This document shows, piece after piece, positions 1-64,000 of a stretch of 64,000 bases of DNA. How positions within the stretch are numbered: the first letter of the stretch is position 1; each line of letters starts with the position of its first letter. A model generated the notes under the pieces. It had not been told where the DNA came from. It did not search any database and saw only the letters and a list, made by a program, of their open reading frames with translations. This DNA comes from Acidovorax carolinensis (GTDB lineage: Bacteria; Pseudomonadota; Gammaproteobacteria; Burkholderiales; Burkholderiaceae_C): assembly GCF_002157145.1 (NCBI RefSeq), contig NZ_CP021361.1, forward strand, positions 2,225,001-2,289,000, in the 5' to 3' direction. The translations under genes and the position numbers were made by a program.

Positions 1-144
1 CAGTGTCGTGAGTTCGGAGGCTACGTAGCGGTTCAGCGCAACGACCGCAGCGCGCGCGAAACCTTCAACATCGTCGGACTGCGCCTCGATGAACGCCAGA
101 AGCTGCAGGGCGGCGGCGTAGGCATTGCGGGTGAGATGGTTCAT
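1..144 (-). CDS. partial protein, possibly a LuxR-type regulator N-terminus
   Basis: The first 48 codons of a minus-strand gene are present; the rest lies beyond the left edge. The ATG is at 144, and the peptide is MNHLTRNAYAAALQLL followed by an acidic/hydrophobic helix and ending NRYVASELTTL. No catalytic motif is visible. The helical start followed by an ALxRxVxSELTTL-like stretch recalls the GAF-like N-terminus of some LuxR/HTH regulators, but this rests on pattern memory only. There is no strong Shine-Dalgarno; GAGAAC lies about 10 bases upstream. An 18-bp interrupted palindrome lies 23 bp upstream of the start codon (167-184). Function is unproven. Confidence 0.5.
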   Translation of the reverse strand, partial: MNHLTRNAYAAALQLLAFIEAQSDDVEGFARAAVVALNRYVASELTTL

Positions 145-166
145 CACGCGGCGTTCTCAATGGTGC

Positions 167-184
167 ATACGCATTGCTACGTAT
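167..184. promoter_or_regulatory. interrupted palindrome ATACG-N8-CGTAT
   Basis: ATACG (167-171) and CGTAT (180-184) form a perfect 5-bp inverted repeat with an 8-base spacer, just upstream of the partial minus-strand gene starting at 144. It could be an operator for autoregulation. A short palindrome can occur by chance. The rest of the gap from 185 to 536 holds nothing I can identify. Confidence 0.25.
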
Positions 185-536
185 TGGCGCCCTGCCCCGT
201 TTGGTTGGACCATTCCGTTGCGGGTGTTCAGAGCCAGCCAGTATAGGCACTGCCCCGCACCAGCGCCAGTGGAGCAAAGGAGCAAAGCACGGCCATCAAT
301 GCCAACAACCGATTGAATGACAACCCCAACCCCGTCGGGCGTGTGATCTATTGCGCCTTCACCCTCATCTGCACCCCCGCCTCAAGGGAGCAGGAAGCAG
401 GCTTGTAACTGGGCGCGAGGACTGGTGAGGCGCGTCTGCGCAAGGTTGTCACCGAAGGTGGCTTCTCCCAGTGCCGGCGCGCCGCACAAACGCCCTTCAA
501 TCTGGTTTACGAGGCACATCCCTGAAAGGAAACACC

Positions 537-755
537 ATGTCACGCCAATACATCGATTGCCGCGAATTTCCCAGCACCATGCATTGCAGCGTCGCCATCA
601 GCGCCGACACGCCCAAGGAGTTGCTGGAGGCAGCCGTTCAACATGCCACAACGGTGCACGGCCACCAAGATTCGCCCGAACTGCGCCAGCAACTGACCCA
701 GATGTTCAAGCCCGGCACGCCACCCGTGACCTTGCCGAGCACCAAGGCGGCCTGA
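537..755 (+). CDS. DUF1059 family small protein
   Basis: A 72-residue protein beginning MSRQYIDCREFPS and containing the conserved pattern CREFPS...C(S)VAISADT..ELLEAAVQHA..VHGH.D.PELRQQL..MFK, which matches the DUF1059 family of small proteins of unknown function. The ATG at 537 is chosen over an upstream in-frame ATG at 471 because it has an AAAGGA Shine-Dalgarno at 525-530 and because the family starts at this residue. The size is normal for the family. It appears to be a single-gene unit followed by the tRNA-Gly gene. Confidence 0.85.
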   Translation: MSRQYIDCREFPSTMHCSVAISADTPKELLEAAVQHATTVHGHQDSPELRQQLTQMFKPGTPPVTLPSTKAA

Positions 756-912
756 CGTCCTTGCCGGCCTGCACGCTGCGATGGCCTGAAAAACACGCTG
801 CGCCAGTGCAACCAGTGCATTCACCCTGCAGGCCACACCTCGACCGCAAACCGGTCAAGGTGTTTTCCAAGCGGTGGGATGCCCCGTTCCGATTTCGACC
901 CTGTCAGGTCCC

Positions 913-918
913 TATAAT
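913..918 (+). promoter_or_regulatory. -10 box (TATAAT) of tRNA-Gly
   Basis: A perfect TATAAT hexamer ends 10 bases before the mature tRNA 5' end. The -35 is weak: TTTCGA at 893-898 (14-bp spacer) or TTCCGA at 887-892 (20-bp spacer). The position fits a sigma70 promoter for the tRNA. Confidence 0.6.
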
Positions 919-928
919 CGCGCCTGCT

Positions 929-1002
929 GCGGGTGTAGTTCAATGGTAGAACGGCAGCTTCCCAAGCTTCATACGAGGGTTCGATTCCCTTCACCCGCTC
1001 CA
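929..1002 (+). tRNA. tRNA-Gly(CCC)
   Basis: The 74-nt gene folds as a cloverleaf. The acceptor GCGGGTG pairs with CACCCGC, the D-arm is GTTC/GAAC, and the anticodon loop TTCCCAA carries anticodon CCC. The T-arm contains GGTTCGATTCC, and the 3' CCA is encoded at 1000-1002. The second pair of the anticodon stem (C against T) is a mismatch. It reads GGG glycine codons. Confidence 0.95.
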
Positions 1003-1050
1003 TTTTTCATAGCATAAAACGCACGCATCAATGGCGCTACAAGCCTTTTC
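1003..1050 (+). repeat. degenerate copy of palindromic repeat family 1
   Basis: Directly after the tRNA, TTTTTCATAGC, a GCGC-containing centre and GGCGCTACAAGCC-TTTT follow the order of the family seen at 4362, 17276 and 24363, but the central stem has decayed. The run of T directly after the tRNA may help terminate it. This is a low-identity member. Confidence 0.35.
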
Positions 1051-1104
1051 GATGCTTTTACAGGTATCGACGCCTGGCGCACCTCCCTCCCGTTTCTTTC
1101 GCTG

Positions 1105-2016
1105 TCAGCCTAATGGCAGCAGCGTACGTTCGCTCTCGAAGTGGCGCACTACACCCGTCAGCGGATCGACAAACTCCAGCGACCGCGCCAGCAGCTGCAG
1201 CGGCCGCGAGTAGTCGCCCTCGGGCGGGTCGTTGACGACCGGGTAGAACGGGTCATTGCGCAGCGGCAAGCCCAGCGCGGCCATGTGCACCCGCAACTGG
1301 TGGCGCTTGCCGGTGATGGGCGACAGGCGGTAGCGCGCCCAGCCGCTCGCCACCTCCAGCACCTGCATATGGGTGTGGCTGTTGGGCTCGCCGGGCACTT
1401 CATGCATGCGAAAGAACTGCGGGCTTTCTTCCATGCGGCTGAAGTGGTCGCGCGGGAAGGCCACATCCGCGCGCCAGGGCGCAATGGCGTCGTAGTGCTT
1501 GGTGATCTGGCGATCCCGGAACAAGGCCTGGTACACGCCGCGCGTGCTCTGCTGGACGGAGAGCAGCACCAGCCCGGCCGTGTCGCGGTCGATGCGGTGC
1601 AGCGGCGACAACTCGGGCAGCCCGAGCTGGCGCTTGAGCCGCACCAGCAGTGTGTTGTGCAGGTAACGGCCGGAAGGCGTCACAGGCATGAAGTGCGGCT
1701 TGTCGGCCACCACAAGGTGCTCGTCCTGGTACAGCACCGTCTCACAGAACGGCAGCACCGGCTCTGCGGGCAGGCTGCGGTAGTAGTACAGGCGCAGGCC
1801 GCCTTCAAACGGCCGCTCGGGCACCACAGGCTGGCCGCGCTCGTCCACCACCTCGCCCGCATGCATGCGCTGGCACCATTGCGCGCGCGTCACCACGGGC
1901 AAGCGCTGCACCAGAAAGTCCAGCATGCTGCCCTGGCCGCGTGTGGGCAGCACCACGCAACTGGGGCTCACGCCGTCGCGCACGGGCAGAACGTGGGGAT
2001 GGTGGGGGTTGTGCAT
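1105..2016 (-). CDS. RluA-family pseudouridine synthase
   Basis: A 303-residue protein predicted to isomerise uridine to pseudouridine in rRNA or tRNA. The catalytic motif LHRIDRDTAGL (near residue 140) contains the family aspartate. Downstream blocks ITKHYDAI and PITGKRHQLRVHMAALGLPLRNDPFYP match the RluA catalytic domain. The N-terminal 60 residues (LDFLVQRLPVVTRAQWCQRMHAGEVVDERG) resemble a degenerate S4-like entry. The exact target nucleotide cannot be read from sequence. It is transcribed divergently from the AsmA gene at 2119 and stands alone. Confidence 0.85.
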   Translation of the reverse strand: MHNPHHPHVLPVRDGVSPSCVVLPTRGQGSMLDFLVQRLPVVTRAQWCQRMHAGEVVDERGQPVVPERPFEGGLRLYYYRSLPAEPVLPFCETVLYQDEHLVVADKPHFMPVTPSGRYLHNTLLVRLKRQLGLPELSPLHRIDRDTAGLVLLSVQQSTRGVYQALFRDRQITKHYDAIAPWRADVAFPRDHFSRMEESPQFFRMHEVPGEPNSHTHMQVLEVASGWARYRLSPITGKRHQLRVHMAALGLPLRNDPFYPVVNDPPEGDYSRPLQLLARSLEFVDPLTGVVRHFESERTLLPLG

Positions 2017-2118
2017 GGCGTGCGGATTTTAGAAGGCTGTAGGACAACTGCGCCAATACGTCCTTTGCGGCGCGGCATCGGCCAAAAAACGCGCTCTGCG
2101 GGCTAGCATGACACCTCC

Positions 2119-4317
2119 ATGACAGAACCCCAGACTGCCCCCCAAACCGTGCCGGCATCGGCACCCTTGCCGCCCGCACCACCCCCAACACCGCGCCGCC
2201 GCCGGTGGCCGCGTATCGCGCTGGGTGTGTCAGGCGGCTTGGTCGGGCTGGTGGTGATCGGCGCCGTTGTGCTGACCCAGTTTGACTGGAACCGTGCCAA
2301 ACCCTGGCTGAACCAGACCTTGAGCGATGCCACCGGCCGCCACGTTGCGGTGGAAGGCGATCTTTCGGCCACCTGGCAATGGCCACAGACGCTGGACAGT
2401 GGCTGGCGCCGCTTTTTGCCGGGCGTCACGCTGCAAGGCACGCAGCTGGTCATGCAAGACCCTCCCGGCTTTGCCCGCCCTGGCAAGGCCGCCGAACCCC
2501 GGCCCATGGCCCGCGCCGAAATGGCACGGGCATCGCTCAAGCTCTGGCCCCTGCTGGCGCGCGAAGTGGCCATTGACACCCTGGAGCTCACGGGCCCCGA
2601 CGTTGCCCTGGCCCGCCTCGGCGATGGCCGCAACAACTGGACCTTCGAGCGCCAGCGCGCGCCCGATGACATCACGCCACGCTGGACGGTCGAGATCGAT
2701 CAGCTGGTGGTGCGACAAGGGCAACTGGCCTACGCAGATGCGGGCAGAGACCTGGATCTGAGCGCCCGCATCGACACCCTCAACGAGGCGGCGCAGGCCC
2801 CCGCTGCACAAAGCACGGCAACGCCCGCCTCGGCCCCTGCCACTGCCAGCCCAGCAGCCGCCCACCCGGTCTACGGCGTGCGCTTTGAACTGAAGGGCAC
2901 CTTGGGCAAGGCCCGCATTCAGGGCCAGGGCAAGGCAGGCACCGTGCTCTCGCTGCGCGACAAGGAGGTGAACTACCCGCTGCAATTCACCGCCAAAGCC
3001 GGCAGCCTGGAAACCGCCGTGGAAGGCATTCTGGCCAACCCCGGTGCGCTGTCGGGCATGGACCTGCAGGTGATGCTCAAGGGCGCCAGCATGGCCGACC
3101 TGTATGCGCTGACCGGCCTGGTGCTGCCCAACACCCCCGCGTTCCAGACGCGGGGCCGGCTGCAAGGCAGCCTGCAACCGGGGCGGGCGGTATGGGACTA
3201 CCGCGACTTCACCGGCACCGTGGGCCAGAGCGATCTGCATGGCAACCTGCGCTTTGTGTCGGGCGCGCCGCGCGGAAAGCTCTCGGGCAGCGTCACATCC
3301 CGGCAGCTGCGCCTGGCAGACCTGGGGCCCGTGCTCGGCACGGCCACCACCGCCTCCACGCAGTCCTCCAAGGCGGGCCGCAGCGGCAAGGTGCTGCCCG
3401 ATGCCCCGTTTGCCACCGACCGGTGGAACGCCATGGACATGGACCTGAAATTCTCGGGGCAGCGCGTGATCCGGCAGGGCAGCCTGCCGCTCGAAGACCT
3501 CAGCGTGCACGCCCTGCTCAGCGATGCGGTGCTGCGCCTGGACCCGCTGCACTTCGGCGTGGCCAAGGGTCAGATCGAATCGAAGGTGGTGCTGGACAGC
3601 CGCAGCAAACCGCTGACCGTGCGCCTGGACACCCGCGTGCAGAACCTGCGGCTGGCCTCGCTCTTCCCCGAGGTGGAGCTCACCAAAAAAAGCCTGGGCC
3701 GGCTCGATGGCGCGATGGCACTCAACGGCAAGGGCAACTCCGTGGCGCAATGGCTGGGCACCAGCAGCGGCGAGGCCCGCCTGTATGTGCGCGACGGCAC
3801 ACTGAGCCGCGAACTGCTCAACCGCGCAGCGCTCAACGTGGGCAGCATCGTGGTGGGCAAGCTGTTTGGTGACGACAAGGAAGTGCAGCTGCGCTGCGCC
3901 GTGGCCGACCTGGCCGTGCGCGAAGGCGTGGCCACGGTGCGCACCGGCAAGCTCAGCACCAATGAGGCCATTGTGGACGCCAGCGGCACCATCGACATGG
4001 CGCAGGAGCGCCTGGACCTGCACATCAAGCCCGAATCGCTGCAGTGGAAGTTCTTCTCGCTGCGCACCCCGCTGTATGTGCGCGGCAGCTTTGCCAATCC
4101 CGATGTGGGCGTGGAACCCGGCCCCCTGCTGCTGCGCGCTGGAGCAGCCATCGCCGCGGTGGTGGCGGCCCCTGCGGCGCTGGCGCTGTTGCCCGTGACG
4201 GTGCCAGGCGCCGACGACGATGCGCAGTGTGCGCCCCTGCTGGCACAGGCCACGCAGCCGGTGAAGGCGGGCCGTGCGGGTCAGCCCGCAGCGCCGGCGA
4301 GGCCTGCAACGCGCTGA
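2119..4317 (+). CDS. AsmA family protein
   Basis: A 732-residue protein with a proline-rich, basic cytoplasmic N-terminus (residues 1-35), one transmembrane segment (about 36-57, GVSGGLVGLVVIGAVVL) and a long periplasmic region of the AsmA type. Typical blocks are RHVAVEGDLSATW near the start and, near the C-terminus, a segment resembling the AsmA domain end (LSTNEAIVDASGTIDMAQERLDLHIKPE). AsmA-like proteins are thought to bridge the envelope and take part in outer-membrane lipid homeostasis; that role is family knowledge. A low-complexity Ala/Pro stretch occurs around residues 225-255. It is single-gene, divergent from the pseudouridine synthase. Confidence 0.85.
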   Translation: MTEPQTAPQTVPASAPLPPAPPPTPRRRRWPRIALGVSGGLVGLVVIGAVVLTQFDWNRAKPWLNQTLSDATGRHVAVEGDLSATWQWPQTLDSGWRRFLPGVTLQGTQLVMQDPPGFARPGKAAEPRPMARAEMARASLKLWPLLAREVAIDTLELTGPDVALARLGDGRNNWTFERQRAPDDITPRWTVEIDQLVVRQGQLAYADAGRDLDLSARIDTLNEAAQAPAAQSTATPASAPATASPAAAHPVYGVRFELKGTLGKARIQGQGKAGTVLSLRDKEVNYPLQFTAKAGSLETAVEGILANPGALSGMDLQVMLKGASMADLYALTGLVLPNTPAFQTRGRLQGSLQPGRAVWDYRDFTGTVGQSDLHGNLRFVSGAPRGKLSGSVTSRQLRLADLGPVLGTATTASTQSSKAGRSGKVLPDAPFATDRWNAMDMDLKFSGQRVIRQGSLPLEDLSVHALLSDAVLRLDPLHFGVAKGQIESKVVLDSRSKPLTVRLDTRVQNLRLASLFPEVELTKKSLGRLDGAMALNGKGNSVAQWLGTSSGEARLYVRDGTLSRELLNRAALNVGSIVVGKLFGDDKEVQLRCAVADLAVREGVATVRTGKLSTNEAIVDASGTIDMAQERLDLHIKPESLQWKFFSLRTPLYVRGSFANPDVGVEPGPLLLRAGAAIAAVVAAPAALALLPVTVPGADDDAQCAPLLAQATQPVKAGRAGQPAAPARPATR

Positions 4318-4361
4318 AAAGCGCCCGCAGCGGAGCAGCATTTGGGCATCCAGAGAACTCC

Positions 4362-4417
4362 TCTTTAAATAGCTTATAGCGCTTTATCCATAAGCGCTAC
4401 AGGCCATTTTTACTAAA
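4362..4417 (+). repeat. palindromic repeat family 1, copy A
   Basis: The core TAGCGCTT and AAGCGCTA pair perfectly around a 7-base loop (TATCCAT). The flanks AATAGCTTA on the left and CAGGCCATTTTTACT on the right match other copies in the window. It lies between the convergent AsmA and dnaE2 genes. Confidence 0.85.
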
Positions 4418-4517
4418 ACCTGGAAAAAAAACGCTGAATGCCATCGACGGCAGCCACGAGGGCGAACGCTCCCAGCAAGATCGTCAAATCGTCCTGGAAC
4501 TCTTTACCTTCTCTCAA
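4413..4517 (-). CDS. possible 34-residue hydrophobic peptide downstream of dnaE2
   Basis: A TTG at 4517 overlaps the dnaE2 stop and opens a 34-codon frame (MREGKEFQDDLTILLGAF, then a hydrophobic segment ending FFSRF). It has one potential membrane helix. The stop codon falls in repeat copy A. There is no clear ribosome site and no recognised family, so it may be chance. It is listed because the peptide has a charged head and a helix-like hydrophobic core. Confidence 0.2.
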   Translation of the reverse strand: MREGKEFQDDLTILLGAFALVAAVDGIQRFFSRF

Positions 4518-7500
4518 TGAAAATCCCGGCTGCCCTGCAGCGCCTGCGCCATGCGCCCGAGCAGCGGCGTGAGGTCTTTGAAGCGCTGGGCGACCAGGTG
4601 GCGCACCACGGCCTGGCCATCAAGGCCATGGGCGCTGCACTGCCACACGCCCTCCACCGCCAGCAATTGCGAGCGCAGCAGCGCGTTGCGCCAGGTCTCG
4701 ACCAATGCGGGCCACACGATCACGTTGACGGCGCCGGTCTCGTCCTCCAGCGTGACAAACATCGTGCCCTTGGCCGTGCCGGGGCGCTGCCGCACGGTAA
4801 CGATGCCGCAGGCGCGCACCTTGCGGCCGTTGTGTGCATTGAGCAGCTGCAGCGCGGTTTGCAGCCGCCAGCGCGCCAGGCGCGGGCGCAGCAGGGCCAG
4901 CGGGTGGCGGCGCAGGGTGAGGCCGGTGGCGGCGTAGTCGAACAGGATTTCTTCTCCCTCGGGTGCGGCTGGCAAGGCAAGCGGCGCTTCGTGCACGGGC
5001 ACCTCGCGCCACAAGGGCGGCGCGCTGTGCTGCGCGGCGGCGTCCCACATCTGCTGGCGCCGGTGGCCCGAGAGGCCGGCCAGCGCATCGGCAGCGGCCA
5101 GGGCCTGCAGGTCCTGCTGGCTCAGCTGTGCGCGCAGGGCCAGGTCTTCGGTGCTGGTGAATGGCGCAGCGGCCCGGGCCTGCACCAGGCGCTGGGTGGC
5201 GCTCGCATGCAGGCCGCTGACCAGGCACAGGCCCAAGCGCACGGCAGGCTGCGGCAGCTGTGGCGTGGGTAGCCCCCTGGCGGGCCGCAGGCGCTCTGCC
5301 GGGCCTTCAAGGGTGCAGTCGCTGACGCTGCAGGTCACGTCGATGGGCAGCACGCGCACGCCGTGGCGGCGTGCATCCTGCACCAGCTGCGAGGCGCTGT
5401 AAAAGCCCATGGGCAGCGAGTTGAGCAGCGCGGCCAGAAAGCACGCGGGCTCGTGGCACTTGAGCCAGCTGCTGGCATAGGCCAGCAAGGCAAAGCTGTG
5501 GGCGTGGCTTTCGGGGAAGCCGTATTCACCAAAGCCCAGCATCTGCTGAAAAATGGCCTGGGCGAATTCGGGGCGATAACCCTTGGCCAGCATGCCTTTC
5601 ACAAGGGGTTCCTCAAACCGGTGCACGCCGCCTTTGCGCTTCCAGGCCGCCATGGACCGGCGCAAGTCATCCGCCATGCCTGGCGTGAAGTCGGCCGCGA
5701 TCATGGCGATCTGCATCACCTGCTCCTGAAAGATCGGTACACCCAAGGTGCGCGCCAGGGCGGCTTCGAGCTCGGGCTTCTCCAGTTGCAGCGGCTCGCC
5801 CCTGCGCCTGCGCTCACGCGCTTGCAGGTACGGGTGCACCATGCCGCCCTGGATGGGCCCGGGCCGCACGATGGCCACCTCCACCACCAGGTCGTAGAAC
5901 ACACGTGGCTGCAGGCGCGGCAGCATGCTCATCTGCGCGCGGCTCTCGATCTGGAACACGCCCACGGTGTCGGCGGCGCAGACCATGTCGTAGGTGGAGG
6001 GGTCTTCACGCGGAATGTCATGCAACAGCCAGCGTTCGCCGCGCAGCGCAGCGCGCAAGTCCAGACAGCGGCGCAGCGCGCTGAGCATGCCCAGCGCCAG
6101 CACATCGACCTTGAGCAGGCCCATGGTGTCCAGGTCGTCCTTGTCCCACTGGATGACGCTGCGGCCCGCCATGCTCGCTGGTTCTACCGGCACCAGGCGC
6201 GTGAGCTTGCCCTGCGTGAGCACAAAGCCCCCCACATGCTGGCTCAGGTGGCGCGGAAAGCCCTTGAGCTGCGCGGCCAGCTCCAGCCACAGCGCGGCGG
6301 TGTGCCGGTGCAGGGGCACACCCACCGCCTGGGCCAGTTCCTGCAGGCGGTCGGTGGCAATGTCTTCGTCAAACCAGTGGTGGTCTTTGGCAAAGGCATC
6401 CACCAAGGCGGGTGCCACGCCCAGCGCCTTGCCCACATCGCGCAGGGCGCTGCGCGTGCGGTAGGTGGTGACCACGCCGGTGATGGCGGCGCGGTCGCGG
6501 CCGTATTTGGCATAGATGTACTGGATGACCTCCTCGCGCCGGTCGTGCTCGAAGTCCACATCGATGTCGGGCGGCTCGCTGCGCTCCTTGCTGATGAAGC
6601 GTTCGAACAGCAGGTGCGAATCCTCGGGGGCAACCGCCGTGATGCCCAGCACATAGCAGACGACCGAGTTGGCGGCCGAGCCCCGCCCCTGGCACAGGAT
6701 GCCCTGGCTGCGCGCAAAGCGCACGATGTCGTTCACCGTGAGGAAGTACATCTCGTACTGGCAGTGCGCAATCAGCGCAAGCTCCTTGCGGATCTGCGCG
6801 GCAATCCAGTCGGGCACCCCTTGCGGGTAGCGGCCCACGGCCCCCTCTTGCGCCAGCCAGGCCAAGGCCTGGGCCGGCGTCATGCCGGGGGGCACGGTCT
6901 CCATGGGGTATTGGTAGCGGATCTCGCCCAGGCTGAACGTGCAGCGCGCTGCCACCGTGAGCGTGGCGGCCAGCAGTTCGGGCGGGTAGATGCCCGCCAG
7001 GCGCACGCGCTGGCGCAGGTGGCGCTCGGCATTGGGTTGCAGGGCAAAGCCGCATTCGGCCACGCTGCACCCGCGCTGCACGGCGGTGATCACGTCCTGC
7101 AGCGGCTTGCGCGAACGGGCGTGCATGTGCACATCGCCCGCCGCCACCAGCGGCAGGCCCAGTGCCACGCCAGCGCGCTGCAGCGAGGCCAGCCACAGGC
7201 TGTCGTCGGGGGCCAGGTGCAGTTCCACCGCCAGCCAGAGGTGACCGTCAAAATCTGAGCCAAATTGGCCTCTAGCGCTTGATAGACAAGCGCTAACAGC
7301 TACAAAATCAGAAGCATCAAGACGCTGGCGACATGGGGCCAGCAGCAGCTCGCACCCCTGCAGAAGGCTGAAGGGGCTGCCGGGGCCTACGTGGTATTGC
7401 CCCTTGGGCGCCGCCGCGCGGGCTGCGGTGATGAACTCGCACAGGTTTCCCCAGCCCTGCGCATCGCGCGCCAGGGCCACCAGCCGCAGGTCGCCCCACA

Positions 7501-7774
7501 CAAACTCGCTGCCCACGATGAGGTGCAGGCCACATTCCTGGGCGGCCTCCCAGGCGCGCACCACACCCGCCACCGAGCATTCGTCGGTCAACGCCAGGGC
7601 CTGGTAACCCAGTTGGGCGGCACGGGCCACCAGCTCCTTGGGATGGGAAGCGCCACGCTGAAAACTGAAATTGGACAGGCAATGCAGCTCGGCATAACCC
7701 GGCAAAGGCGCAGACGACGGCATGGCGCCCCCGGATGGAGCGGACATAGCCGATGGCATGGGGGCAGACGCCAT
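4514..7774 (-). CDS. dnaE2: error-prone DNA polymerase DnaE2 (ImuC)
   Basis: The C-family polymerase of the SOS mutasome, predicted to perform translesion synthesis with ImuA and ImuB. The order is PHP domain (YAELHCLSNFSFQRGASHP), polymerase palm with PPDIDVDFEH holding two catalytic aspartates, fingers/tau region (QWDKDDLDTMGLLKVDVLALGML), and a C-terminal OB fold (GIVTVRQRPGTAKGTMFVTLEDE). About 1086 residues, normal for DnaE2. I chose the ATG at 7774, 4 bases after the imuB stop with GGGTGA upstream; a TTG at 7786 and ATGs at 7747 and 7723 are alternatives. Residues about 156-175 are encoded by a family 1 palindromic repeat. It is the last gene of imuA-imuB-dnaE2. Confidence 0.95.
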   Translation of the reverse strand: MASAPMPSAMSAPSGGAMPSSAPLPGYAELHCLSNFSFQRGASHPKELVARAAQLGYQALALTDECSVAGVVRAWEAAQECGLHLIVGSEFVWGDLRLVALARDAQGWGNLCEFITAARAAAPKGQYHVGPGSPFSLLQGCELLLAPCRQRLDASDFVAVSACLSSARGQFGSDFDGHLWLAVELHLAPDDSLWLASLQRAGVALGLPLVAAGDVHMHARSRKPLQDVITAVQRGCSVAECGFALQPNAERHLRQRVRLAGIYPPELLAATLTVAARCTFSLGEIRYQYPMETVPPGMTPAQALAWLAQEGAVGRYPQGVPDWIAAQIRKELALIAHCQYEMYFLTVNDIVRFARSQGILCQGRGSAANSVVCYVLGITAVAPEDSHLLFERFISKERSEPPDIDVDFEHDRREEVIQYIYAKYGRDRAAITGVVTTYRTRSALRDVGKALGVAPALVDAFAKDHHWFDEDIATDRLQELAQAVGVPLHRHTAALWLELAAQLKGFPRHLSQHVGGFVLTQGKLTRLVPVEPASMAGRSVIQWDKDDLDTMGLLKVDVLALGMLSALRRCLDLRAALRGERWLLHDIPREDPSTYDMVCAADTVGVFQIESRAQMSMLPRLQPRVFYDLVVEVAIVRPGPIQGGMVHPYLQARERRRRGEPLQLEKPELEAALARTLGVPIFQEQVMQIAMIAADFTPGMADDLRRSMAAWKRKGGVHRFEEPLVKGMLAKGYRPEFAQAIFQQMLGFGEYGFPESHAHSFALLAYASSWLKCHEPACFLAALLNSLPMGFYSASQLVQDARRHGVRVLPIDVTCSVSDCTLEGPAERLRPARGLPTPQLPQPAVRLGLCLVSGLHASATQRLVQARAAAPFTSTEDLALRAQLSQQDLQALAAADALAGLSGHRRQQMWDAAAQHSAPPLWREVPVHEAPLALPAAPEGEEILFDYAATGLTLRRHPLALLRPRLARWRLQTALQLLNAHNGRKVRACGIVTVRQRPGTAKGTMFVTLEDETGAVNVIVWPALVETWRNALLRSQLLAVEGVWQCSAHGLDGQAVVRHLVAQRFKDLTPLLGRMAQALQGSRDFH
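7250..7309 (-). repeat. family 1 repeat copy B, in frame inside dnaE2
   Basis: Read on the minus strand, GATTTTGTAGCTG, the perfect stem TAGCGCTTG/CAAGCGCTA (5-base loop) and GAGGCCAATTT match the intergenic copies end to end. It is translated as part of dnaE2, giving about 20 residues (DFVAVSACLSSARGQF...) between the PHP-domain motifs. Confidence 0.85.
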
Positions 7775-7778
7775 GGCT

Positions 7779-9290
7779 TCACCCAAAGATGCCGTGCAGG
7801 AACCAGCGGTGCGGCTGCGCGGCCGACGTCATGCCCCTTTGCACCCCGCCCTCTTGCGCCGCGCCACCTGCTGGCGGCGCCAAACGCTCGCGGAACACCC
7901 ACACCAGCCCCGCCACATCGTTGTGCGCCACAAAATAGTCGCGCAGCGCCAGGCCCGCACAGGGATGGGCCGGGTCGCCAGCGCCCTCGTCTGCGGCCGA
8001 CCACCAGCCCGCCTCGAACCGGTGCGGTCCCGCCAGCAGGCGCAGCAAGCCGTGGTGACAGGGGCGGTTGCCCTGCACTGCCAGCCGCCGGGGTGGGCGC
8101 AGAAGCCAGGTGGGCCACAGGGTGGCATCGGGTGCTTTTGTGTCAGCGATGTGGATGCTGGGGCGCGCGCGGTCCTGGCCCAGCACCTCGGCCGCAGGGC
8201 ACCACTGTTGCATGCGCTCGGGCCGGTGGTCGGCCTGCAGCACGGGGGCCACCACATGGTCCACCCCCAAGCGGGCCGACAGGCGCTCAAGCAACTGGTG
8301 CAAGGCCTCGCCCGGTTCGCCCACCGGGTCGTCGCGACCACCGCCCCCGCGATCCCCGGGCGGCAGCAAGCTCGCGCTGCGGTGTGGCAACGGGGCAGAT
8401 TCGAGCAGGCGCAGCGTGATCTGGTTGACCGGCGCCGCCAGGGCCGTGCGCGCCAGGTTTTCAGACAACAGGCGCCGCAGGTGCGCCATGTCTTGCGTGG
8501 CCTGGGCGGTGTGCACCGGCAGGGCCTGCGTGGGGGCGATGGCCACGCCATCGATGCGCCGCAGGTCGTGGCGCCAGGCCAGCTCCAGCGCCAATGCGCC
8601 CTGCTGGCGCGCCTGCAGCCAGCCCTGCAGGGCCGTGAGGCAGCGGCTGGCACTCCACAGCAGCGCATCGGCCGACTCGGCCAGTGCGGGCAGCTCGGCG
8701 GTCAGCGCAAACTGCTCGGGCAGTTCCAGCCAGGCATGGGCTTCGGGGGCATCGCCCAGGGCCTGGTCCAGCACCTGCAACACCTTGGCGCCAAAACGCC
8801 TGGCTACCCCCGCACGCGGCAGCGCGCGCAAAGCCCCCCAGGTGCGGCAGCCCATGCGCTCCAGACTGGCCCCATGCGGTCGCAGGGCGGTCAGCGTGTG
8901 CAAGGGCAAGCCGTCCACGTTCTGCACGGCGCGCGCGCAACCTGCCTGCGCCATGCGCAGCCAGGCCAGGGCCACCAGGGCCGTCGGCCCGCAGCCGCAC
9001 ACCGCCTGCATGCCAGGCGGTTGTGACGCCGCTTCCTGGGTGGCAGGGTGATCGGGCAGCCCGCCCGATGCGTCGGTCCAGGCCTGCAGCACCTGCGCCA
9101 GCAAGGTATCGCGACCGCCCCAGAGTCGCTCGGTGGTGGACACCTCCAGCAGAACCGCCTCGCCATCGACCAGCGCCACGCGCGGCGTAAAGCGCAAGGC
9201 CCACCAACCCGCCCCGGCGGTGTGCACCGCGGCGCCCGAAGGTGCCGCGGGCTCATCGCACCAGGGCAACGGCAGCGCGATCCAGTGCAT
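7779..9290 (-). CDS. imuB: ImuB, Y-family polymerase-like protein
   Basis: A 503-residue protein starting MHWIALPLPW. ImuB proteins resemble Y-family polymerases but lack the catalytic acidic residues; they bind the beta clamp and bridge ImuA and DnaE2. Visible here are RVALVDGEAVLLEVSTTERLWGG, HTLTALRPHGASLERMGCRTWGALRALPRAGVARRFG (the helix-hairpin-helix-like part) and a C-terminal tail ending in HRWFLHGIFG. The ATG at 9290 lies inside imuA (38-bp overlap), implying translational coupling. The long upstream extension of the open frame has arginine-rich antisense-like composition and is not used. Confidence 0.92.
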   Translation of the reverse strand: MHWIALPLPWCDEPAAPSGAAVHTAGAGWWALRFTPRVALVDGEAVLLEVSTTERLWGGRDTLLAQVLQAWTDASGGLPDHPATQEAASQPPGMQAVCGCGPTALVALAWLRMAQAGCARAVQNVDGLPLHTLTALRPHGASLERMGCRTWGALRALPRAGVARRFGAKVLQVLDQALGDAPEAHAWLELPEQFALTAELPALAESADALLWSASRCLTALQGWLQARQQGALALELAWRHDLRRIDGVAIAPTQALPVHTAQATQDMAHLRRLLSENLARTALAAPVNQITLRLLESAPLPHRSASLLPPGDRGGGGRDDPVGEPGEALHQLLERLSARLGVDHVVAPVLQADHRPERMQQWCPAAEVLGQDRARPSIHIADTKAPDATLWPTWLLRPPRRLAVQGNRPCHHGLLRLLAGPHRFEAGWWSAADEGAGDPAHPCAGLALRDYFVAHNDVAGLVWVFRERLAPPAGGAAQEGGVQRGMTSAAQPHRWFLHGIFG

Positions 9291-10095
9291 GGCCCCTCCT
9301 CTCTGGCCCGGCCATCCCAGGCGCCCCCAGGCCCGGCGCTGCATTGCGGCGCACCACCAGCGCATTGGCGATCCACTGCGCTGCGCGACGGCGCTCGGCC
9401 TGCGTCGCCAGCACCTGCGCCAGACGAGGGTGGCAGCCTGGCAGATCCAGCCCCTGCACCAGGGGCGGCCCCCGGCGCTTGAGGATCTGCACCTGCATAC
9501 CGGGCGATGCGGTGGCATCCCCCGGCAGGGCCAGCCCCTGCACCTGCAGCCGCAACAAGGCCGGCGACGCCTGCGGGGCAGCGCTGACCGGGCGAAACAC
9601 CCACAGCAACTGCTGTTGCTGCGCCGCTGCCAGTTGCAGCCGGCGCAAGGCCTCCGGTTGCGCCTGCGGCAGCCAGGCCATGACGGCCAGCACATCACGG
9701 CAGCGCAGCGCCTGTTCGGCCGCCCAGAGCGCCGCCTTGGCGCTATCAGCCCGCACCACGCACAAGCGCTCGGCCGACAGCCCCTGCGCCTTGAGCGCCG
9801 GGCCAAAAGGCTCGCACGGTGGCGCCACCACCACCACGGCGCCCACGCGCCGGGCCATAGCCTGCGCCAGCGCGGGCAGCACCAGCTGCCATTCGTGCAG
9901 GCCCGCCATGGGTTGCAGCACCTCGCTCAATGCCCCCACTGGCCAGCCACCGCCTGGCAGTTGCGCATCGAGCTGCGCAAACCCCGTGGGCTGCGCTGGC
10001 TGCAGGCCCGCGCCCAATGCGTCCGCATGCCAGACACCGGGCACGGCAAACGGCAGATCGGACGCTTCCCGCAGGGAGGGGCGTGGCGCAGGCAT
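9253..10095 (-). CDS. imuA: ImuA, RecA-like mutasome protein
   Basis: A 280-residue protein starting MPAPRPSLREASDLPFAVPGVWHADALG. It has a RecA-like fold region: TGFAQLDAQLPGGGWPVGALSEVLQ, where RecA-type proteins have the start of the ATP site, followed by LVLPALAQAMARRVGAVVVVAPP. ImuA takes part in DNA damage-induced mutagenesis with ImuB and DnaE2. The ATG at 10095 is favoured because it lies just downstream of a LexA box and matches family N-termini. Without it the frame would run back through the operator and an unrelated VOC fragment. Confidence 0.9.
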   Translation of the reverse strand: MPAPRPSLREASDLPFAVPGVWHADALGAGLQPAQPTGFAQLDAQLPGGGWPVGALSEVLQPMAGLHEWQLVLPALAQAMARRVGAVVVVAPPCEPFGPALKAQGLSAERLCVVRADSAKAALWAAEQALRCRDVLAVMAWLPQAQPEALRRLQLAAAQQQQLLWVFRPVSAAPQASPALLRLQVQGLALPGDATASPGMQVQILKRRGPPLVQGLDLPGCHPRLAQVLATQAERRRAAQWIANALVVRRNAAPGLGAPGMAGPERRGHALDRAAVALVR

Positions 10096-10124
10096 GGTGG
10101 TGAGAGGGCATGAGAAAACACGAA

Positions 10125-10144
10125 TACTGTTAATATACACAGTA
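10125..10144. promoter_or_regulatory. LexA (SOS) box of imuA-imuB-dnaE2
   Basis: TACTGTTAATATACACAGTA has the perfect LexA half-sites TACTGT and ACAGTA separated by eight A/T-rich bases, matching the CTGT-N8-ACAG consensus. It lies 30 bp upstream of the imuA start and would overlap the promoter, so the operon is predicted to be repressed by LexA and induced by DNA damage. Confidence 0.93.
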
Positions 10145-10231
10145 TTTCGAGTCGTGCTGCACCTCACCGGCAAGACTTTGGGGCGGGAGGGTTTCGGGCG
10201 ACCAAAGCTGGTCGGCAAGCACTGCGCGTCT

Positions 10232-10375
10232 TCAGCGACGCAAAGGCTGCTTGGCTCCGAAGCCCACGGCGTTTTCGAGATCAAGCCGCACGCCATAACC
10301 CAGCGTGGCTAAAACAGACGCATAGAACCGCCTGCTCAATGCAATATTGGTGACATGGATGCCTGTGTGGTCGAT
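10232..10375 (-). pseudogene. truncated VOC/glyoxalase family fragment
   Basis: The minus strand encodes IDHTGIHVTNIALSRRFY, then ASVLATLGYGVRLDLENAVGFGAK, then a stop. This is the N-terminal beta-alpha-beta module of VOC-superfamily proteins (xDHxGxxVxDLxxSxxFYxxxLxxLGY). Only 47 codons of a normal 120-135 remain. The ATG that should precede IDH reads AGG. It lies just downstream of the HD-GYP gene and upstream of the LexA box. It is a decayed gene, not a functional product. Confidence 0.75.
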
Positions 10376-10390
10376 CCTTTGAACCGCCTC

Positions 10391-11701
10391 CTACAACCTG
10401 CGCAATGCCCAGTCACACCAGTCGGCCACTGCGGTATCCGCCGGCGTCGCACGCTCCGACAGTTGGGGCCAGCGGCGATGGCAGGCGTTCAGGATGCTTT
10501 GCAGTTGCCACAAAGCCTCCCGCCCTACCAGGGCCATCTCGGCCATCCCCACGGCGTCGCCCTGCAGTTGCGCCATCAGTTCGCCCAGATGCTGCGGGTG
10601 CGATCCGGCTTCTATGAGGGCTTTTTGCAAGGCCAGAAGGCGGGAGTCGGCAAATGCAAACGCATTGCCCGCCGGCGCTTTGGTGCCCACACTTTCAGGC
10701 AAGGCCGCCTTGAGCTGCTCCCAGTAGGTAAAGGCTTCGGCCAGCAGGTCGATCTGGCGCGTGGCATCGTTGCCCAGCGGCATCAGGGCGGAATCGCGCG
10801 CCACTTCTTCCTGCAGCAGCGGCAGCACATGGGCCACCAGTGCGGCCGGGAACTTGCGGTGGTTCAGGCGCAGCATCAGCGACAGCCGCTGTGCGGGCAT
10901 GTCGGTGTATTTTTCGTAGAAGGCCGCCACCACTTCGGCCAGCAGCAGGATGCGCCCCATGGGCGAAATGTCCGCCCCGGGCAGGCCACGCGGGTAGCCG
11001 CTGCCATCCATGCGCTCGTGGTGCTCCAGCACGGCAATCTCCACCGGCCGGGCGTACACCCCGGCATCCCGGAGCATCAGCATGGAGGTGATGGGATGCG
11101 CCACCAGGTGCTTGCGCTGCACGCCCGTGACCTTGTTGAGGGGGTCCATCCAGGCCGGATCCATGTGCAACACACCCGCATCGTGCAGCAGCGCAGCGGC
11201 CGCCAGCGAGACACAGTCGCGTTCGCCCAGGCCGCTTTTCAATCCCAGGAAAACGGCCACCATCATCATCTGCAGGCTGTGCTCGAACAGGTCAGGCCGC
11301 TGCTCGCGCATCACCGTGAGCTTGAAGGCGATGGGCGCGGGCAGGGGCATTGAGCGCAAGGGCGCCAGCAGCCTGGCAGCAGAACCGAGGGCCTGCGCCA
11401 GCATCTGGGGCAATGCATTTTGCTCAACCAGATCCCGCCCGGCGGCAATCAATGCAGGCACATCCACCGCATTCTCGACCGTCAGATGCCGGTCGATGGG
11501 ATCGCGCAGCTTGTGCTGCACCAGCCGGTCGTACAAACGGCTGTCGATGCGGGCCCCTTTTTCCACCAGCTTGATGCCGTTGTCGGTATAGATGGCGTCC
11601 TGGGTTACCACCGCGCGCCGGTCGGCCATGTCGGTGAGCGCGCGCAGGTAGTGCGGGCTGTCGGGGGCAGTGGCAGTGGCCGCCAAGAATGGATCTGTCA
11701 T
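10391..11701 (-). CDS. HD-GYP domain protein (putative c-di-GMP phosphodiesterase)
   Basis: A 436-residue cytoplasmic protein with no transmembrane segment. The HD-GYP domain spans about residues 140-300: HSLQMM, LLHDAGVLH (the HD pair), HLVAHPITS and HHERMDGSGYPRGLPG (the GYP motif), all expected metal or substrate residues. HD-GYP proteins hydrolyse cyclic di-GMP. The N-terminal 130 residues carry no domain I recognise. No strong ribosome site is visible before the ATG at 11701. It lies downstream of scoAB on the same strand but is separated from it by a terminator. The PilZ protein at 43778 is another possible c-di-GMP component. Confidence 0.88.
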   Translation of the reverse strand: MTDPFLAATATAPDSPHYLRALTDMADRRAVVTQDAIYTDNGIKLVEKGARIDSRLYDRLVQHKLRDPIDRHLTVENAVDVPALIAAGRDLVEQNALPQMLAQALGSAARLLAPLRSMPLPAPIAFKLTVMREQRPDLFEHSLQMMMVAVFLGLKSGLGERDCVSLAAAALLHDAGVLHMDPAWMDPLNKVTGVQRKHLVAHPITSMLMLRDAGVYARPVEIAVLEHHERMDGSGYPRGLPGADISPMGRILLLAEVVAAFYEKYTDMPAQRLSLMLRLNHRKFPAALVAHVLPLLQEEVARDSALMPLGNDATRQIDLLAEAFTYWEQLKAALPESVGTKAPAGNAFAFADSRLLALQKALIEAGSHPQHLGELMAQLQGDAVGMAEMALVGREALWQLQSILNACHRRWPQLSERATPADTAVADWCDWALRRL

Positions 11702-11761
11702 GCGGAAACATCAAAAAGGACAGCCTTGAATATAAGACCATAGGGTGCTGCTCGCCCATGC

Positions 11762-11783
11762 AAAAGGCCCGCTTGCGCGGGCC
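11762..11783 (-). terminator. Rho-independent terminator of scoAB
   Basis: On the minus strand GGCCCGC and GCGGGCC form a 7-bp GC stem with a GCAA loop followed by TTTTG. It sits just after the scoB stop and before the HD-GYP gene. Confidence 0.75.
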
Positions 11784-11810
11784 CGTCTTGAGGCAAGTCA
11801 AGCAGCACCG

Positions 11811-12449
11811 TCAATGCAGCAGCGTGACGCCTGTCTTGGCCTGAAGTGCATCGAACGTGACGCCAGGCGCCAGTTCCACCACCTTGAGGCCCAGCGGCGT
11901 CACGTCCATCACGGCCATGTCGGTGATGATGCGGTCCACCACGCCCACGCCCGTCAGCGGCAGCGTGCAGCGGGGCAGGATCTTCATGTCCTCGGTGCCG
12001 TCCTTCTTGCGCGCCACATGCTCCATGAGCACGATCACGCGCTTGACACCGGCCACCAGGTCCATGGCACCGCCCATGCCCTTGACCATCTTGCCGGGGA
12101 TCATCCAGTTGGCCAGGTCGCCCTGCTCGCTCACCTGCATGGCGCCCAGGATGGACAGGTTGATCTTGCCGCCACGAATCATCGCGAACGACTGGTCGCT
12201 GCTGAAGATCGACGAGCCGGGAATGGTGGTCACGGTCTGCTTGCCGGCGTTGATGAGGTCGGCATCCACCTTGTCTTCGGTGGGGAACGGGCCGATGCCC
12301 AGCATCCCGTTTTCGGACTGCAGCCACACCTCCTTGTCGCCGGTGAAGTTGGCCACCAGCGTGGGAATGCCGATGCCCAGGTTCACATAGAAACCATCTT
12401 CGAGTTCTTGGGCCGCACGGGCGGCCATCTGGTCTTGGGTCCACGGCAT
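11811..12449 (-). CDS. scoB: 3-oxoacid CoA-transferase subunit B
   Basis: A 212-residue beta subunit of succinyl-CoA:3-ketoacid CoA-transferase, which moves CoA between succinyl-CoA and acetoacetate. The catalytic glutamate lies in the [12 protein letters not shown] block (near residue 46). [27 protein letters not shown] and [20 protein letters not shown] are family hallmarks. The start lies 2 bp after the scoA stop, so the subunits are co-translated. The pairing with a divergent PAS-LuxR regulator suggests regulated use of ketone bodies or PHB breakdown products. Confidence 0.93.
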
Positions 12450-12451
12450 GG

Positions 12452-13159
12452 TCAGGCTCCTGCTTTCTCAGTGACAGTTCTTTTCTCGATACGCTTTTCG
12501 GGGTGGGCGTTGTGCACGATGCGGTGCACATAGATGCCGGGCAGATGGATTTGGTCGGGGTCGATCGCGCCCGTTTCCACCACCTCTTCCACCTCCACGA
12601 TGCACAGCTTTCCGGCCATGGCCACGGCGGGGTTGAAGTTGCGTGCCGTCAGGCGAAACTGCAGGTTGCCCGACTGGTCGGCGCGCCAGGCCTTGACCAG
12701 CGAGACATCGGGCACCAGCGAGCGCTCCATCACATAGGTTTCACCATCGAACTCGCGCAGTTCCTTGCCATCGGCCACGATGGTGCCCACGCCGGTCTTG
12801 GTGAAAAAGGCGGGGATGCCCGCGCCTCCGGCGCGCAGCTTCTCGGCCAGCGTGCCCTGGGGCGTGAATTCAAGTTCGAGTTCGCCGGCCAGGTACTGGC
12901 GCTCGAATTCCTTGTTCTCGCCCACGTAGGACGAGATCATTTTCTTGATCTGGCGGGTTTCGAGCAGCTTGCCCAGGCCAAAACCATCCACGCCGGCGTT
13001 GTTGGAGATCACGGAGAGGTTCTTCACTCCCGAATCGCGCAGCGCATCAATCAGTGCCTCGGGAATCCCGCACAGTCCGAAGCCACCCACGGCCAGCAGC
13101 TGGCCATCGGCAACCACGCCCTCAAGGGCCTTGGCTGCGGAAGGAAATAACTTTTTCAC
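12452..13159 (-). CDS. scoA: 3-oxoacid CoA-transferase subunit A
   Basis: The alpha subunit of the same CoA-transferase, about 235 residues. Family blocks include [41 protein letters not shown], the [21 protein letters not shown] series typical of ScoA rather than PcaI, and TKTGVGT. Two GTG codons are adjacent (13162 and 13159). I favour 13159 because AAGGAG then has a normal spacing of about 6 bases. The first gene of scoAB, divergent from the PAS-LuxR regulator. Confidence 0.92.
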
Positions 13160-13186
13160 CACGATCTCCTTGATAGTTTTGATACG

Positions 13187-13202
13187 CTACGATACTACGT
13201 AG
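13187..13202. promoter_or_regulatory. candidate operator CTACG-N6-CGTAG between scoA and the PAS-LuxR gene
   Basis: CTACG (13187-13191) and CGTAG (13198-13202) form an inverted repeat, and the right part contains the 8-bp palindrome CTACGTAG (13195-13202). It sits in the A/T-rich gap between divergent genes, 34 bp from the regulator start. It is the best candidate site for the LuxR-type protein encoded next door; this is an inference. Confidence 0.45.
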
Positions 13203-13235
13203 AAATATAAGTAGTACCCCGTAAAGATTTGCACT

Positions 13236-13781
13236 ATGGACGTTGATTACAGACTGGCCTTTGAATTTGCGCCCATAGGGTTGGTACTCTCGCGAAATCG
13301 CACCATGATGGACTGCAACCGGCATGTCTGCGAGATGTTTGGCGCCTCGCGTGAGGTGCTGGTAGGACAGTCCTTTGAGATTCTCTACCCCAGTGCCGAT
13401 GAGTATGAACGCCTTGGCGCGCACATGGAACCCATCCTGAATGCCAAGGGCCACTATGCCGACAACCGCATCATGAAGCGGGCCAACGGCGAAGTGTTCT
13501 GGTGCCATGTGTCAGGCCGCGCCCTCAACCGCGAAGCGCCCCACGAATCGGGCATCTGGAGCTTTGAGGACCTCAGCTCACAGCGCACCGTCAAAGCCGA
13601 ACTCACGGGACGCGAACGCGAAGTGGCGGCCAAGCTGCTCGAGGGCCTGACCTCCAAGGAAATCGGCAAGGCCCTGGAGATCAGCCACCGCACCGTGGAA
13701 ATCTACCGCGCCCGCCTCATGCGCAAGTACAACGCCTCCACAGCCGCCGATCTGGTGCACAAGCTGGTAGCGGGAAACTAG
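13236..13781 (+). CDS. PAS-LuxR transcriptional regulator
   Basis: A 181-residue regulator. An N-terminal PAS domain (about 5-115: FEFAPIGLVLSRNRTMMDCNRHVCEMFG, GQSFEILYPS, RANGEVFWCHVSGRAL) is followed by a LuxR/GerE helix-turn-helix (about 122-178: LTGREREVAAKLLEGLTSKEIGKALEIS, RTVEIYRARLMRKY). There is no receiver domain, so it senses a ligand or redox state directly. It is divergent from scoAB with a short shared promoter region, which suggests it controls scoAB. The ligand is unknown. Confidence 0.88.
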   Translation: MDVDYRLAFEFAPIGLVLSRNRTMMDCNRHVCEMFGASREVLVGQSFEILYPSADEYERLGAHMEPILNAKGHYADNRIMKRANGEVFWCHVSGRALNREAPHESGIWSFEDLSSQRTVKAELTGREREVAAKLLEGLTSKEIGKALEISHRTVEIYRARLMRKYNASTAADLVHKLVAGN

Positions 13782-13799
13782 CGCCACATTCCCCACGAC

Positions 13800-14192
13800 T
13801 CAAGGCTTAGCCGCGCCGTCCACCACCTCGGACGCGGTGCGAAAGGCTTCTACCGCCGCCGGCAGGCCGCAGTAGATGCTGGCATGCAGCAGCACTTCCT
13901 GAATCTCCTGCGCCGTGGCGCCGTTGTTGAGCGCACCGCGCACATGGCCCTTGAGCTCGTGCTGCTTGCCCAGGGCCGTAAGAAAGGCCACCGTAATGAG
14001 GCTGCGCGTCTTCATGTCCAGCCCCGGACGCTGCCACACATCGCCCCATGCATTGCGGGTGATGAACTCCTGAATCGGCTGGGTGAACGCCGTGGCATTG
14101 CCAAAGGCATTGGCCACGAAGTCCTCGCCCATGACCTGCTTGCGCGTGGCCAGGCCTTTGTCGAAGTCTTTGCTGGATGGGGGTTGGGTCAT
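13800..14192 (-). CDS. carboxymuconolactone decarboxylase family protein (PcaC-like)
   Basis: A 130-residue single-domain CMD protein. The stretch QEFITRNAWGDVWQRPGLDMKTRSLITVAFLTALG followed by EVLLHASIYCGLPAAVEAFR matches gamma-carboxymuconolactone decarboxylases of the beta-ketoadipate pathway (PcaC). No other pca genes are adjacent, so the physiological substrate is uncertain. It lacks the CxxC of AhpD-type peroxidases. It ends 18 bp from the end of the PAS-LuxR gene (convergent). Confidence 0.85.
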   Translation of the reverse strand: MTQPPSSKDFDKGLATRKQVMGEDFVANAFGNATAFTQPIQEFITRNAWGDVWQRPGLDMKTRSLITVAFLTALGKQHELKGHVRGALNNGATAQEIQEVLLHASIYCGLPAAVEAFRTASEVVDGAAKP

Positions 14193-14249
14193 GCGGGCTC
14201 TCCGGTTCGGGTTGGGGCCGCAATGTTATCCGGCACTCTGGAAAGCAGA

Positions 14250-14290
14250 ACGCCACCTGTCTGCCCCAAAACGGGCCAGACAGGTGGCGT
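14250..14290 (-). terminator. strong hairpin, katG terminator
   Basis: ACGCCACCTGTCTG (14250-14263) and CAGACAGGTGGCGT (14277-14290) form a perfect 14-bp stem with a 13-base loop directly downstream of katG. The following minus-strand sequence is T-rich but interrupted, so termination efficiency is uncertain. The stem is symmetrical and could act on both strands. Confidence 0.65.
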
Positions 14291-14301
14291 GATCACGGCG
14301 C

Positions 14302-16524
<2,223 letters not shown>

Positions 16525-16689
16525 TCAATTAAACCAAAATTACCGATAGTTTTTTATAAAAACCAACCCTGTCGAACCCACGAAAACCGCACCCCAACCT
16601 GCAGGCAAGCACCAGCGCAGTGGCCCGCGCCCGGCGCCGTGGTACGGTAACTGGCATCGACATCGACATCGACACCCAAGGAGACCCGC

Positions 16690-17274
16690 GTGAGCCGCTA
16701 CCCTTTTCCCGACCTGAGCACCCTGCCCGAAGACATCCGCTTGCGCATCCTGGAGGTGCAGGAGAAGGCAGGCTTCATCCCCAACGTGTTCCTGGCGTTT
16801 GCACGTCGCCCGGCCGAATGGCGCGCCTTTTTCGCCTACCACGACGCCCTCATGCTCAAGGAAGAAGGCAGCCTGACCAAAGGCGAGCGCGAGATGATCG
16901 TCACCGCCACCAGCGCCGCCAACCAGTGCCTCTACTGCGTGGTAGCCCACGGCGCGATCCTGCGCATCTATGAAAAGAAACCGTTTGTGGCCGACCAGGT
17001 GGCCGTGAACCATCGCAAGGCCGACATCACGCCACGCCAGCGCGCCATGCTCGACTTTGCAATGAAGGTCTGCCAGCGCTCGCACGAGGTGGAAGACGCC
17101 GACTTCACCGCCCTGCACGCCCACGGCTTTGACGACGAGGACATCTGGGACATTGCGGCCATCACCGCGTTCTTTGGCCTCTCCAACCGCATGGCCAGCT
17201 TTGCCGGCATGCAGCCCAACCCCGAGTTCTATCTGATGGGCCGCTTGCCCAAAGCCAAAAAGCCCACCGAATAA
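16690..17274 (+). CDS. AhpD-like peroxidase-related protein
   Basis: A 194-residue carboxymuconolactone decarboxylase-fold protein. QCLYCVVAHG (residues about 79-88) is the CxxC-x3-H motif of AhpD-like alkylhydroperoxidases. The C-terminal block DIWDIAAITAFFGLSNRMASFAGMQPNPEFY matches peroxidase-related enzymes of this group. The start is a GTG at 16690 with AAGGAG at 16679-16684; no in-frame ATG is available. A short (ATCGAC)3 tandem at 16656-16673 precedes the ribosome site. Divergent from katG, consistent with a shared role in peroxide defence. Confidence 0.88.
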   Translation: MSRYPFPDLSTLPEDIRLRILEVQEKAGFIPNVFLAFARRPAEWRAFFAYHDALMLKEEGSLTKGEREMIVTATSAANQCLYCVVAHGAILRIYEKKPFVADQVAVNHRKADITPRQRAMLDFAMKVCQRSHEVEDADFTALHAHGFDDEDIWDIAAITAFFGLSNRMASFAGMQPNPEFYLMGRLPKAKKPTE

Positions 17275-17275
17275 C

Positions 17276-17338
17276 TATGATTTTGATAGCTTATAGCGCT
17301 TGTCAGTAAAGCGCTAAAGGGCTATTTTATTCAAAATC
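17276..17338 (+). repeat. family 1 repeat, copy C
   Basis: TTTTGATAGCTTA, the perfect stem TAGCGCTT/AAGCGCTA (7-base loop) and AAGGGCTATTTTATTCAAAAT. It fills the whole gap between two convergent genes, and its right edge overlaps the stop codon of the thioesterase gene. Confidence 0.85.
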
Positions 17339-17759
17339 ACCCGCTGGCCAGTGCCCGCATCCAGTCGGGCAGCGACACTGCTTTTTGCTGCGGAAAATCC
17401 ACCCAGATGGTGGTGGCGCCACCGGCGGCGCAAATCACGCCGGGCTGGTCTGCGCGTTCCATCGTGCCCCAGGTTTCGAACGTGGTGCGCGCCGGGTCGC
17501 TGACATACAGTTTGAGCAGCACATCCGCCGGAAATTCGAGCTGGCGGTAGAAGTTGCAAAAAGCATTCACGATCACCGGCCCCTGGCCTTTCGGGTCCGG
17601 GTTGCAGCCCACCGACACCATCCATTCGATGCGCGCCGTTTCCAGGTAGCGAAAGTACACGGTGTTGTTCACATGGCCCATGGCGTCCATGTCGCCCCAG
17701 CGCACGGGAAAGCGCATTTCGTAAACCAGCTTCTTGACCTCGGGGATTTCGATCTTCAT
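17337..17759 (-). CDS. hotdog-fold acyl-CoA thioesterase
   Basis: A 140-residue 4HBT/YbgC-type thioesterase. RWGDMDAMGHVNNTVYFRYLETAR contains the catalytic aspartate and the GHVNN signature. It is predicted to hydrolyse acyl-CoA esters. The ATG at 17759 overlaps the stop of the upstream DMT permease gene (4-bp overlap), so the two are in one operon with the SDR gene. Confidence 0.88.
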   Translation of the reverse strand: MKIEIPEVKKLVYEMRFPVRWGDMDAMGHVNNTVYFRYLETARIEWMVSVGCNPDPKGQGPVIVNAFCNFYRQLEFPADVLLKLYVSDPARTTFETWGTMERADQPGVICAAGGATTIWVDFPQQKAVSLPDWMRALASG

Positions 17760-18688
17760 CGGTGTGCCTTGATGGATGCCAGGATGCCCAGGGTGAACAG
17801 CACACTGGCCGCCCACTGCGCTGGAGCCGGCAAGTGGCCGTCCCAGGCAAACGAATAGACCAGTGCAAACAGCGTCTCGCTCACGATGAGCTGCCCGCAC
17901 AGGCTGGCCGAAAGCCGCTGGCTGGCGATGTTCCACAAAATCGTGGCCAACCAGCTCGACCCGAAGCCGATGGCCAGGCAAAGCAGCAGAAAAAAGACGA
18001 TGCCCGGCATGGCGGCCAGCTCGGCGGCTGGGGTGCCCGCCAGCAGCCACAGCACCAGCCCTCCCAGGCCCGTGGCCACGCCCAGCCAGTTGGCCCATTC
18101 GGTGGCGCGCACTTCGGGGTGGCGCTTGAGCCAGGCTGCATTGAACAGCGCAAAAGCCGTCCAGCTCACCAGCGCCCCGCAGGCCAAGGCCAGGCCGCGC
18201 CAGAAATGCAGGCCCTGGCCTGCACTAACTTGCCCGGCCGACGGCACATCGGCCATCAGCAGCAGCCCCGCCACCGTGAGCACCAGGCCGGGCAGCAATG
18301 CGGCCCAGCGCAGCCCCCGGGGCTTGCCCAGCAGCATCACCCACACCGGGATGGTGCCGATGATGAGTGCCGGCATCGCCACGCCCATGTCGCGGATGGC
18401 CAGCACCAGCAGCAGGTAATAGCCGGTAAAGCCCAGCAGGCTCAGCAGCAGTGCAGCGAGAAACTGGCGCAGTGTGGGCAGGCGGCGGGTGTGCAGGCCC
18501 CAGGCCATCATGCCCAGCGCGACCAGCCCGTAGGTGATGAACCGCCCGGCCGTCACATCCATGGCTGCAAAGCCACTGGCCATGCGGGGTGCCACAAACG
18601 ACAACCCCCACAGCGCACCAGACGCCAGCCCCGCCAGAATGCCGGCGCTGGTGCCTGCGGTGTAGCGGGGGGTGGTGCCCGCCTGCAC
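17756..18688 (-). CDS. EamA/DMT superfamily permease
   Basis: About 310 residues with ten predicted transmembrane segments in two EamA halves (SGALWGLSFVAPRMAS..., and ALACGALVSWTAFALFNAAWLK...). Drug/metabolite transporters of this type export amino acids or metabolites; the substrate here is unknown. There is no ATG near the start. A GTG at 18688 or a TTG at 18700 begins inside or directly beside the SDR stop codon, so the start is uncertain by four codons. It is the middle gene of SDR-permease-thioesterase. Confidence 0.82.
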   Translation of the reverse strand: MQAGTTPRYTAGTSAGILAGLASGALWGLSFVAPRMASGFAAMDVTAGRFITYGLVALGMMAWGLHTRRLPTLRQFLAALLLSLLGFTGYYLLLVLAIRDMGVAMPALIIGTIPVWVMLLGKPRGLRWAALLPGLVLTVAGLLLMADVPSAGQVSAGQGLHFWRGLALACGALVSWTAFALFNAAWLKRHPEVRATEWANWLGVATGLGGLVLWLLAGTPAAELAAMPGIVFFLLLCLAIGFGSSWLATILWNIASQRLSASLCGQLIVSETLFALVYSFAWDGHLPAPAQWAASVLFTLGILASIKAHR

Positions 18689-18689
18689 C

Positions 18690-19472
18690 TCAGATCGCAA
18701 AGCCGTCGTCGGCGGCGATCACGGCGCCATTGACAAAATGGCTCTGGTCACTGGCCAGCATCACGATGAGCGCATCCAGGTCCTGCGGCTGCCCCACGCG
18801 CTTGCGCGGCAGCATGGCAATGAGTTTTTGGCCCTGCTCGGTGTCCCAATGGTGGTGGTTGATCTCGGTGTCGATGTAGCCGGGGCAGATGGCGTTGACG
18901 TTGATGCCGAACCGCCCCCACTCCAGCGCCATGGCGCGGGTCATCTGCACCACGGCGGCCTTGCTCATGCAGTAGGCGCCGATCTGCGGCAGCACCTTGA
19001 GCCCGGCCATCGAGGCGATGTTGATGATGCGCCCGCCCGTGAAACTGCCCGGCGCCGCGCCACGCGAGCGCGCCAGCATGCGCTTGCCCACCTCCTGCGC
19101 CACAAAGAACGCCCCCTTGACGTTGGTGTCGAAGATGAAGTCGTAGTCCTCCAGCGTCACGTCCTGGATGCGCTGCGTGGTGCTCACACCCGAGTTGTTG
19201 ACCAGGATGTCGATGGAGCCCATTTCCGTCTCGGCGTGGGCGACGGCGGCCTTGATGGAATCGAGGTCGGTCACATCGAGTTCGACCACATGGGCATCGC
19301 CCCCTTCGCCCTCGATGCGGGCCCGCAATTCCTTGAGCTTTTCCAGCCGGCGGCTGGCCAGCACCACACCGGCGCCGGCGCGGGCCAGGGTGCGTGCAAA
19401 CTGAGCCCCCAGACCGCTGGAAGCGCCCGTCACCAGGGCCACGCGGCCGGACAAATCGATGCTGTAAGCCAT
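18690..19472 (-). CDS. short-chain dehydrogenase/reductase
   Basis: A 260-residue classical SDR. NAD(P) site VTGASSGLGAQFA (residues about 14-26), DILVNNSG, catalytic Ser in IINIASMAG, YCMSK with the Tyr/Lys pair, and ICPGYIDTEIN. RR after VVLAS hints at NADP preference. The substrate is unknown. First gene of the three-gene minus-strand unit. Confidence 0.88.
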   Translation of the reverse strand: MAYSIDLSGRVALVTGASSGLGAQFARTLARAGAGVVLASRRLEKLKELRARIEGEGGDAHVVELDVTDLDSIKAAVAHAETEMGSIDILVNNSGVSTTQRIQDVTLEDYDFIFDTNVKGAFFVAQEVGKRMLARSRGAAPGSFTGGRIINIASMAGLKVLPQIGAYCMSKAAVVQMTRAMALEWGRFGINVNAICPGYIDTEINHHHWDTEQGQKLIAMLPRKRVGQPQDLDALIVMLASDQSHFVNGAVIAADDGFAI

Positions 19473-19538
19473 TAAGAGCCTCTTCAGAAATCAGAAATAC
19501 AACGAAAACATTGAACGGAAACACCCGCTCGATTGTGC

Positions 19539-19554
19539 GTATTCGCATGAATAC
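19539..19554. promoter_or_regulatory. palindrome GTATTC-GCAT-GAATAC in the SDR/ETF-QO intergenic region
   Basis: Perfect 6-bp arms GTATTC and GAATAC around GCAT, lying between divergent promoters 67 bp from the SDR start and 80 bp from the ETF-QO start. It is a candidate operator for a fatty-acid or amino-acid catabolism regulator. The regulator is not identifiable from the site. Confidence 0.35.
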
Positions 19555-19634
19555 AATCAGTCGCCAGTCAGACAGTACGTTACCGACCAGTCTGCAAAAG
19601 ATTCATTCATTATCAAACGCCCGACGAGACGCCC

Positions 19635-21341
19635 ATGACAAACCAAGAAATCCTCGCCCAATACGGTCCACGCGAAGCCATGGAATATGACGTGGTCGTG
19701 GTGGGCGGTGGCCCTGCCGGCCTGTCCACCGCCATCCGGCTCAAGCAACTGGCCGCCGAAAAAGGGCAGGACGTGTCGGTCGTGGTGCTTGAAAAAGGCT
19801 CCGAGCCCGGCGCGCACATCCTCTCGGGCGCCATCATGGACCCCAAGGCGCTGACCGAGCTGATCCCCAACTGGAAAGAACTCGGCGCCCCGCTGAACCA
19901 GCCCGTCACCGACGATGCCATGGTGTTCCTGGGCGAGAAATCGTCGTTTCGCACACCCAACTTCCTGCTGCCAGGCTGCTTTCAGAACCACGGCAACTAC
20001 ATCGTCAGCCTGGGCAACGTCACGCGCTGGCTGGCGCAGCAGGCCGAGAACCTGGGCGTGGAAATCTTCCCCGGCTTTGCCGCCGCCGAAGTCCTCTACA
20101 ACGACAACGGCAGCGTCAAGGGCGTGGCCACCGGCAACTTGGGCGTGAGCAAGGAAGGCGAGCCCACGGGCGACTTCCAGCTCGGCATGGAGCTGCACGC
20201 CAAGTACACCATCTTTGCCGAAGGCGCGCGCGGCCATCTGGGCAAGCAGGTCATCGCCCGCTTCAAGCTCGATGCAGAAAGCGACCCGCAGACCTACGGC
20301 CTGGGCATCAAGGAACTGTGGGAAATCGACCCCGCCCGCCACCAGCCCGGCTTCGTGCTGCACACCGCCGGCTGGCCCATGGACAACAACACCTACGGCG
20401 GCGCCTTCCTGTACCACATGGAAGACAACAAGGTCACGCTGGGCTTCATCACGGGCTTGGACTACGCCAACCCGTACCTCAGCCCGTTCGAGGAATTCCA
20501 GCGCTGGAAGACGCACGCCAACATCCGCTACTACCTGGAAGGCGACGAATCCAAGGGCATCAAGCCGGCCAAGCGCATCAGCTACGGCGCCCGCGCCATC
20601 ACGGCCGGCGGCCTGATGAGCCTGCCCAAGACCGTGTTCCCGGGCGGCGCGCTGGTGGGCTGCGATGCGGGTTACCTCAACGTCAGCCGCATCAAGGGCA
20701 GCCATGCCGCCATCAAGACCGGCATGCTGGCCGCCGAGGCCGCCTATGAAGCCATCACCGGCGGACGCCAGCACGACGAACTCACCGCCTACCCCAAGGC
20801 GTTCGAAGCAAGCTGGCTCTACACCGAGCTGAACAAGGCACGCAACTTCAAGGCCTGGTTCAAGAAGGGCCTGACCGTGGCCACGGTGATGAACGGTATC
20901 GAGCAGTTCGCGCTCAAGGGCCACATCCCATGGACGCTGCACCGCGACAAGCCCGACCACGCCTATCTGAAGCCCGCCGCCGAGTGCAAGCCCATCGTTT
21001 ATCCCAAGCCCGATGGCAAGATCACCTTCGACCGCCTCTCCAGCGTGTTCGTGAGCAACACCAACCACGCCGAAAACCAGCCAGCGCACCTGACGCTGAA
21101 AGACGCCAGCGTGCCGGTGAACATCAACCTGGCCAAATACGCCGGCCCCGAGTCCCGCTATTGCCCGGCCGGCGTGTACGAGTTCGTGCCCGATACGGCC
21201 AAGGGCGGCGATGCCCAGCGCCTGCAGATCAACGCGCAAAACTGCGTGCACTGCAAAACCTGCGACATCAAGGACCCGACGCAAAACATTGTCTGGGTCA
21301 CACCCGAAGGCGGCGGCGGCCCCAACTACTCGGGCATGTAA
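19635..21341 (+). CDS. electron transfer flavoprotein-ubiquinone oxidoreductase
   Basis: A 568-residue membrane-associated flavoprotein that passes electrons from reduced ETF (from acyl-CoA and amino-acid dehydrogenases) to ubiquinone. FAD site DVVVVGGGPAGLSTAIRL near residue 20, and a 4Fe-4S binding C-terminus with CVHCKTCDIKDP. The length is normal. It is single-gene with its own terminator; the ETF subunits are not in the window. Confidence 0.95.
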   Translation: MTNQEILAQYGPREAMEYDVVVVGGGPAGLSTAIRLKQLAAEKGQDVSVVVLEKGSEPGAHILSGAIMDPKALTELIPNWKELGAPLNQPVTDDAMVFLGEKSSFRTPNFLLPGCFQNHGNYIVSLGNVTRWLAQQAENLGVEIFPGFAAAEVLYNDNGSVKGVATGNLGVSKEGEPTGDFQLGMELHAKYTIFAEGARGHLGKQVIARFKLDAESDPQTYGLGIKELWEIDPARHQPGFVLHTAGWPMDNNTYGGAFLYHMEDNKVTLGFITGLDYANPYLSPFEEFQRWKTHANIRYYLEGDESKGIKPAKRISYGARAITAGGLMSLPKTVFPGGALVGCDAGYLNVSRIKGSHAAIKTGMLAAEAAYEAITGGRQHDELTAYPKAFEASWLYTELNKARNFKAWFKKGLTVATVMNGIEQFALKGHIPWTLHRDKPDHAYLKPAAECKPIVYPKPDGKITFDRLSSVFVSNTNHAENQPAHLTLKDASVPVNINLAKYAGPESRYCPAGVYEFVPDTAKGGDAQRLQINAQNCVHCKTCDIKDPTQNIVWVTPEGGGGPNYSGM

Positions 21342-21365
21342 AAACCATAGCGCCTTGCGCATGAA

Positions 21366-21389
21366 GGGCCTGCGCTGCAGGCCTTTTTT
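21366..21389 (+). terminator. Rho-independent terminator of the ETF-QO gene
   Basis: GGCCTGC (21367-21373), loop GCT, GCAGGCC (21377-21383), then six T. It lies 25 bp after the stop codon. Confidence 0.9.
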
Positions 21390-21551
21390 GTTGATATTTC
21401 AACCACAACCCTGCTGAAAACCCGACCCCGCCACGGGGAGGCTTGCTTCACCCGGCGTGGCAATGTTTCGCCGCAGTAAACTTGCCCGTCGGCCCCGCGC
21501 CTGCGTGTGCAGGTCGGCCCGATCCATCCCAAAACCAGAAAGACCGCGCAG

Positions 21552-22523
21552 ATGAACATGAAGCAATTGCCCTGGATGTCCCTGGGTGCCCTCGCCTTGG
21601 CCGTGGCCGGCGTGACCCCCGCCATTGCCCAGCAAAAATCCGTGGCAGTGACCGCCATCGTCGAACACCCCGCCCTCGACTCCGTGCGCGACGGCGTGCA
21701 GGCAGCGTTGAAGGAAGCCGGCTTTGAAGCGGGCAAGAACCTCAAGTGGCAGTACCAAAGCGCCCAGGGCAACACCGGCACGGCCGCGCAAATCGCCCGC
21801 AAGTTCGTCGGTGACAAGCCCGATGCCATCGTCGCCATCGCCACGCCCTCGGCCCAGGCCGTGATTGCCTCGACCAAGACCGTTCCCGTCGTGTTCTCGG
21901 CAGTGACCGACCCGGTGGCGGCCAAGCTGGTGAAAAACTGGGAGCCTTCGCACAACAACGTAACCGGCGTGTCCGACCTGCTGGCGCTCGACAAGCAGAT
22001 GGACCTGGTCAAGCAGGTGGTGCCGGGTGCCAAGCGCGTGGGCGTGGTTTACAACCCCGGCGAGGCCAATTCGGTCGTCGTGGTCAAGCAGCTGCAGGCC
22101 CTGCTGCCCAAGCTGGGCATGACGCTGGTCGAGGCTGCAGCGCCGCGATCGGTGGACGTAAGCAGCGCCGCGCGCAGCCTGATCGGCAAGGTCGATGTGA
22201 TCTACACCAGCACCGACAACAACGTGGTCTCGGCCTACGAAGCGCTGGTGAAGGTGGGCCAGGAGGCCAAGATTCCGCTGGTGGCTTCGGACACCGACAG
22301 CGTCAAGCGTGGCGCCATCGCCGCCTTTGGCATCAACTACCGCGATCTGGGCGAGCAGACCGGCCGCATGGTGGCGCGCATCCTCAAGGGCGAAAAGCCC
22401 GGCGACATCAAGCCCGAAGTCAGCACCAAGATGGAACTGTTCGTGAACCCCGGCGCGGCCGAGAAACAGGGCGTGAAGCTGTCCGACGCGCTGATCAAGT
22501 CGGCCGCGCAGGTCGTGCAATAA
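21552..22523 (+). CDS. ABC transporter substrate-binding protein (TrpX-like)
   Basis: A 323-residue periplasmic protein with a signal peptide ending AIAQQKS (cleavage after about residue 27). The body (VAVTAIVEHPALDSVRDGVQAALKEAGF, IATPSAQAVIASTKTVPVVFSAVTDPV) belongs to the ABC_sub_bind family, whose studied members bind tryptophan/tyrosine (TrpX). Whether the ligand is an aromatic amino acid here is an inference. The ATG at 21552 is chosen because the signal peptide begins there. First gene of the unit, followed by a terminator-like hairpin before the permease gene. Confidence 0.88.
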   Translation: MNMKQLPWMSLGALALAVAGVTPAIAQQKSVAVTAIVEHPALDSVRDGVQAALKEAGFEAGKNLKWQYQSAQGNTGTAAQIARKFVGDKPDAIVAIATPSAQAVIASTKTVPVVFSAVTDPVAAKLVKNWEPSHNNVTGVSDLLALDKQMDLVKQVVPGAKRVGVVYNPGEANSVVVVKQLQALLPKLGMTLVEAAAPRSVDVSSAARSLIGKVDVIYTSTDNNVVSAYEALVKVGQEAKIPLVASDTDSVKRGAIAAFGINYRDLGEQTGRMVARILKGEKPGDIKPEVSTKMELFVNPGAAEKQGVKLSDALIKSAAQVVQ

Positions 22524-22568
22524 GCGCACACCCTGTGCAGCGCCGGGTCGTCAGGCCCGCCCCCTACT

Positions 22569-22607
22569 GCAGGAGCCATGCCCCGCGTGGCTCCTGCTTT
22601 GTTTTTC
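22569..22607 (+). terminator. intra-operon terminator-like hairpin
   Basis: GCAGGAGCCA (22569-22578) and TGGCTCCTGC (22588-22597) pair perfectly over 10 bp, followed by TTTGTTTTTC. It lies between the binding-protein gene and the permease gene, where partial termination would raise the amount of binding protein relative to the membrane components. Confidence 0.8.
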
Positions 22608-22628
22608 AATCCCTCGCCCCGCTGCCCC

Positions 22629-23519
22629 ATGTCCTTCTTTTCCCTGCTCGGCGCCGTTGAAATCGGCCTGATCTTCAGCCTGGTGGCGCTGGGCGTGTTC
22701 ATCTCGTTTCGGCTGCTGCGCTTTCCCGACCTTACGGTGGATGGCAGCTTTCCGCTGGGCGGCGCTGTCTGCGCCATCCTGATCTCCACCGGCACCAACG
22801 CCTGGCTGGCCACGCTGGCTGCCACGGCGGCAGGCGCCGTGGCCGGGCTGATTACCGGCTGGCTGAACGTCAAGCTCAAGATCATGGACCTGCTGGCCAG
22901 CATCCTGGTGATGACCGCGCTGTACTCGATCAATCTGCGCGTCATGGGCGGCCCCAATGTGCCCCTCATCAACGACCCCACGCTGTTTGTGCTGCTGCAG
23001 CCCGAAGGCATGGAAGATTTCATTGCGCGCCCGCTGATCCTGGTCGTCATCGTGCTGGCCGCCAAACTGCTCATGGACTGGTTTTTTGCCACCGAGCGGG
23101 GCCTGGCCATTCGCGCCACCGGCTCGAACGCGCGCATGGCCCGCTCCCAGGGCGTGAACACCGGCGCCATGATGCTGCTGGGTCTGGCGATTTCCAATGG
23201 TCTGGTGGGCCTGGCCGGCGCGCTGTTTGCGCAGACCCAGGGCGGCTCGGACATTTCCATGGGCATCGGCACCATCGTCATCGGTCTGGCTGCCGTGATC
23301 GTGGGCGAGAGCATCCTGCCCTCGCGCCGCCTGATTTACGCCACGCTGGCCGTGGTCATCGGCGCCATTGCCTACCGCTTCTTCATCGCGCTGGCGCTCA
23401 ACAGCGACTTCATTGGCCTGAAGGCGCAAGACCTGAATCTCGTGACCGCCGTGCTGGTCGCGGTGGCGCTGGTGATTCCGCAGCTCAAGCGCAAGTTCGC
23501 CAAGCGCAAGCCGTCCTGA
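22629..23519 (+). CDS. ABC transporter permease (TrpY-like)
   Basis: A 296-residue integral membrane protein of the BPD_transp_2 type with eight or more hydrophobic segments, starting MSFFSLLGAVEIGLIFSLVALG. FPDLTVDGSFPLGGA is typical of permeases paired with ABC_sub_bind receptors. The ATG at 22629 lies after the hairpin; an upstream in-frame extension would read through the terminator. No clear ribosome site is seen. Partner of the flanking binding protein and ATPase. Confidence 0.9.
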   Translation: MSFFSLLGAVEIGLIFSLVALGVFISFRLLRFPDLTVDGSFPLGGAVCAILISTGTNAWLATLAATAAGAVAGLITGWLNVKLKIMDLLASILVMTALYSINLRVMGGPNVPLINDPTLFVLLQPEGMEDFIARPLILVVIVLAAKLLMDWFFATERGLAIRATGSNARMARSQGVNTGAMMLLGLAISNGLVGLAGALFAQTQGGSDISMGIGTIVIGLAAVIVGESILPSRRLIYATLAVVIGAIAYRFFIALALNSDFIGLKAQDLNLVTAVLVAVALVIPQLKRKFAKRKPS

Positions 23520-23541
23520 ACCCGCGCACCGAAAGAGCCCC

Positions 23542-24336
23542 ATGCTGAGCGCCCAACACCTCGAAATCACCTTCAACCCCGGCACGCCGATTGAAACGCG
23601 CGCCCTGCGCGGCATGTCGCTGGACATTCCGGCCGGGCAGTTTGTCACCGTCATCGGTTCCAACGGCGCCGGCAAGTCCACCTTTCTCAACGCCATCTCG
23701 GGCGACCAGTCGGTGGACAGTGGCCGCATCGCCATCGACGGCGTGGATGTCACGCGCATGCCCGTGTGGGCCCGCGCCGAGCGCGTGGCCCGCGTGTTCC
23801 AGGACCCGATGGCCGGCACCTGCGAAGACCTCACCATCGAGGAAAACATGGCGCTGGCGCAGCGCCGCGGCGCCTTCCGCAACCTGGGCCGCGCCGTCAA
23901 GGCATCGATGCGCGAAGGCTTTCGCGAACGCTTGGCCACACTGGGCCTGGGCCTGGAAAACCGCCTGAGCGACCGCATCGGCCTGCTCTCGGGTGGCCAG
24001 CGCCAGGCGGTGAGCCTGCTCATGGCGGCGCTGCAGCCGTCCCGCATCCTGCTGCTCGATGAACACACCGCCGCGCTCGACCCGCGCACGGCCGACTTCG
24101 TGCTGCGGCTGACCGAGCGCATCGTGGCCGAAAACAAGCTGACCACCATGATGGTCACGCACAGCATGCGCCAGGCGCTGGACGTGGGCGAACGCACCGT
24201 GATGCTGCACCAGGGCCAGGTGGTGCTGGATGTTTCCGGCGACGAGCGCAAGCGCCTGGATGTGCCCGACCTGCTGCACATGTTTGAAAAAGTGCGCGGC
24301 GAAAAGCTCTCGGACGACGCCCTGCTGCTGGGCTGA
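23542..24336 (+). CDS. ABC transporter ATP-binding protein (TrpZ-like)
   Basis: A 264-residue ATPase. Walker A GSNGAGKST (about residues 39-47), Q-loop FQDPMAGT, signature LSGGQRQAVSL, Walker B ILLLDEHTAALDP, H-loop VTHS. It energises the importer formed with the two upstream genes and starts 22 bp after the permease stop. Confidence 0.93.
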   Translation: MLSAQHLEITFNPGTPIETRALRGMSLDIPAGQFVTVIGSNGAGKSTFLNAISGDQSVDSGRIAIDGVDVTRMPVWARAERVARVFQDPMAGTCEDLTIEENMALAQRRGAFRNLGRAVKASMREGFRERLATLGLGLENRLSDRIGLLSGGQRQAVSLLMAALQPSRILLLDEHTAALDPRTADFVLRLTERIVAENKLTTMMVTHSMRQALDVGERTVMLHQGQVVLDVSGDERKRLDVPDLLHMFEKVRGEKLSDDALLLG

Positions 24337-24362
24337 TGCGGGCGCGGGCCGCGCCTTGTAAG

Positions 24363-24425
24363 TATTAATTTGATAGCTGCTTGCGCTTACTGGATAAGCG
24401 CAAGAGCCCAATTTGACTTAAGTTT
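24363..24425 (+). repeat. family 1 repeat, copy D
   Basis: AATTTGATAGCTGC, a perfect 9-bp stem TTGCGCTTA/TAAGCGCAA with a 5-base loop, and GAGCCCAATTTGACTTAA. Both arms differ from copies A-C in matching positions, so the stem is preserved by paired changes. It lies between convergent genes. Confidence 0.88.
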
Positions 24426-24892
24426 CAATCCACAAACAGCGGCAGATCGGCCTTCTTCAGCGTGCGCAGCACAAAGCTGGAGCGGCTGTGGCGGATGCCC
24501 TTGATCTTGTAGAGCTTCTCGCGCAGCAGGCGCTCGTAGTCGCGCGTGTCTTTGACCACCACGCGCAACAGATAGTCGTAGTCGCCCGACACCAGATGCG
24601 CCTCGATCACCTCGGGAATGCTGGCCAGGGTTTCGCCAAATTTTTCGAGCGTATTGTCCGAGTGGCTGTCGAGCGTGACCATCACCAGCACCGTGTCCGC
24701 CAGATCAAGCGCGCGCGAATTGAGGCGCACGGTGTAGCCCTCGATCACGCCTGCCTCTTCCATCTTCTTGATGCGCCCCCAGCATGGCGAGGGGCTCAGG
24801 CCCACGGCCTGGCCAATCTCCTGCAGGCTGGCGCGGGCGTTGGCCTGCAAAACGGAGAGGATTTTTCTGTCGAGACGGTCCATGCGGCGCAT
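24425..24892 (-). CDS. Lrp/AsnC family transcriptional regulator
   Basis: A 155-residue regulator. N-terminal HTH (LDRKILSVLQANARASLQEIGQAVGLSPSPCWGRIKKMEEAGVI, residues about 6-50) and a RAM/AsnC ligand domain with HLVSGDYDYLLRVVVKD. Such proteins respond to amino acids and control amino-acid metabolism or transport. Two start codons are possible (24892 or 24883); both give a complete HTH. A site matching the Lrp consensus lies 22 bp upstream, so autoregulation is expected. The neighbouring transporters are candidate targets. Confidence 0.93.
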   Translation of the reverse strand: MRRMDRLDRKILSVLQANARASLQEIGQAVGLSPSPCWGRIKKMEEAGVIEGYTVRLNSRALDLADTVLVMVTLDSHSDNTLEKFGETLASIPEVIEAHLVSGDYDYLLRVVVKDTRDYERLLREKLYKIKGIRHSRSSFVLRTLKKADLPLFVD

Positions 24893-24914
24893 TATTCCAA
24901 AAATACCACATTGG

Positions 24915-24929
24915 CAGAATATTTTTCTG
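24915..24929. promoter_or_regulatory. consensus Lrp-binding site
   Basis: CAGAATATTTTTCTG fits every position of the E. coli Lrp consensus YAGHAWATTWTDCTR and sits in a 17-bp palindrome (GCAGAA-TATTT-TTCTGC, 24914-24930) just upstream of the lrp-type gene. Confidence 0.75.
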
Positions 24930-25132
24930 CAAACAACCCAAAACGACGCCAATTCAGAAGATTAATCGGCCGCCCGCGCGGCATACTTTGCTGCATCAAG
25001 GCGCTCTTACCCGGGTGCACAAACTGACAAGGCCCCGGCGGGTTACCGCCCGCCCGGGGGGCTTGGCAAGCGTTCATCGCGCTCAGGGCGCCCTGCCTTT
25101 GGGCCTTGTCTCCTGCGGGACTCCCATGCGCC

Positions 25133-25154
25133 GCTGGTAAGCATGCTTACCAGC
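25133..25154. promoter_or_regulatory. 22-bp perfect palindrome upstream of the TRAP operon
   Basis: The arms GCTGGTAA (25133-25140) and TTACCAGC (25147-25154) flank GCATGC, so all 22 bases are self-complementary. It lies 118 bp before the dctP-type start in a 380-bp gap and is a strong operator candidate, for example for a GntR-type repressor. An imperfect GC-rich hairpin (about 25029-25068) lies upstream; nothing else is identified in the gap. Confidence 0.65.
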
Positions 25155-25272
25155 ACAAACCCCGATGCCCGGCGCCATGTTGCAGCGCCATAATTTTTGC
25201 AGTGCGCGGCGCAGGACAGCGCCGCAACCTGCACCGCAGGCCGCACGCAACCATCCCCCTTCAGGAGACACC

Positions 25273-26244
25273 ATGCAATTGACCAGACTCGTCGTCGGAC
25301 TCGGCCTTGCCATCGGCTTCATGGCCAGCGCTGCCGCGCAGACCACCATGCGCATCAGCATCTCGACGGCGCAGAACTCGCACCAGGGCGTGGCCATCGA
25401 CACCTTTGCCAAGGAAGTCGAAAAGCGCACGGGCGGCCGCTACAAGGTGCAAACCTTCTACAACGGCGCACTGGGTGGCGAGCGCGAGTCGATTGAAGCC
25501 GTGCAGCTGGGCACGCAGGAGCTGGCCTTCAGCTCCACCGGCCCCATCCCCAACTTCGTGCCCGAAACAAAAATCCTCGATGTGCCCTTCCTGTTCCGCG
25601 ACAAGGCCCATGCGCGCGCCGTGCTTGACGGCCCCATCGGCCAGGAGATGCTGACCAAGTTCGACAGCAAGGGCTTCAAGGCCCTGGCCTGGGCCGAAAA
25701 CGGCTTTCGCCACATGACCAACAGCAAGCGCGACGTGAAGGAGCCCGGCGACCTCAAGGGCCTGAAGATGCGCACGATGGAGAACCCCGTGCACATCGCG
25801 GCCTACAAGGGCTTTGGCATCATCACCACGCCCATGGCCTTCCCCGAGGTGTTCACCGCCCTGCAGCAAGGCACCGTGGACGGCCAGGAGAACCCGCTGC
25901 CCGTGGTCATCTCGGCCAAGTTCGACCAGGTGCAAAAGCACCTCACGCTCACGGGCCATGTGTACTCGCCGTGCATCTTCGTGATGAACAAGGCGGCTTT
26001 TGACAAGCTCAGCGCTGCCGACAAGCAGGCCTTCCTCGACGCCGCCAAGGAAGGCACCAAGGCCAACCGCGCGCGCGTGGACGAAGACGACGCCAAGGGC
26101 GTGGCCGACCTGCGCACCAAGGGCATGACCGTGATCGACACCGTGGACAAGGCCAAGTTCGTGGCCGCGTTGGCCCCCGTCAATGCCGAGTTTGAAAAGC
26201 AGTTCGGCAAGGCAGCGCTCGACAAGATCCGCAACGTGAAGTAA
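25273..26244 (+). CDS. dctP: TRAP transporter substrate-binding protein (DctP family)
   Basis: A 323-residue periplasmic receptor with a signal peptide ending SAAAQT (about residue 23). The fold is recognised by FAKEVEKRTGGRYKVQTFYNGALG, ELAFSSTGPIPNFVPE, the LKGLKMRTMENPVH stretch with the carboxylate-binding arginine, and EVFTALQQGTVDGQENPL. It binds an organic acid for uptake. The ligand is not deducible. The ATG at 25273 has AGGAGA upstream. First gene of dctPQM. Confidence 0.93.
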   Translation: MQLTRLVVGLGLAIGFMASAAAQTTMRISISTAQNSHQGVAIDTFAKEVEKRTGGRYKVQTFYNGALGGERESIEAVQLGTQELAFSSTGPIPNFVPETKILDVPFLFRDKAHARAVLDGPIGQEMLTKFDSKGFKALAWAENGFRHMTNSKRDVKEPGDLKGLKMRTMENPVHIAAYKGFGIITTPMAFPEVFTALQQGTVDGQENPLPVVISAKFDQVQKHLTLTGHVYSPCIFVMNKAAFDKLSAADKQAFLDAAKEGTKANRARVDEDDAKGVADLRTKGMTVIDTVDKAKFVAALAPVNAEFEKQFGKAALDKIRNVK

Positions 26245-26259
26245 TCCGCACAGCGCTTT

Positions 26260-26316
26260 CTTTTTGATAGCTATCAGCGCCCGTCGGCAAATCGCCAACG
26301 GGCGTTTTTATTCATA
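26260..26316 (+). terminator. terminator after dctP, built on a family 1 repeat (copy E)
   Basis: CGCCCGT (26278-26284) and ACGGGCG (26298-26304) form a perfect stem followed by TTTTTATT. The left flank TTTTTGATAGCTATCAGCGC is that of the family 1 repeat, so the element appears to have turned into, or merged with, a Rho-independent terminator. It lies between dctP and dctQ and should make dctP mRNA more abundant. Confidence 0.82.
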
Positions 26317-26343
26317 CATTCTGTTGTCCGGCCCGTGCCGCCC

Positions 26344-26838
26344 ATGAAAAACATCTTTCTTTCCTTTGAGCGCTGGTGCACCAGGTTGGCCATGCTCGGC
26401 GCCTGCGCCATGCTGGCCCTGGCCTCAGCGCTGGGTATGTTCCAGATCCTGATGCGCTTCGTGTTCGAGCAGCCCGCCGAGTGGACCGAGGTGCTGATCC
26501 GCTTCAGCCTGATCTGGATGGTGTTTCTGGCCATTCCAGCCGCGTTTCGCCAGGGGGCGATGGTGAGCGTGGACGTGCTCTACCGCTGGAGCCCGCCGCG
26601 CGTTCGCCGCGTGCTCGACTGGGTGGTATGCCTGGCCGCGCTGGCATTGATCGGCGTGATCATCTGGTGGGGCTGGGACTACGCGCAGCGCGGCGGCGTG
26701 CAGAGCATGGCCGGGCTGGAGTCGGTGTCGATGTTCTGGGCGTATCTCGCCATGCCCGTGGGCGGATTGTTCTGCGTGGTGGGAATCATCGGCAACCTGA
26801 TCGATCCCCAGCGCATGGAACTGGAGACCGCGCAATGA
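26344..26838 (+). CDS. dctQ: TRAP transporter small permease (DctQ family)
   Basis: A 164-residue membrane protein with four hydrophobic segments (LAMLGACAMLALASALGMFQ; FSLIWMVFLAIPAAF; VVCLAALALIGVIIWWGW; FWAYLAMPVGGLFCVVGIIGN). RFVFEQPAEWTEVLIRFSLIW is the DctQ signature region. The start is the ATG at 26344; a GTG three codons upstream is less likely. Its stop overlaps the dctM start (ATGA). Confidence 0.9.
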   Translation: MKNIFLSFERWCTRLAMLGACAMLALASALGMFQILMRFVFEQPAEWTEVLIRFSLIWMVFLAIPAAFRQGAMVSVDVLYRWSPPRVRRVLDWVVCLAALALIGVIIWWGWDYAQRGGVQSMAGLESVSMFWAYLAMPVGGLFCVVGIIGNLIDPQRMELETAQ

Positions 26839-28112
26839 CGCCAGTAATGATCTCCACCATGGTGCTGTGCTTTGCACTCACCGTCTCCGTGGCCGTGTCG
26901 ATCGGGCTGGCCTCCATCCTGGGCATCCAGGTGGCCAACGCCAACATGCTGATCGCGGTGAAAGAGATGTTCGCCTCGATCAACAAGTTTCCACTGGCCG
27001 CCATTCCGTTTTTCATCTTGGCGGGCAACCTGATGGAAACCGGCGGCATCTCGCGCCGGCTGGTCGAGTTTGCCAAGAGCATCGTCGGCGGCGTGCAGGG
27101 CGGCCTGCCCATGACCTGCGTGCTCACCTGCATGATCTTTGCGGCGGTGTCGGGCTCGTCGGTGGCCACCACTTTTGCCATTGGCGCCATTTTGATCCCT
27201 GCGCTCATCAAACATGGCTACCCCACCAGCTATGCCGCGGCGCTGCAGGCCACCAGTGCCGAGTTGGGCGTGATCATTCCGCCCTCCATTCCCATGATCC
27301 TGTACGGCGTGAGCGCCGAGGTGTCGATTGGTGAGCTGTTCATCGCCGGCTTTGGCCCGGGCCTCTTGATCAGTGGCGCGCTGATGCTGTTTGTCTGGGC
27401 CTACTGCAAATACAAGGGCTGGGGCAAGAACGATGGCGATGGCCGCATGCCCTTTGGCCGCGCCACGCTGCAGGCCGGCTGGGCATTGTTCATGCCTGTG
27501 ATCATTCTGGGCGGCATCTACGGCGGCATCTTCACCCCCACCGAGGCCTCGGCCGTGGCCGTGTTCTACGCGCTGGTGGTGGGCGTGGTGATCTACCGCG
27601 AAATCAAGGTCAAGGACCTGTTCGCCATCCTGCGCAAGTCGGCCATCTCGTCGGCGGTAATCATGTTCATCATCGCCAACGCCGGGTTGTTTGCCTTCCT
27701 CATCACGCGCGCCGGCGTGCCGGATGCCATTGGCCGCTGGCTGGAGGCGGTGTTGCAATCCCCCACCCTGTTCCTGCTGGGTGTGAACGCGGCGCTGTTC
27801 ATCATCGGCATGTTCATCGAGACCAGCGCGGCCATCATCGTGCTGGCGCCCATCCTGGCGCCCGTGGCAATGCACTTCGGCGTGGACCCGGTGCACTTCG
27901 GCCTGATCATGGTGGTGAACCTCGCACTGGGCATGATCACGCCGCCCTTTGGCGTGAACCTGTTTGCCGCCTGCACGGTGGCGCGCATATCGCTGGACCG
28001 CATCATCAAGCACCTGCTGCCGTTCGTGGGGGTGATCCTGGTGTGCCTGATGGTCATCACCTATGTGCCATGGATTTCGCTGGCGCTGCGCGATCTGGTG
28101 TACGCGAAGTAA
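26835..28112 (+). CDS. dctM: TRAP transporter large permease (DctM family)
   Basis: A 425-residue protein with about twelve transmembrane segments. Hallmarks are PLAAIPFFILAGNLMETGGISRRL, CMIFAAVSGSSVATTFAIG, ELGVIIPPSIPMILYGV, GGIYGGIFTPTEASAVAV and NLALGMITPPFGVNLF. It forms the sodium-driven channel subunit with DctQ. Its end lies directly against the glycine riboswitch of the gcv operon, and the TACAAT at 28114-28119 could be the -10 of the gcv promoter. Confidence 0.93.
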   Translation: MTPVMISTMVLCFALTVSVAVSIGLASILGIQVANANMLIAVKEMFASINKFPLAAIPFFILAGNLMETGGISRRLVEFAKSIVGGVQGGLPMTCVLTCMIFAAVSGSSVATTFAIGAILIPALIKHGYPTSYAAALQATSAELGVIIPPSIPMILYGVSAEVSIGELFIAGFGPGLLISGALMLFVWAYCKYKGWGKNDGDGRMPFGRATLQAGWALFMPVIILGGIYGGIFTPTEASAVAVFYALVVGVVIYREIKVKDLFAILRKSAISSAVIMFIIANAGLFAFLITRAGVPDAIGRWLEAVLQSPTLFLLGVNAALFIIGMFIETSAAIIVLAPILAPVAMHFGVDPVHFGLIMVVNLALGMITPPFGVNLFAACTVARISLDRIIKHLLPFVGVILVCLMVITYVPWISLALRDLVYAK

Positions 28113-28119
28113 GTACAAT

Positions 28120-28360
28120 CGTGCCCGTCAGGAGAGAGTGCCCCGTCCCTTGCAAGAGAGGATGCGCGGCACCGCCGAAGGCGCAGGAACACCCGAACGC
28201 TCAGGCAAAAGGACTGGCAACCGCCCGCAGTGATGCGGGCGTTCCCTTGCTGGAGAGAGATGGCCCGCACCATGCGAAGGCCATCCACCGAAGGAGCAAA
28301 CCGCGCAGCCAGCCAGGGTGTTGCGGTGAATCTCTCAGGTAAAGCGGACAGCAGGGCAAA
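28120..28360 (+). promoter_or_regulatory. tandem glycine riboswitch (gcv operon leader)
   Basis: Two glycine aptamers in series. Aptamer 1 (about 28125-28218) has GGAGAGAG, CCGAAGG, and CTCAGGCAAAAGGAC. Aptamer 2 (about 28247-28356) has GGAGAGAG, CCGAAGGAGCAAACC and CTCTCAGGTAAAGCGGACAGC. They are joined by a short linker with its own GC hairpin (GCCCGC/GCGGGC). This is the classic cooperative arrangement that turns on the glycine cleavage genes when glycine is high. Confidence 0.95.
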
Positions 28361-28400
28361 TCCCGTGGCACATGTGCCGCGACCCCCATTTGCCCTGGAG
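28352..28400 (+). promoter_or_regulatory. riboswitch expression platform next to the gcvT ribosome site
   Basis: CAGGGCAAAT (28352-28361) pairs with ATTTGCCCTG (28388-28397), enclosing a small GGCAC/GTGCC hairpin. The right arm abuts and partly includes the Shine-Dalgarno TGGAG (28396-28400), 5 bases before the ATG at 28406. The left arm overlaps the 3' strand of aptamer-2 P1, so glycine binding and this helix are probably mutually exclusive. No T-run follows, which argues for translational control. Confidence 0.65.
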
Positions 28401-28405
28401 CTTTC

Positions 28406-29542
28406 ATGTCCGCACCTGCCGCCGCCCCCCTGCTCAATACGCCCCTGAACGCCCTGCACATCGAGCTGGGCGCCCGCATGGTGCCGTTTGCCGGCTACTC
28501 CATGCCCGTGCAGTACCCCGCGGGCCTGATGGCCGAGCACCAGCACACGCGCCAGGCCGCCGGCCTGTTCGATGTGTCCCACATGGGCCAGCTCAAACTG
28601 GTCGGCCCCGATGCCGCTGCCGCGTTCGAGAGCCTGATGCCCGTGGACGTGATCGACCTGCCCGTGGGCAAGCAGCGCTACGGCCTGCTGCTCAACGACG
28701 CGGGCGGCATCATCGACGACCTGATGTTCTTTCGTGTTGCGCAAAACGAAATCTTCGTGATCGTCAACGGCGCCTGCAAGGTGGGCGACATCGCGCACAT
28801 CCAGGCCCGCATCGGCCAGCGTTGCGAAGTCCTCCCCATGCCCGACCATGCCCTGCTGGCGCTGCAGGGCCCCCAGGCCGTCACCGCCCTGTCGCGCCTG
28901 GCGCCGGGCGTTGAAAAGCTGGTGTTCATGACCGGCGGCAACTACGCCATCGCGGGCTGCGACTGCTTTGTGACGCGCAGCGGCTACACCGGCGAGGATG
29001 GCTTTGAAATCTCCGTGCCCGCCGCGCAGGCCGACACGCTGGCGCGTGCGCTGCTGGCCCAGCCCGAAGTCAAGCCCATCGGCCTGGGCGCGCGCAACTC
29101 GCTGCGCCTGGAAGCCGGCCTGTGCCTGTATGGCAACGACATCGACACCACCACCTCCCCTGTGGAAGCGGCCATTGGCTGGGCCATGCAAAAGGTGCGC
29201 CGCACCGGTGGCGCCCGCGCAGGCGGTTTCCCGGGCGCCGACAAGGTGCTGGCGCAGCTCGACAACCCGGCCAGCCTGACGCGCAAGCGCGTGGGCCTGA
29301 TCGCGCTGGAGCGCGTGCCCGTGCGCGAGCACACCGAGCTGCAAAGCCTGGATGGCCAGAAGATCGGCGAGGTCACCAGCGGCCTGCTGGGCCCCACCAT
29401 CGACAAACCCGTGGCCATGGGCTATGTGCTGCCCGCCCATGCCGCCCTGGGCACGCGCGTCAACGCCATCGTGCGCGGCAAGGCCGTGCCCATGGAAGTG
29501 AGCGCCATGCCCTTTGTGCCCACGAACTACTACCGCGGCTAA
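28406..29542 (+). CDS. gcvT: glycine cleavage system T protein (aminomethyltransferase)
   Basis: A 378-residue tetrahydrofolate-dependent enzyme releasing ammonia and 5,10-methylene-THF from the aminomethyl-lipoyl intermediate. Blocks include MVPFAGYSMPVQYPAGL, FDVSHMGQLKLVG, SGYTGEDGFEISVP, GLGARNSLRLEAGLCLYGNDID and the C-terminal barrel EVTSGLLGPTIDKPVAMGYV. First gene after the riboswitch; its ribosome site lies at the edge of the expression platform. Confidence 0.96.
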   Translation: MSAPAAAPLLNTPLNALHIELGARMVPFAGYSMPVQYPAGLMAEHQHTRQAAGLFDVSHMGQLKLVGPDAAAAFESLMPVDVIDLPVGKQRYGLLLNDAGGIIDDLMFFRVAQNEIFVIVNGACKVGDIAHIQARIGQRCEVLPMPDHALLALQGPQAVTALSRLAPGVEKLVFMTGGNYAIAGCDCFVTRSGYTGEDGFEISVPAAQADTLARALLAQPEVKPIGLGARNSLRLEAGLCLYGNDIDTTTSPVEAAIGWAMQKVRRTGGARAGGFPGADKVLAQLDNPASLTRKRVGLIALERVPVREHTELQSLDGQKIGEVTSGLLGPTIDKPVAMGYVLPAHAALGTRVNAIVRGKAVPMEVSAMPFVPTNYYRG

Positions 29543-29612
29543 TTACCCCACGCCGCCGCCGCAGGGCCCGGCTACATTCCGGATTCCTTCCTTTTTTTCC
29601 AGGAGCTTTCCC

Positions 29613-29987
29613 ATGACGATCAAATTTTCCAAAGACCACGAATGGATCAACGCCGCCGACGCCAATGCGGCCGTGGTCGGCATCACCGTGCACGCCCAGG
29701 ACGCGCTGGGTGACGTGGTGTTTGTGGACCTGCCCGCCGTGGGCACCACGTTTGCCCAGGGCGACGTGGCCGGCGTGGTCGAGTCGGTCAAGGCCGCCGC
29801 CGACGTGTACATGCCGGTCTCCGGCGAAGTGGTCGAAGTCAACGAGGCCCTGCGCGCCGACCCCTCGCTGGCCAACTCCGACCCGCTCAACACCGGCTGG
29901 TTCTTCAAGGTCAAGCTCAGCGACGCGAGCCAGCTCGATGCGCTGCTGGACGAAGCCACCTACGCCGATTTCGCCAAGAACGCCTGA
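29613..29987 (+). CDS. gcvH: glycine cleavage system H protein
   Basis: A 124-residue lipoyl carrier. The lipoylated lysine is in VVESVKAAADVYMPVSGEV. FSKDHEWIN and GDVVFVDLPAVG are family blocks. AGGAGC precedes the ATG at 29613. It shuttles intermediates among P, T and L proteins; the L protein (dihydrolipoamide dehydrogenase) is not in the window. Confidence 0.96.
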   Translation: MTIKFSKDHEWINAADANAAVVGITVHAQDALGDVVFVDLPAVGTTFAQGDVAGVVESVKAAADVYMPVSGEVVEVNEALRADPSLANSDPLNTGWFFKVKLSDASQLDALLDEATYADFAKNA

Positions 29988-30006
29988 CGCGAATTTGCCT
30001 TCAACC

Positions 30007-30061
30007 CGCTAACGTCGTGGGTCGCCTTGCCGTGCTACAGCACTGTCTGCGGCTTCCCGCC
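30007..30061 (+). repeat. possible palindromic repeat between gcvH and gcvP
   Basis: GTGCT and AGCAC form a small stem flanked by GTCGCCTTGCC and TGTCTGCGGCTTCCCGCC. The CGCCTTGC and CTGCGG pieces resemble the flanks of repeat family 2, but the overall match is weak. The rest of the gap 29988-30123 shows only the gcvP leader. Confidence 0.3.
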
Positions 30062-30123
30062 TGGTTATCCGATTGAATCCAAATCCGCATGGCGCCCTAC
30101 CCTCCCGTTAGAGAACCTGCCCT

Positions 30124-33012
<2,889 letters not shown>

Positions 33013-33068
33013 TCGCCGCCGTCCGGGCCCGCTCAGACCCTCAAAGCAGCCCACGCGGCTGCCACCCA

Positions 33069-33106
33069 GCCTCCGCAAAGCCTTCTGGCCGTGCGGAGGC
33101 TTTTTT
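33069..33106 (+). terminator. Rho-independent terminator of gcvTHP
   Basis: GCCTCCGCA (33069-33077) and TGCGGAGGC (33092-33100) form a perfect 9-bp stem followed by six T, about 57 bp after the gcvP stop. Confidence 0.92.
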
Positions 33107-33194
33107 GTTGTCAGTCTCTACCTTTGGGCCCAAAAGACCCAGCTTGGCCCCAACATCGGCGGCGAAGCAAGGCCGACTGGCTGGTGGCAACAGG

Positions 33195-34142
33195 TCAGTC
33201 GACGGATTGGACGGCTTCCAGCGGCAGCCCGGCCCGCACCCACCCTTCAATGCCGCCGTTGAGCACATGGGCCTTGCGGCCCCGCTTGTTCAGTGACTGG
33301 GCCGCCTTCACCGCTGAGGCATCGTTAGGGCAGGCACAGTAGGTGACAACGAGCGCATCGGTGGGCCAGTCCATGGGGCAATCGCGCTCCAGCGCGGCAA
33401 TGTCGATGCGCCGGGCGCCCGCAATGCCCTCGCTCAAGACCAGCCCGGCACCCACGGCACGCACATCCAGCACGACCACGGGCGCACCCTCGCGCATGCG
33501 TTGCGCCAGCTCGGCCGGCAGCATCTGGGGCAGCTTGGCCTTGATGCGTGACAGCCTCAGGCGCCGGTACAAGCGCAACGCAATATAAAGGCCCAATGCC
33601 ATGGCGACCACGACCAGCGCAGCGTTGCCCAGCTCGCCCAGAACCGTCAGCAGGCTTTGAATCTGGCGGTGGAAGATGATGCCCAGGGCAATGCCGCTGC
33701 CCGCCCACAAGGCCGACCCGGCGAGATTGAAGATCACGAAGGTGCGGGTGCTCATGCCCAGCGCACCGGCCATGGGGGGCGCGAGCGTGGAGAGCCCCGG
33801 CACGAACTTCGAGATCACCAGCGTCGCCACGCCCCTGCGGGCAAAGCTCAGCTCGCTTTGGCGCACACACGAATCGGGCGAAATCGAAATCTTGCACAGC
33901 AACGACAACACCCGCTGGCCATGGCGGCGCCCCGCCCAGAACCAGACCAGATCCGCCAGCATCGACGCCACTGCCGCCACCACCAGGGCCAGCAGGGCAA
34001 AGGCGCCGTCGTCAATGCCATCCATGCCCGCCAGCAGCAAAAACGGAAAAGCCGGTATGGGCGCGCCCACCTGCTCGATGAAAACGCCCAGGAACACGGC
34101 CAGCAAACCATGCTCGGCAAACAGGTCAACGAATTGATTCAC
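33195..34142 (-). CDS. DedA-rhodanese fusion protein
   Basis: A 315-residue protein joining an N-terminal DedA/VTT membrane domain (residues 1-200, several helices; EQVGAPIPAFPFLLLAG, SKFVPGLSTLAPPMAGALGM) with a C-terminal rhodanese domain (about 215-310). The rhodanese loop VVTYCACPNDASA carries the catalytic cysteine, so sulfur transfer is plausible. DedA proteins act in membrane lipid flipping and proton balance; the fusion suggests a membrane-tethered thiol function, which is an inference. Divergent from the FKBP gene. Confidence 0.9.
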   Translation of the reverse strand: MNQFVDLFAEHGLLAVFLGVFIEQVGAPIPAFPFLLLAGMDGIDDGAFALLALVVAAVASMLADLVWFWAGRRHGQRVLSLLCKISISPDSCVRQSELSFARRGVATLVISKFVPGLSTLAPPMAGALGMSTRTFVIFNLAGSALWAGSGIALGIIFHRQIQSLLTVLGELGNAALVVVAMALGLYIALRLYRRLRLSRIKAKLPQMLPAELAQRMREGAPVVVLDVRAVGAGLVLSEGIAGARRIDIAALERDCPMDWPTDALVVTYCACPNDASAVKAAQSLNKRGRKAHVLNGGIEGWVRAGLPLEAVQSVD

Positions 34143-34306
34143 GATGGGGTTCTTAAGAAGTGGCCTGCTCCTGCACAGCGTTGTTGGAGCACGGTCCGGA
34201 ACCTGTCAACAGGGGGTTCAGCGGTACCGGTGGCCGAGGATAACCCGTCAGATCGTCTGCACGCTCTAAGATCGCAGGCTGTCCGATCCCACCCAAGGAG
34301 ACCCCT

Positions 34307-34711
34307 TTGCGAAACCTCTTGTGCAGCCTGCTCGCCGGCTTTGTCATCGCCCCCGCCGCCCTGGCGCAAACCAAGCCTGTCACCACCGCCAGCGGCCTGG
34401 TCTATGAATCGCTCAAGGAAGGCACGGGCGAATCGCCCAAGGCCACCGACACCGTCAAGGTCCATTACAAAGGCACCTTGCTCGACGGCAAGGAGGTCGA
34501 CAGCTCCTACAAGCGCGGCGAGCCCACCGAGTTCCCGCTCAACCGCGTGATTCCCTGCTGGACCGAAGGCGTGCAGCGCATGAAGCCTGGCGGCAAGGCC
34601 CGGCTGACCTGCCCTCCCGGCATCGCCTACGGCGAGCGCGGCGCAGGCGGTGTGATCCCGCCCAATGCCACGCTCAATTTCGAGGTGGAACTGGTGTCCG
34701 TGCGCCGGTAA
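34307..34711 (+). CDS. periplasmic FKBP-type peptidyl-prolyl isomerase
   Basis: A 134-residue protein: signal peptide (LLCSLLAGFVIAPAALAQ) then one FKBP domain (KVHYKGTLLDGKEVDSSYKRGEPTEF, NRVIPCWTEGVQRMKPGGKARLTCPPGIAYGERG, IPPNATLNFEVELV). It catalyses proline cis-trans isomerisation in exported proteins. The start is a TTG at 34307, decided by an AAGGAG at 34295-34300 with a 6-base spacer and by the signal peptide; no ATG or GTG is available in frame. Confidence 0.9.
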   Translation: MRNLLCSLLAGFVIAPAALAQTKPVTTASGLVYESLKEGTGESPKATDTVKVHYKGTLLDGKEVDSSYKRGEPTEFPLNRVIPCWTEGVQRMKPGGKARLTCPPGIAYGERGAGGVIPPNATLNFEVELVSVRR

Positions 34712-34721
34712 ACCCGTTCGA

Positions 34722-34990
34722 AGAACGTGTTCACGATCTCGCAGGGGCGGCGTTGGAGCGCAATCGGGATGAGTGGATGTCTCGGATGCGCCGCATGGGC
34801 TCGTGCCCATGCCAGCAGACGGGGCGTCCAATCGCCCGATTTCGCTCCAACCCTTCGGGCAGTGGTCTTTGCGGGCGGTTTGCGGCGTTGCGGCGCTTGT
34901 TGATAGCCGAGCTATCCACTGCGCACTGCGCCTTGCAACCCATCCCGCAAAGACCGCTGCGCGGCCTCTGGGAGATCGTGAACACGTTCT
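34722..34990. mobile_element. 269-bp MITE-like element with 19-bp perfect terminal inverted repeats
   Basis: The ends AGAACGTGTTCACGATCTC (34722-34740) and GAGATCGTGAACACGTTCT (34972-34990) are perfect inverted repeats that extend imperfectly further in. Inside are two hairpins. The left has 17-bp arms with one mismatch (34752-34768/34835-34851) and an inner stem GCATGGGC/GCCCATGC. The right has arms GGTCTTTGCGGG/CCCGCAAAGACC (34864-34875/34944-34955) and core GATAGC-CGA-GCTATC with the family 2 flanks GCGTTGC and GCGCCTTGC. No gene is encoded and no target duplication is evident. Confidence 0.8.
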
Positions 34991-35089
34991 AAAGCCACTG
35001 CAGCGTAGCGTGCGCTCGGACGTACACTCCTTGCAACAGGCAAAGGCCTTGCTGCGCAGGGGCGCGGCATTTGCCGGCGCCCACCGCCC

Positions 35090-37258
35090 ATGAGCCTTCC
35101 AGACCTGTCCTTTCTGCACCAAGCCCAGGCATCCCGCGACCAGGGGCAAGAAGCGCCCTGGCCCTCCTCGCCTCCCCCCCGGCCCGAGCGCCGCTCGCCC
35201 CTGCGGCCCCAGGGGCCCCTCGCCGAGCTGATTTCCGAGCTGCGCAGCTACCAGGCCGAGCTGGAGGCGCAAAACAAGGTTCTGCAGTACAGCCAGGCCG
35301 CTGCCGAAAGCGCATCGGAACGCTTCGAAGCCCTGTTTGCCAGCGTGCCGCTGGCCCTCATGGTGCTGGACGAATATGACGTGGTGGTGCAGGCCAACGC
35401 GATGGCGCACCGCTCTTTTCAGCCCACCGAACAAGACCGCCCGCTCACTGCGCTGATGCCCTTTGTGTGCGAGGGCGACACCCAGCGCGTGCAAGATGCC
35501 TTCAGCATGGCGCGCACGCAGGGCCACAGCGAAGCCACCGAAGTGGTTTTCACGATCGGCGACACCGGGTGCATCACGGGCGACCTGCACATCGCCTGCA
35601 TCGAGATGGCCCAGGAGGGCGCGGATCCGATCCTGCAGTTCCTGTGTGCGGTGATCGACCAGGGCCCGTTGCTGGCCGAGCGCCAGGCCCTGCAGCAGGG
35701 CAATGAACAACTCCACGCCAGCGAGAAGCGGCTGGAGGCCATCATCAACTCGGCGCTTGATGCCATCGTCTGCGTGGACCAGCACCAGCGCATCACGGTG
35801 TTCAACCCCACGGCGGCCGCACTGTTTCAGTGCAGCGCCAGCGACGCGCTGGGTAGCCCGCTGCAGCGCTTTGTGCCCGACGCTGCCCAGGCCCTGGCGT
35901 TTGCGCAGCTCACCACCCAGGCCATGCTCGGCGAAATGACCGCCCTCACGGCCAGCGGCAAGGAACTGGCGGTGGAAGTGAGCGTGTCGTTCGAGCGCCA
36001 TGCCGAGGGCGAAACCACCACCGTCTTCGCCCGCGACCTGACCGGCCGCAAAAAGGCCGAGGCGCACCGCAATGAGCTGGAAGCGAAGCTGCGCGAATCG
36101 CAAAAAATGCAGGCGGTGGGCACCATGGCGGGCGGCATCGCGCACGATTTCAACAACATTCTGGGCGCCATTCTGGGCAATGTGGAACTGGCCAAGGCCG
36201 ACTGCGGCCCCGACTCCCCGGTGCTGGAAAGCCTGCTCGAGATCGACAAGGCCGGACGGCGCGCACGCGATCTGGTGCGCCAGATTCTCACGTTCAGCCG
36301 CAACGAACCACCCCAGCGCACCCACGTGAACCTGGCCGAAGTGGCGCACGATACCGAGCGGCTGCTGCGCGTCACGCTGCCGCCGGCGATCGAGTTGCAC
36401 ATGCACCTGTCCCCGGGCTTGCCACCCTTGCTGGCCGATGCCACACAGGTCGAACAGGCGCTGCTGAACCTTTGCACCAACGCCGTCCATGCCATCGGCG
36501 CGGAACGGGGCCGCATCCATGTGGAGGCCGCCCGGGTGCGACCGGACCAGCGCCTGTGCGAGCGCCTGGCCCTGGCCCCGGTGGACTACGTGGCGCTGAC
36601 GGTACGCGACGACGGCCCCGGCATGGATGAAGCCGTGTTGGCGCGCATTTTTGAACCCTTCTTCACCACCAAGCCCGTGGGCCAGGGCACGGGCCTGGGC
36701 CTGGCGGTGGTGCATGGCGTGATGCGCACCCATGAGGGCGCGGTCGATGTGCACAGCGCGCCGGGCCATGGCAGCCGGTTCACGCTGTATTTTCCGGCGG
36801 CTGCGGACGAGGCAGCCACGCCCGCCCCCGCGCCATCGCCCGCAGCGTCCGCACCCGCCGCACACCCAGGCGCGCAGCGCAGCCACCATGTCATGTATGT
36901 GGATGACGATGAGGCCCTGGTGTTTCTGGTGCAGCGCCTGCTGCGCCGCCGCGGCTACCAGGTCAGCGGTTTCACCGACCCCCACGAGGCCACGGCCGCC
37001 CTGCGTGCCAACCCGCAGCGCTATGACCTGCTGGTGACCGACTACAACATGCCCGGCTTTTGCGGTGTGGACCTGGTGCGCGAGGCCCGCCGCATCCGCC
37101 CCGACCTGCCCGTGGCACTGGCATCCGGCTACGTCACGGCAGAAATCGAACAGGCCGCCATGGCCGAGGGCGCCAGCGCCCTCATCCACAAACCCAACGA
37201 CGTGGAAGAACTGTGCGCCACGGTGCATCGGCTCGTGAGCGGCAATGAACCCGCCTGA
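35090..37258 (+). CDS. hybrid sensor histidine kinase with two PAS domains and a receiver
   Basis: A 722-residue cytoplasmic protein without membrane segments. The order is a Pro-rich start, a coiled coil (about 45-75), PAS-like domains (about 78-190 and 213-325), HisKA with the phospho-acceptor His in AGGIAHDFNN, HATPase (N box CTNAVHAIG, G1 DDGPGMD, G2 GTGLGLAVVHG), an Ala/Pro linker, and a C-terminal receiver (MYVDDDEALVF, acceptor Asp in LLVTDYNMPG). AHDFNN kinases with a fused receiver usually work through phosphorelay. No response regulator with a DNA-binding domain is adjacent. It overlaps the next gene by 14 bp. Confidence 0.92.
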   Translation: MSLPDLSFLHQAQASRDQGQEAPWPSSPPPRPERRSPLRPQGPLAELISELRSYQAELEAQNKVLQYSQAAAESASERFEALFASVPLALMVLDEYDVVVQANAMAHRSFQPTEQDRPLTALMPFVCEGDTQRVQDAFSMARTQGHSEATEVVFTIGDTGCITGDLHIACIEMAQEGADPILQFLCAVIDQGPLLAERQALQQGNEQLHASEKRLEAIINSALDAIVCVDQHQRITVFNPTAAALFQCSASDALGSPLQRFVPDAAQALAFAQLTTQAMLGEMTALTASGKELAVEVSVSFERHAEGETTTVFARDLTGRKKAEAHRNELEAKLRESQKMQAVGTMAGGIAHDFNNILGAILGNVELAKADCGPDSPVLESLLEIDKAGRRARDLVRQILTFSRNEPPQRTHVNLAEVAHDTERLLRVTLPPAIELHMHLSPGLPPLLADATQVEQALLNLCTNAVHAIGAERGRIHVEAARVRPDQRLCERLALAPVDYVALTVRDDGPGMDEAVLARIFEPFFTTKPVGQGTGLGLAVVHGVMRTHEGAVDVHSAPGHGSRFTLYFPAAADEAATPAPAPSPAASAPAAHPGAQRSHHVMYVDDDEALVFLVQRLLRRRGYQVSGFTDPHEATAALRANPQRYDLLVTDYNMPGFCGVDLVREARRIRPDLPVALASGYVTAEIEQAAMAEGASALIHKPNDVEELCATVHRLVSGNEPA

Positions 37259-37915
37259 AGCCGCCGATGCGTCGGACACCGGCGTGCAGGCGGCCCATGT
37301 CGATGCCGACCTGCTCGTGCTGCACAAGCCGCCAGGGCTGCTGTGCGTGCCCGGGCGGGGCCTGACAAACAGGATTGCCTGAGCGCCCGCGCCCAGCAGC
37401 GCTGGCCCGGTGCGCTGATCGTGCACCGGCTGGACCAGGCCACCTCGGGCCTGGTGCTGATGGCCCGCCATCCCGATGCCCAGCGGCGCCTGAGCCACGC
37501 ATTTGCCGAGCGCCAGGTGCACAAGCGCTACCAGGCCGTGGTGCAGGGGCGCCTGGGCGATGACGAGAGCGCCTGGCACGAAATCAATCTGCCCATCGCA
37601 GCCGACTGGGCACGCCGCCCGCTGCGGGTGATCGACCACGCCCTGGGCAAACCCAGCCTGACACGCTGGCGCGCACTGGCCCATGATGCTGGGGCGCAGA
37701 CCACGCGGATCGAGCTGGAGCCCGTGACCGGGCGCACCCACCAGTTGCGCGTGCACCTGGCAGCCATCGGCCACCCCATCGTGGGCGATGCGCTGTATGC
37801 CGACGCCGCCACGCAGGAACAGGCCCCGCGCCTGCTGCTGCATGCCAGCCACCTGGCTTTCACGCACCCGGCGACAGGTGCGCTCCTCACCCTGGAATGG
37901 ACGGCCGATTTTTAA
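37245..37915 (+). pseudogene. RluA-type pseudouridine synthase with a frameshift
   Basis: From the ATG at 37245 the frame reads MNPPEAADASDTGVQAAHVD..LLVLHKPPGLLCVPGRG and stops at 37380-37382. The second frame (from about 37358) continues GPDKQDCLSARAQQRW, HRLDQATSGLVLMARHP with the catalytic Asp, and GRTHQLRVHLAAIGHPIVGDALYA. The two halves join exactly at GRG/GPDKQD if one base is restored in the CGGGGCCTGAC run. The restored protein of about 223 residues would be a normal RluA-family enzyme. It is either a real single-base deletion or a sequencing error in a G/C run. Confidence 0.85.
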
Positions 37916-37917
37916 CC

Positions 37918-37965
37918 AAATCGGCCTGCAGCGATTGACCGCATTGCGCAATCAGCTATTGATTT
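37918..37965 (-). repeat. family 1 repeat, copy G (degenerate)
   Basis: Read on the minus strand: AAATCAATAGCTGATTGCGC, a decayed centre, CGCTGCAGGCCGATTT. Both conserved flanks are present but the central stem is lost. It follows the frameshifted pseudouridine synthase gene. Confidence 0.6.
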
Positions 37966-38042
37966 GATAGTTCGTGGGTTTTTCAGCAACCCCAGCCGCC
38001 TGGTGACAGCGGGCCGCAGGCTTACCGCGCTAACATGGCGGA

Positions 38043-38804
38043 ATGCCTTTGAACCACCTCACCCTCCTCACCGGCGCGTCGCGCGGCATGGGGCTGGCCA
38101 TGGCGCAGCAGTTGCTGCGACCGGGCCACACGCTGGTCTGCATCTCGCGGCACCGCAACGCCGAGCTCGCCCAGGCGGCAAGCCAGGCCGGCGCCACGCT
38201 GGAGCAATGGGAGCAAGACCTGTCCCAAGGCGAACAGGCCGCGCACACGCTGCGCGACTGGCTCACGGCCCAGGGGCCCGCCGCCTTTGCCAGCGCCACG
38301 CTGATCAACAACGCTGGCGTCATCCCGCGCATCGCGCCGCTGTCTGCCAGCGAGCCGGCCGACATCGCAAACGCCCTGCGCGTGGGGCTGGAGGCGCCCA
38401 TGCTGCTCACGGCGGCCTTTCTGGGCGCCACCGAGAGCTGGGCCGTGCCGCGCAAGGTGCTCAACATTTCATCGGGCCTGGGCCGCCGTGCCATGGCCTC
38501 GCAAGCAGCCTACTGCGCCGCCAAGGCGGGCATGGACCATTTCACGCGCTGCGTTGCTCTGGACGAAGCCCTCAAGACCCATGGTGCCAAGGTGTGCTCG
38601 TTGGCGCCGGGCGTCATCGACACCGACATGCAGCTGCAACTACGCGGCACCGACCCCGCCGCGTTCCCGGATGCACCCAATTTTGCCAACCTCAAGACGG
38701 GTGGCCAGCTCACATCGCCTGCCGACGCCGCTACCCGCGTGCTGGCCTGGCTGGAGCGCGCAGACTTCGGCTCCAACCCGGTGGCCGACGTGCGCGAGGC
38801 ATGA
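38043..38804 (+). CDS. short-chain dehydrogenase/reductase
   Basis: A 253-residue SDR. Cofactor loop LLTGASRGMGLAMAQ (residues about 8-22), TLINNAGVIPRIAPL, catalytic Ser in VLNISSGLGRRAM, YCAAK with Tyr/Lys, and LAPGVIDTDMQ. It resembles benzil-reductase/sepiapterin-reductase-type SDRs, but the substrate is not deducible. It appears to be single-gene, followed by a family 3 repeat. Confidence 0.87.
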   Translation: MPLNHLTLLTGASRGMGLAMAQQLLRPGHTLVCISRHRNAELAQAASQAGATLEQWEQDLSQGEQAAHTLRDWLTAQGPAAFASATLINNAGVIPRIAPLSASEPADIANALRVGLEAPMLLTAAFLGATESWAVPRKVLNISSGLGRRAMASQAAYCAAKAGMDHFTRCVALDEALKTHGAKVCSLAPGVIDTDMQLQLRGTDPAAFPDAPNFANLKTGGQLTSPADAATRVLAWLERADFGSNPVADVREA

Positions 38805-38807
38805 ACC

Positions 38808-38892
38808 CCCCCCTGAGCCGCTTCGCGTGTTCCCCCGTGGAGGCACGCCACCCGTGGCCCGACAAAGCCGGTTCCACGGTGGCACTGGCGTT
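38808..38892 (+). repeat. family 3 GC-rich repeat, copy 1
   Basis: CCCCCTGAGCCGCTTCGCG, TTCCCCCGTGGAGGC, CCGTGGC..GACAAAGCC and GTTCCACGGTGGCACTGGCG align block by block with 41441-41525. It begins a few bases after a stop codon. Confidence 0.8.
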
Positions 38893-38952
38893 GTGCGTGC
38901 CGGTTCCACAGGCCGCCGGTGAACAGAAAAGCCGGGGCAATCGGTCATTTAC

Positions 38953-39012
38953 TCATTTATTCATAGCTATCAGCGCTTTATAGATAGGCGCCAAAGCCCA
39001 TTTCCTCTCTTT
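38953..39012 (+). repeat. family 1 repeat, copy H
   Basis: ATTTATTCATAGCTATCAGCGCTTTATAGATAGGCGCCAAAGCCCATTT in pieces matches the family order. The stem is imperfect (AGCGCTT against AGGCGCC). It lies just upstream of bktB, leaving only a short A/T-rich leader before that gene. Confidence 0.75.
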
Positions 39013-39039
39013 ATTTTTTATTCAACCCAGGAGATCCCC

Positions 39040-40224
39040 ATGACCCGTGAAGTCGTCGTCGTCAGCGCAGTGCGCACCGCCATCGGCACCTTTGGTGGCA
39101 GCCTGAAAGATGTGCCGCCCACCGAACTGGGCGCGCTCGTCGTGCGCGAATCGCTCGCGCGTGCCAACGTGGAAGGCAAAGATGTGGGCCATGTGGTGTT
39201 CGGCCATGTGGTCAACACCGAGCCCAAGGACATGTACCTGTCGCGCGTGGCTGCCATCAACGGCGGCTGCGGCGAAGGCACGCCTGCCTTCAACGTCAAC
39301 CGCCTGTGCGGCTCGGGCCTGCAGGCCATCGTGAACGCCAGCCAGTCCATTCTGCTGGGCGACACCGACGTGGCCATTGGCGCCGGTGCCGAGAACATGA
39401 GCCGCGTGCCCTTTGCCAGCCTGAACATGCGCTGGGGCGCCCGCATGGGTGACACCAAGATGGTGGACATGATGATCGGCGCGCTGCACGACCCCTTTCA
39501 CAACATCCACATGGGTGTGACGGCCGAGAACATCGCAGCCAAGTGGGGCATCACCCGCGAAGACCAGGACAAGCTGGCCGTGGAAAGCCACAACCGTGCC
39601 GAGCGCGCCATCCAGGCCGGTGTGTTCAAGGACCAGATCGTGCCCGTGACCCTGAAAAGCAAAAAAGGTGACGTGCAATACGCCACCGACGAGCATTTCC
39701 GCCCCGGCGCCACCATGGAAGACCTGGCCAAGCTCAAGCCCGCCTTTCTCAAGGAAAACGGCACGGTGACCGCCGGCAATGCCTCGGGCATCAACGACGC
39801 CGCCGCGGCCGTGGTACTGATGGAAGCCGGTGCCGCCAAGGCGCGCGGCGCCAAGCCCTTGGCCCGCCTGGTGGCCTACGCCCACGCAGGCGTGGACCCC
39901 AAGTACATGGGTATCGGCCCCGTGCCCGCCACGCAACTGGCCCTGAAGAAAGCCGGCCTGACGGTGAACGACCTTGATGTGATCGAGGCCAACGAGGCCT
40001 TTGCCGCACAGGCCTGCGCCGTCACGCGCGACCTGGGGCTGGACCCGGCCAAGGTCAACCCCAATGGTTCGGGCATTTCACTGGGCCACCCCATCGGTGC
40101 CACCGGTGCGCTGATCACCGTGAAAGCCATCCACGAGCTGCAGCGCATCCAGGGCCGCTACGCGCTGGTGACCATGTGCATTGGCGGTGGCCAGGGCATT
40201 GCCGCCATTTTTGAGCGCATCTGA
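39040..40224 (+). CDS. bktB: beta-ketothiolase / acetyl-CoA acetyltransferase (BktB-type)
   Basis: A 394-residue thiolase. Nucleophilic cysteine in NRLCGSGLQAIV (near residue 90), catalytic His in ISLGHPIGATGALI, and C-terminal cysteine in VTMCIGGGQGIAAIFE. The N-terminus MTREVVVVSAVRTAIGTFGGSLKD and the whole body closely resemble Ralstonia BktB, which makes 3-ketovaleryl-CoA and acetoacetyl-CoA for polyhydroxyalkanoate synthesis. A role in beta-oxidation is equally possible. CAGGAG precedes the ATG. Confidence 0.93.
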   Translation: MTREVVVVSAVRTAIGTFGGSLKDVPPTELGALVVRESLARANVEGKDVGHVVFGHVVNTEPKDMYLSRVAAINGGCGEGTPAFNVNRLCGSGLQAIVNASQSILLGDTDVAIGAGAENMSRVPFASLNMRWGARMGDTKMVDMMIGALHDPFHNIHMGVTAENIAAKWGITREDQDKLAVESHNRAERAIQAGVFKDQIVPVTLKSKKGDVQYATDEHFRPGATMEDLAKLKPAFLKENGTVTAGNASGINDAAAAVVLMEAGAAKARGAKPLARLVAYAHAGVDPKYMGIGPVPATQLALKKAGLTVNDLDVIEANEAFAAQACAVTRDLGLDPAKVNPNGSGISLGHPIGATGALITVKAIHELQRIQGRYALVTMCIGGGQGIAAIFERI

Positions 40225-40263
40225 GGATGAACTGCATAACCCTCGCGGGGCTGAGGTAGTGTG

Positions 40264-40346
40264 GATCGGGATGGGCCGCAAGGCGTCTTTTTGCAGCCAA
40301 TAGCCGGGCTATTGGCAAGAAAAGCAACGCAGCGGAACGCCCGATC
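40264..40346. repeat. family 2 palindromic repeat (free-standing copy)
   Basis: The outer arms GATCGGG (40264-40270) and CCCGATC (40340-40346) enclose flanks GATGGGCCGCAAGGCG and GCAACGCAGCGG and the core GCCAATAGC-CGG-GCTATTGGC (40296-40316). In reverse complement the flanks read GCGTTGC and CGCCTTGC..CCCATCCC, matching the copies at 34864-34955 and 53118-53279. Confidence 0.8.
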
Positions 40347-40451
40347 TCGCGCTGCCACAGACCGCAGGAAGTCATGCAGATCATCCCTGCCCCTTGCCCA
40401 CCGCTGGCGGCCCAGGGCCGCCCCGGTTTTTATCCGACGGAGACTTTTTTG

Positions 40452-41441
40452 ATGATGATTCGCACGCTGCTTTCTTTTACCGCCCTCGCCCTCGCCCTGG
40501 GAGCCACCACGGCCCATGCCCAGGCGCCCGCACCGGCTGCCGCCTACCCCAACAAGCCCATCCGCCTGATCGTGCCCTTCCCGCCCGGTGGCGGCACCGA
40601 CATCCTCTCGCGCCTGGTAGCCACCAAGCTCACCGAAAGCACCAAATGGACGGTGGTGGCAGACAACAAGGCCGGCGCTGGCGGCACCATCGGCATCAGC
40701 GAGGCGGTGAAGGCCGCGCCCACGGGCTACGACCTCGTGATGGGCCAGAAGGACAACCTGGTGATCGGCCCCTGGCTCTACAAGAACCTGCCCTGGGACC
40801 CCGCCAAGGACCTGACCGCCGTGGCCCATGTGGCCTACACGCCGGTGATCATTGCCACCAGCGTCAACAGCAAGTACAAAACCCTGGCCGATGTGGTGGC
40901 AGCCGCCAAGGCCTCGCCCGGCACCATCACCTATGGCTCGCCCGGCAACGGCACCTCCATCCACCTGGCCGGCGACCTGTTTGAAAAGGCCGCGGGCATC
41001 AAGCTCAGCCACATCCCCTACAAGGGCTCCAACCCGGCGCTCATGGATGCGCTGGCGGGCAATGTGGACCTGCTGGTTTCGTCCCTGCCGTCGGCCATGG
41101 GCCAGATCAAGTCGGGCAAGCTGCGCCCGCTGGCTGTCACCTCGGCCAAGCGCAGTTCGTCGCTGCCCGAGGTGCCCACCGTGGCCGAATCGGGCTTCAA
41201 GGGCTTTGATGTGAGCACCTGGTATGGCGTATTCGCCCCCACCGGCACGCCCGCCAGCGTGGTCAGCACCCTCAACGCTGAAATCAACAAGCTGCTGGCC
41301 ACGGCCGACATGAAGGCCGCCATCCAGGCCCAGGGCGCCGAACCCGAAGCCATGTCGGCAGCGCAGTTTGGCACCCTGCTCAAAAACGACTACACCAAGT
41401 GGAAGGGCATCGTGGAAGCCTCAGGCGCGAAGATTGAGTAG
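40452..41441 (+). CDS. tripartite tricarboxylate transporter receptor (Bug family)
   Basis: A 329-residue periplasmic solute receptor. Signal peptide ending TTAHAQA (about residue 25), then AYPNKPIRLIVPFPPGGGTDILSRL, VVADNKAGAGGTIGISEAVKAAPTGYDLVMG, ITYGSPGNGTSIHLAGDLFEKAAGI, SHIPYKGSNPALMDALAGNVDLLVSSLPS and the typical FDVSTWYGVFAPTGTP. Bug receptors are numerous in Burkholderiales and usually orphaned, as here (no tctAB next to it). The start at 40452 is preceded by GGAGA. Confidence 0.92.
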   Translation: MMIRTLLSFTALALALGATTAHAQAPAPAAAYPNKPIRLIVPFPPGGGTDILSRLVATKLTESTKWTVVADNKAGAGGTIGISEAVKAAPTGYDLVMGQKDNLVIGPWLYKNLPWDPAKDLTAVAHVAYTPVIIATSVNSKYKTLADVVAAAKASPGTITYGSPGNGTSIHLAGDLFEKAAGIKLSHIPYKGSNPALMDALAGNVDLLVSSLPSAMGQIKSGKLRPLAVTSAKRSSSLPEVPTVAESGFKGFDVSTWYGVFAPTGTPASVVSTLNAEINKLLATADMKAAIQAQGAEPEAMSAAQFGTLLKNDYTKWKGIVEASGAKIE

Positions 41442-41525
41442 CCCCCCTGAGTCGCCTGCGACGCCTTCCCCCGAGGGGGACGCACCCGGTGGCCTGGCAA
41501 AGCCAGTTCCACGGGTGCACTGGCG
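41441..41525 (+). repeat. family 3 GC-rich repeat, copy 2
   Basis: CCCCCCTGAGTCGCCTGCG, CCTTCCCCCGAGGGGGACG, GGTGGCCTGGCAAAGCCAG and TTCCACGGGTGCACTGGCG. The internal TTCCCCC/GGGGGA and CTGGC/GCCAG pairs could fold. It overlaps the stop codon of the receptor gene. Confidence 0.82.
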
Positions 41526-41597
41526 GGGGGCGTGGCTGTTCCACGAGCTGTGGAATGCGGAATGCGCGGATGCGCGGCGTCATCGAGAACTGAAATG

Positions 41598-41625
41598 AAA
41601 AACGGCTCCTTTCGGAGCCGTTTTT
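41598..41625. terminator. bidirectional Rho-independent terminator
   Basis: AAAAACGGCTCC (41598-41609) and GGAGCCGTTTTT (41614-41625) form a perfect 12-bp stem with a TTTC loop and A/T runs on both sides. It serves the convergent receptor and Usp genes. Confidence 0.92.
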
Positions 41626-41639
41626 CATAGGGGTGGCGC

Positions 41640-42077
41640 TCAGTCCCTCACGACCAGAACCGGGATGTGCACCACACCCAGCACGCGCTGGGTGACGCTG
41701 CCCAGCACCAGTTTTTCCAGGCCCCGGCGGCCATGCGAACCCATCACGATAAGGTCGGCGCCCGTGCTTTCGACCGCCCGCAAGATGCCGTCGTGCACCG
41801 CGTGGCCTTCGCCCACCACCGCAGCAGCCTGCACGCCGACCTCGGCCATGGCCTTCTTGGTGGCGTCGAGCGCACTGCTGGCCTCGGCCGTGGCTGCGCT
41901 CAGGTATTGCGCCTGGCCATAGGCGAAATCGGCCCCCACGCCGGTGAAGGGATAGGGATCGATCACATACAGCGCCGTCACGGCGCTGCCAAAGGTCTTG
42001 GCCAGGGCTGCGGCCTTCGACACCGCAAGCATGGAGGTCTTGGAGCCGTCCACAGGAACCAGAATGTGTTTGAACAT
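41640..42077 (-). CDS. universal stress protein (UspA family)
   Basis: A 145-residue single-domain Usp beginning MFKHILVPVDGSKTS. The ATP-binding signature G-2x-G-9x-G is present in MGSHGRRGLEKLVLGSVTQRVL, so it is of the nucleotide-binding type. The ATG at 42077 has GAGGAG upstream. Role: stress survival, mechanism unspecified. Confidence 0.92.
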   Translation of the reverse strand: MFKHILVPVDGSKTSMLAVSKAAALAKTFGSAVTALYVIDPYPFTGVGADFAYGQAQYLSAATAEASSALDATKKAMAEVGVQAAAVVGEGHAVHDGILRAVESTGADLIVMGSHGRRGLEKLVLGSVTQRVLGVVHIPVLVVRD

Positions 42078-42173
42078 GGTGCTTCTCCTCAAGTTGATGG
42101 GGCCAGGCCACGGCCTGGAAACATGGCGCCAGTGTGGCGGCCCGCCAAACTGTGTGTCTTGATTCGCATCAAA

Positions 42174-42968
42174 TCAAGGCGTTGTGGCAAGCTGGCCCGC
42201 GATTTGCTGGGCCACCCCATCCGCGCCCTGAAAGCTTCCGCGCCGGCAGGTTACCACCAGCGTATCGCGGTAGCCGCCGGGCACCAGGGGCTGGATGGGC
42301 GTGGTCTCGTGGATCATGCGGGCGTCGTCCAGCAGCATCAGCGACCAGGGTTCACTCAGGGTAAAGCGCTGGCCTGCCGGTCCAGCGGCTTCGAACACAC
42401 GCGTTTCGCCGCCCTTCACCCCCTCGCGGGCCACCAGAAACACCGCCACCAGGTCCACACCATCGCGGTGCGCGCCCTCCGGCGTGGGGCGACCAATGCC
42501 GTCCGTGGTGTCGATGCGAAACTGGTGCGCCTCGACAAACCAGCGCACAGGCGCCTCGGCGCCGGCAAACACCGCATCGGACAGGGCCGCCAGTGCTGCC
42601 AGCAACTGCGTCCACGCGGGCTGCGCCACCGTTTCGGGCGTCATGGGGGCAAACCAGCGTTCCATGCCGCCATGCAGCGCGTTGTACTCCAGCGGTTGCC
42701 AGTGCGCCCGGTGCGGCACCTGCACCACGTCGCCCTGCACCACCTCAAAACAGGCGTGCCGGCGGCGGCGGTAGCGGCCCCCGTCCTTCAAAAAATCATC
42801 AGGGGGTAACGCAGCCCAGTCAGCGGCAAGTGCCTGCAGGTCTGCCAGACGGCAACCAGACCACAAGGCCACGTCAGCTGGCGACAGCACGGCATAGCCA
42901 GTCTGGCGCAACCGGTCGGCCACGCCATCGGGACGGGTGAAAGGAGGGGAAAAAGTGACTTCAGCCAT
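42174..42968 (-). CDS. 2OG-Fe dioxygenase family protein
   Basis: A 264-residue protein of the 2OG-Fe dioxygenase group related to amino-acid hydroxylases (PF10014 type). The metal ligands are visible as EGAHRDGVDLVAVFLV (His-x-Asp) and RMIHETTPI (distal His), followed by YRDTLVVTCR (2OG-binding Arg). It is predicted to hydroxylate a free amino acid or small substrate using 2-oxoglutarate and oxygen. The substrate is unknown. Single gene. Confidence 0.82.
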   Translation of the reverse strand: MAEVTFSPPFTRPDGVADRLRQTGYAVLSPADVALWSGCRLADLQALAADWAALPPDDFLKDGGRYRRRRHACFEVVQGDVVQVPHRAHWQPLEYNALHGGMERWFAPMTPETVAQPAWTQLLAALAALSDAVFAGAEAPVRWFVEAHQFRIDTTDGIGRPTPEGAHRDGVDLVAVFLVAREGVKGGETRVFEAAGPAGQRFTLSEPWSLMLLDDARMIHETTPIQPLVPGGYRDTLVVTCRRGSFQGADGVAQQIAGQLATTP

Positions 42969-43038
42969 GCATCAGAGCTTAACCGCCGATGCAGTGACGC
43001 CGGGCCTGCGGGCCCCGGCGTTCACGGGTGGGGGCAGA

Positions 43039-43518
43039 TCAGTCGCGATGCCCGTGGCCCTTGCCACGGCCTTCACCGCGCCCGTCGTGACGGTCGCCCC
43101 TGTCGTGCTTGCCGCCGCCACGATGGCCATCGTCCCAGCGACGGTCATCCCGACCGTCGTACCCAGGCCGGCCACCGTAATACTGGCCACGAACCGGCTC
43201 TTTCACAAAGTAAACCGGCTGGCCGCAGGCGTTGTAGCGGGCGCAATGCTTGCCCCAGTTCTTGGCGTGACCGGGCGGCACATGCATATAGATCGGGGAG
43301 CGCTGCACCATCACGGCCGGCCGGTGGATGATCACGGGCTCGGCATAGATCAGCGGTGGCGGCGGTGCATTGCCAATGTCGATGCGTCCATACACGCCGG
43401 GAGCCAGCTGCCCGCCCACGGTGGAGTTGAAATAGGTTTGGGCCTGGGCGCCTGCGGCGGCAACCAGCAGCAACGCCGTGGCTGCCCCGGACATCAGGTG
43501 ACGGAAAGTGAGGTTCAT
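43039..43518 (-). CDS. exported protein with Gly/Arg/Asp-rich tail
   Basis: A 159-residue protein with a signal peptide (MNLTFRHLMSGAATALLLVAAAGAQA, cleavage near 26), a small conserved centre (PPGHAKNWGKHCARYNACGQPVYFVKEP, two cysteines) and a disordered C-terminal tail of alternating Gly, Arg, Asp, Lys and His. The centre recurs in exported proteins of Burkholderiales with no known function. The His/Asp-rich tail could bind metals; that is a guess. Divergent from the PilZ gene. Confidence 0.75.
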   Translation of the reverse strand: MNLTFRHLMSGAATALLLVAAAGAQAQTYFNSTVGGQLAPGVYGRIDIGNAPPPPLIYAEPVIIHRPAVMVQRSPIYMHVPPGHAKNWGKHCARYNACGQPVYFVKEPVRGQYYGGRPGYDGRDDRRWDDGHRGGGKHDRGDRHDGRGEGRGKGHGHRD

Positions 43519-43631
43519 GTTGGGTCCTGGTGGAACGAAAAACAGCCCAGTTGTAACAAGATCGGCGGGGCTGATCGCCCAATGCTGCACAAAAGATGTA
43601 AGCAAATGGTCAACAACGATGCAATGATACC

Positions 43632-43684
43632 CATGAAAAACGGCCATTGCGCTTTATTCGCAAGCGCCTACAGCTATGTTTTTA
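43632..43684 (-). repeat. family 1 repeat, copy I
   Basis: On the minus strand: AAAAACATAGCTGTAG, GCGCTT-GCGAATA-AAGCGC, AATGGCCGTTTTT. It lies in the promoter region shared by the exported-protein gene and the PilZ gene. Confidence 0.78.
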
Positions 43685-43777
43685 ATAGCATTTGACAGAT
43701 TGCACTTTCTGCAACGATGGGCTTGCGGCATGGGCTGCAGTAGCATGGGGACATCCCCGCCAGGCCAGGAGACCGCG

Positions 43778-44152
43778 ATGCCCTACGAACGCCGCCACTT
43801 TGTCCGTGTCAGTTTTGATGCACCGGCCCTGCTCGCCACCGCCACCGATACGTTCAGCGTGCATGTGCTGGACCTTTCGCTCAAAGGCGCACTCATCACG
43901 GTCCCCGCCCAGGTGCAGCTTCAACCCGGAATGCGCTGCCAGCTCACCTTGTCGCTCACTGAAACCGGCAACCACATTGCCATGTCCACCGAGGTCGCCC
44001 ATGTGGAGGGCTTGCACACGGGGCTGCTGTGCCGGGGCATTGACCTGGACAGCGTGACCCATCTGCGCCGCCTCATCGAGATGCAGCTCGGCGACCCGGC
44101 CCTGCTCGAACGCGATCTGGCCGAATTGACGCACGCGGCCCCGGCGCACTGA
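43778..44152 (+). CDS. PilZ domain protein
   Basis: A 124-residue single-domain PilZ protein. RRHFVRV (the RxxxR motif, residues 5-9) and DLSLKG (the DxSxxG motif, about 32-37) are the two c-di-GMP contacts, both present, so it should bind the second messenger. Single-domain PilZ proteins act as effectors of motility or attachment. The ATG at 43778 is chosen because the RxxxR motif starts at residue 5; CAGGAG lies upstream. Confidence 0.87.
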   Translation: MPYERRHFVRVSFDAPALLATATDTFSVHVLDLSLKGALITVPAQVQLQPGMRCQLTLSLTETGNHIAMSTEVAHVEGLHTGLLCRGIDLDSVTHLRRLIEMQLGDPALLERDLAELTHAAPAH

Positions 44153-44247
44153 ACCGCAAGCACGCCGTGCCAGCGTGCGGCCGAAGTGACGGGAAGTGAA
44201 GGCTGCACCGGCTGCACCCCCACGATCAGCCCTTGCCATCGGCGGCT

Positions 44248-45945
44248 TCAGGGGCTTGTTGCTGGCGCTTCTTTTTCCTGCAGCAGGCGCCACATCACCT
44301 TGCCGCTGCCGCTTTTGGGCAACGCGCTGACAAACTGCACGATGCGCGGCGCCTTGTACACCGCCATGTTTTCGCGGCACCAGTCGATGATCTGTTGTAC
44401 GGACGTGTCCTGGTGCGTGGGGCGCAGCACCACCACGGCCTTCACGGTCTCGCCCCGGTAGCTGTCGTTGGCGGCGATGATGCAGGCCTCCTGAACCGCG
44501 GGGTGGCGGAACATCAGCGCTTCCACCTCGGCCGGCCACACCTTGAATCCACTGGCGTTGATCATGCGCTTGAGCCGGTCGGTCAAGAAGAAGTAGCCGT
44601 CTTCGTCCATGCGCCCCAGGTCGCCCGAGCGGAAGAAGCGCTTGCCCTCGAACTCGATGAAGGCCGCAGCCGTGGCATCGGGCCGCTTCCAGTAGCCCTC
44701 GAACACCTCGGGGCCGTGGATGATGATTTCGCCCTGCTCGCCCACGGGCATCTCCTGCAGGGTTTCGGGGTCGATCACGCGGGCATCGGTGCCGATGAAC
44801 GGGATGCCCAGGCACTGCTGCTTGGGGTTGTCGGGCGGATTGGTGTGCGACGGCGCCGCCGTCTCGGTAAGCCCATACCCTTCTGCATAGCGCAGGCCAT
44901 ATTGCTCCAGCAGCCGCTGGGCCACGGCCTGGGGCATGGCCGCTCCGCCACCGCCGATATAAACCAGGCTCGATAGGTCGTACTGCGCAAAATTCGGGCT
45001 GGCCAGCAGGTCGATGACCATGGTGGGAATGTTGGTCCAGTTGGTCACCTGGTAGCGCGAGATCAGGCGCCCGGCCAGCTCGCGGTCCCACCGGGGCATC
45101 ACCAGCAGCGTGGCCCCCATGTAGATGGCCGCGTGCATCACGCTCACCATGCCCGTGATGTGGAACATGGGTACCACGGCCAGCGTCACGTTGTCGGCTG
45201 TTCCGTTGCCCCACAGGCTGCTGGCCACCGCGTTGTGCATGATGCTTTTGTGCAGGTGCATGCAGCCCTTGGGCAGGCCGGTGGTGCCGCTGGTGTAGGG
45301 CAACACGGCCAGGTCGCCCAGGCCCACCAGCAGCGCGGGGGGGGCGGCGGCGCAGGCCAGCGCATCGGCCCAGGCGTGCGCCTGACCGCCTTCGAGCGCA
45401 GGCAGGGCATGGACGGTGCACAGCCACTCGCGCCAGGTTTCGGGCTGTGCATCAGGGCCCGCAACGTCGGCGTCAAAAGCATCGGTGAACTGCGTCACCA
45501 CCAGGTGCGCCAGGCGCTCTGCGGGTGCCAGCGCGTTGCTCGCCTTGGCCAGCTCGGGCGCGAGGTCGCCAGTGGTGATGGCCACCTTCGTATCGGGGTC
45601 GGTGATGTAGTGCTTGAGCTCCTCGGCCCGGTTCATCGGGTTGACCGGCACCACCACCGCGTTGGCCCGCAGGATGGCGAAATGCGCCATCACCAGTTGG
45701 GGGCAATTCTGCATGCACAGCACCACGCGGTCGCCGCGCTGCACGCCCAGCTGCGCCAGCCGGGCGGCCAGGCGTTCAGCCCCTTCCACCAACTCCCGGT
45801 AACTCACCGACCGGCCAAAGAACACCAGCGCCGCCTTGTCCGGGTATCGGCGCGCACTGATAGCCAGGTTGTCCCACAGCGAGGTGGCGGGCAGCGTGAT
45901 GGAGTGCGGAAGGCGGCGAGGCCAGAACTTGAAGTGAGGGCGCAT
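44248..45945 (-). CDS. long-chain fatty acid-CoA ligase / AMP-forming acyl-CoA synthetase
   Basis: A 565-residue adenylate-forming enzyme. AMP motif LPYTSGTTGLPKGCMH, then YIGGGGAAMP, YGLTETAAPSHTNP, and FRSGDLGRMDEDGYFFLTDRLKRMI. The C-terminal catalytic lysine lies in LPKSGSGKVMWR. It activates a carboxylic acid to its CoA ester; similarity to medium- and long-chain ligases suggests a fatty acid. The ATG at 45945 has AAAGGAA upstream; the open frame extends 98 codons further with low-complexity sequence that I reject. Confidence 0.9.
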   Translation of the reverse strand: MRPHFKFWPRRLPHSITLPATSLWDNLAISARRYPDKAALVFFGRSVSYRELVEGAERLAARLAQLGVQRGDRVVLCMQNCPQLVMAHFAILRANAVVVPVNPMNRAEELKHYITDPDTKVAITTGDLAPELAKASNALAPAERLAHLVVTQFTDAFDADVAGPDAQPETWREWLCTVHALPALEGGQAHAWADALACAAAPPALLVGLGDLAVLPYTSGTTGLPKGCMHLHKSIMHNAVASSLWGNGTADNVTLAVVPMFHITGMVSVMHAAIYMGATLLVMPRWDRELAGRLISRYQVTNWTNIPTMVIDLLASPNFAQYDLSSLVYIGGGGAAMPQAVAQRLLEQYGLRYAEGYGLTETAAPSHTNPPDNPKQQCLGIPFIGTDARVIDPETLQEMPVGEQGEIIIHGPEVFEGYWKRPDATAAAFIEFEGKRFFRSGDLGRMDEDGYFFLTDRLKRMINASGFKVWPAEVEALMFRHPAVQEACIIAANDSYRGETVKAVVVLRPTHQDTSVQQIIDWCRENMAVYKAPRIVQFVSALPKSGSGKVMWRLLQEKEAPATSP

Positions 45946-46167
45946 GGGTAATTCCTTTAACCCGCAGCCTAGAGGCGATGGGCCTGGGTGGCATTGGGGA
46001 AGCCACCGATGCCGCGTCGCGCTGGTGACGCAAGAGCGACTGGCGGGCCACGGGCTATCGCCGGGGATTGCGGGGTGGAAGTGGGGAAACGACTTTCCCT
46101 CACGATGGCCTGCGCAGCTCACGGCGGCCCGTGACAGCCCGGCCTGCAACGGCCCCGATGCCTGGCA

Positions 46168-46200
46168 TTTCTTGCCAATAACCGCGCCATTGGCAAGAAA
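46168..46200. repeat. hairpin related to family 2 repeat
   Basis: TTTCTTGCCAAT (46168-46179) and ATTGGCAAGAAA (46189-46200) form a perfect 12-bp stem with a 9-base loop. The string ATTGGCAAGAAAA also occurs at 40311-40323. It lies in the 330-bp gap 45946-46275 before hsdR; nothing else is recognised there, and no hsdR promoter is obvious. Confidence 0.6.
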
Positions 46201-46275
46201 ACACAACCACAGCGCCTGCACACGACCAGTCAACCGCATCTTGCCACCCTAGAATGGCCCGCAGGGGGAGCAAGC

Positions 46276-49074
46276 ATGACGCCAGAGGCCAAAGCCAGGG
46301 TAACGATAGATGCACTGTTGGTGGCGGCGGGCTGGCACGTCTGCAATGTGGCGAATGCCAACATCCATGCCAGCACCGGCGTGGCCATCCGCGAGTTCCC
46401 GCTCAACAACGGCTTCGGTTTTGCCGACTACATGCTGTATATCAATGGCAAAGCCTGCGGCATCATCGAGGCCAAGAAGCAAGGCGCCACCCTGACCGGC
46501 GTAGAGCTGCAAAGTGGCCGCTACGCCCAAGGCCTGCCCACCAGCCTGCCCGCCTGGCATCGCCCCCTGCCCTTTGTGTGGGAAAGCACCGGCGTAGAAA
46601 CCCACTTCACCAACGGTCTGGACCCTGAGCCGCGCGCCCGCAGCGTGTTCGCCTTCTTCCGCCCCGAGCTGCTGGCACAGTGGCTGGCACTGCTGCCCCC
46701 GGCAGTAGGCAGCCAAGGTGTCAGCGAAGCGCCCAGCACCTTTCTGGCCCGCATGCGCGCCATGCCCAAGCTGGTTACCGAATGGGGCAGCGGCGGCGCG
46801 CACTATGCACTGTGGCCCGCCCAAATTGGCGCCATCACCAACCTGGAAAAAAGCCTCGCCGCCAACAAGCCCAAGGCCCTGATCCAGATGGCCACCGGCA
46901 GCGGCAAAACCTTCACCAGCATCGGCTTCATCTACCGCCTCATCAAGTTTGGCGGCGCGCGGCGCGTGCTGTTCTTGGTAGACCGGGGCAACCTGGCACG
47001 CCAGACCAAAAAAGAGTTTGACGCCTACGCCAGCCCCTACAACAACTACAAGTTTGGCGAGGAATACATCGTTCAGCACCTGCAAAGCAACCAGCTCGAC
47101 ACCAGCGCCCGCGTGGTCATCTGCACCATCCAGCGCATGTTCAGCATGCTCAAAGGGCGCGAGCTGACCGAAGAGGCCGACGAAGAAAGCACCGAACGCA
47201 TCGAAGGCCTGTTCAAAGACCCCGAGCCCATTGGCTACAACCCGGCCATACCCATCGAGAGCTTTGACATTGTGGTTACCGACGAGGCCCACCGCAGCAT
47301 CTACAACCTGTGGCGCCAGGTGCTGGAATACTTTGACGCGTACCTGATTGGCCTGACCGCCACGCCCAACAAACAGACCTTTGGCTTCTTCAACCAAAAC
47401 CTGGTCGTGGAATACGGCCACGCCCAGGCCGTGGCCGATGGCGTGAACGTCAACTACGACGTCTACCGCATCAAAACCGAAGTGAGCGAGCAAGGCGCCA
47501 AGGTGGACAAAGGCTTCTGGCTGGAAACGCAAGACAAGGCCACCCGCCGCAAAACCGCCTGGCAGCTGGACGACGACTTTGAATACCAGCCCGAAGAGCT
47601 GGACCGCGCCGTGCAAACGCCCGACCAGATCCGCACCGTGGTGCGCACCCTGCGCGACCGCTGGCAGCCCGACATGTTCCCCCAGCGGCAAGAGCTGCCC
47701 AAAACCCTCATCTTTGCCAAAGACGACAACCACGCCGAAAAGATTGTCGAAATCCTGCGCGAAGAGTTTGGCCGCGGAAACGAGTTTGCGCAAAAAATCA
47801 CCTACCGCAGCGCCCAGGGCGGCGGCACCAGCCCCGAGCAGCTGATTAAAGACTTCCGCACCGGCTACTACCCCCGCGTGGCCGTCACGGTGGACATGAT
47901 CGCCACCGGCACCGACATCAAACCGGTGGAAATCGTCGTCTTCATGCGCAGCGTGAAAAGCCGCAGCTTCTTCGAGCAGATGAAAGGCCGTGGCGTGCGC
48001 GTGTGCAAAGACGACGACCTGCGCAGCGTCAACCCCGGCGAACACATCAAGAAGGACCATTTCGTCATCGTCGATTGCGTGGGTGTGTGCGAGCGCGACA
48101 AAACCGACAGCCGCCCCATGGACACCAAGAAAAGCGTGCCCCTGGACAAACTGCTGCAAGCCGTGAGCCTGGGCAATGTGGAAGACGATGTCCTATCAAG
48201 CATCGCCGCCCGCCTGGCCCGGCTGGACAAAGACGCCAGCGATGCCGACCGCGCCAAGGTGGTAGAGCTGAGTGGCGGCAAAACCCTGCGCGAGCTGGCG
48301 CGCGGCATTGTGGACGCCCTGGCCATCGACGCCACCCAAGACATGTCGCCCGCCGAGGCCAACCAGCGCCTTCGGGATGCAACCAAGCCATTCGCCGCTC
48401 CCGCCCTGCGCGAGCAGCTATTAAAAATGAAGCAAAAGGCCGACCTGGTGATCGACACGGTCACCCAAGACAGCCTGCTGCACGCCGGCTTTAGCGAAGG
48501 CAGCGACCGCGAAGGTCACGCTGGGGCGCTGGTGCAAAGCTTTGAAGATTTCATCAAGCAGCACAAAGACGAAATCACCGCCCTGCAAATCTTGTATAGC
48601 CGCCCCACGCGCGCCCCGCTCAAGTTTGAAGACGTGCAAGCCTTGGCCGACGCCCTGCACGCCCCGCCGCTGAACATTGACGAAGGCGCCCTGTGGCAGG
48701 CCTACGCCACACTGCGCAAAGGCGCAGTGAAAGGCGCCACGCAGCGCCGCCTGTTGACGGACTTGGTCAGCCTGGTGCGCTTTGCCATGCAGCAGACCAA
48801 CGAACTGGTGCCCTACCCCGAGCGCGTGCAGGCCAACTTCAAAGCCTGGCTGGCCCAGCACCAGCAGACAAGCAACAACAACCCGTTCACCACTGAGCAA
48901 CAACACTGGCTAGAAATGATCCGCGACCACATCGCCGCCAACCTCGGCATTGAAATAGACGACTTTGAATACGCCCCCTTCAATGCCCAAGGCGGCCTGG
49001 GCAAAGTGCACCAGCTCTTTGGCGCGGAACTGCCCAAGGTGATTGAAGAACTGAATCGGGAGTTGGCGGCGTGA
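46276..49074 (+). CDS. hsdR: Type I restriction enzyme R subunit
   Basis: A 932-residue motor/nuclease subunit. N-terminal PD-(D/E)xK nuclease with D51 in GFADYM and E65-x-K67 in IIEAKKQG. Walker A ATGSGKTF (206-213), DEAH-type motif VTDEAHRS, SAT-like LTATP, and helicase motif VI region QMKGRGVR. The C-terminal domain (TTEQQHWLEMIRDHIAANLGIEIDDFEY) is the HsdM/HsdS contact region. It appears intact. Its stop overlaps the hsdS GTG (GTGA). First gene of the defence island; its partner hsdM lies 6.5 kb downstream. Confidence 0.95.
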   Translation: MTPEAKARVTIDALLVAAGWHVCNVANANIHASTGVAIREFPLNNGFGFADYMLYINGKACGIIEAKKQGATLTGVELQSGRYAQGLPTSLPAWHRPLPFVWESTGVETHFTNGLDPEPRARSVFAFFRPELLAQWLALLPPAVGSQGVSEAPSTFLARMRAMPKLVTEWGSGGAHYALWPAQIGAITNLEKSLAANKPKALIQMATGSGKTFTSIGFIYRLIKFGGARRVLFLVDRGNLARQTKKEFDAYASPYNNYKFGEEYIVQHLQSNQLDTSARVVICTIQRMFSMLKGRELTEEADEESTERIEGLFKDPEPIGYNPAIPIESFDIVVTDEAHRSIYNLWRQVLEYFDAYLIGLTATPNKQTFGFFNQNLVVEYGHAQAVADGVNVNYDVYRIKTEVSEQGAKVDKGFWLETQDKATRRKTAWQLDDDFEYQPEELDRAVQTPDQIRTVVRTLRDRWQPDMFPQRQELPKTLIFAKDDNHAEKIVEILREEFGRGNEFAQKITYRSAQGGGTSPEQLIKDFRTGYYPRVAVTVDMIATGTDIKPVEIVVFMRSVKSRSFFEQMKGRGVRVCKDDDLRSVNPGEHIKKDHFVIVDCVGVCERDKTDSRPMDTKKSVPLDKLLQAVSLGNVEDDVLSSIAARLARLDKDASDADRAKVVELSGGKTLRELARGIVDALAIDATQDMSPAEANQRLRDATKPFAAPALREQLLKMKQKADLVIDTVTQDSLLHAGFSEGSDREGHAGALVQSFEDFIKQHKDEITALQILYSRPTRAPLKFEDVQALADALHAPPLNIDEGALWQAYATLRKGAVKGATQRRLLTDLVSLVRFAMQQTNELVPYPERVQANFKAWLAQHQQTSNNNPFTTEQQHWLEMIRDHIAANLGIEIDDFEYAPFNAQGGLGKVHQLFGAELPKVIEELNRELAA

Positions 49075-49394
49075 GTGAACTTTCCATGATTCCACTTCGC
49101 GACTTGATTCTGGAATCTCAGAACGGGCTCTCGAAACGTAGCGGCGCAGATGGGATGGAAACACCGGTATTGCGACTTGCAAACATAACAGCAGGCAGCA
49201 TCGACGAGTCAGACCCCAGAGAATTTCGCCTCACTGCCAAGGAACTTGCCAAGTACGCACTCCAACACGGCGACCTCGTTTGCATCCGAGTAAACGGCAG
49301 CAAGGCTCTAGTTGGCCGGGTGATCCAATTCCGAGCGAATCGCGTTTGGGCGTACTGCGATCACTTCATTCGCTTGCGACCGAATCAAGCCCTA
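49071..49394 (+). pseudogene. hsdS: hsdS 5' fragment, interrupted by IS630-family element
   Basis: 108 codons of the Type I specificity subunit, from the GTG overlapping the hsdR stop (an ATG at 49086 is the alternative). It contains most of the first target-recognition domain (LRLANITAGSIDESDPREFRLTAKELAKYALQHGDLVCIRVNGSKALVGR..). The frame runs into the insertion and stops two codons later (GTG TCC TGA). Removing the insertion plus one TA restores ..[18 protein letters not shown].. exactly. Confidence 0.93.
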
Positions 49395-50477
49395 GTGTCC
49401 TGAGTTAGAAATTCGCAGACAAAATCTTTCGATGCTTGCAAGGATGTCGTCGGCGGACTTGGCCCAGACGAATGGTTTTGGATCCGCGTTGTTGAGTTCG
49501 AGGTATTCGCGGATTGCTTGTTCGAGCTGTCTTGTTGATCTGTGCGTGCCGCGACGGATGCACTTCTCGGTCAGGGTGGCGAACCAGCGCTCGACCTGGT
49601 TCAGCCAGGATGCAGAGGTGGGCGTGAAGTGCACGTGAAACCTGGGATGTCTGCCGAACCATGCCCTGATTGAGGGGGTCTTGTGCGTGCCGTAGTTGTC
49701 CATCACCAGATGCACGTCCAAGCCAGCAGGCACGTTGGCTTCGATGGTTCGCAGAAATTGCAGGAACTCCGTGCTGCGATGGCGCCGATGCAACTCCCCG
49801 ATCACTTCGCCCGTGGCAATGTCCAGCGCCGCAAACAGCGTCGTCGTGCCATGGCGCATGTAGTCGTGGGTTCGCCGCTCGGGGATGCCCGGTGCCAGCG
49901 GCAGGATCGGCTGTGTACGGTCCAGCGCCTGGATCTGGCTCTTCTCATCCACGCACAACACCATCGCCTTGAGCGGCGGATCCATGTACAGGCCGACAAT
50001 GTCGCGCACCTTCTCGACGAACAGCGGATCACTGGAGAGTTTGAAGGTTTCATGGCGGTGCGGCTGCAAGCCGAAAGCCCGCCAGATTCGACTCACAGCC
50101 GTCTGTGACACATCCATGGCGCGCGCCATACTGCGCGTGCTCCAGTGCGTGGCACCAGCGGGCACGGACTCCAGCGTCTTGGCGATGACGGCATCGACTC
50201 GGGCATCGTCGATCGTACGCGGTGCACCCGGGCGCGGTGCGTCAAGCAGACCGTCCAGCCGCAGCTGGACAAACCGACCGCGCCACTTCGATACCGTCTG
50301 CTGCGTGACCCGCTGGCGCGCTGCCACCACTTTGTTATCCGAACCTTCGGCACAGGCCAGCACGATGCGCGCTCGCAACGCCAGAGCCTGCGCCGTCTTG
50401 CGACGCTTGGTCAGCGCGATCAGCTGTTCGCGCTCCGTCACGCTCAACACCAATGGAGTCTTTGGTCTTCCGCTCAT
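49392..50477 (-). CDS. IS630-family transposase
   Basis: A 361-residue DDE transposase. N-terminal helix-turn-helix ([35 protein letters not shown]), then the catalytic triad: Asp in [13 protein letters not shown], Asp in [13 protein letters not shown], Glu in [16 protein letters not shown]. The start is the ATG at 50477 (MSGRPKTP). The reading frame has no stop of its own inside the element: TAG is built from the duplicated target TA plus the next host base (49392-49394). It lies antisense to hsdS. Confidence 0.93.
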
Positions 50478-50557
50478 GGCCACCTCATCGTGCAATGACA
50501 CCACACGACTGATTGCATTGGCAGAAAATAATTCAATGAATTTTTAACTCAGGACAC
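49395..50557 (-). mobile_element. complete IS630-family insertion sequence (1163 bp)
   Basis: The ends GTGTCCTGAGTTA (left) and TAACTCAGGACAC (right) are perfect 13-bp inverted repeats that extend imperfectly further in (GAAATTC/GAATTTT). The element is flanked by TA at 49393-49394 and 50558-50559, the target duplication expected of this family. It carries a single intact transposase gene, and the precise junctions suggest a recent insertion. Confidence 0.95.
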
Positions 50558-50559
50558 TA

Positions 50560-51618
50560 GTGGATCATCGGTATTTGGCGCACTACTTCAACTCGCAGAC
50601 TGTAAGGCGCCACATCGAATTGAACATGGTGTCCAGCGCCGGGCAGAACACCGTCAGTCAAGGCACGATGCTGGACATTCCTGTGCCATGTCCCGGCCTT
50701 GAGACGCAGCGCGAAATCGTCGCCGAACTCGAAAAACAGTTCTCCCGCCTCGACGAAGCCGTCGCCAACCTCCAGCGCGTCAAAGCCAACCTCAAACGCT
50801 ACAAAGCCTCCGTCCTCAAAGCCGCCGTCGAAGGCCGCCTCGTAGAAACCGAAGCCTCCCTGGCCCGCCGTGAAGGCCGCACCTACGAGACCGGCGAACA
50901 GCTTTTGCAGCGGATTCTTGGGGAGCGGCGGGCGAAGTGGGCGGGGCGTGGAAAGTACAAAGAGCCGGACGCTGCAAATCAGTCCGTACTTGGTGGCTTG
51001 CCTGACGGGTGGACGTGGATTGCTGTTGACGCCATTGCTTTCGTGACGAAGCTCGCAGGTTTTGAATACACGAAATACGTCACATACGCGAATGATGGTG
51101 ACCTCGCTGTATTGAAAGCTGAAAACGCAGGGCCGGATGGGTTTAGGCGGACCGACTTCTCTCGCGTCCACAGCGATTCAGTTAGTACCCTTACTCGGTC
51201 GCGAGTTGGGGCTGGAGATCTATTGATGGTCTTCGTTGGCGCCGGAACCGGAAACGTCGCCTGCACACCGAATGACCGGGAATACTTTCTTGGTCCCAAC
51301 ATCGCCATGATTCGGGTAGACCCAGCGAATGTGAATTCGCCCTATGTTGAGATGTTTCTTCGATCACCTACTGGCAAGAATTTAGCCCTAGGACTCACTA
51401 AGGCGGTTGCGCAACCTTCATTGTCAATGGGGAACATTCGAATGATTCCCGTGGCACTGCCGCCAATCGCCGAGCAAGTCCGAATCGTCGCCGAAGTAGA
51501 CCGCCACCTGTCCATCATTCGCGAAGTCGCAGCCGAGGTCGATGCCAACCTCCAGCGCGCGCAGGCGCTGCGGCAGGCGACCCTTGCGAAAGCCTTTACA
51601 GCATCAACTCAACATTAG
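50560..51618 (+). pseudogene. hsdS: hsdS 3' fragment (second half of specificity subunit)
   Basis: 352 codons continuing hsdS in the same frame: the end of the first recognition domain (VDHRYLAHYFNSQTVRRHIELN..), central conserved region (ETQREIVAELEKQFSRLDEAVANLQRVKANLKRYKASVLKAAVEGRL), second recognition domain (about 50990-51460) and C-terminal conserved helix (EQVRIVAEVDRHLSIIREVAAEVDANLQRAQALRQATLAKAF). It begins with a GTG, so it could be translated alone as a long half-S, but no ribosome site is visible. Base composition falls toward A/T in the second recognition domain. Whole hsdS would be 460 residues. Confidence 0.9.
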
Positions 51619-51629
51619 GATTTGCACCA

Positions 51630-53024
51630 ATGAAGTTTCGATTGCCTGAGCTAGAGATTCCCTCTGATGACCCGTTTCGTAACGACGCACTTGAGCGTAA
51701 GCCAGCCGTGGAGTTTCTTGCTGGACTACTTGACAAGTTCAACGGCCCGTTTGTGCTGGCGCTTGATTCGCCATGGGGAACAGGTAAAACGACGCTAGTG
51801 AGAATGTTGAAAGCCAAACTGGAGCAGGCGAATTTCCAGTGCGTGTACTTCAATGCCTGGCAGACCGACTTTGTTGATGATCCGTTGGTGGCATTGGTGT
51901 CAGAGTTGGATTGCATTGATTTTGTGGATGGCGAGGCTAAGACCACTTTCAAAAAGCATCTCACTAGTGTCAAGAAGATAACCACTGCTGTAGCGAAGCG
52001 TGGATTGATTGCAGGAGCAAAGGCAGCAACTCTTGGCGCATTGGATTTGGAGCGCGAGTTTGAGGCTGTTGCGGCCGACGTCGCTGGTGGTGTTACTGGT
52101 GATGCGATCGATGCTTTTCAAAAGGAAAAGGCTGCGTTGAAGAAGCTCCGCGACGACCTTGAGGCGGCAGTAGCTCAATTGAAAGAGGGTGGAAAGCGGG
52201 ATTCACTCATCTTCTTCATTGATGAGTTGGACCGTTGCCGCCCCACATTTGCAATTGAACTTTTAGAACGTATCAAACACCTGTTTGATCTGTCGAATAT
52301 CGTTTTTGTACTTTCTGTTGATAAGGCGCAGCTTTCTGCGAGTGTTGCGTCGGTTTATGGCGAAAAGTCAGACACGCAGGAATACTTGAGGCGCTTCTTT
52401 GATCTTGAGTTTGGCATTCCGAAAATTGACTCCAAGCGTCACACCACAACACTGCTCACCCGGTTTGGGATGGACGATATTTTTGTAGGGCGCAGAGGGG
52501 AATTGCAGTACGACAAGAGTCACTTTGTTGACTACTTTTCTGCACTGGCAGATGTGTTTCAGTTGTCGTTGCGAGCCCGTGAGCGATGCGTCACCATGTT
52601 GGCGGTCGTCATGCACCAAACGCCGGAAAATCACTATCTTGACGCGATTTTGGTGTCGTATTTGATTGCCCTCCGTACAAAGCAACCTGAATCCTTCCGT
52701 GCTTTGTGCAAAGGTACGTTGTCTGTGGGGGCAGCTATGGAGGCGTTGAAGGCTTTACCGGGTGGAAGCGAGCTAGTGGCAGATCGTCCAGGTATGCTGA
52801 TTGAATCCTATTTGCTCGCGGGCGATCCGAATACTGACCGAGTGAATGCGCATTACAAAAAGCTCGAAGACCTTTGGAAGTCAAATGAGGGTGATCCTGC
52901 CGAGCGCTCACGTGCGCAGGAAATGTTGAATTTTCGCAATCGAATAGTTGCGGGTTATCGCAATAGATTCGATTACAGAACATCAGCGTCAAAGATTGAT
53001 GTCGCGGTATCTTTTAGAGATTGA
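51630..53024 (+). CDS. KAP family P-loop NTPase
   Basis: A 464-residue NTPase. Walker A SPWGTGKTTL (about 47-56), CVYFNAWQTDF, and Walker B LIFFIDELDRCRP (193-205) followed by ELLERIKHLFDLSNIVFVLSVDKAQL are diagnostic of the KAP group (STAND-related). The insert between the Walker motifs includes a weakly hydrophobic stretch (about 118-140) that may contact a membrane. Codon use is clearly more A/T-rich than flanking genes, which suggests separate acquisition. It starts 11 bp after hsdS on the same strand. KAP NTPases occur in several anti-phage loci; a defence role here is inferred from context. Confidence 0.88.
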   Translation: MKFRLPELEIPSDDPFRNDALERKPAVEFLAGLLDKFNGPFVLALDSPWGTGKTTLVRMLKAKLEQANFQCVYFNAWQTDFVDDPLVALVSELDCIDFVDGEAKTTFKKHLTSVKKITTAVAKRGLIAGAKAATLGALDLEREFEAVAADVAGGVTGDAIDAFQKEKAALKKLRDDLEAAVAQLKEGGKRDSLIFFIDELDRCRPTFAIELLERIKHLFDLSNIVFVLSVDKAQLSASVASVYGEKSDTQEYLRRFFDLEFGIPKIDSKRHTTTLLTRFGMDDIFVGRRGELQYDKSHFVDYFSALADVFQLSLRARERCVTMLAVVMHQTPENHYLDAILVSYLIALRTKQPESFRALCKGTLSVGAAMEALKALPGGSELVADRPGMLIESYLLAGDPNTDRVNAHYKKLEDLWKSNEGDPAERSRAQEMLNFRNRIVAGYRNRFDYRTSASKIDVAVSFRD

Positions 53025-53042
53025 TATGAAAAGGCTAGTAGT

Positions 53043-53375
53043 GTGAATCAGCCTTTCTCCCTCCGCATTTTCGTCGCAGACGGCGACCCCGACGGCCTGC
53101 GCATCGTCGACAAGTAGGGGGCGACACCGAGCCAGGTCCGCGTGCTGCGCATCCGCTTGCCGGGCGATCTGCGGCGTTGCAAATCCTCGCCATGGCAATG
53201 GCCATGTCTGCGGTTTGCGCCTTGCATCTCATCCCGGCCAGCGGCGCGCCGCATCACGGCCCTGGCCCAGCGTCGCCCCGACTGGATCGGCAAGGCGCTG
53301 GTGTTCCCGCGTGCGCTGCTGCCGCAGGTCAAGGCCCGGCCCGAGCTGGCGCAGACCGGGGTGTACCTGCTGTGA
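53043..53375 (+). pseudogene. GIY-YIG nuclease gene broken by repeat insertion
   Basis: A GTG at 53043 opens [24 protein letters not shown] then TAG (53115-53117). After a 162-bp inverted-repeat element the same protein resumes at 53280: DWIGKALVFPRALLPQVK, ARPELAQTGVYLL, then TGA at 53373. This is the N-terminus of a family of GIY-YIG nuclease proteins found near restriction loci; GVY is the first half of the GIY motif. The rest, including the YIG half, is replaced by a second 162-bp element. No functional nuclease can be made. Confidence 0.78.
53118..53279. mobile_element. 162-bp inverted-repeat element containing a family 2 repeat
   Basis: The ends GGGGCGACACCGAGCCAGG (53118-53136) and CCTGGCCCAGCGTCGCCCC (53261-53279) pair with 16 of 19 positions. 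Inside is the family 2 unit: GGGCGATCTGCGGCGTTGC, core CGCCATGGCAATGGCCATG, GCGCCTTGCATCTCATCCC. It lies within the GIY-YIG coding sequence. No gene is encoded. Confidence 0.72.
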
Positions 53376-53537
53376 GGAGCCTGCGCGGCAGAAGGAGCGT
53401 CGGCTGCAAAGCGGCTGCGGCAGTCCGTTTTTCACCGCCTTCTTGCCCCATAGCAGGGCTATGGGCCTGCGAAGGCGGCAAAAACTGTCCTCGCCGGAAC
53501 CGCTTTTCGCTTCGACACCTTCTGCCGCACAGGCTCC
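53376..53537. mobile_element. second 162-bp inverted-repeat element
   Basis: GGAGCCTGCGCGGCAGAAGG (53376-53395) and CCTTCTGCCGCACAGGCTCC (53518-53537) pair at 19 of 20 positions. The centre is a strong nested hairpin: CCGCCTTC/GAAGGCGG (53435-53442/53471-53478) enclosing CCCATAGC-AGG-GCTATGGG. It follows directly on the stop that ends the nuclease remnant. The remaining stretch 53538-53605 shows nothing recognisable. Confidence 0.72.
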
Positions 53538-53605
53538 GCAAGCCGCGCCAACAGCGGAACTGCGATCCCCACCCGCCATGGATGTTGCGCGCATGACCGC
53601 GTACT

Positions 53606-53660
53606 TTGTCCATTATTGAGATTTGTCCAACAATCGTGGACAATCATCAAAAATGGACAA
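53606..53660. promoter_or_regulatory. four-box symmetrical operator of the AbiE-type locus
   Basis: Boxes TTGTCCA at 53606-53612 and 53623-53629, and TGGACAA at 53637-53643 and 53654-53660. Spacings are N10, N7, N10, so the four 7-mers form two nested palindromes about one centre. The last box overlaps the ATG of the antitoxin gene (ATGGACAAA). This is a strong candidate for cooperative autorepression by the antitoxin. Confidence 0.82.
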
Positions 53661-54720
53661 AACACCTCCCCCACCTGAAACCCTTCTCCTGAACGCGGCG
53701 TTGCAGGCCGCTCGCGACCTGGGGCTGGACGCGCAATGGGAGCCCATTCAACCGCAGGGGGGCGTGGCGCATGCAGACGCCGTGCTGCAGATTGGCCGCG
53801 GTGGCAAGGGCCAAAGGTACGTGGTCGAAGTGCGCCGCCAGTTGCGCCCGGCCAACCTGGGCGCTGCCCTGCATCAGCTCGACCGGCAAGCGGCGGCGCA
53901 CAGCTTGCCAGGGCTCTTGGTGGCCGACTACATCCGCCAGGATATGGCAGACGCCCTGCGCAAGCAGGGGCGTGAGTTTGTCGACACGGTGGGCAATGCC
54001 TTCATTCAGCAGCCCCATGTTCTGGTATGGGCCACAGGCCGCAAACCCTTGACCAAGGCAGCGGCGCCGCAGGTGGGGCGGGCCTTTCAATCCACCGGTT
54101 TGCAAGTGCTGTTTGCACTGCTTTGCCACCCCGAGTGGGTCAATTTGCCCTACCGCGAGTTGGCAGCACGCGCTGGTGTAGCGCATGGCACGGTGGGCTG
54201 GGTCATGCCAGACCTGCAGAGCCAGGGTTTTGTGGCAGACCTCAATGGCAAGCGCGGCACCCGCCGGTTGTTTGATGGCGAGCGACTGCTCGCGCAGTGG
54301 GCAGACGCCTATGCCCGCCAGCTGCGGCCGCGCACCTTGCTGGGCCGTTACTACGTGCCGGCTATTGCCGATTGGCAAGAGTGGCCGCTTGCCCAGCATG
54401 GTGCCCAATGGGGCGGCGAGCCCGCTGGCGCGCTGCTTACCAGTTACCTCACGCCCGGCGAGCTGACGATGTATGCCGACAAACTGCCCGGCCCACTGGC
54501 AGCACGCTACCGCTTTGCCAAAGAACCAGACGTGGCGCACAAGGCCGTGGTGGAGGTGCGCCGCCGGTTTTGGCATTTTCCTCAAGACGAGATGGCTGGG
54601 CCTTGTGTACCGCCCGTGCTGGTGTATGCCGACCTGATGGCCACCGGCGACGCGCGGTGCCTTGAAACTGCCAAACGCCTGTACGAAGACCATGTTGCAC
54701 GACTTATCCGCCAGGTTTGA
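53653..54720 (+). CDS. AbiEi-type antitoxin / transcriptional regulator
   Basis: A 355-residue protein resembling the type IV AbiEi antitoxin group. A winged-helix-like segment lies at about residues 150-210 (STGLQVLFALLCHPEWVNLPYRELAARAGVAHGTVGWVMPDLQSQGF). The N-terminal part has ADAVLQIGRGGKGQRYVVEVRRQL, resembling a nuclease-fold D..E-x-R/K arrangement, which may be structural only. It is longer than classical AbiEi. The ATG at 53653 lies in an operator box, fitting autoregulation. The gene overlaps the toxin gene by 29 bp. Confidence 0.8.
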   Translation: MDKTPPPPETLLLNAALQAARDLGLDAQWEPIQPQGGVAHADAVLQIGRGGKGQRYVVEVRRQLRPANLGAALHQLDRQAAAHSLPGLLVADYIRQDMADALRKQGREFVDTVGNAFIQQPHVLVWATGRKPLTKAAAPQVGRAFQSTGLQVLFALLCHPEWVNLPYRELAARAGVAHGTVGWVMPDLQSQGFVADLNGKRGTRRLFDGERLLAQWADAYARQLRPRTLLGRYYVPAIADWQEWPLAQHGAQWGGEPAGALLTSYLTPGELTMYADKLPGPLAARYRFAKEPDVAHKAVVEVRRRFWHFPQDEMAGPCVPPVLVYADLMATGDARCLETAKRLYEDHVARLIRQV

Positions 54721-55534
54721 TCTGGTGCCGTTGGCACAGGTAGTACGCCCGCTGCGGGCGGTGGCACTGCCGCTGGGCACAGACTTTTTTCTGATGGGGG
54801 CTGCTGCGCGCGACGTGATGCTGCTGCATGTGCATGGCATCGACACCCAGCGAAAAACACAGGACATGGACTTTGGCGTGATGGTGCGCGACTGGGGCAC
54901 TTTCGCTGCCTTGCGCCAGGCGCTGATTGAGTGCGGGGAGTTTGAGGCCGTATCTAACGATGCCACCCACAAACTGCGCCATAAGCAAACGAAGTACCCA
55001 CTGGACATCGTGCCGTTCGGCGGCGTGGAACGGGCCGACCGCACCCTGGCCTGGCCCCCTGATGAGCACACCGTGTTTGACTGCTTTGGCATGCGTGAAG
55101 CGCTGCAAGCCAGTCACAAGGTGCAGTTACCAGAAAACGTATGGGCTCAGGTGGCGAGCATGCCTGCGCTGGCCATGCTCAAGATCACTGCTTGGCAAGA
55201 CCGCAAACTGACACACCCTGGGCGTGATGCGCCGGATTTGCTGCTTTACCTGCGGCACTATCTTGAATGCGACAACTACGAATACGCAGGCACCCAACAC
55301 GCCGATCTATTCGAGGTAGACGACTTTGACCATGAAGAGGTCAGCGCACGGCTGCTGGCCCGCGACATGCTGCCACTGATGGACGCGCCTGCTGCCCGGC
55401 GCATCGTGGCGATATTGCAGCCAGAAACAGATGAGCAAGGGCCACTGTTGCTGGCCAAGCAGTCTGGCGTGGCGCTGGCGCGGGCACGCCGAATGATCCA
55501 TGCGCTTTGCACTGAACTCTTTCAGAAAACCTGA
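54692..55534 (+). CDS. AbiEii-type nucleotidyltransferase (putative toxin)
   Basis: A 280-residue nucleotidyltransferase-like protein. DFFLMGAAARDVMLLHVHGI (G-x3-RD) followed by TQDMDFGVMV supplies the paired acidic residues (DxD) of the polymerase-beta fold. DIVPFGGVE may hold the third. AbiEii-type toxins use GTP or other NTPs to modify cellular RNA; the exact activity here is unknown. The ATG at 54692 lies inside the antitoxin gene, ensuring coupled translation. The neighbouring hsdM begins 20 bp after its stop. Confidence 0.8.
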   Translation: MLHDLSARFDLVPLAQVVRPLRAVALPLGTDFFLMGAAARDVMLLHVHGIDTQRKTQDMDFGVMVRDWGTFAALRQALIECGEFEAVSNDATHKLRHKQTKYPLDIVPFGGVERADRTLAWPPDEHTVFDCFGMREALQASHKVQLPENVWAQVASMPALAMLKITAWQDRKLTHPGRDAPDLLLYLRHYLECDNYEYAGTQHADLFEVDDFDHEEVSARLLARDMLPLMDAPAARRIVAILQPETDEQGPLLLAKQSGVALARARRMIHALCTELFQKT

Positions 55535-55553
55535 TTCACCAGAACCATCCAAA

Positions 55554-57050
55554 GTGAGCATCACCACCAACTCCCTCGTCCAGAAGCTCTGGAACTACTG
55601 CAACGTGCTGCGCGACGACGGCATGAGCTATGGCGACTATGTGGAGCAGCTCACCTACCTGCTGTTCCTGAAGATGGCCGACGAGCGATCGCAGCCGCCG
55701 TACAACCAGCCCAGCATCGTGCCAGCAGCCTACGCCTGGCCCACGCTGCTGGCCAAGGACGGCGACGAGCTGTTTGACCACTACCGCCATGCGCTGGAAA
55801 AGCTGGGGCAAGAAAAAGGCACGCTGGGCCTGATTTTTGGCAAGGCGCAAAACAAGTTTCAAGACCCGGCCAAGCTGCGCCGCGTGGTCGTGGATTTGAT
55901 CGGGGCCGAAACCTGGACGATTCTGGGCGCCGATGTAAAGGGCGATGCATATGAGGGCCTGCTGGAGAAAAACGCGCAAGACACCAAGAGCGGCGCGGGC
56001 CAGTATTTCACGCCACGCGCACTCATTCAGGCCATGGTGGACTGCATTGCCCCGCAGCCCGGCGAGCGCATTACCGACCCGGCTTGCGGCACGGGTGGCT
56101 TCTTGTTCACCGCGCACAACTACATCACCAGCCATAACAAAAGCCTGACGCGCGACCAGCTCAAGCACCTGAAGGAAAAAGCCTTCACCGGCTATGAGCT
56201 GGTGCAGGGCACGGCCCGCGTGTGCGCCATGAACATGATGTTGCACGGCATTGGCTCCGAAAAGCAGGTGCCCGTGGTGGTGGGCGACGCACTGGCGGCC
56301 GACCCCGGCGAGCGCTATGAGGTGGTGCTGGCCAACCCGCCCTTTGGCAAGAAGAGCAGCACCGTCATCGTGGGTGAAGACGGCCGCACCAGCACCGAGA
56401 AGGACACCATCGAGCGCGACGACTTCTGGGCCACCACCAGCAACAAGCAGCTTAACTTTGTGCAGCACATCAAGACGCTGCTCACCACCCACGGCCGCGC
56501 CGCGGTGGTGCTGCCCGACAACGTGCTGTTTGAAGGCGGCGCAGGCGAGACCATTCGCAAAAAACTGTTGCACGAGTGCGATGTGCACACGCTGCTGCGC
56601 TTGCCCACGGGCCTGTTCTACGCCCAGGGCGTAAAGGCCAACGTGCTGTTCTTTGAAAAGAAGCCCGCCAGCGAAACGCCATGGACCAAGCAGCTGTGGA
56701 TTTACGACCTGCGCACCAACAAACACTTCACGCTCAAGACCAACCCGCTGACCCGCGCTGACCTGGACGAGTTTGTGGCGCTGTACCAGGCCGATAGCCG
56801 CCAGCAGCGGCAGGCCACCTGGTCACCCGAGAACCCCGCGGGCCGCTGGCGCGCTTACGGCTACGACGAACTGGTGGCGCGCGACAAAACCAGCCTGGAC
56901 ATCTTCTGGCTCAAAGATGATTCATTGGCCGACAGCGACAACCTGCCCGCGCCCGGCGTGATTGCCCTGGAGATCGTGGAAGACCTGCAGGCCGCGCTGG
57001 AACAGTTCAAGCTGATTGCGGGCGACCTGGGGGAAGTGGTTGAAGAGTGA
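55554..57050 (+). CDS. hsdM: Type I restriction-modification methyltransferase (M subunit)
   Basis: A 498-residue adenine methyltransferase. N-terminal helical domain (SLVQKLWNYCNVLRDDGMSYGDYVEQLTYLLFLKMADE), SAM motif ITDPACGTGGFL, and catalytic motif LANPPFG. It appears intact. The GTG at 55554 matches the family start (V/M-SITTNSLVQ); an ATG at 55500 would lie inside the toxin gene. The usual order is M-S-R; here hsdM is last and separated from hsdR-hsdS by an NTPase, a broken nuclease gene and a toxin-antitoxin pair. It is convergent with hrpA. Confidence 0.93.
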   Translation: MSITTNSLVQKLWNYCNVLRDDGMSYGDYVEQLTYLLFLKMADERSQPPYNQPSIVPAAYAWPTLLAKDGDELFDHYRHALEKLGQEKGTLGLIFGKAQNKFQDPAKLRRVVVDLIGAETWTILGADVKGDAYEGLLEKNAQDTKSGAGQYFTPRALIQAMVDCIAPQPGERITDPACGTGGFLFTAHNYITSHNKSLTRDQLKHLKEKAFTGYELVQGTARVCAMNMMLHGIGSEKQVPVVVGDALAADPGERYEVVLANPPFGKKSSTVIVGEDGRTSTEKDTIERDDFWATTSNKQLNFVQHIKTLLTTHGRAAVVLPDNVLFEGGAGETIRKKLLHECDVHTLLRLPTGLFYAQGVKANVLFFEKKPASETPWTKQLWIYDLRTNKHFTLKTNPLTRADLDEFVALYQADSRQQRQATWSPENPAGRWRAYGYDELVARDKTSLDIFWLKDDSLADSDNLPAPGVIALEIVEDLQAALEQFKLIAGDLGEVVEE

Positions 57051-57104
57051 TGGAGATGAAGCGGTAGGCATGCGCCCACCCTCCTCTACTGCGCTCTGAT
57101 CCAC

Positions 57105-60100
57105 TCAGCTCTGAATCTGCGCCCACAACTTGTCCAGCCGCTTCACACTCACCGGCTGGGGCGTGCGCAGCTCTTGCGCGAAGAAGCTCACGCGCAACTC
57201 TTCCAGCAGCCAGCGCAGCTCTTGCATGCGCGCATCCACGGCACCCTTGCGCTCGGCCACCAGGCGCCAGTAGCGCTGCTCTTGCGGGCGCAGCTCGGCC
57301 AGTTTGGCGGCGTCGCGGGCGGGGTCGGCGCGGTATTTGTCGAGCCGCAGGGTGATGGCCTTGAGGTAGCGGGCGTAGTGGGCCAGTTGCGTCCACGGAG
57401 CTGCGGCAATGAAGTTCTTGGGCACCAGGCGTTGCAGTTGCTGCTGTGCGTCCGCCGTGGCCTCGGGCGCGTTCTTGGTGTCCTTGATCTTGCGGGCGGC
57501 TGCCGCGTATTCGGTGAGGATGGTGGCCGCCAGGCGGGCAACTTCATTGGCGATCAGCGTGAGGCGGCCCCTGCCCTCTTCCACGCGGCGCTTGAAGGCG
57601 AACTCGTCGGTGGGCAGCGGGTCGAGCAAAAAGGCGCGGTCGAGCGCCACGTCGATGATCTGGGTGCGCAGTTCTTCCTGCGTTCCGAGCGGCATGTAGG
57701 CCACGGCCATCTTCTGCAGGTCGGGAATGTTCTTTTCGAGGTACTTGAGCGCGTCCTTGATCTGCAGCGTAAACAGGCGGCGCAGGCCCGCGCGGTGCTT
57801 GGCGGCTGCCACTTCAGGCTCGTCGAAAACTTCGATGGTCACGGCGTCGCCGCCGTCGATGAGCGCCGGAAAGCCAATCAGCGTCTGGCCGGCCTTCTTG
57901 ATCTCCATGAGCTCGGGCAGCTCGCCAAACGCCCAGGTGGTGTAGCGCTGGCCAGCCGGGGTTGAGGGGGCCGATGGCGTGGTGCTGGCTGGTTTGGCGG
58001 GCTGGGCAGGCTGAGCGCCACCTTTTACTCCTGATTGAATAGCTGCTTGCGCTTTACCATCAAGCGCTTGAGGCATATTTGATTCAGATTTCGAACCCTC
58101 TGCCGCACCGCCGAGCTTGAGCCCCGCCAGCGCCTGGAACGCGCCGCGCGCCTTGGCGCCCCACTCGGCCTTGAGCGCGCCCAGGTTGCGGCCGTGGCCG
58201 AGCTGACGGCCGTGCTCATCGACCACGCGGAAGTTCATGAACAGGTGCGGGCTGAGCATGTCGAGCTTGAAGTCGGCGCGCTTCACATCGAGCGAGGTTT
58301 CGTCGCGCACCTGCTTGAGCAGCACGTCGGTCAGGCTGCCGGTGCCAAAACGCTCGGGTGCGCCCAGCAGTTCGGCCAGGCGCGTGGCGCTGTCGGGCAG
58401 CGGCACAAAGCGGCTGCGCGGGCGCTGGGGCAGGCTTTTGAGCAGGGCCTGGATCTTGTCCTTGAGCATGCCGGGCACCAGCCACTCGCAGCGCTCGTCG
58501 CTCACCTGGTTGAGCACGAACAGCGGAATGGTCACCGTGATGCCGTCGCGCGGGTCGCCGGGCTCGTGCAGGTAGCTGGCGGCGCAGTCCACACCACCCA
58601 GCCGCACCGTCTTGGGAAAGGCGTTGGTGGTGATGCCTGCGGCCTCGTGGCGCATGAGCTCTTCGCGCGTGAGCTTGAGCAGGTCGGGCTGCTTTTTGCT
58701 TTCCTCACGGTACCAGGCCTCGAAGCTGTGGCCGCTGCACACCTCGGGCGGCAGTTGCTGGTCATAAAAGGCGTAAATGAGTTCGTCATCCACCAGCACG
58801 TCCTGGCGGCGCGACTTGTGTTCCAGCTCTTCGACCTTGGCGATGAGCTTCTGGTTGGCGGCCAGAAACGGCAGCTTGGTCTCCCAGTTGCCGCCCACCA
58901 GCGCTTCGCGGATGAAGACCTCGCGCGCGGCGTGGGGGTCTACCTTGCCGAAGTTCACGCGGCGGTTGTTGTAGACGACGATGCCGTAGAGTGTGGCGCG
59001 CTCCAGCGCCACCACTTCGGCAGACTTTTTCTCCCAATGCGGGTCGAGCAGCTGCTTCTTTAAAAGGTGCCCGCCCATCTGCTCCAGCCACTGCGGCTCG
59101 ATGGCGGCGATGCCCCGGCCAAACAGGCGCGTGGTTTCGACCAGTTCCGACGCAATGATCCAGCGGCCCGGCTTTTTGGACAGGTGCGCGCCGGGGTGCT
59201 TGTAGAACTTGATGCCGCGTGCGCCCAGATACCAGTCTTCCTCGTCGCTCTTGGCGCCCACGTTGCCCAGCAGGCCGGCCAGCATGGACAGGTGCAGCTG
59301 CTCGTAGCTGGCGGGCTGGGTGTTGATCTGCCACTTGTGCTCGGTCACCACCGTGAGCAGCTGGGTGTGGATGTCGCGCCACTCGCGCAGGCGGCGGATG
59401 CTGATGAAGTTCTGGCGCAGCAGCTGCTCATATTGGCGGTTGCTGAGCTTGTGGGTGGGCGCAGGCACCGCGGCCGCGGGCGCGGGCTGCACGGCCGCAA
59501 CCGTGCGCTGGGCCACGGGCAGAAAGGCTTGCGAAGGGGCCTTGTGGGCGGCCATGGCCTTCTGCGCGCGGGCCGATGGCAGGCTGGGCGCGCCGCCCCG
59601 GGCCTCGTTGATCCACTTCCACAGCTTCAGGTAGCCGCTGAACTCGCTCTTGTCGTCGTCGAACTTGGCCTGCGCCTGGTCGGCCTGCTGCTGCGCCTCC
59701 ATGGGGCGGTCGCGCACGTCCTGCACGCTGAGCGCGCTGGCAATCACCAGCACCTCATCGAGCGCCTTGCGGTCACGCGCCTCGATGATCATGCGGCCCA
59801 CGCGCGGATCGAGCGGCAGGCGTGACAGCTCTGTGCCCATGGGCGTGAGTTCATTGGCATCGTCCACCGCGCCCAGTTCGGCCAGTAGCTGGTAGCCGTC
59901 GGCAATCGCGCGGCCCGAGGGCGCCTCGATGAACGGAAACTGCGTCACGTCACCCAGGTGCAGCGACTTCATGCGCAGGATGACGCCTGCGAGCGAGCTG
60001 CGCAGGATTTCGGGGTCGGTAAAACGCGGGCGGCTGTTGAAGCTGGCCTCGTCGTACAGGCGGATGCAGATGCCGTTGGCCACACGGCCGCAGCGGCCGG

Positions 60101-61157
60101 CGCGCTGGTTTGCGGCAGCCTGGCTGACGGGCTCGACCAGCAGTTGCTCCACTTTGCTTCTGAAACTGTAGCGCTTGACGCGCGCTGTGCCTGCGTCAAT
60201 GACGTATCGGACGCCTGGAACCGTCAGCGAGGTCTCGGCCACGTTGGTGGCCAGCACAATGCGGCGGCCCGTGTGGCCGTCAAAGATGCGGTCCTGCTCG
60301 GCCTGGCTCAGGCGTGCAAACAGCGGCAGCACCTCGGCATTGCGCATCACCGGCTGGTGCGACAGGTGCTTGCGCAGGTGGTCGGCCGCCTCGCGGATCT
60401 CGCGCTCGCCGGGCAGGAATACGAGGATGTCGCCCGCCGCATTGCCCTGCCACAACTCATCCACGCCGTCGGCAATGGCCTCGTTGAGGCCATAGTCGCG
60501 GCTTTCTTCAAACGGGCGGTAGCGCTGCTCTACGGGGAATGTGCGGCCCGACACCATGATGATGGGCGCGGGGCCTTTTGCAGATTCAAAATGCTTGGCA
60601 AAGCGGTCCGCATCGATGGTGGCCGAGGTCACCACCACCTTCAGGTCGGGCCGGCGCGGCAGGATCTGGCGGATGTAGCCGAGCAGAAAGTCGATGTTCA
60701 GGCTGCGCTCGTGCGCCTCGTCGATGATGATGGTGTCGTAGGCACGGAGCAGCGGGTCGGTCTGCGTCTCGGCCAGCAAGATGCCGTCGGTCATCAGCTT
60801 GACGGAGGCATCACGCGAAAGGCGGTCCTGGAAGCGCACTTTGAAACCCACCACGTCGCCCAGCGGGGTCTTCAGCTCTTCGGCGATGCGCTTGGCCACG
60901 CTGCTGGCAGCAATGCGGCGCGGCTGGGTGTGGCCAATGAGCTGGCCTTTTTGCCCCGGCTTGGCGTTGCACTTGCCCCGGCCCAGCGCCAGCGCGATCT
61001 TGGGCAGCTGCGTGGTCTTGCCCGAGCCGGTTTCACCGCACACGATGATGACCTGGTGCTGGCGCATGGCCTCCATGATCTCGTCGCGCCGCGCGGAGAC
61101 GGGCAGGGATTCCGGAAACTCGATGTGCAGGGGAGTGGAGGCGGTGGACGCAGTCAA
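57105..61157 (-). CDS. hrpA: ATP-dependent RNA helicase HrpA
   Basis: A 1350-residue DEAH-box helicase acting in ribosome rescue and mRNA processing. Walker A CGETGSGKTTQLP (residues about 39-51), QPRRIAA, IIIDEAHERSLN, VTSATIDADRF, and the HA2/OB region (SSLAGVILRMKSLHLGDV). The C-terminal DUF3418 region ends ..RLDKLWAQIQS. No ATG precedes the conserved HIEFPESLPVSARRDEIM; a TTG at 61157 is the likely start. Residues about 1023-1042, in a low-complexity linker before DUF3418, are encoded by an inverted family 1 repeat. Confidence 0.93.
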   Translation of the reverse strand: MTASTASTPLHIEFPESLPVSARRDEIMEAMRQHQVIIVCGETGSGKTTQLPKIALALGRGKCNAKPGQKGQLIGHTQPRRIAASSVAKRIAEELKTPLGDVVGFKVRFQDRLSRDASVKLMTDGILLAETQTDPLLRAYDTIIIDEAHERSLNIDFLLGYIRQILPRRPDLKVVVTSATIDADRFAKHFESAKGPAPIIMVSGRTFPVEQRYRPFEESRDYGLNEAIADGVDELWQGNAAGDILVFLPGEREIREAADHLRKHLSHQPVMRNAEVLPLFARLSQAEQDRIFDGHTGRRIVLATNVAETSLTVPGVRYVIDAGTARVKRYSFRSKVEQLLVEPVSQAAANQRAGRCGRVANGICIRLYDEASFNSRPRFTDPEILRSSLAGVILRMKSLHLGDVTQFPFIEAPSGRAIADGYQLLAELGAVDDANELTPMGTELSRLPLDPRVGRMIIEARDRKALDEVLVIASALSVQDVRDRPMEAQQQADQAQAKFDDDKSEFSGYLKLWKWINEARGGAPSLPSARAQKAMAAHKAPSQAFLPVAQRTVAAVQPAPAAAVPAPTHKLSNRQYEQLLRQNFISIRRLREWRDIHTQLLTVVTEHKWQINTQPASYEQLHLSMLAGLLGNVGAKSDEEDWYLGARGIKFYKHPGAHLSKKPGRWIIASELVETTRLFGRGIAAIEPQWLEQMGGHLLKKQLLDPHWEKKSAEVVALERATLYGIVVYNNRRVNFGKVDPHAAREVFIREALVGGNWETKLPFLAANQKLIAKVEELEHKSRRQDVLVDDELIYAFYDQQLPPEVCSGHSFEAWYREESKKQPDLLKLTREELMRHEAAGITTNAFPKTVRLGGVDCAASYLHEPGDPRDGITVTIPLFVLNQVSDERCEWLVPGMLKDKIQALLKSLPQRPRSRFVPLPDSATRLAELLGAPERFGTGSLTDVLLKQVRDETSLDVKRADFKLDMLSPHLFMNFRVVDEHGRQLGHGRNLGALKAEWGAKARGAFQALAGLKLGGAAEGSKSESNMPQALDGKAQAAIQSGVKGGAQPAQPAKPASTTPSAPSTPAGQRYTTWAFGELPELMEIKKAGQTLIGFPALIDGGDAVTIEVFDEPEVAAAKHRAGLRRLFTLQIKDALKYLEKNIPDLQKMAVAYMPLGTQEELRTQIIDVALDRAFLLDPLPTDEFAFKRRVEEGRGRLTLIANEVARLAATILTEYAAAARKIKDTKNAPEATADAQQQLQRLVPKNFIAAAPWTQLAHYARYLKAITLRLDKYRADPARDAAKLAELRPQEQRYWRLVAERKGAVDARMQELRWLLEELRVSFFAQELRTPQPVSVKRLDKLWAQIQS
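58033..58090 (+). repeat. family 1 repeat copy J, in frame inside hrpA (antisense to it)
   Basis: GATTGAATAGCTGCTTGCGCTT, loop TACCATC, AAGCGCTTGAGGCATATTTGATTCAGATT match the family consensus. Read on the gene strand it encodes SESNMPQALDGKAQAAIQS. The orientation relative to the gene is opposite to copies B and F, so at least two reading phases of the repeat are tolerated. Confidence 0.85.
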
Positions 61158-61237
61158 GGCAGGAACTTCATAGACAATCGCGAATTATCCCAGCCTTGGC
61201 TGTTTTCCACCCTCTCCGACCGCCCCGTCCACCGCAC

Positions 61238-62584
61238 ATGTCCGCCGTTTTCAATTTCACCTTCGTCCCCTGGTTCCGCTCGGTGGCGCCCTATATCCAC
61301 AAGTTCCGCAACCAGACCTTTGTGATCGGGCTCACGGGCGAAGGCATCGCGGCGGGCAAGCTGCACAACATTGCGCAAGACCTGGCGCTGATCCAGGCCA
61401 TGGGCGTGCGCATCGTGCTGGTGCACGGCTTTCGGCCCCAGGTGAACGAGCAACTGGCGGCCAAGGGACATGCCGCCAAGTATTCGCACGGCATCCGCAT
61501 CACCGACTCGGTGGCGCTCGATTGCGCACAAGAGGCCGCCGGACAGTTGCGCTACGAGATTGAGGCCGCGTTCAGCCAGGGCCTGCCCAACACCCCCATG
61601 GCGGGCGCCACGGTGCGCGTGATTTCGGGCAACTTTCTGACCGCGCGGCCCGTGGGCATTGTGGATGGCGTGGACTTTCAGCATTCGGGCGTGGTGCGCA
61701 AGGTGGACGTGGCGGGCATCCAGCGCACGCTGGACATGGGCGCGCTGGTGTTGCTGTCGCCGTTTGGCTTCTCGCCAACCGGCGAGGCCTTCAACCTGGC
61801 CATGGAAGAAGTGGCCACCAGCGTGGCCATCGAGCTGCGCGCCGACAAGCTGATTTTCCTGACCGAGGTGTCCGGCATCCGCATGCAGCCTGGCGAGCCC
61901 GCGAGCGAAGACAACCCCATCGACACCGAGCTGCCACTGGCCGCGGCGCAGGCCCTGCTGGCCACGCTGCCCACCGCCCAGCAGCCCACCGACACGGGCT
62001 TTTATTTGCAGCACTGCGTGAAGGCCTGCAAGGCGGGCGTGGAGCGCAGCCACATCATTCCTTTCGCACTCGACGGCTCGCTGCTGCTGGAGGTGTATGT
62101 GCACGACGGCATCGGCACCATGGTGATCGACGAAAAGCTCGAAGAGCTGCGCGAGGCCACCATCGACGACGTGGGCGGCATCCTGCAACTGATCGAGCCG
62201 TTCGAGAAGGACGGCACCCTGGTCAAGCGCGACCGCACCGAGATCGAGCGCGACATTGAAAGCTACACCGTCATCGAGCACGACGGCGTGATCTTTGGCT
62301 GCGCCGCGCTCTACCCCTACCCCGAGGCCCGCACGGCCGAGATGGCCGCCGTCACGGTATCGCCGCAAAGCCAGGGCACGGGCGATGGCGAAAAACTGCT
62401 CAAGCGCATCGAGCAGCGCGCCCGCGCCATGGGGCTGGACAGCATCTTCGTGCTGACCACGCGCACCATGCACTGGTTCATCAAGCGCGGTTTCGTGGTG
62501 GTCGACCCGGACTGGCTGCCCGAGGCCCGCAAGCGCAAATACAACTGGGACCGGCGCAGCCAGGTGCTGGTCAAGAAGCTCTGA
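61238..62584 (+). CDS. argA: amino-acid N-acetyltransferase (N-acetylglutamate synthase)
   Basis: A 448-residue enzyme catalysing the first step of arginine synthesis: glutamate plus acetyl-CoA gives N-acetylglutamate. An N-terminal amino-acid kinase fold (FVIGLTGEGIAAGKLHNIAQDLALIQAMGVRIVLVHG, SGNFLTARPVGIVDG) provides arginine feedback. A C-terminal GNAT domain (about 300-440; AAVTVSPQSQGTGDGEKLLKRIEQRA) binds acetyl-CoA. The length is normal. The start ATG lies 80 bp from the hrpA start, so the two are divergent. Confidence 0.94.
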   Translation: MSAVFNFTFVPWFRSVAPYIHKFRNQTFVIGLTGEGIAAGKLHNIAQDLALIQAMGVRIVLVHGFRPQVNEQLAAKGHAAKYSHGIRITDSVALDCAQEAAGQLRYEIEAAFSQGLPNTPMAGATVRVISGNFLTARPVGIVDGVDFQHSGVVRKVDVAGIQRTLDMGALVLLSPFGFSPTGEAFNLAMEEVATSVAIELRADKLIFLTEVSGIRMQPGEPASEDNPIDTELPLAAAQALLATLPTAQQPTDTGFYLQHCVKACKAGVERSHIIPFALDGSLLLEVYVHDGIGTMVIDEKLEELREATIDDVGGILQLIEPFEKDGTLVKRDRTEIERDIESYTVIEHDGVIFGCAALYPYPEARTAEMAAVTVSPQSQGTGDGEKLLKRIEQRARAMGLDSIFVLTTRTMHWFIKRGFVVVDPDWLPEARKRKYNWDRRSQVLVKKL

Positions 62585-63508
62585 ACGTCTCGCGCGCCGT
62601 TGCCACGGCCCGCGCCACCTGGACGATGGCGGCGTCGCGCTGCGCTGGCTTGGTTGCGGACCGCGTGAGGTAGCAGGTCACGAGCACCGGGGCACCACCG
62701 GCGGGTGGCCACAAAACCGCCACATCGTTGGCCGTGCCACTGTCGCTGGCCGTGCCGGTCTTGTCACCCACCGTCCAGCCCGGCACGCCCGCGCGCAGGC
62801 GCTGGTCGCCGGTGCGGGTCTCCACCAGCCAGCGCTGAAGCCAGGCGCGCGATGAGGCGGTGAGTGCATCACCCAGCACCAGTTTTTGCATCGTCTGCAG
62901 CATGGCCAGCGGCGTGGTGGTGTCGCGCGGGTCGCCCACGGCGGCTTCGTTGAGCGTGGGCTCGGTGCGGTCCAGCCGCGTGATGCCGTCACCCAGTGAT
63001 TGCACAAAAGCCGTGAACCCGGCCGGGCCGCCGTGGCGCGCCAGCAGCACGTTGGCGGCGGTGTTGTCGCTCAGGCTCACAGTGGCGGAGCACAGCTCGC
63101 CCACCGTGAGGCCACCACCGTCGCCCGCGCGCGGGCCGCTCACGGGCGAATACGCCACCACATCCGCTGCCGCGTAGTGCACGCGCGCATCCAGCCGCTC
63201 CCTGCCCTGGTCCACCAGGGCAAGCATCCAGCCAGCCAGCCAGCCAGCACCAGCTTGAAGGTGCTGGCCATGGCAAAACGCTCGTCTTGCCGCCAACCCA
63301 GCGCCAGGCCCGAGCCCGTGTCCAGCATGGCCACGCCCAGGCGGCCCTGGGCGGCGCGCTCGATGCCAGCCAGCGTGTCGCTCCATTGGCGGGCGGTTCT
63401 GTCGCGAGTGGCGCTACCCGGTCCGTTCGCCATGCCTGCCGCAGTGCAACCCCACAGGGGCAGTGCAGAAACAGCCATCCAACCCAAAGAAAAATGTCGT
63501 CTTTGCAT
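62571..63508 (-). pseudogene. class A beta-lactamase with frameshift in a CTGG repeat
   Basis: The first frame, from ATG 63508, gives MQRRHFSLGWMAVSALPLWGC (a lipoprotein-like signal), then LGVAMLDTGSGLALGW and the active-site ASTFKLVLAGW before losing frame. The second frame continues MLALVDQGRERLDARVHY, SLSDNTAANVLLA (SDN), EPTLNEA (Glu166/Asn170) and VGDKTGTAS (KTG), ending 14 bp inside the argA 3' end. All class A residues are present. The shift lies in (CTGG)5. Three copies would restore the frame with the spacing usual after STFK; six copies would also restore it. Confidence 0.85.
63228..63247. repeat. tetranucleotide tract (CCAG)5 / (CTGG)5
   Basis: Five perfect CCAG units on the plus strand. 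On the gene strand CTGG repeats directly after codons for STFKLV of the beta-lactamase. The copy number is out of frame by 8 bases relative to the expected three units. Confidence 0.9.
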
Positions 63509-63691
63509 GAGGAAATGGAGAAAAGTTGAAAGATAGCCTGAAAGACAAGGCGCTTCAGCCCCCACAGGATGCAAGCCGACGCCACGGCAGGCAGGGAATA
63601 GGACAGCGCGGGCAATGCACTCAACTGCGCGATCCGCTGCGGCAAAACGCGGCCGCTATCATCCCCCCACCTCTTTAATGGCGCGCCTTTC

Positions 63692-64000
63692 GTGGACCCG
63701 GTCACCCCCCGCTATCTCACCGTTGCCCTGTACCAGTTTGTCGATCTGCCCGACTGCGCCGCATTGCGTGCGCCGCTGCAGGCGTTGTGCGACGAACATG
63801 GCGTGCGCGGCATGCTGCTGTTGGCGCCTGAGGGCATCAACGGCACCATCGCGGGGGCGCCTGTCGCCGTACACGCGGTGCTCGCCTGGCTGCGCAGCGA
63901 CCCCCGCTTTGCCGCTTTGCAGCACAAACAGGCGCCCACCGAACGCCAGCCGTTCTACCGCATGCGTGTGCGGCTCAAGCGCGAGATCGTCACGCTGGGC
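63692..64000 (+). CDS. trhO: tRNA uridine(34) hydroxylase / rhodanese TrhO, N-terminal part
   Basis: The first 103 codons of a TrhO (YceA) homologue, cut by the window edge. YLTVALYQFVDLPDCAALRAPLQALCDEHGVRGMLLLAPEGINGTIAG is the N-terminal domain with the LAxEGINGTI signature, followed by QPFYRMRVRLKREIVTLG, which leads into the rhodanese domain outside the window. TrhO makes 5-hydroxyuridine in tRNA wobble positions. The GTG at 63692 is taken as the start; an ATG at 63678 is out of frame. Confidence 0.85.
   Translation, partial: MDPVTPRYLTVALYQFVDLPDCAALRAPLQALCDEHGVRGMLLLAPEGINGTIAGAPVAVHAVLAWLRSDPRFAALQHKQAPTERQPFYRMRVRLKREIVTLG

Follow-up and report, generated by a model that had tools for sequence, protein, structure and literature searches.

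The 64,000-nt stretch of the Acidovorax carolinensis genome analysed here (GCF_002157145.1, NZ_CP021361.1, positions 2,225,001-2,289,000 of the contig; hereafter the window) carries what we read, with a probability of roughly 0.75, as a horizontally acquired type I restriction-modification (RM) locus that has a slot for defence cargo between hsdS and hsdM, an hsdS gene cut by an IS630-family element, and passenger genes that probably work independently of the RM enzyme. This reading draws on the anatomy of the locus, the insertion, and the recurrence, turnover and collinearity of the cargo, all taken from sequence. The core genes that flank the locus lie only 0.66-1.5 kb apart in four of five congeners, and the clustering exceeds chance, as judged by its recurrence among the loci of relatives.

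ORF and profile searches bore out the gene order given by the first-pass annotation, namely hsdR, hsdS, a KAP NTPase, a GIY-YIG remnant, AbiEi, AbiEii and hsdM, all on the plus strand. Its description of a single strand with overlaps or short gaps fails across hsdS, where the minus-strand IS630 element lies, and KAP and AbiEi are about 0.6 kb apart. The restriction subunit gene hsdR (46276..49074, plus strand, 932 aa) is an unbroken ORF with Pfam matches to EcoEI_R_C (E = 6e-43), ResIII (4e-35) and HSDR_N, while the methyltransferase subunit gene hsdM (55500..57050, plus) matches N6_Mtase (1e-70) and HsdM_N (1.6e-12), its similarity to relatives starting at about residue 19 (around 55554) in alignments. 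By Pfam and PADLOC, the genes for HsdR, HsdM and HsdS are all present together in the window, hsdS as two pieces, and the locus is a type I RM system by descent whose present state is probably defective. The window's genome also has a second locus of R-S-M order (L194), with an HsdM only 28% identical to that of the window.

The annotation of hsdS as a single gene did not hold, an insertion that splits it into 5′ and 3′ pieces having been overlooked. This 1163-bp insertion sequence (49395..50557, minus strand) has the features of the IS630 family: a transposase (ORF 49392-50504, minus; NF033545, 268 bits against a cut-off of 100), terminal inverted arms at 49392-49414 and 50538-50560 (23 nt including the flanking CTA/TAG, 96% complementary), and a TA duplication at 49393-49394 and 50558-50559, inside CTAG. 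Counting the window copy in both cases, the genome holds five transposase copies at 100% identity, and the arrangement CTA-IS-TAG was found at the four copies of the element read at both ends. The 5′ piece of hsdS (49071..49391, plus, 107 codons) matches PADLOC Specificity_I models (best 4e-17), with zero matches in the Pfam search, reads on into the element to a stop at 49403, and probably represents a portion of the first target-recognition domain. The 3′ piece (50560..51618, plus, 352 aa) matches Methylase_S (8e-11) and PADLOC Specificity_I (1e-49), aligns with the HsdS of relatives from about residue 113-146 to near the end, and contains the second target-recognition domain. No uninterrupted specificity subunit is left at this locus, the break probably falling within the first target-recognition domain, and since IS630 splits hsdS the RM system is probably inactive or altered, with restriction and methylation both probably lost.

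In the window, the slot is taken up by a PDC-S20-family KAP NTPase, the decayed remains of its GIY-YIG/DUF4357 partner and, adjoining hsdM, an AbiE-type pair preceded by an operator-like promoter. The KAP-family P-loop NTPase (51630..53024, plus, 464 aa) matches KAP_NTPase (7e-38) and, near full-length over residues 1-462, PDC-S20 (PDLC04959, 9e-126), which like PDC-S14 is a PADLOC candidate family and was not named in any paper found by our literature search. The Walker A motif (GxGKTT) and the Walker B motif (DELDR) are both present, their residues invariant among 40 aligned homologues. An NCBIfam search gave nothing above cut-off, and the KAP alignment found no relative among PDB sequences at E 0.01. 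The predicted structure is a moderate model (pLDDT 78.5, pTM 0.70) whose best PDB matches, RADAR RdrA and Orc/Cdc6-type ATPases, have a TMq of at most 0.47 among the matches listed, so that the fold search points no further than to a likely AAA-like ATPase. The decayed gene that follows (about 53043..53376, plus) has an in-frame stop at 53115 and is missing its C-terminal part; a profile of its relatives matches it at 2e-14, bearing out its earlier identification as a GIY-YIG remnant, and it takes the name PDC-S14 from the match of its intact homologue in L127. Intact homologues overlap the preceding KAP gene by 4 bp in two loci (L129 and L047).

The AbiEi-type antitoxin/regulator (53653..54720, plus, with an alternative TTG start at 53623; AbiEi_2, 7e-29) and the predicted AbiEii-type nucleotidyltransferase toxin (54662..55534, plus; AbiEii, 1.5e-8) resemble AbiE type IV systems in their domains, in their overlapping ORFs (53623-54720 and 54662-55534) and in operator-like inverted repeats, and differ from them in being embedded before hsdM and in having a toxin that is predicted. 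Neither protein had an NCBIfam match at E 0.001, and comparison with PDB sequences gave insignificant matches only. In AbiE systems, inverted repeats at the promoter serve autoregulation. A candidate AbiEi operator and promoter lies at 53605..53661 (plus), where the half-site TTTGTCCA occurs twice and its reverse twice, spanning a promoter-like pair at 53616-53644 and the AbiEi ATG at 53653; the promoter match is weak (1 found in the scan against 0.4 expected, sd 0.6) and the operator is putative. Like half-sites were found at five of the six AbiEi loci examined, with a similar layout 5′ of AbiEi in L125 (TTTGTCCA) and in L123, L126 and L157 (a TTGTTCA variant), and a different repeat upstream of AbiEi in L187. 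An imperfect, unstranded inverted repeat lies at 53380..53570 (matching its own reverse complement at 73% identity over about 160 bp); the idea that it is a mobile element was rejected, since a search of the window genome found no other copy.

To place this arrangement among related loci we used an HsdM search, which returned 74 matches, 53 of them window-like (the window's own HsdM and 52 others), and took 51 of these 52, leaving out G043. Among the 52 stretches examined (the window and 51 relatives), 11 were dropped for want of a recognised hsdR or hsdS, some lying at contig ends and some having no detected hsdS, which left 41 complete loci; L194 was removed from the counts because of its low HsdM identity to the window, the S-M tally below being 41/42 with it. 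The order was R-S-M in all 41, and the spacing between hsdS and hsdM was at least 500 bp in 40 of them (0.8-7.1 kb, median about 2.0 kb), whereas the hsdR-hsdS junction of these same loci reached 500 bp in only six, with a median of -22 bp, an overlap. As a contrast class we took all 20 distant HsdM matches from other genomes (43-48% identical): their order was R-M-S in 20/20, with a median M-S distance of -13 bp and at least 500 bp in 3/20, and an R-M spacing of at least 500 bp in 4/20. The sole empty S-M junction among the 41 (L158) belongs to an hsdM without its N-terminal half, and in three further loci (L184, L185 and L190) the slot had no recognised cargo. Outside the family, six of seven complete R-S-M loci were filled and one was empty; in the outgroup L216, hsdM overlaps hsdS with zero cargo.

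What fills the slot varies widely, including KAP, GIY-YIG/DUF4357, AbiE, Fic, HipA-like, Schlafen/AlbA, RelA/SpoT, reverse transcriptase, GmrSD and DUF1016 genes as well as several of unrecognised type, and the conserved ORFs in the gap lie mostly in the direction of the operon (65 on the plus strand, 6 on the minus strand). A cargo family was common to 7 of the 25 pairs of loci with HsdM at least 90% identical, and none of the counted families was common to the other 18, a turnover that is somewhat overstated because ORFs shorter than 120 aa, minus-strand ORFs and remnants (for instance the GIY-YIG fragments of L121 and of the window) were left uncounted. The relatives are partly non-independent, HsdM being 97% identical in L134/L141 and in L131/L133. 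The space between hsdS and hsdM is, on our preferred reading, a cargo slot, in which relatives keep hsdR, hsdS and hsdM and exchange the contents, mostly of defence or toxin-antitoxin type and in operon direction. A plain defence island, in which genes accumulate at a permissive site and the S-M position is unselected, would account for the high diversity of the cargo, but we consider it improbable given that in the same loci R-S is below 500 bp in 35/41 and S-M at least 500 bp in 40/41, that the M-S junction is below 500 bp in 17/20 of the other type I class, and that the cargo is collinear with the operon.

That the linkage of KAP and AbiE to hsd genes is not accidental was upheld, both recurring between hsdS and hsdM in relatives (KAP, for example, in L129). 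The first-pass annotation had gone on to propose that they are back-up defences coupled to the RM complex, which cannot be accepted at face value since hsdS is interrupted. Such passengers would sense failure of HsdRMS as PrrC does with EcoprrI (PMC3874165), and the shared strand, the short gaps and the position of KAP directly 3′ of hsdS in 8 of 80 KAP loci, with hsd genes on both sides in 5, speak for it; these 80 are the best of at least 560 and non-random, several on contigs that end within 10 kb, and two (L113 and L114) are apparent near-duplicates. However, a profile search recognised no HsdM or HsdS near KAP in 67 of the 80 stretches, the 13 loci with hsd genes being a lower bound as the profiles derive from the type I group of the window and some of the contigs are short. 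An effector of the PrrC type would occur almost exclusively alongside type I systems, which these loci do not bear out. Six of the seven strong PDC-S20 matches (E <1e-40) in 200 family genomes (L197-L202) lacked collinear hsd genes over the stretch examined, and KAP elsewhere adjoins DUF499/DUF1156 and ResIII genes. With the window's own hsdS broken and cargo swapped between near-identical RM systems, we regard coupling as very unlikely, and a dedicated KAP-RM system was rejected on the same absence of recognised hsd genes from most KAP loci and the same swapping.

AbiEi_2 occurs in 5 of the 200 family genomes and just before a window-type hsdM in 3 of these 5, the window genome counted. It is possible, though we would not favour it, that the AbiE pair, like comparable pairs close to hsdM in relatives, anchors the locus by addiction, its autoregulated promoter setting hsdM expression and KAP being a free rider. 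An AbiE-type pair that directly precedes hsdM in four loci (the window, L123, L125 and L126), a PDC-M21A/B pair in the last place before hsdM in L128, pairs of the same cluster in L136 and L139, and the operator-like half-sites all fit this, but many slots hold genes without a toxin-antitoxin label, and in L216 hsdM overlaps hsdS with the cargo absent. As to the RM enzyme, its inactivity is not proven, since a half-subunit made from the 3′ hsdS piece could still function, in the way of the Tn5-truncated S subunit of EcoDXXI (PMC3874165). That piece retains a recognition-domain match and might give a new symmetric target, but the EcoDXXI precedent keeps the N-terminal part whereas the larger piece left in the window is the C-terminal one, and the methylation mark is missing in Vibrio cholerae DRC193A, which has IS256 in hsdS (PMC11411939); we judge such re-programming quite unlikely.

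Genes inside type I operons are already known, so that calling the arrangement an undescribed system was too strong, the more so with KAP matching PDC-S20. Published accounts describe rlo genes at the hsdR-hsdS junction and mlo genes at the hsdS-hsdM junction of Campylobacter jejuni (PMC5183652, citing Miller et al. 2005), the defence pair TgvAB embedded in the type I locus of V. cholerae VPI-2 (PMC11411939), DarTG2 between hsdS and hsdR in EPEC, regulated by RptR (PMC12255303), and PrrC as an extra gene of the EcoprrI operon held by the RM enzyme (PMC3874165). Each shares with the window extra genes within a type I locus, V. cholerae also defence genes and an IS in hsdS, and DarTG2 a toxin-antitoxin pair. 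They differ in that C. jejuni is another lineage with other cargo, while in window-type loci the R-S junction is usually closed and the S-M junction filled in nearly every case; the V. cholerae cargo is GmrSD-like, against KAP, AbiE and IS630 here; the junction and toxin of DarTG2 are not those of the window, and RptR regulation is its own; and the holding of PrrC by its enzyme has no counterpart that the window sequence supports. What stands out is that the slot is almost always filled.

Under our preferred reading, a cargo slot with a broken hsdS, the passengers would not depend on HsdRMS: KAP would be an ATPase effector triggered by phage, and AbiE a toxin-antitoxin pair under its own control, which may in addition contribute to keeping the locus and to driving hsdM. 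A bolder extension, which we find doubtful as a whole, is that the hsdR-hsdS-X-hsdM lineage is a dedicated cargo platform whose intact members practically always carry a collinear passenger, mostly of defence or toxin type, whose promoters (for instance an AbiEi-controlled one) condition hsdM and so link passenger loss to the RM state, and in which an IS in hsdS switches off the host system but the passengers persist. If the S-M slot is nearly always occupied, its hsdS and hsdM flanks would offer a simple address for finding candidate defence and toxin genes, and whether passengers depend on the RM enzyme becomes approachable through natural loci whose hsdS is broken, the window's among them, which can be compared with their intact relatives.

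The 64,000-nt window comes from a single 4.12-Mb contig, of which it spans bases 2225001-2289000. The first-pass annotation had read a plus-strand block in the order hsdR, hsdS, KAP NTPase (51630..53024), GIY-YIG remnant (53043..53376), AbiEi (53653..54720), AbiEii (54662..55534) and hsdM (55500..57050), and open reading frames together with domain and PADLOC matches bear this order out, with the KAP, AbiEi and AbiEii frames uninterrupted. The block lies between two minus-strand core genes, an acyl-CoA-ligase-like gene at 44248-46239 (a label read off its translation, without a family search) and a gene at 57105-61157 with DUF3418 and helicase domains, which we take to be hrpA-like. When both were searched for in five congeners, their matches adjoined in four, 0.66 to 1.5 kb apart, while the fifth had a partial hrpA match and, located elsewhere, a 54% relative of the ligase. 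Since none of the five had an HsdM match at E 1e-60 either, the RM genes and their passengers most likely came in between the two core genes in the window's lineage.

What the first reading overlooked is an IS630-family element on the minus strand at 49395-50557, recognised by its inverted ends, the TA it has duplicated within CTAG and a transposase that exceeds the NCBIfam cut-off. Its transposase has five 100%-identical copies genome-wide, this one counted; all four copies readable at both ends, the window's included, have the form CTA|IS|TAG; the fifth could be read at just one end. Together these copies suggest recent activity. The element interrupts hsdS past about codon 107. Because HsdS measures 415-479 codons, stop to stop, in ten relatives, and the alignment of the window's 3' piece to relatives' HsdS begins at residue 113-146, the cut probably falls within the first target-recognition domain. 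In three relatives' loci (L129, L133 and L158), the second recognition domain (HsdS residues 256-374) is 30-32% identical to the window's N-terminal piece (49071-49391), hinting that domains have been shuffled from one position to the other.

HsdM was searched in 399 genomes of the family, and for 51 out of 52 window-kind matches (HsdM about 56% identical or more) the flanking sequence was retrieved. R, S and M were complete in 41 of 52 stretches, the window counted, and all 41 had the order R-S-M. In 40 of these, hsdS and hsdM lie at least 500 bp apart (0.8 to 7.1 kb, with a median of about 2.0 kb), whereas hsdR and hsdS of the same loci usually overlap slightly (median -22 bp) and their junction reaches 500 bp in six, the window among them through its IS. 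In contrast, systems with HsdM 43-48% identical were R-M-S in 20 of 20, with a mostly tight M-S junction (at least 500 bp in 3/20; R-M in 4/20). The sole gapless locus among the 41, L158, has an hsdM without its N-terminal half and hsdS abutting, so its slot between hsdS and hsdM seems to have been removed by deletion. A wider search of 398 genomes of the phylum gave ten matches outside the family, all ten stretches of which were fetched; seven held R, S and M, always as R-S-M, with S-M distances of 548-2490 bp in six. In the seventh (L216) hsdS overlaps an apparently intact, cargo-free hsdM, and the unfilled form therefore occurs in a distant relative. A second R-S-X-M locus of a different type I lineage (L194, 2105000-2124500, HsdM 28% identical) lies in the window's own genome, its 1.7-kb slot holding a RhuM-family gene and a Fic fragment.

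Pfam and PADLOC scans of the slot proteins gave matches to Fic, HipA_2, DUF3037, AlbA_2/Schlafen, RelA_SpoT, reverse transcriptase, SLATT_5, RES, PIN, MarR plus nucleotidyltransferase, GmrSD, DUF1016/YhcG, HicB, DUF3800, PD-Lambda-5, PDC-M21A/B, PDC-M32A, PDC-S42 and PDC-S14, as well as non-defence cargo (an ABC transporter, a GNAT acetyltransferase, a PCC-domain gene and an integrase). By our own tally, which accepts a direct match or membership of a cluster that contains one, at least one recognised cargo gene or remnant is present in 37 of the 41 complete loci; none was recognised in L184, L185 and L190, and L158 is empty. Contents turn over fast, a cargo family being common to 7 of 25 locus pairs with HsdM at least 90% identical. 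This count takes in plus-strand ORFs of at least 120 aa, and decayed copies, for example the GIY-YIG fragment of L121, do not score as shared. Cargo almost always points the same way. Across 42 loci, L194 counted, 71 gap ORFs have homologues in other slots, and 65 of them lie on the hsd strand; of the six exceptions, four are antisense frames in L134 and L141, which are near-identical, another overlaps the window's GIY-YIG remnant in antisense and the last (L189) is a short weak case. Three slot genes of 288-452 aa (L131:12725-13588, L127:10869-12224 and L125:10523-11671) had no Pfam match at E 0.001 and no PADLOC match at E 1e-5, and are candidates.

The window's KAP NTPase matches PDC-S20 over its full length, and of 7997 candidates scored, 2867 were homologous at E 1e-10. 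Thirteen of the 80 best genome loci had HsdM or HsdS in the stretch, a lower bound given profiles built on the window's type I group and short contigs; KAP was immediately 3' of hsdS in eight and had hsd genes on both sides in five. The five flanked on both sides come from Gammaproteobacteria (two near-duplicates), Pedobacter, Nitrospirales and Latescibacterota. With four strong N6-methylase matches in the 4.12-Mb genome, we estimate that about 2% of random genes would lie within 10 kb of one; set against this, 13/80, with 67/80 lacking hsd genes in the stretch examined, indicates that KAP is drawn to hsd loci without requiring them. One KAP relative lies 3' of DUF1156 and DUF499 genes, which are Hma-type components (L043, 3536-9979), another after a ResIII-type protein (L046) and a third ahead of a protein that has a SEFIR/TIR domain and matches NACHT weakly (L053). 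Within the family, the stretches around the six other strong PDC-S20 matches held no collinear hsd genes, one ending at a contig end (L197) and one having hsdM and hsdS about 6 kb off on the opposite strand (L201); a weaker match (L203) is directly 3' of hsdR. Since KAP is 46% identical between the window and L129 slots and HsdM 85%, the two slots probably acquired KAP separately.

The GIY-YIG remnant noted at first is real, truncated in the window and carrying a stop. Four relatives (L127, L128, L129 and L131) have slot genes of this GIY-YIG/DUF4357 family of 287-317 aa, the one scanned (L127) matching Pfam DUF4357 and PADLOC PDC-S14; copies are broken in L121 and L133, and that of L126 ends at a contig end. 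As the gene starts 4 bp ahead of the KAP gene end in L129 and L047, the two look like a pair. Between the remnant and the candidate AbiE promoter lies an inverted repeat (53380-53570), imperfect and some 190 bp long, of which no second copy was found in the genome.

AbiEi_2 is rare in the family (5/200 genomes) and sits just ahead of window-kind hsdM in three of the five, the window's genome among them (G000, G040 and G113); the others are a stretch without hsd gene (L157) and one with just a short AbiEi piece (L159). Genomes fetched for HsdM added two further AbiEi slots, L123 and L187. AbiEi represses its own expression. Inverted repeats with the half-site TTTGTCCA (or TTGTTCA) lie upstream of AbiEi in the window, L123, L125, L126 and L157, that of L187 differing, and the window's half-sites overlie a weak promoter-like pair and the AbiEi ATG, a layout that fits self-repression. 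Since there is almost no gap from AbiEii to hsdM, this candidate promoter may also serve hsdM.

Passages in the literature already describe genes among hsdR, hsdS and hsdM in C. jejuni (PMC5183652), V. cholerae (PMC11411939), EPEC (PMC12255303) and EcoprrI (PMC3874165), and the window locus belongs with these known type I loci having embedded genes. For the near-constant S-M filling of the R-S-M lineage we found no statement in the open-licence literature, preprints excluded; it may well be published elsewhere.

HsdS is needed for methylation as well as restriction. This requirement and a V. cholerae strain with IS256 in hsdS, in which the methylation mark is absent and the IS is deemed the likely cause by its authors (PMC11411939), indicate that the RM enzyme is probably silent in this strain, with a minor chance that the split hsdS forms a half-subunit enzyme, for which a passage in PMC3874165 gives precedent. 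The first-pass annotation suggested that KAP and the nucleotidyltransferase toxin might be a layered back-up of the RM complex; gene neighbourhood is the one indication of such coupling, which has a small chance of operating in relatives with intact hsdS. From family membership KAP would be an ATP-driven effector responding to phage infection, possibly weakened by losing its GIY-YIG/DUF4357 partner; a fold search supported an AAA-like ATPase fold only, and PADLOC PDC candidates are described in PMC12988326 as stemming from a guilt-by-embedding search, with validation pending. The AbiE pair would act as a self-regulated toxin-antitoxin that may help retain the locus.
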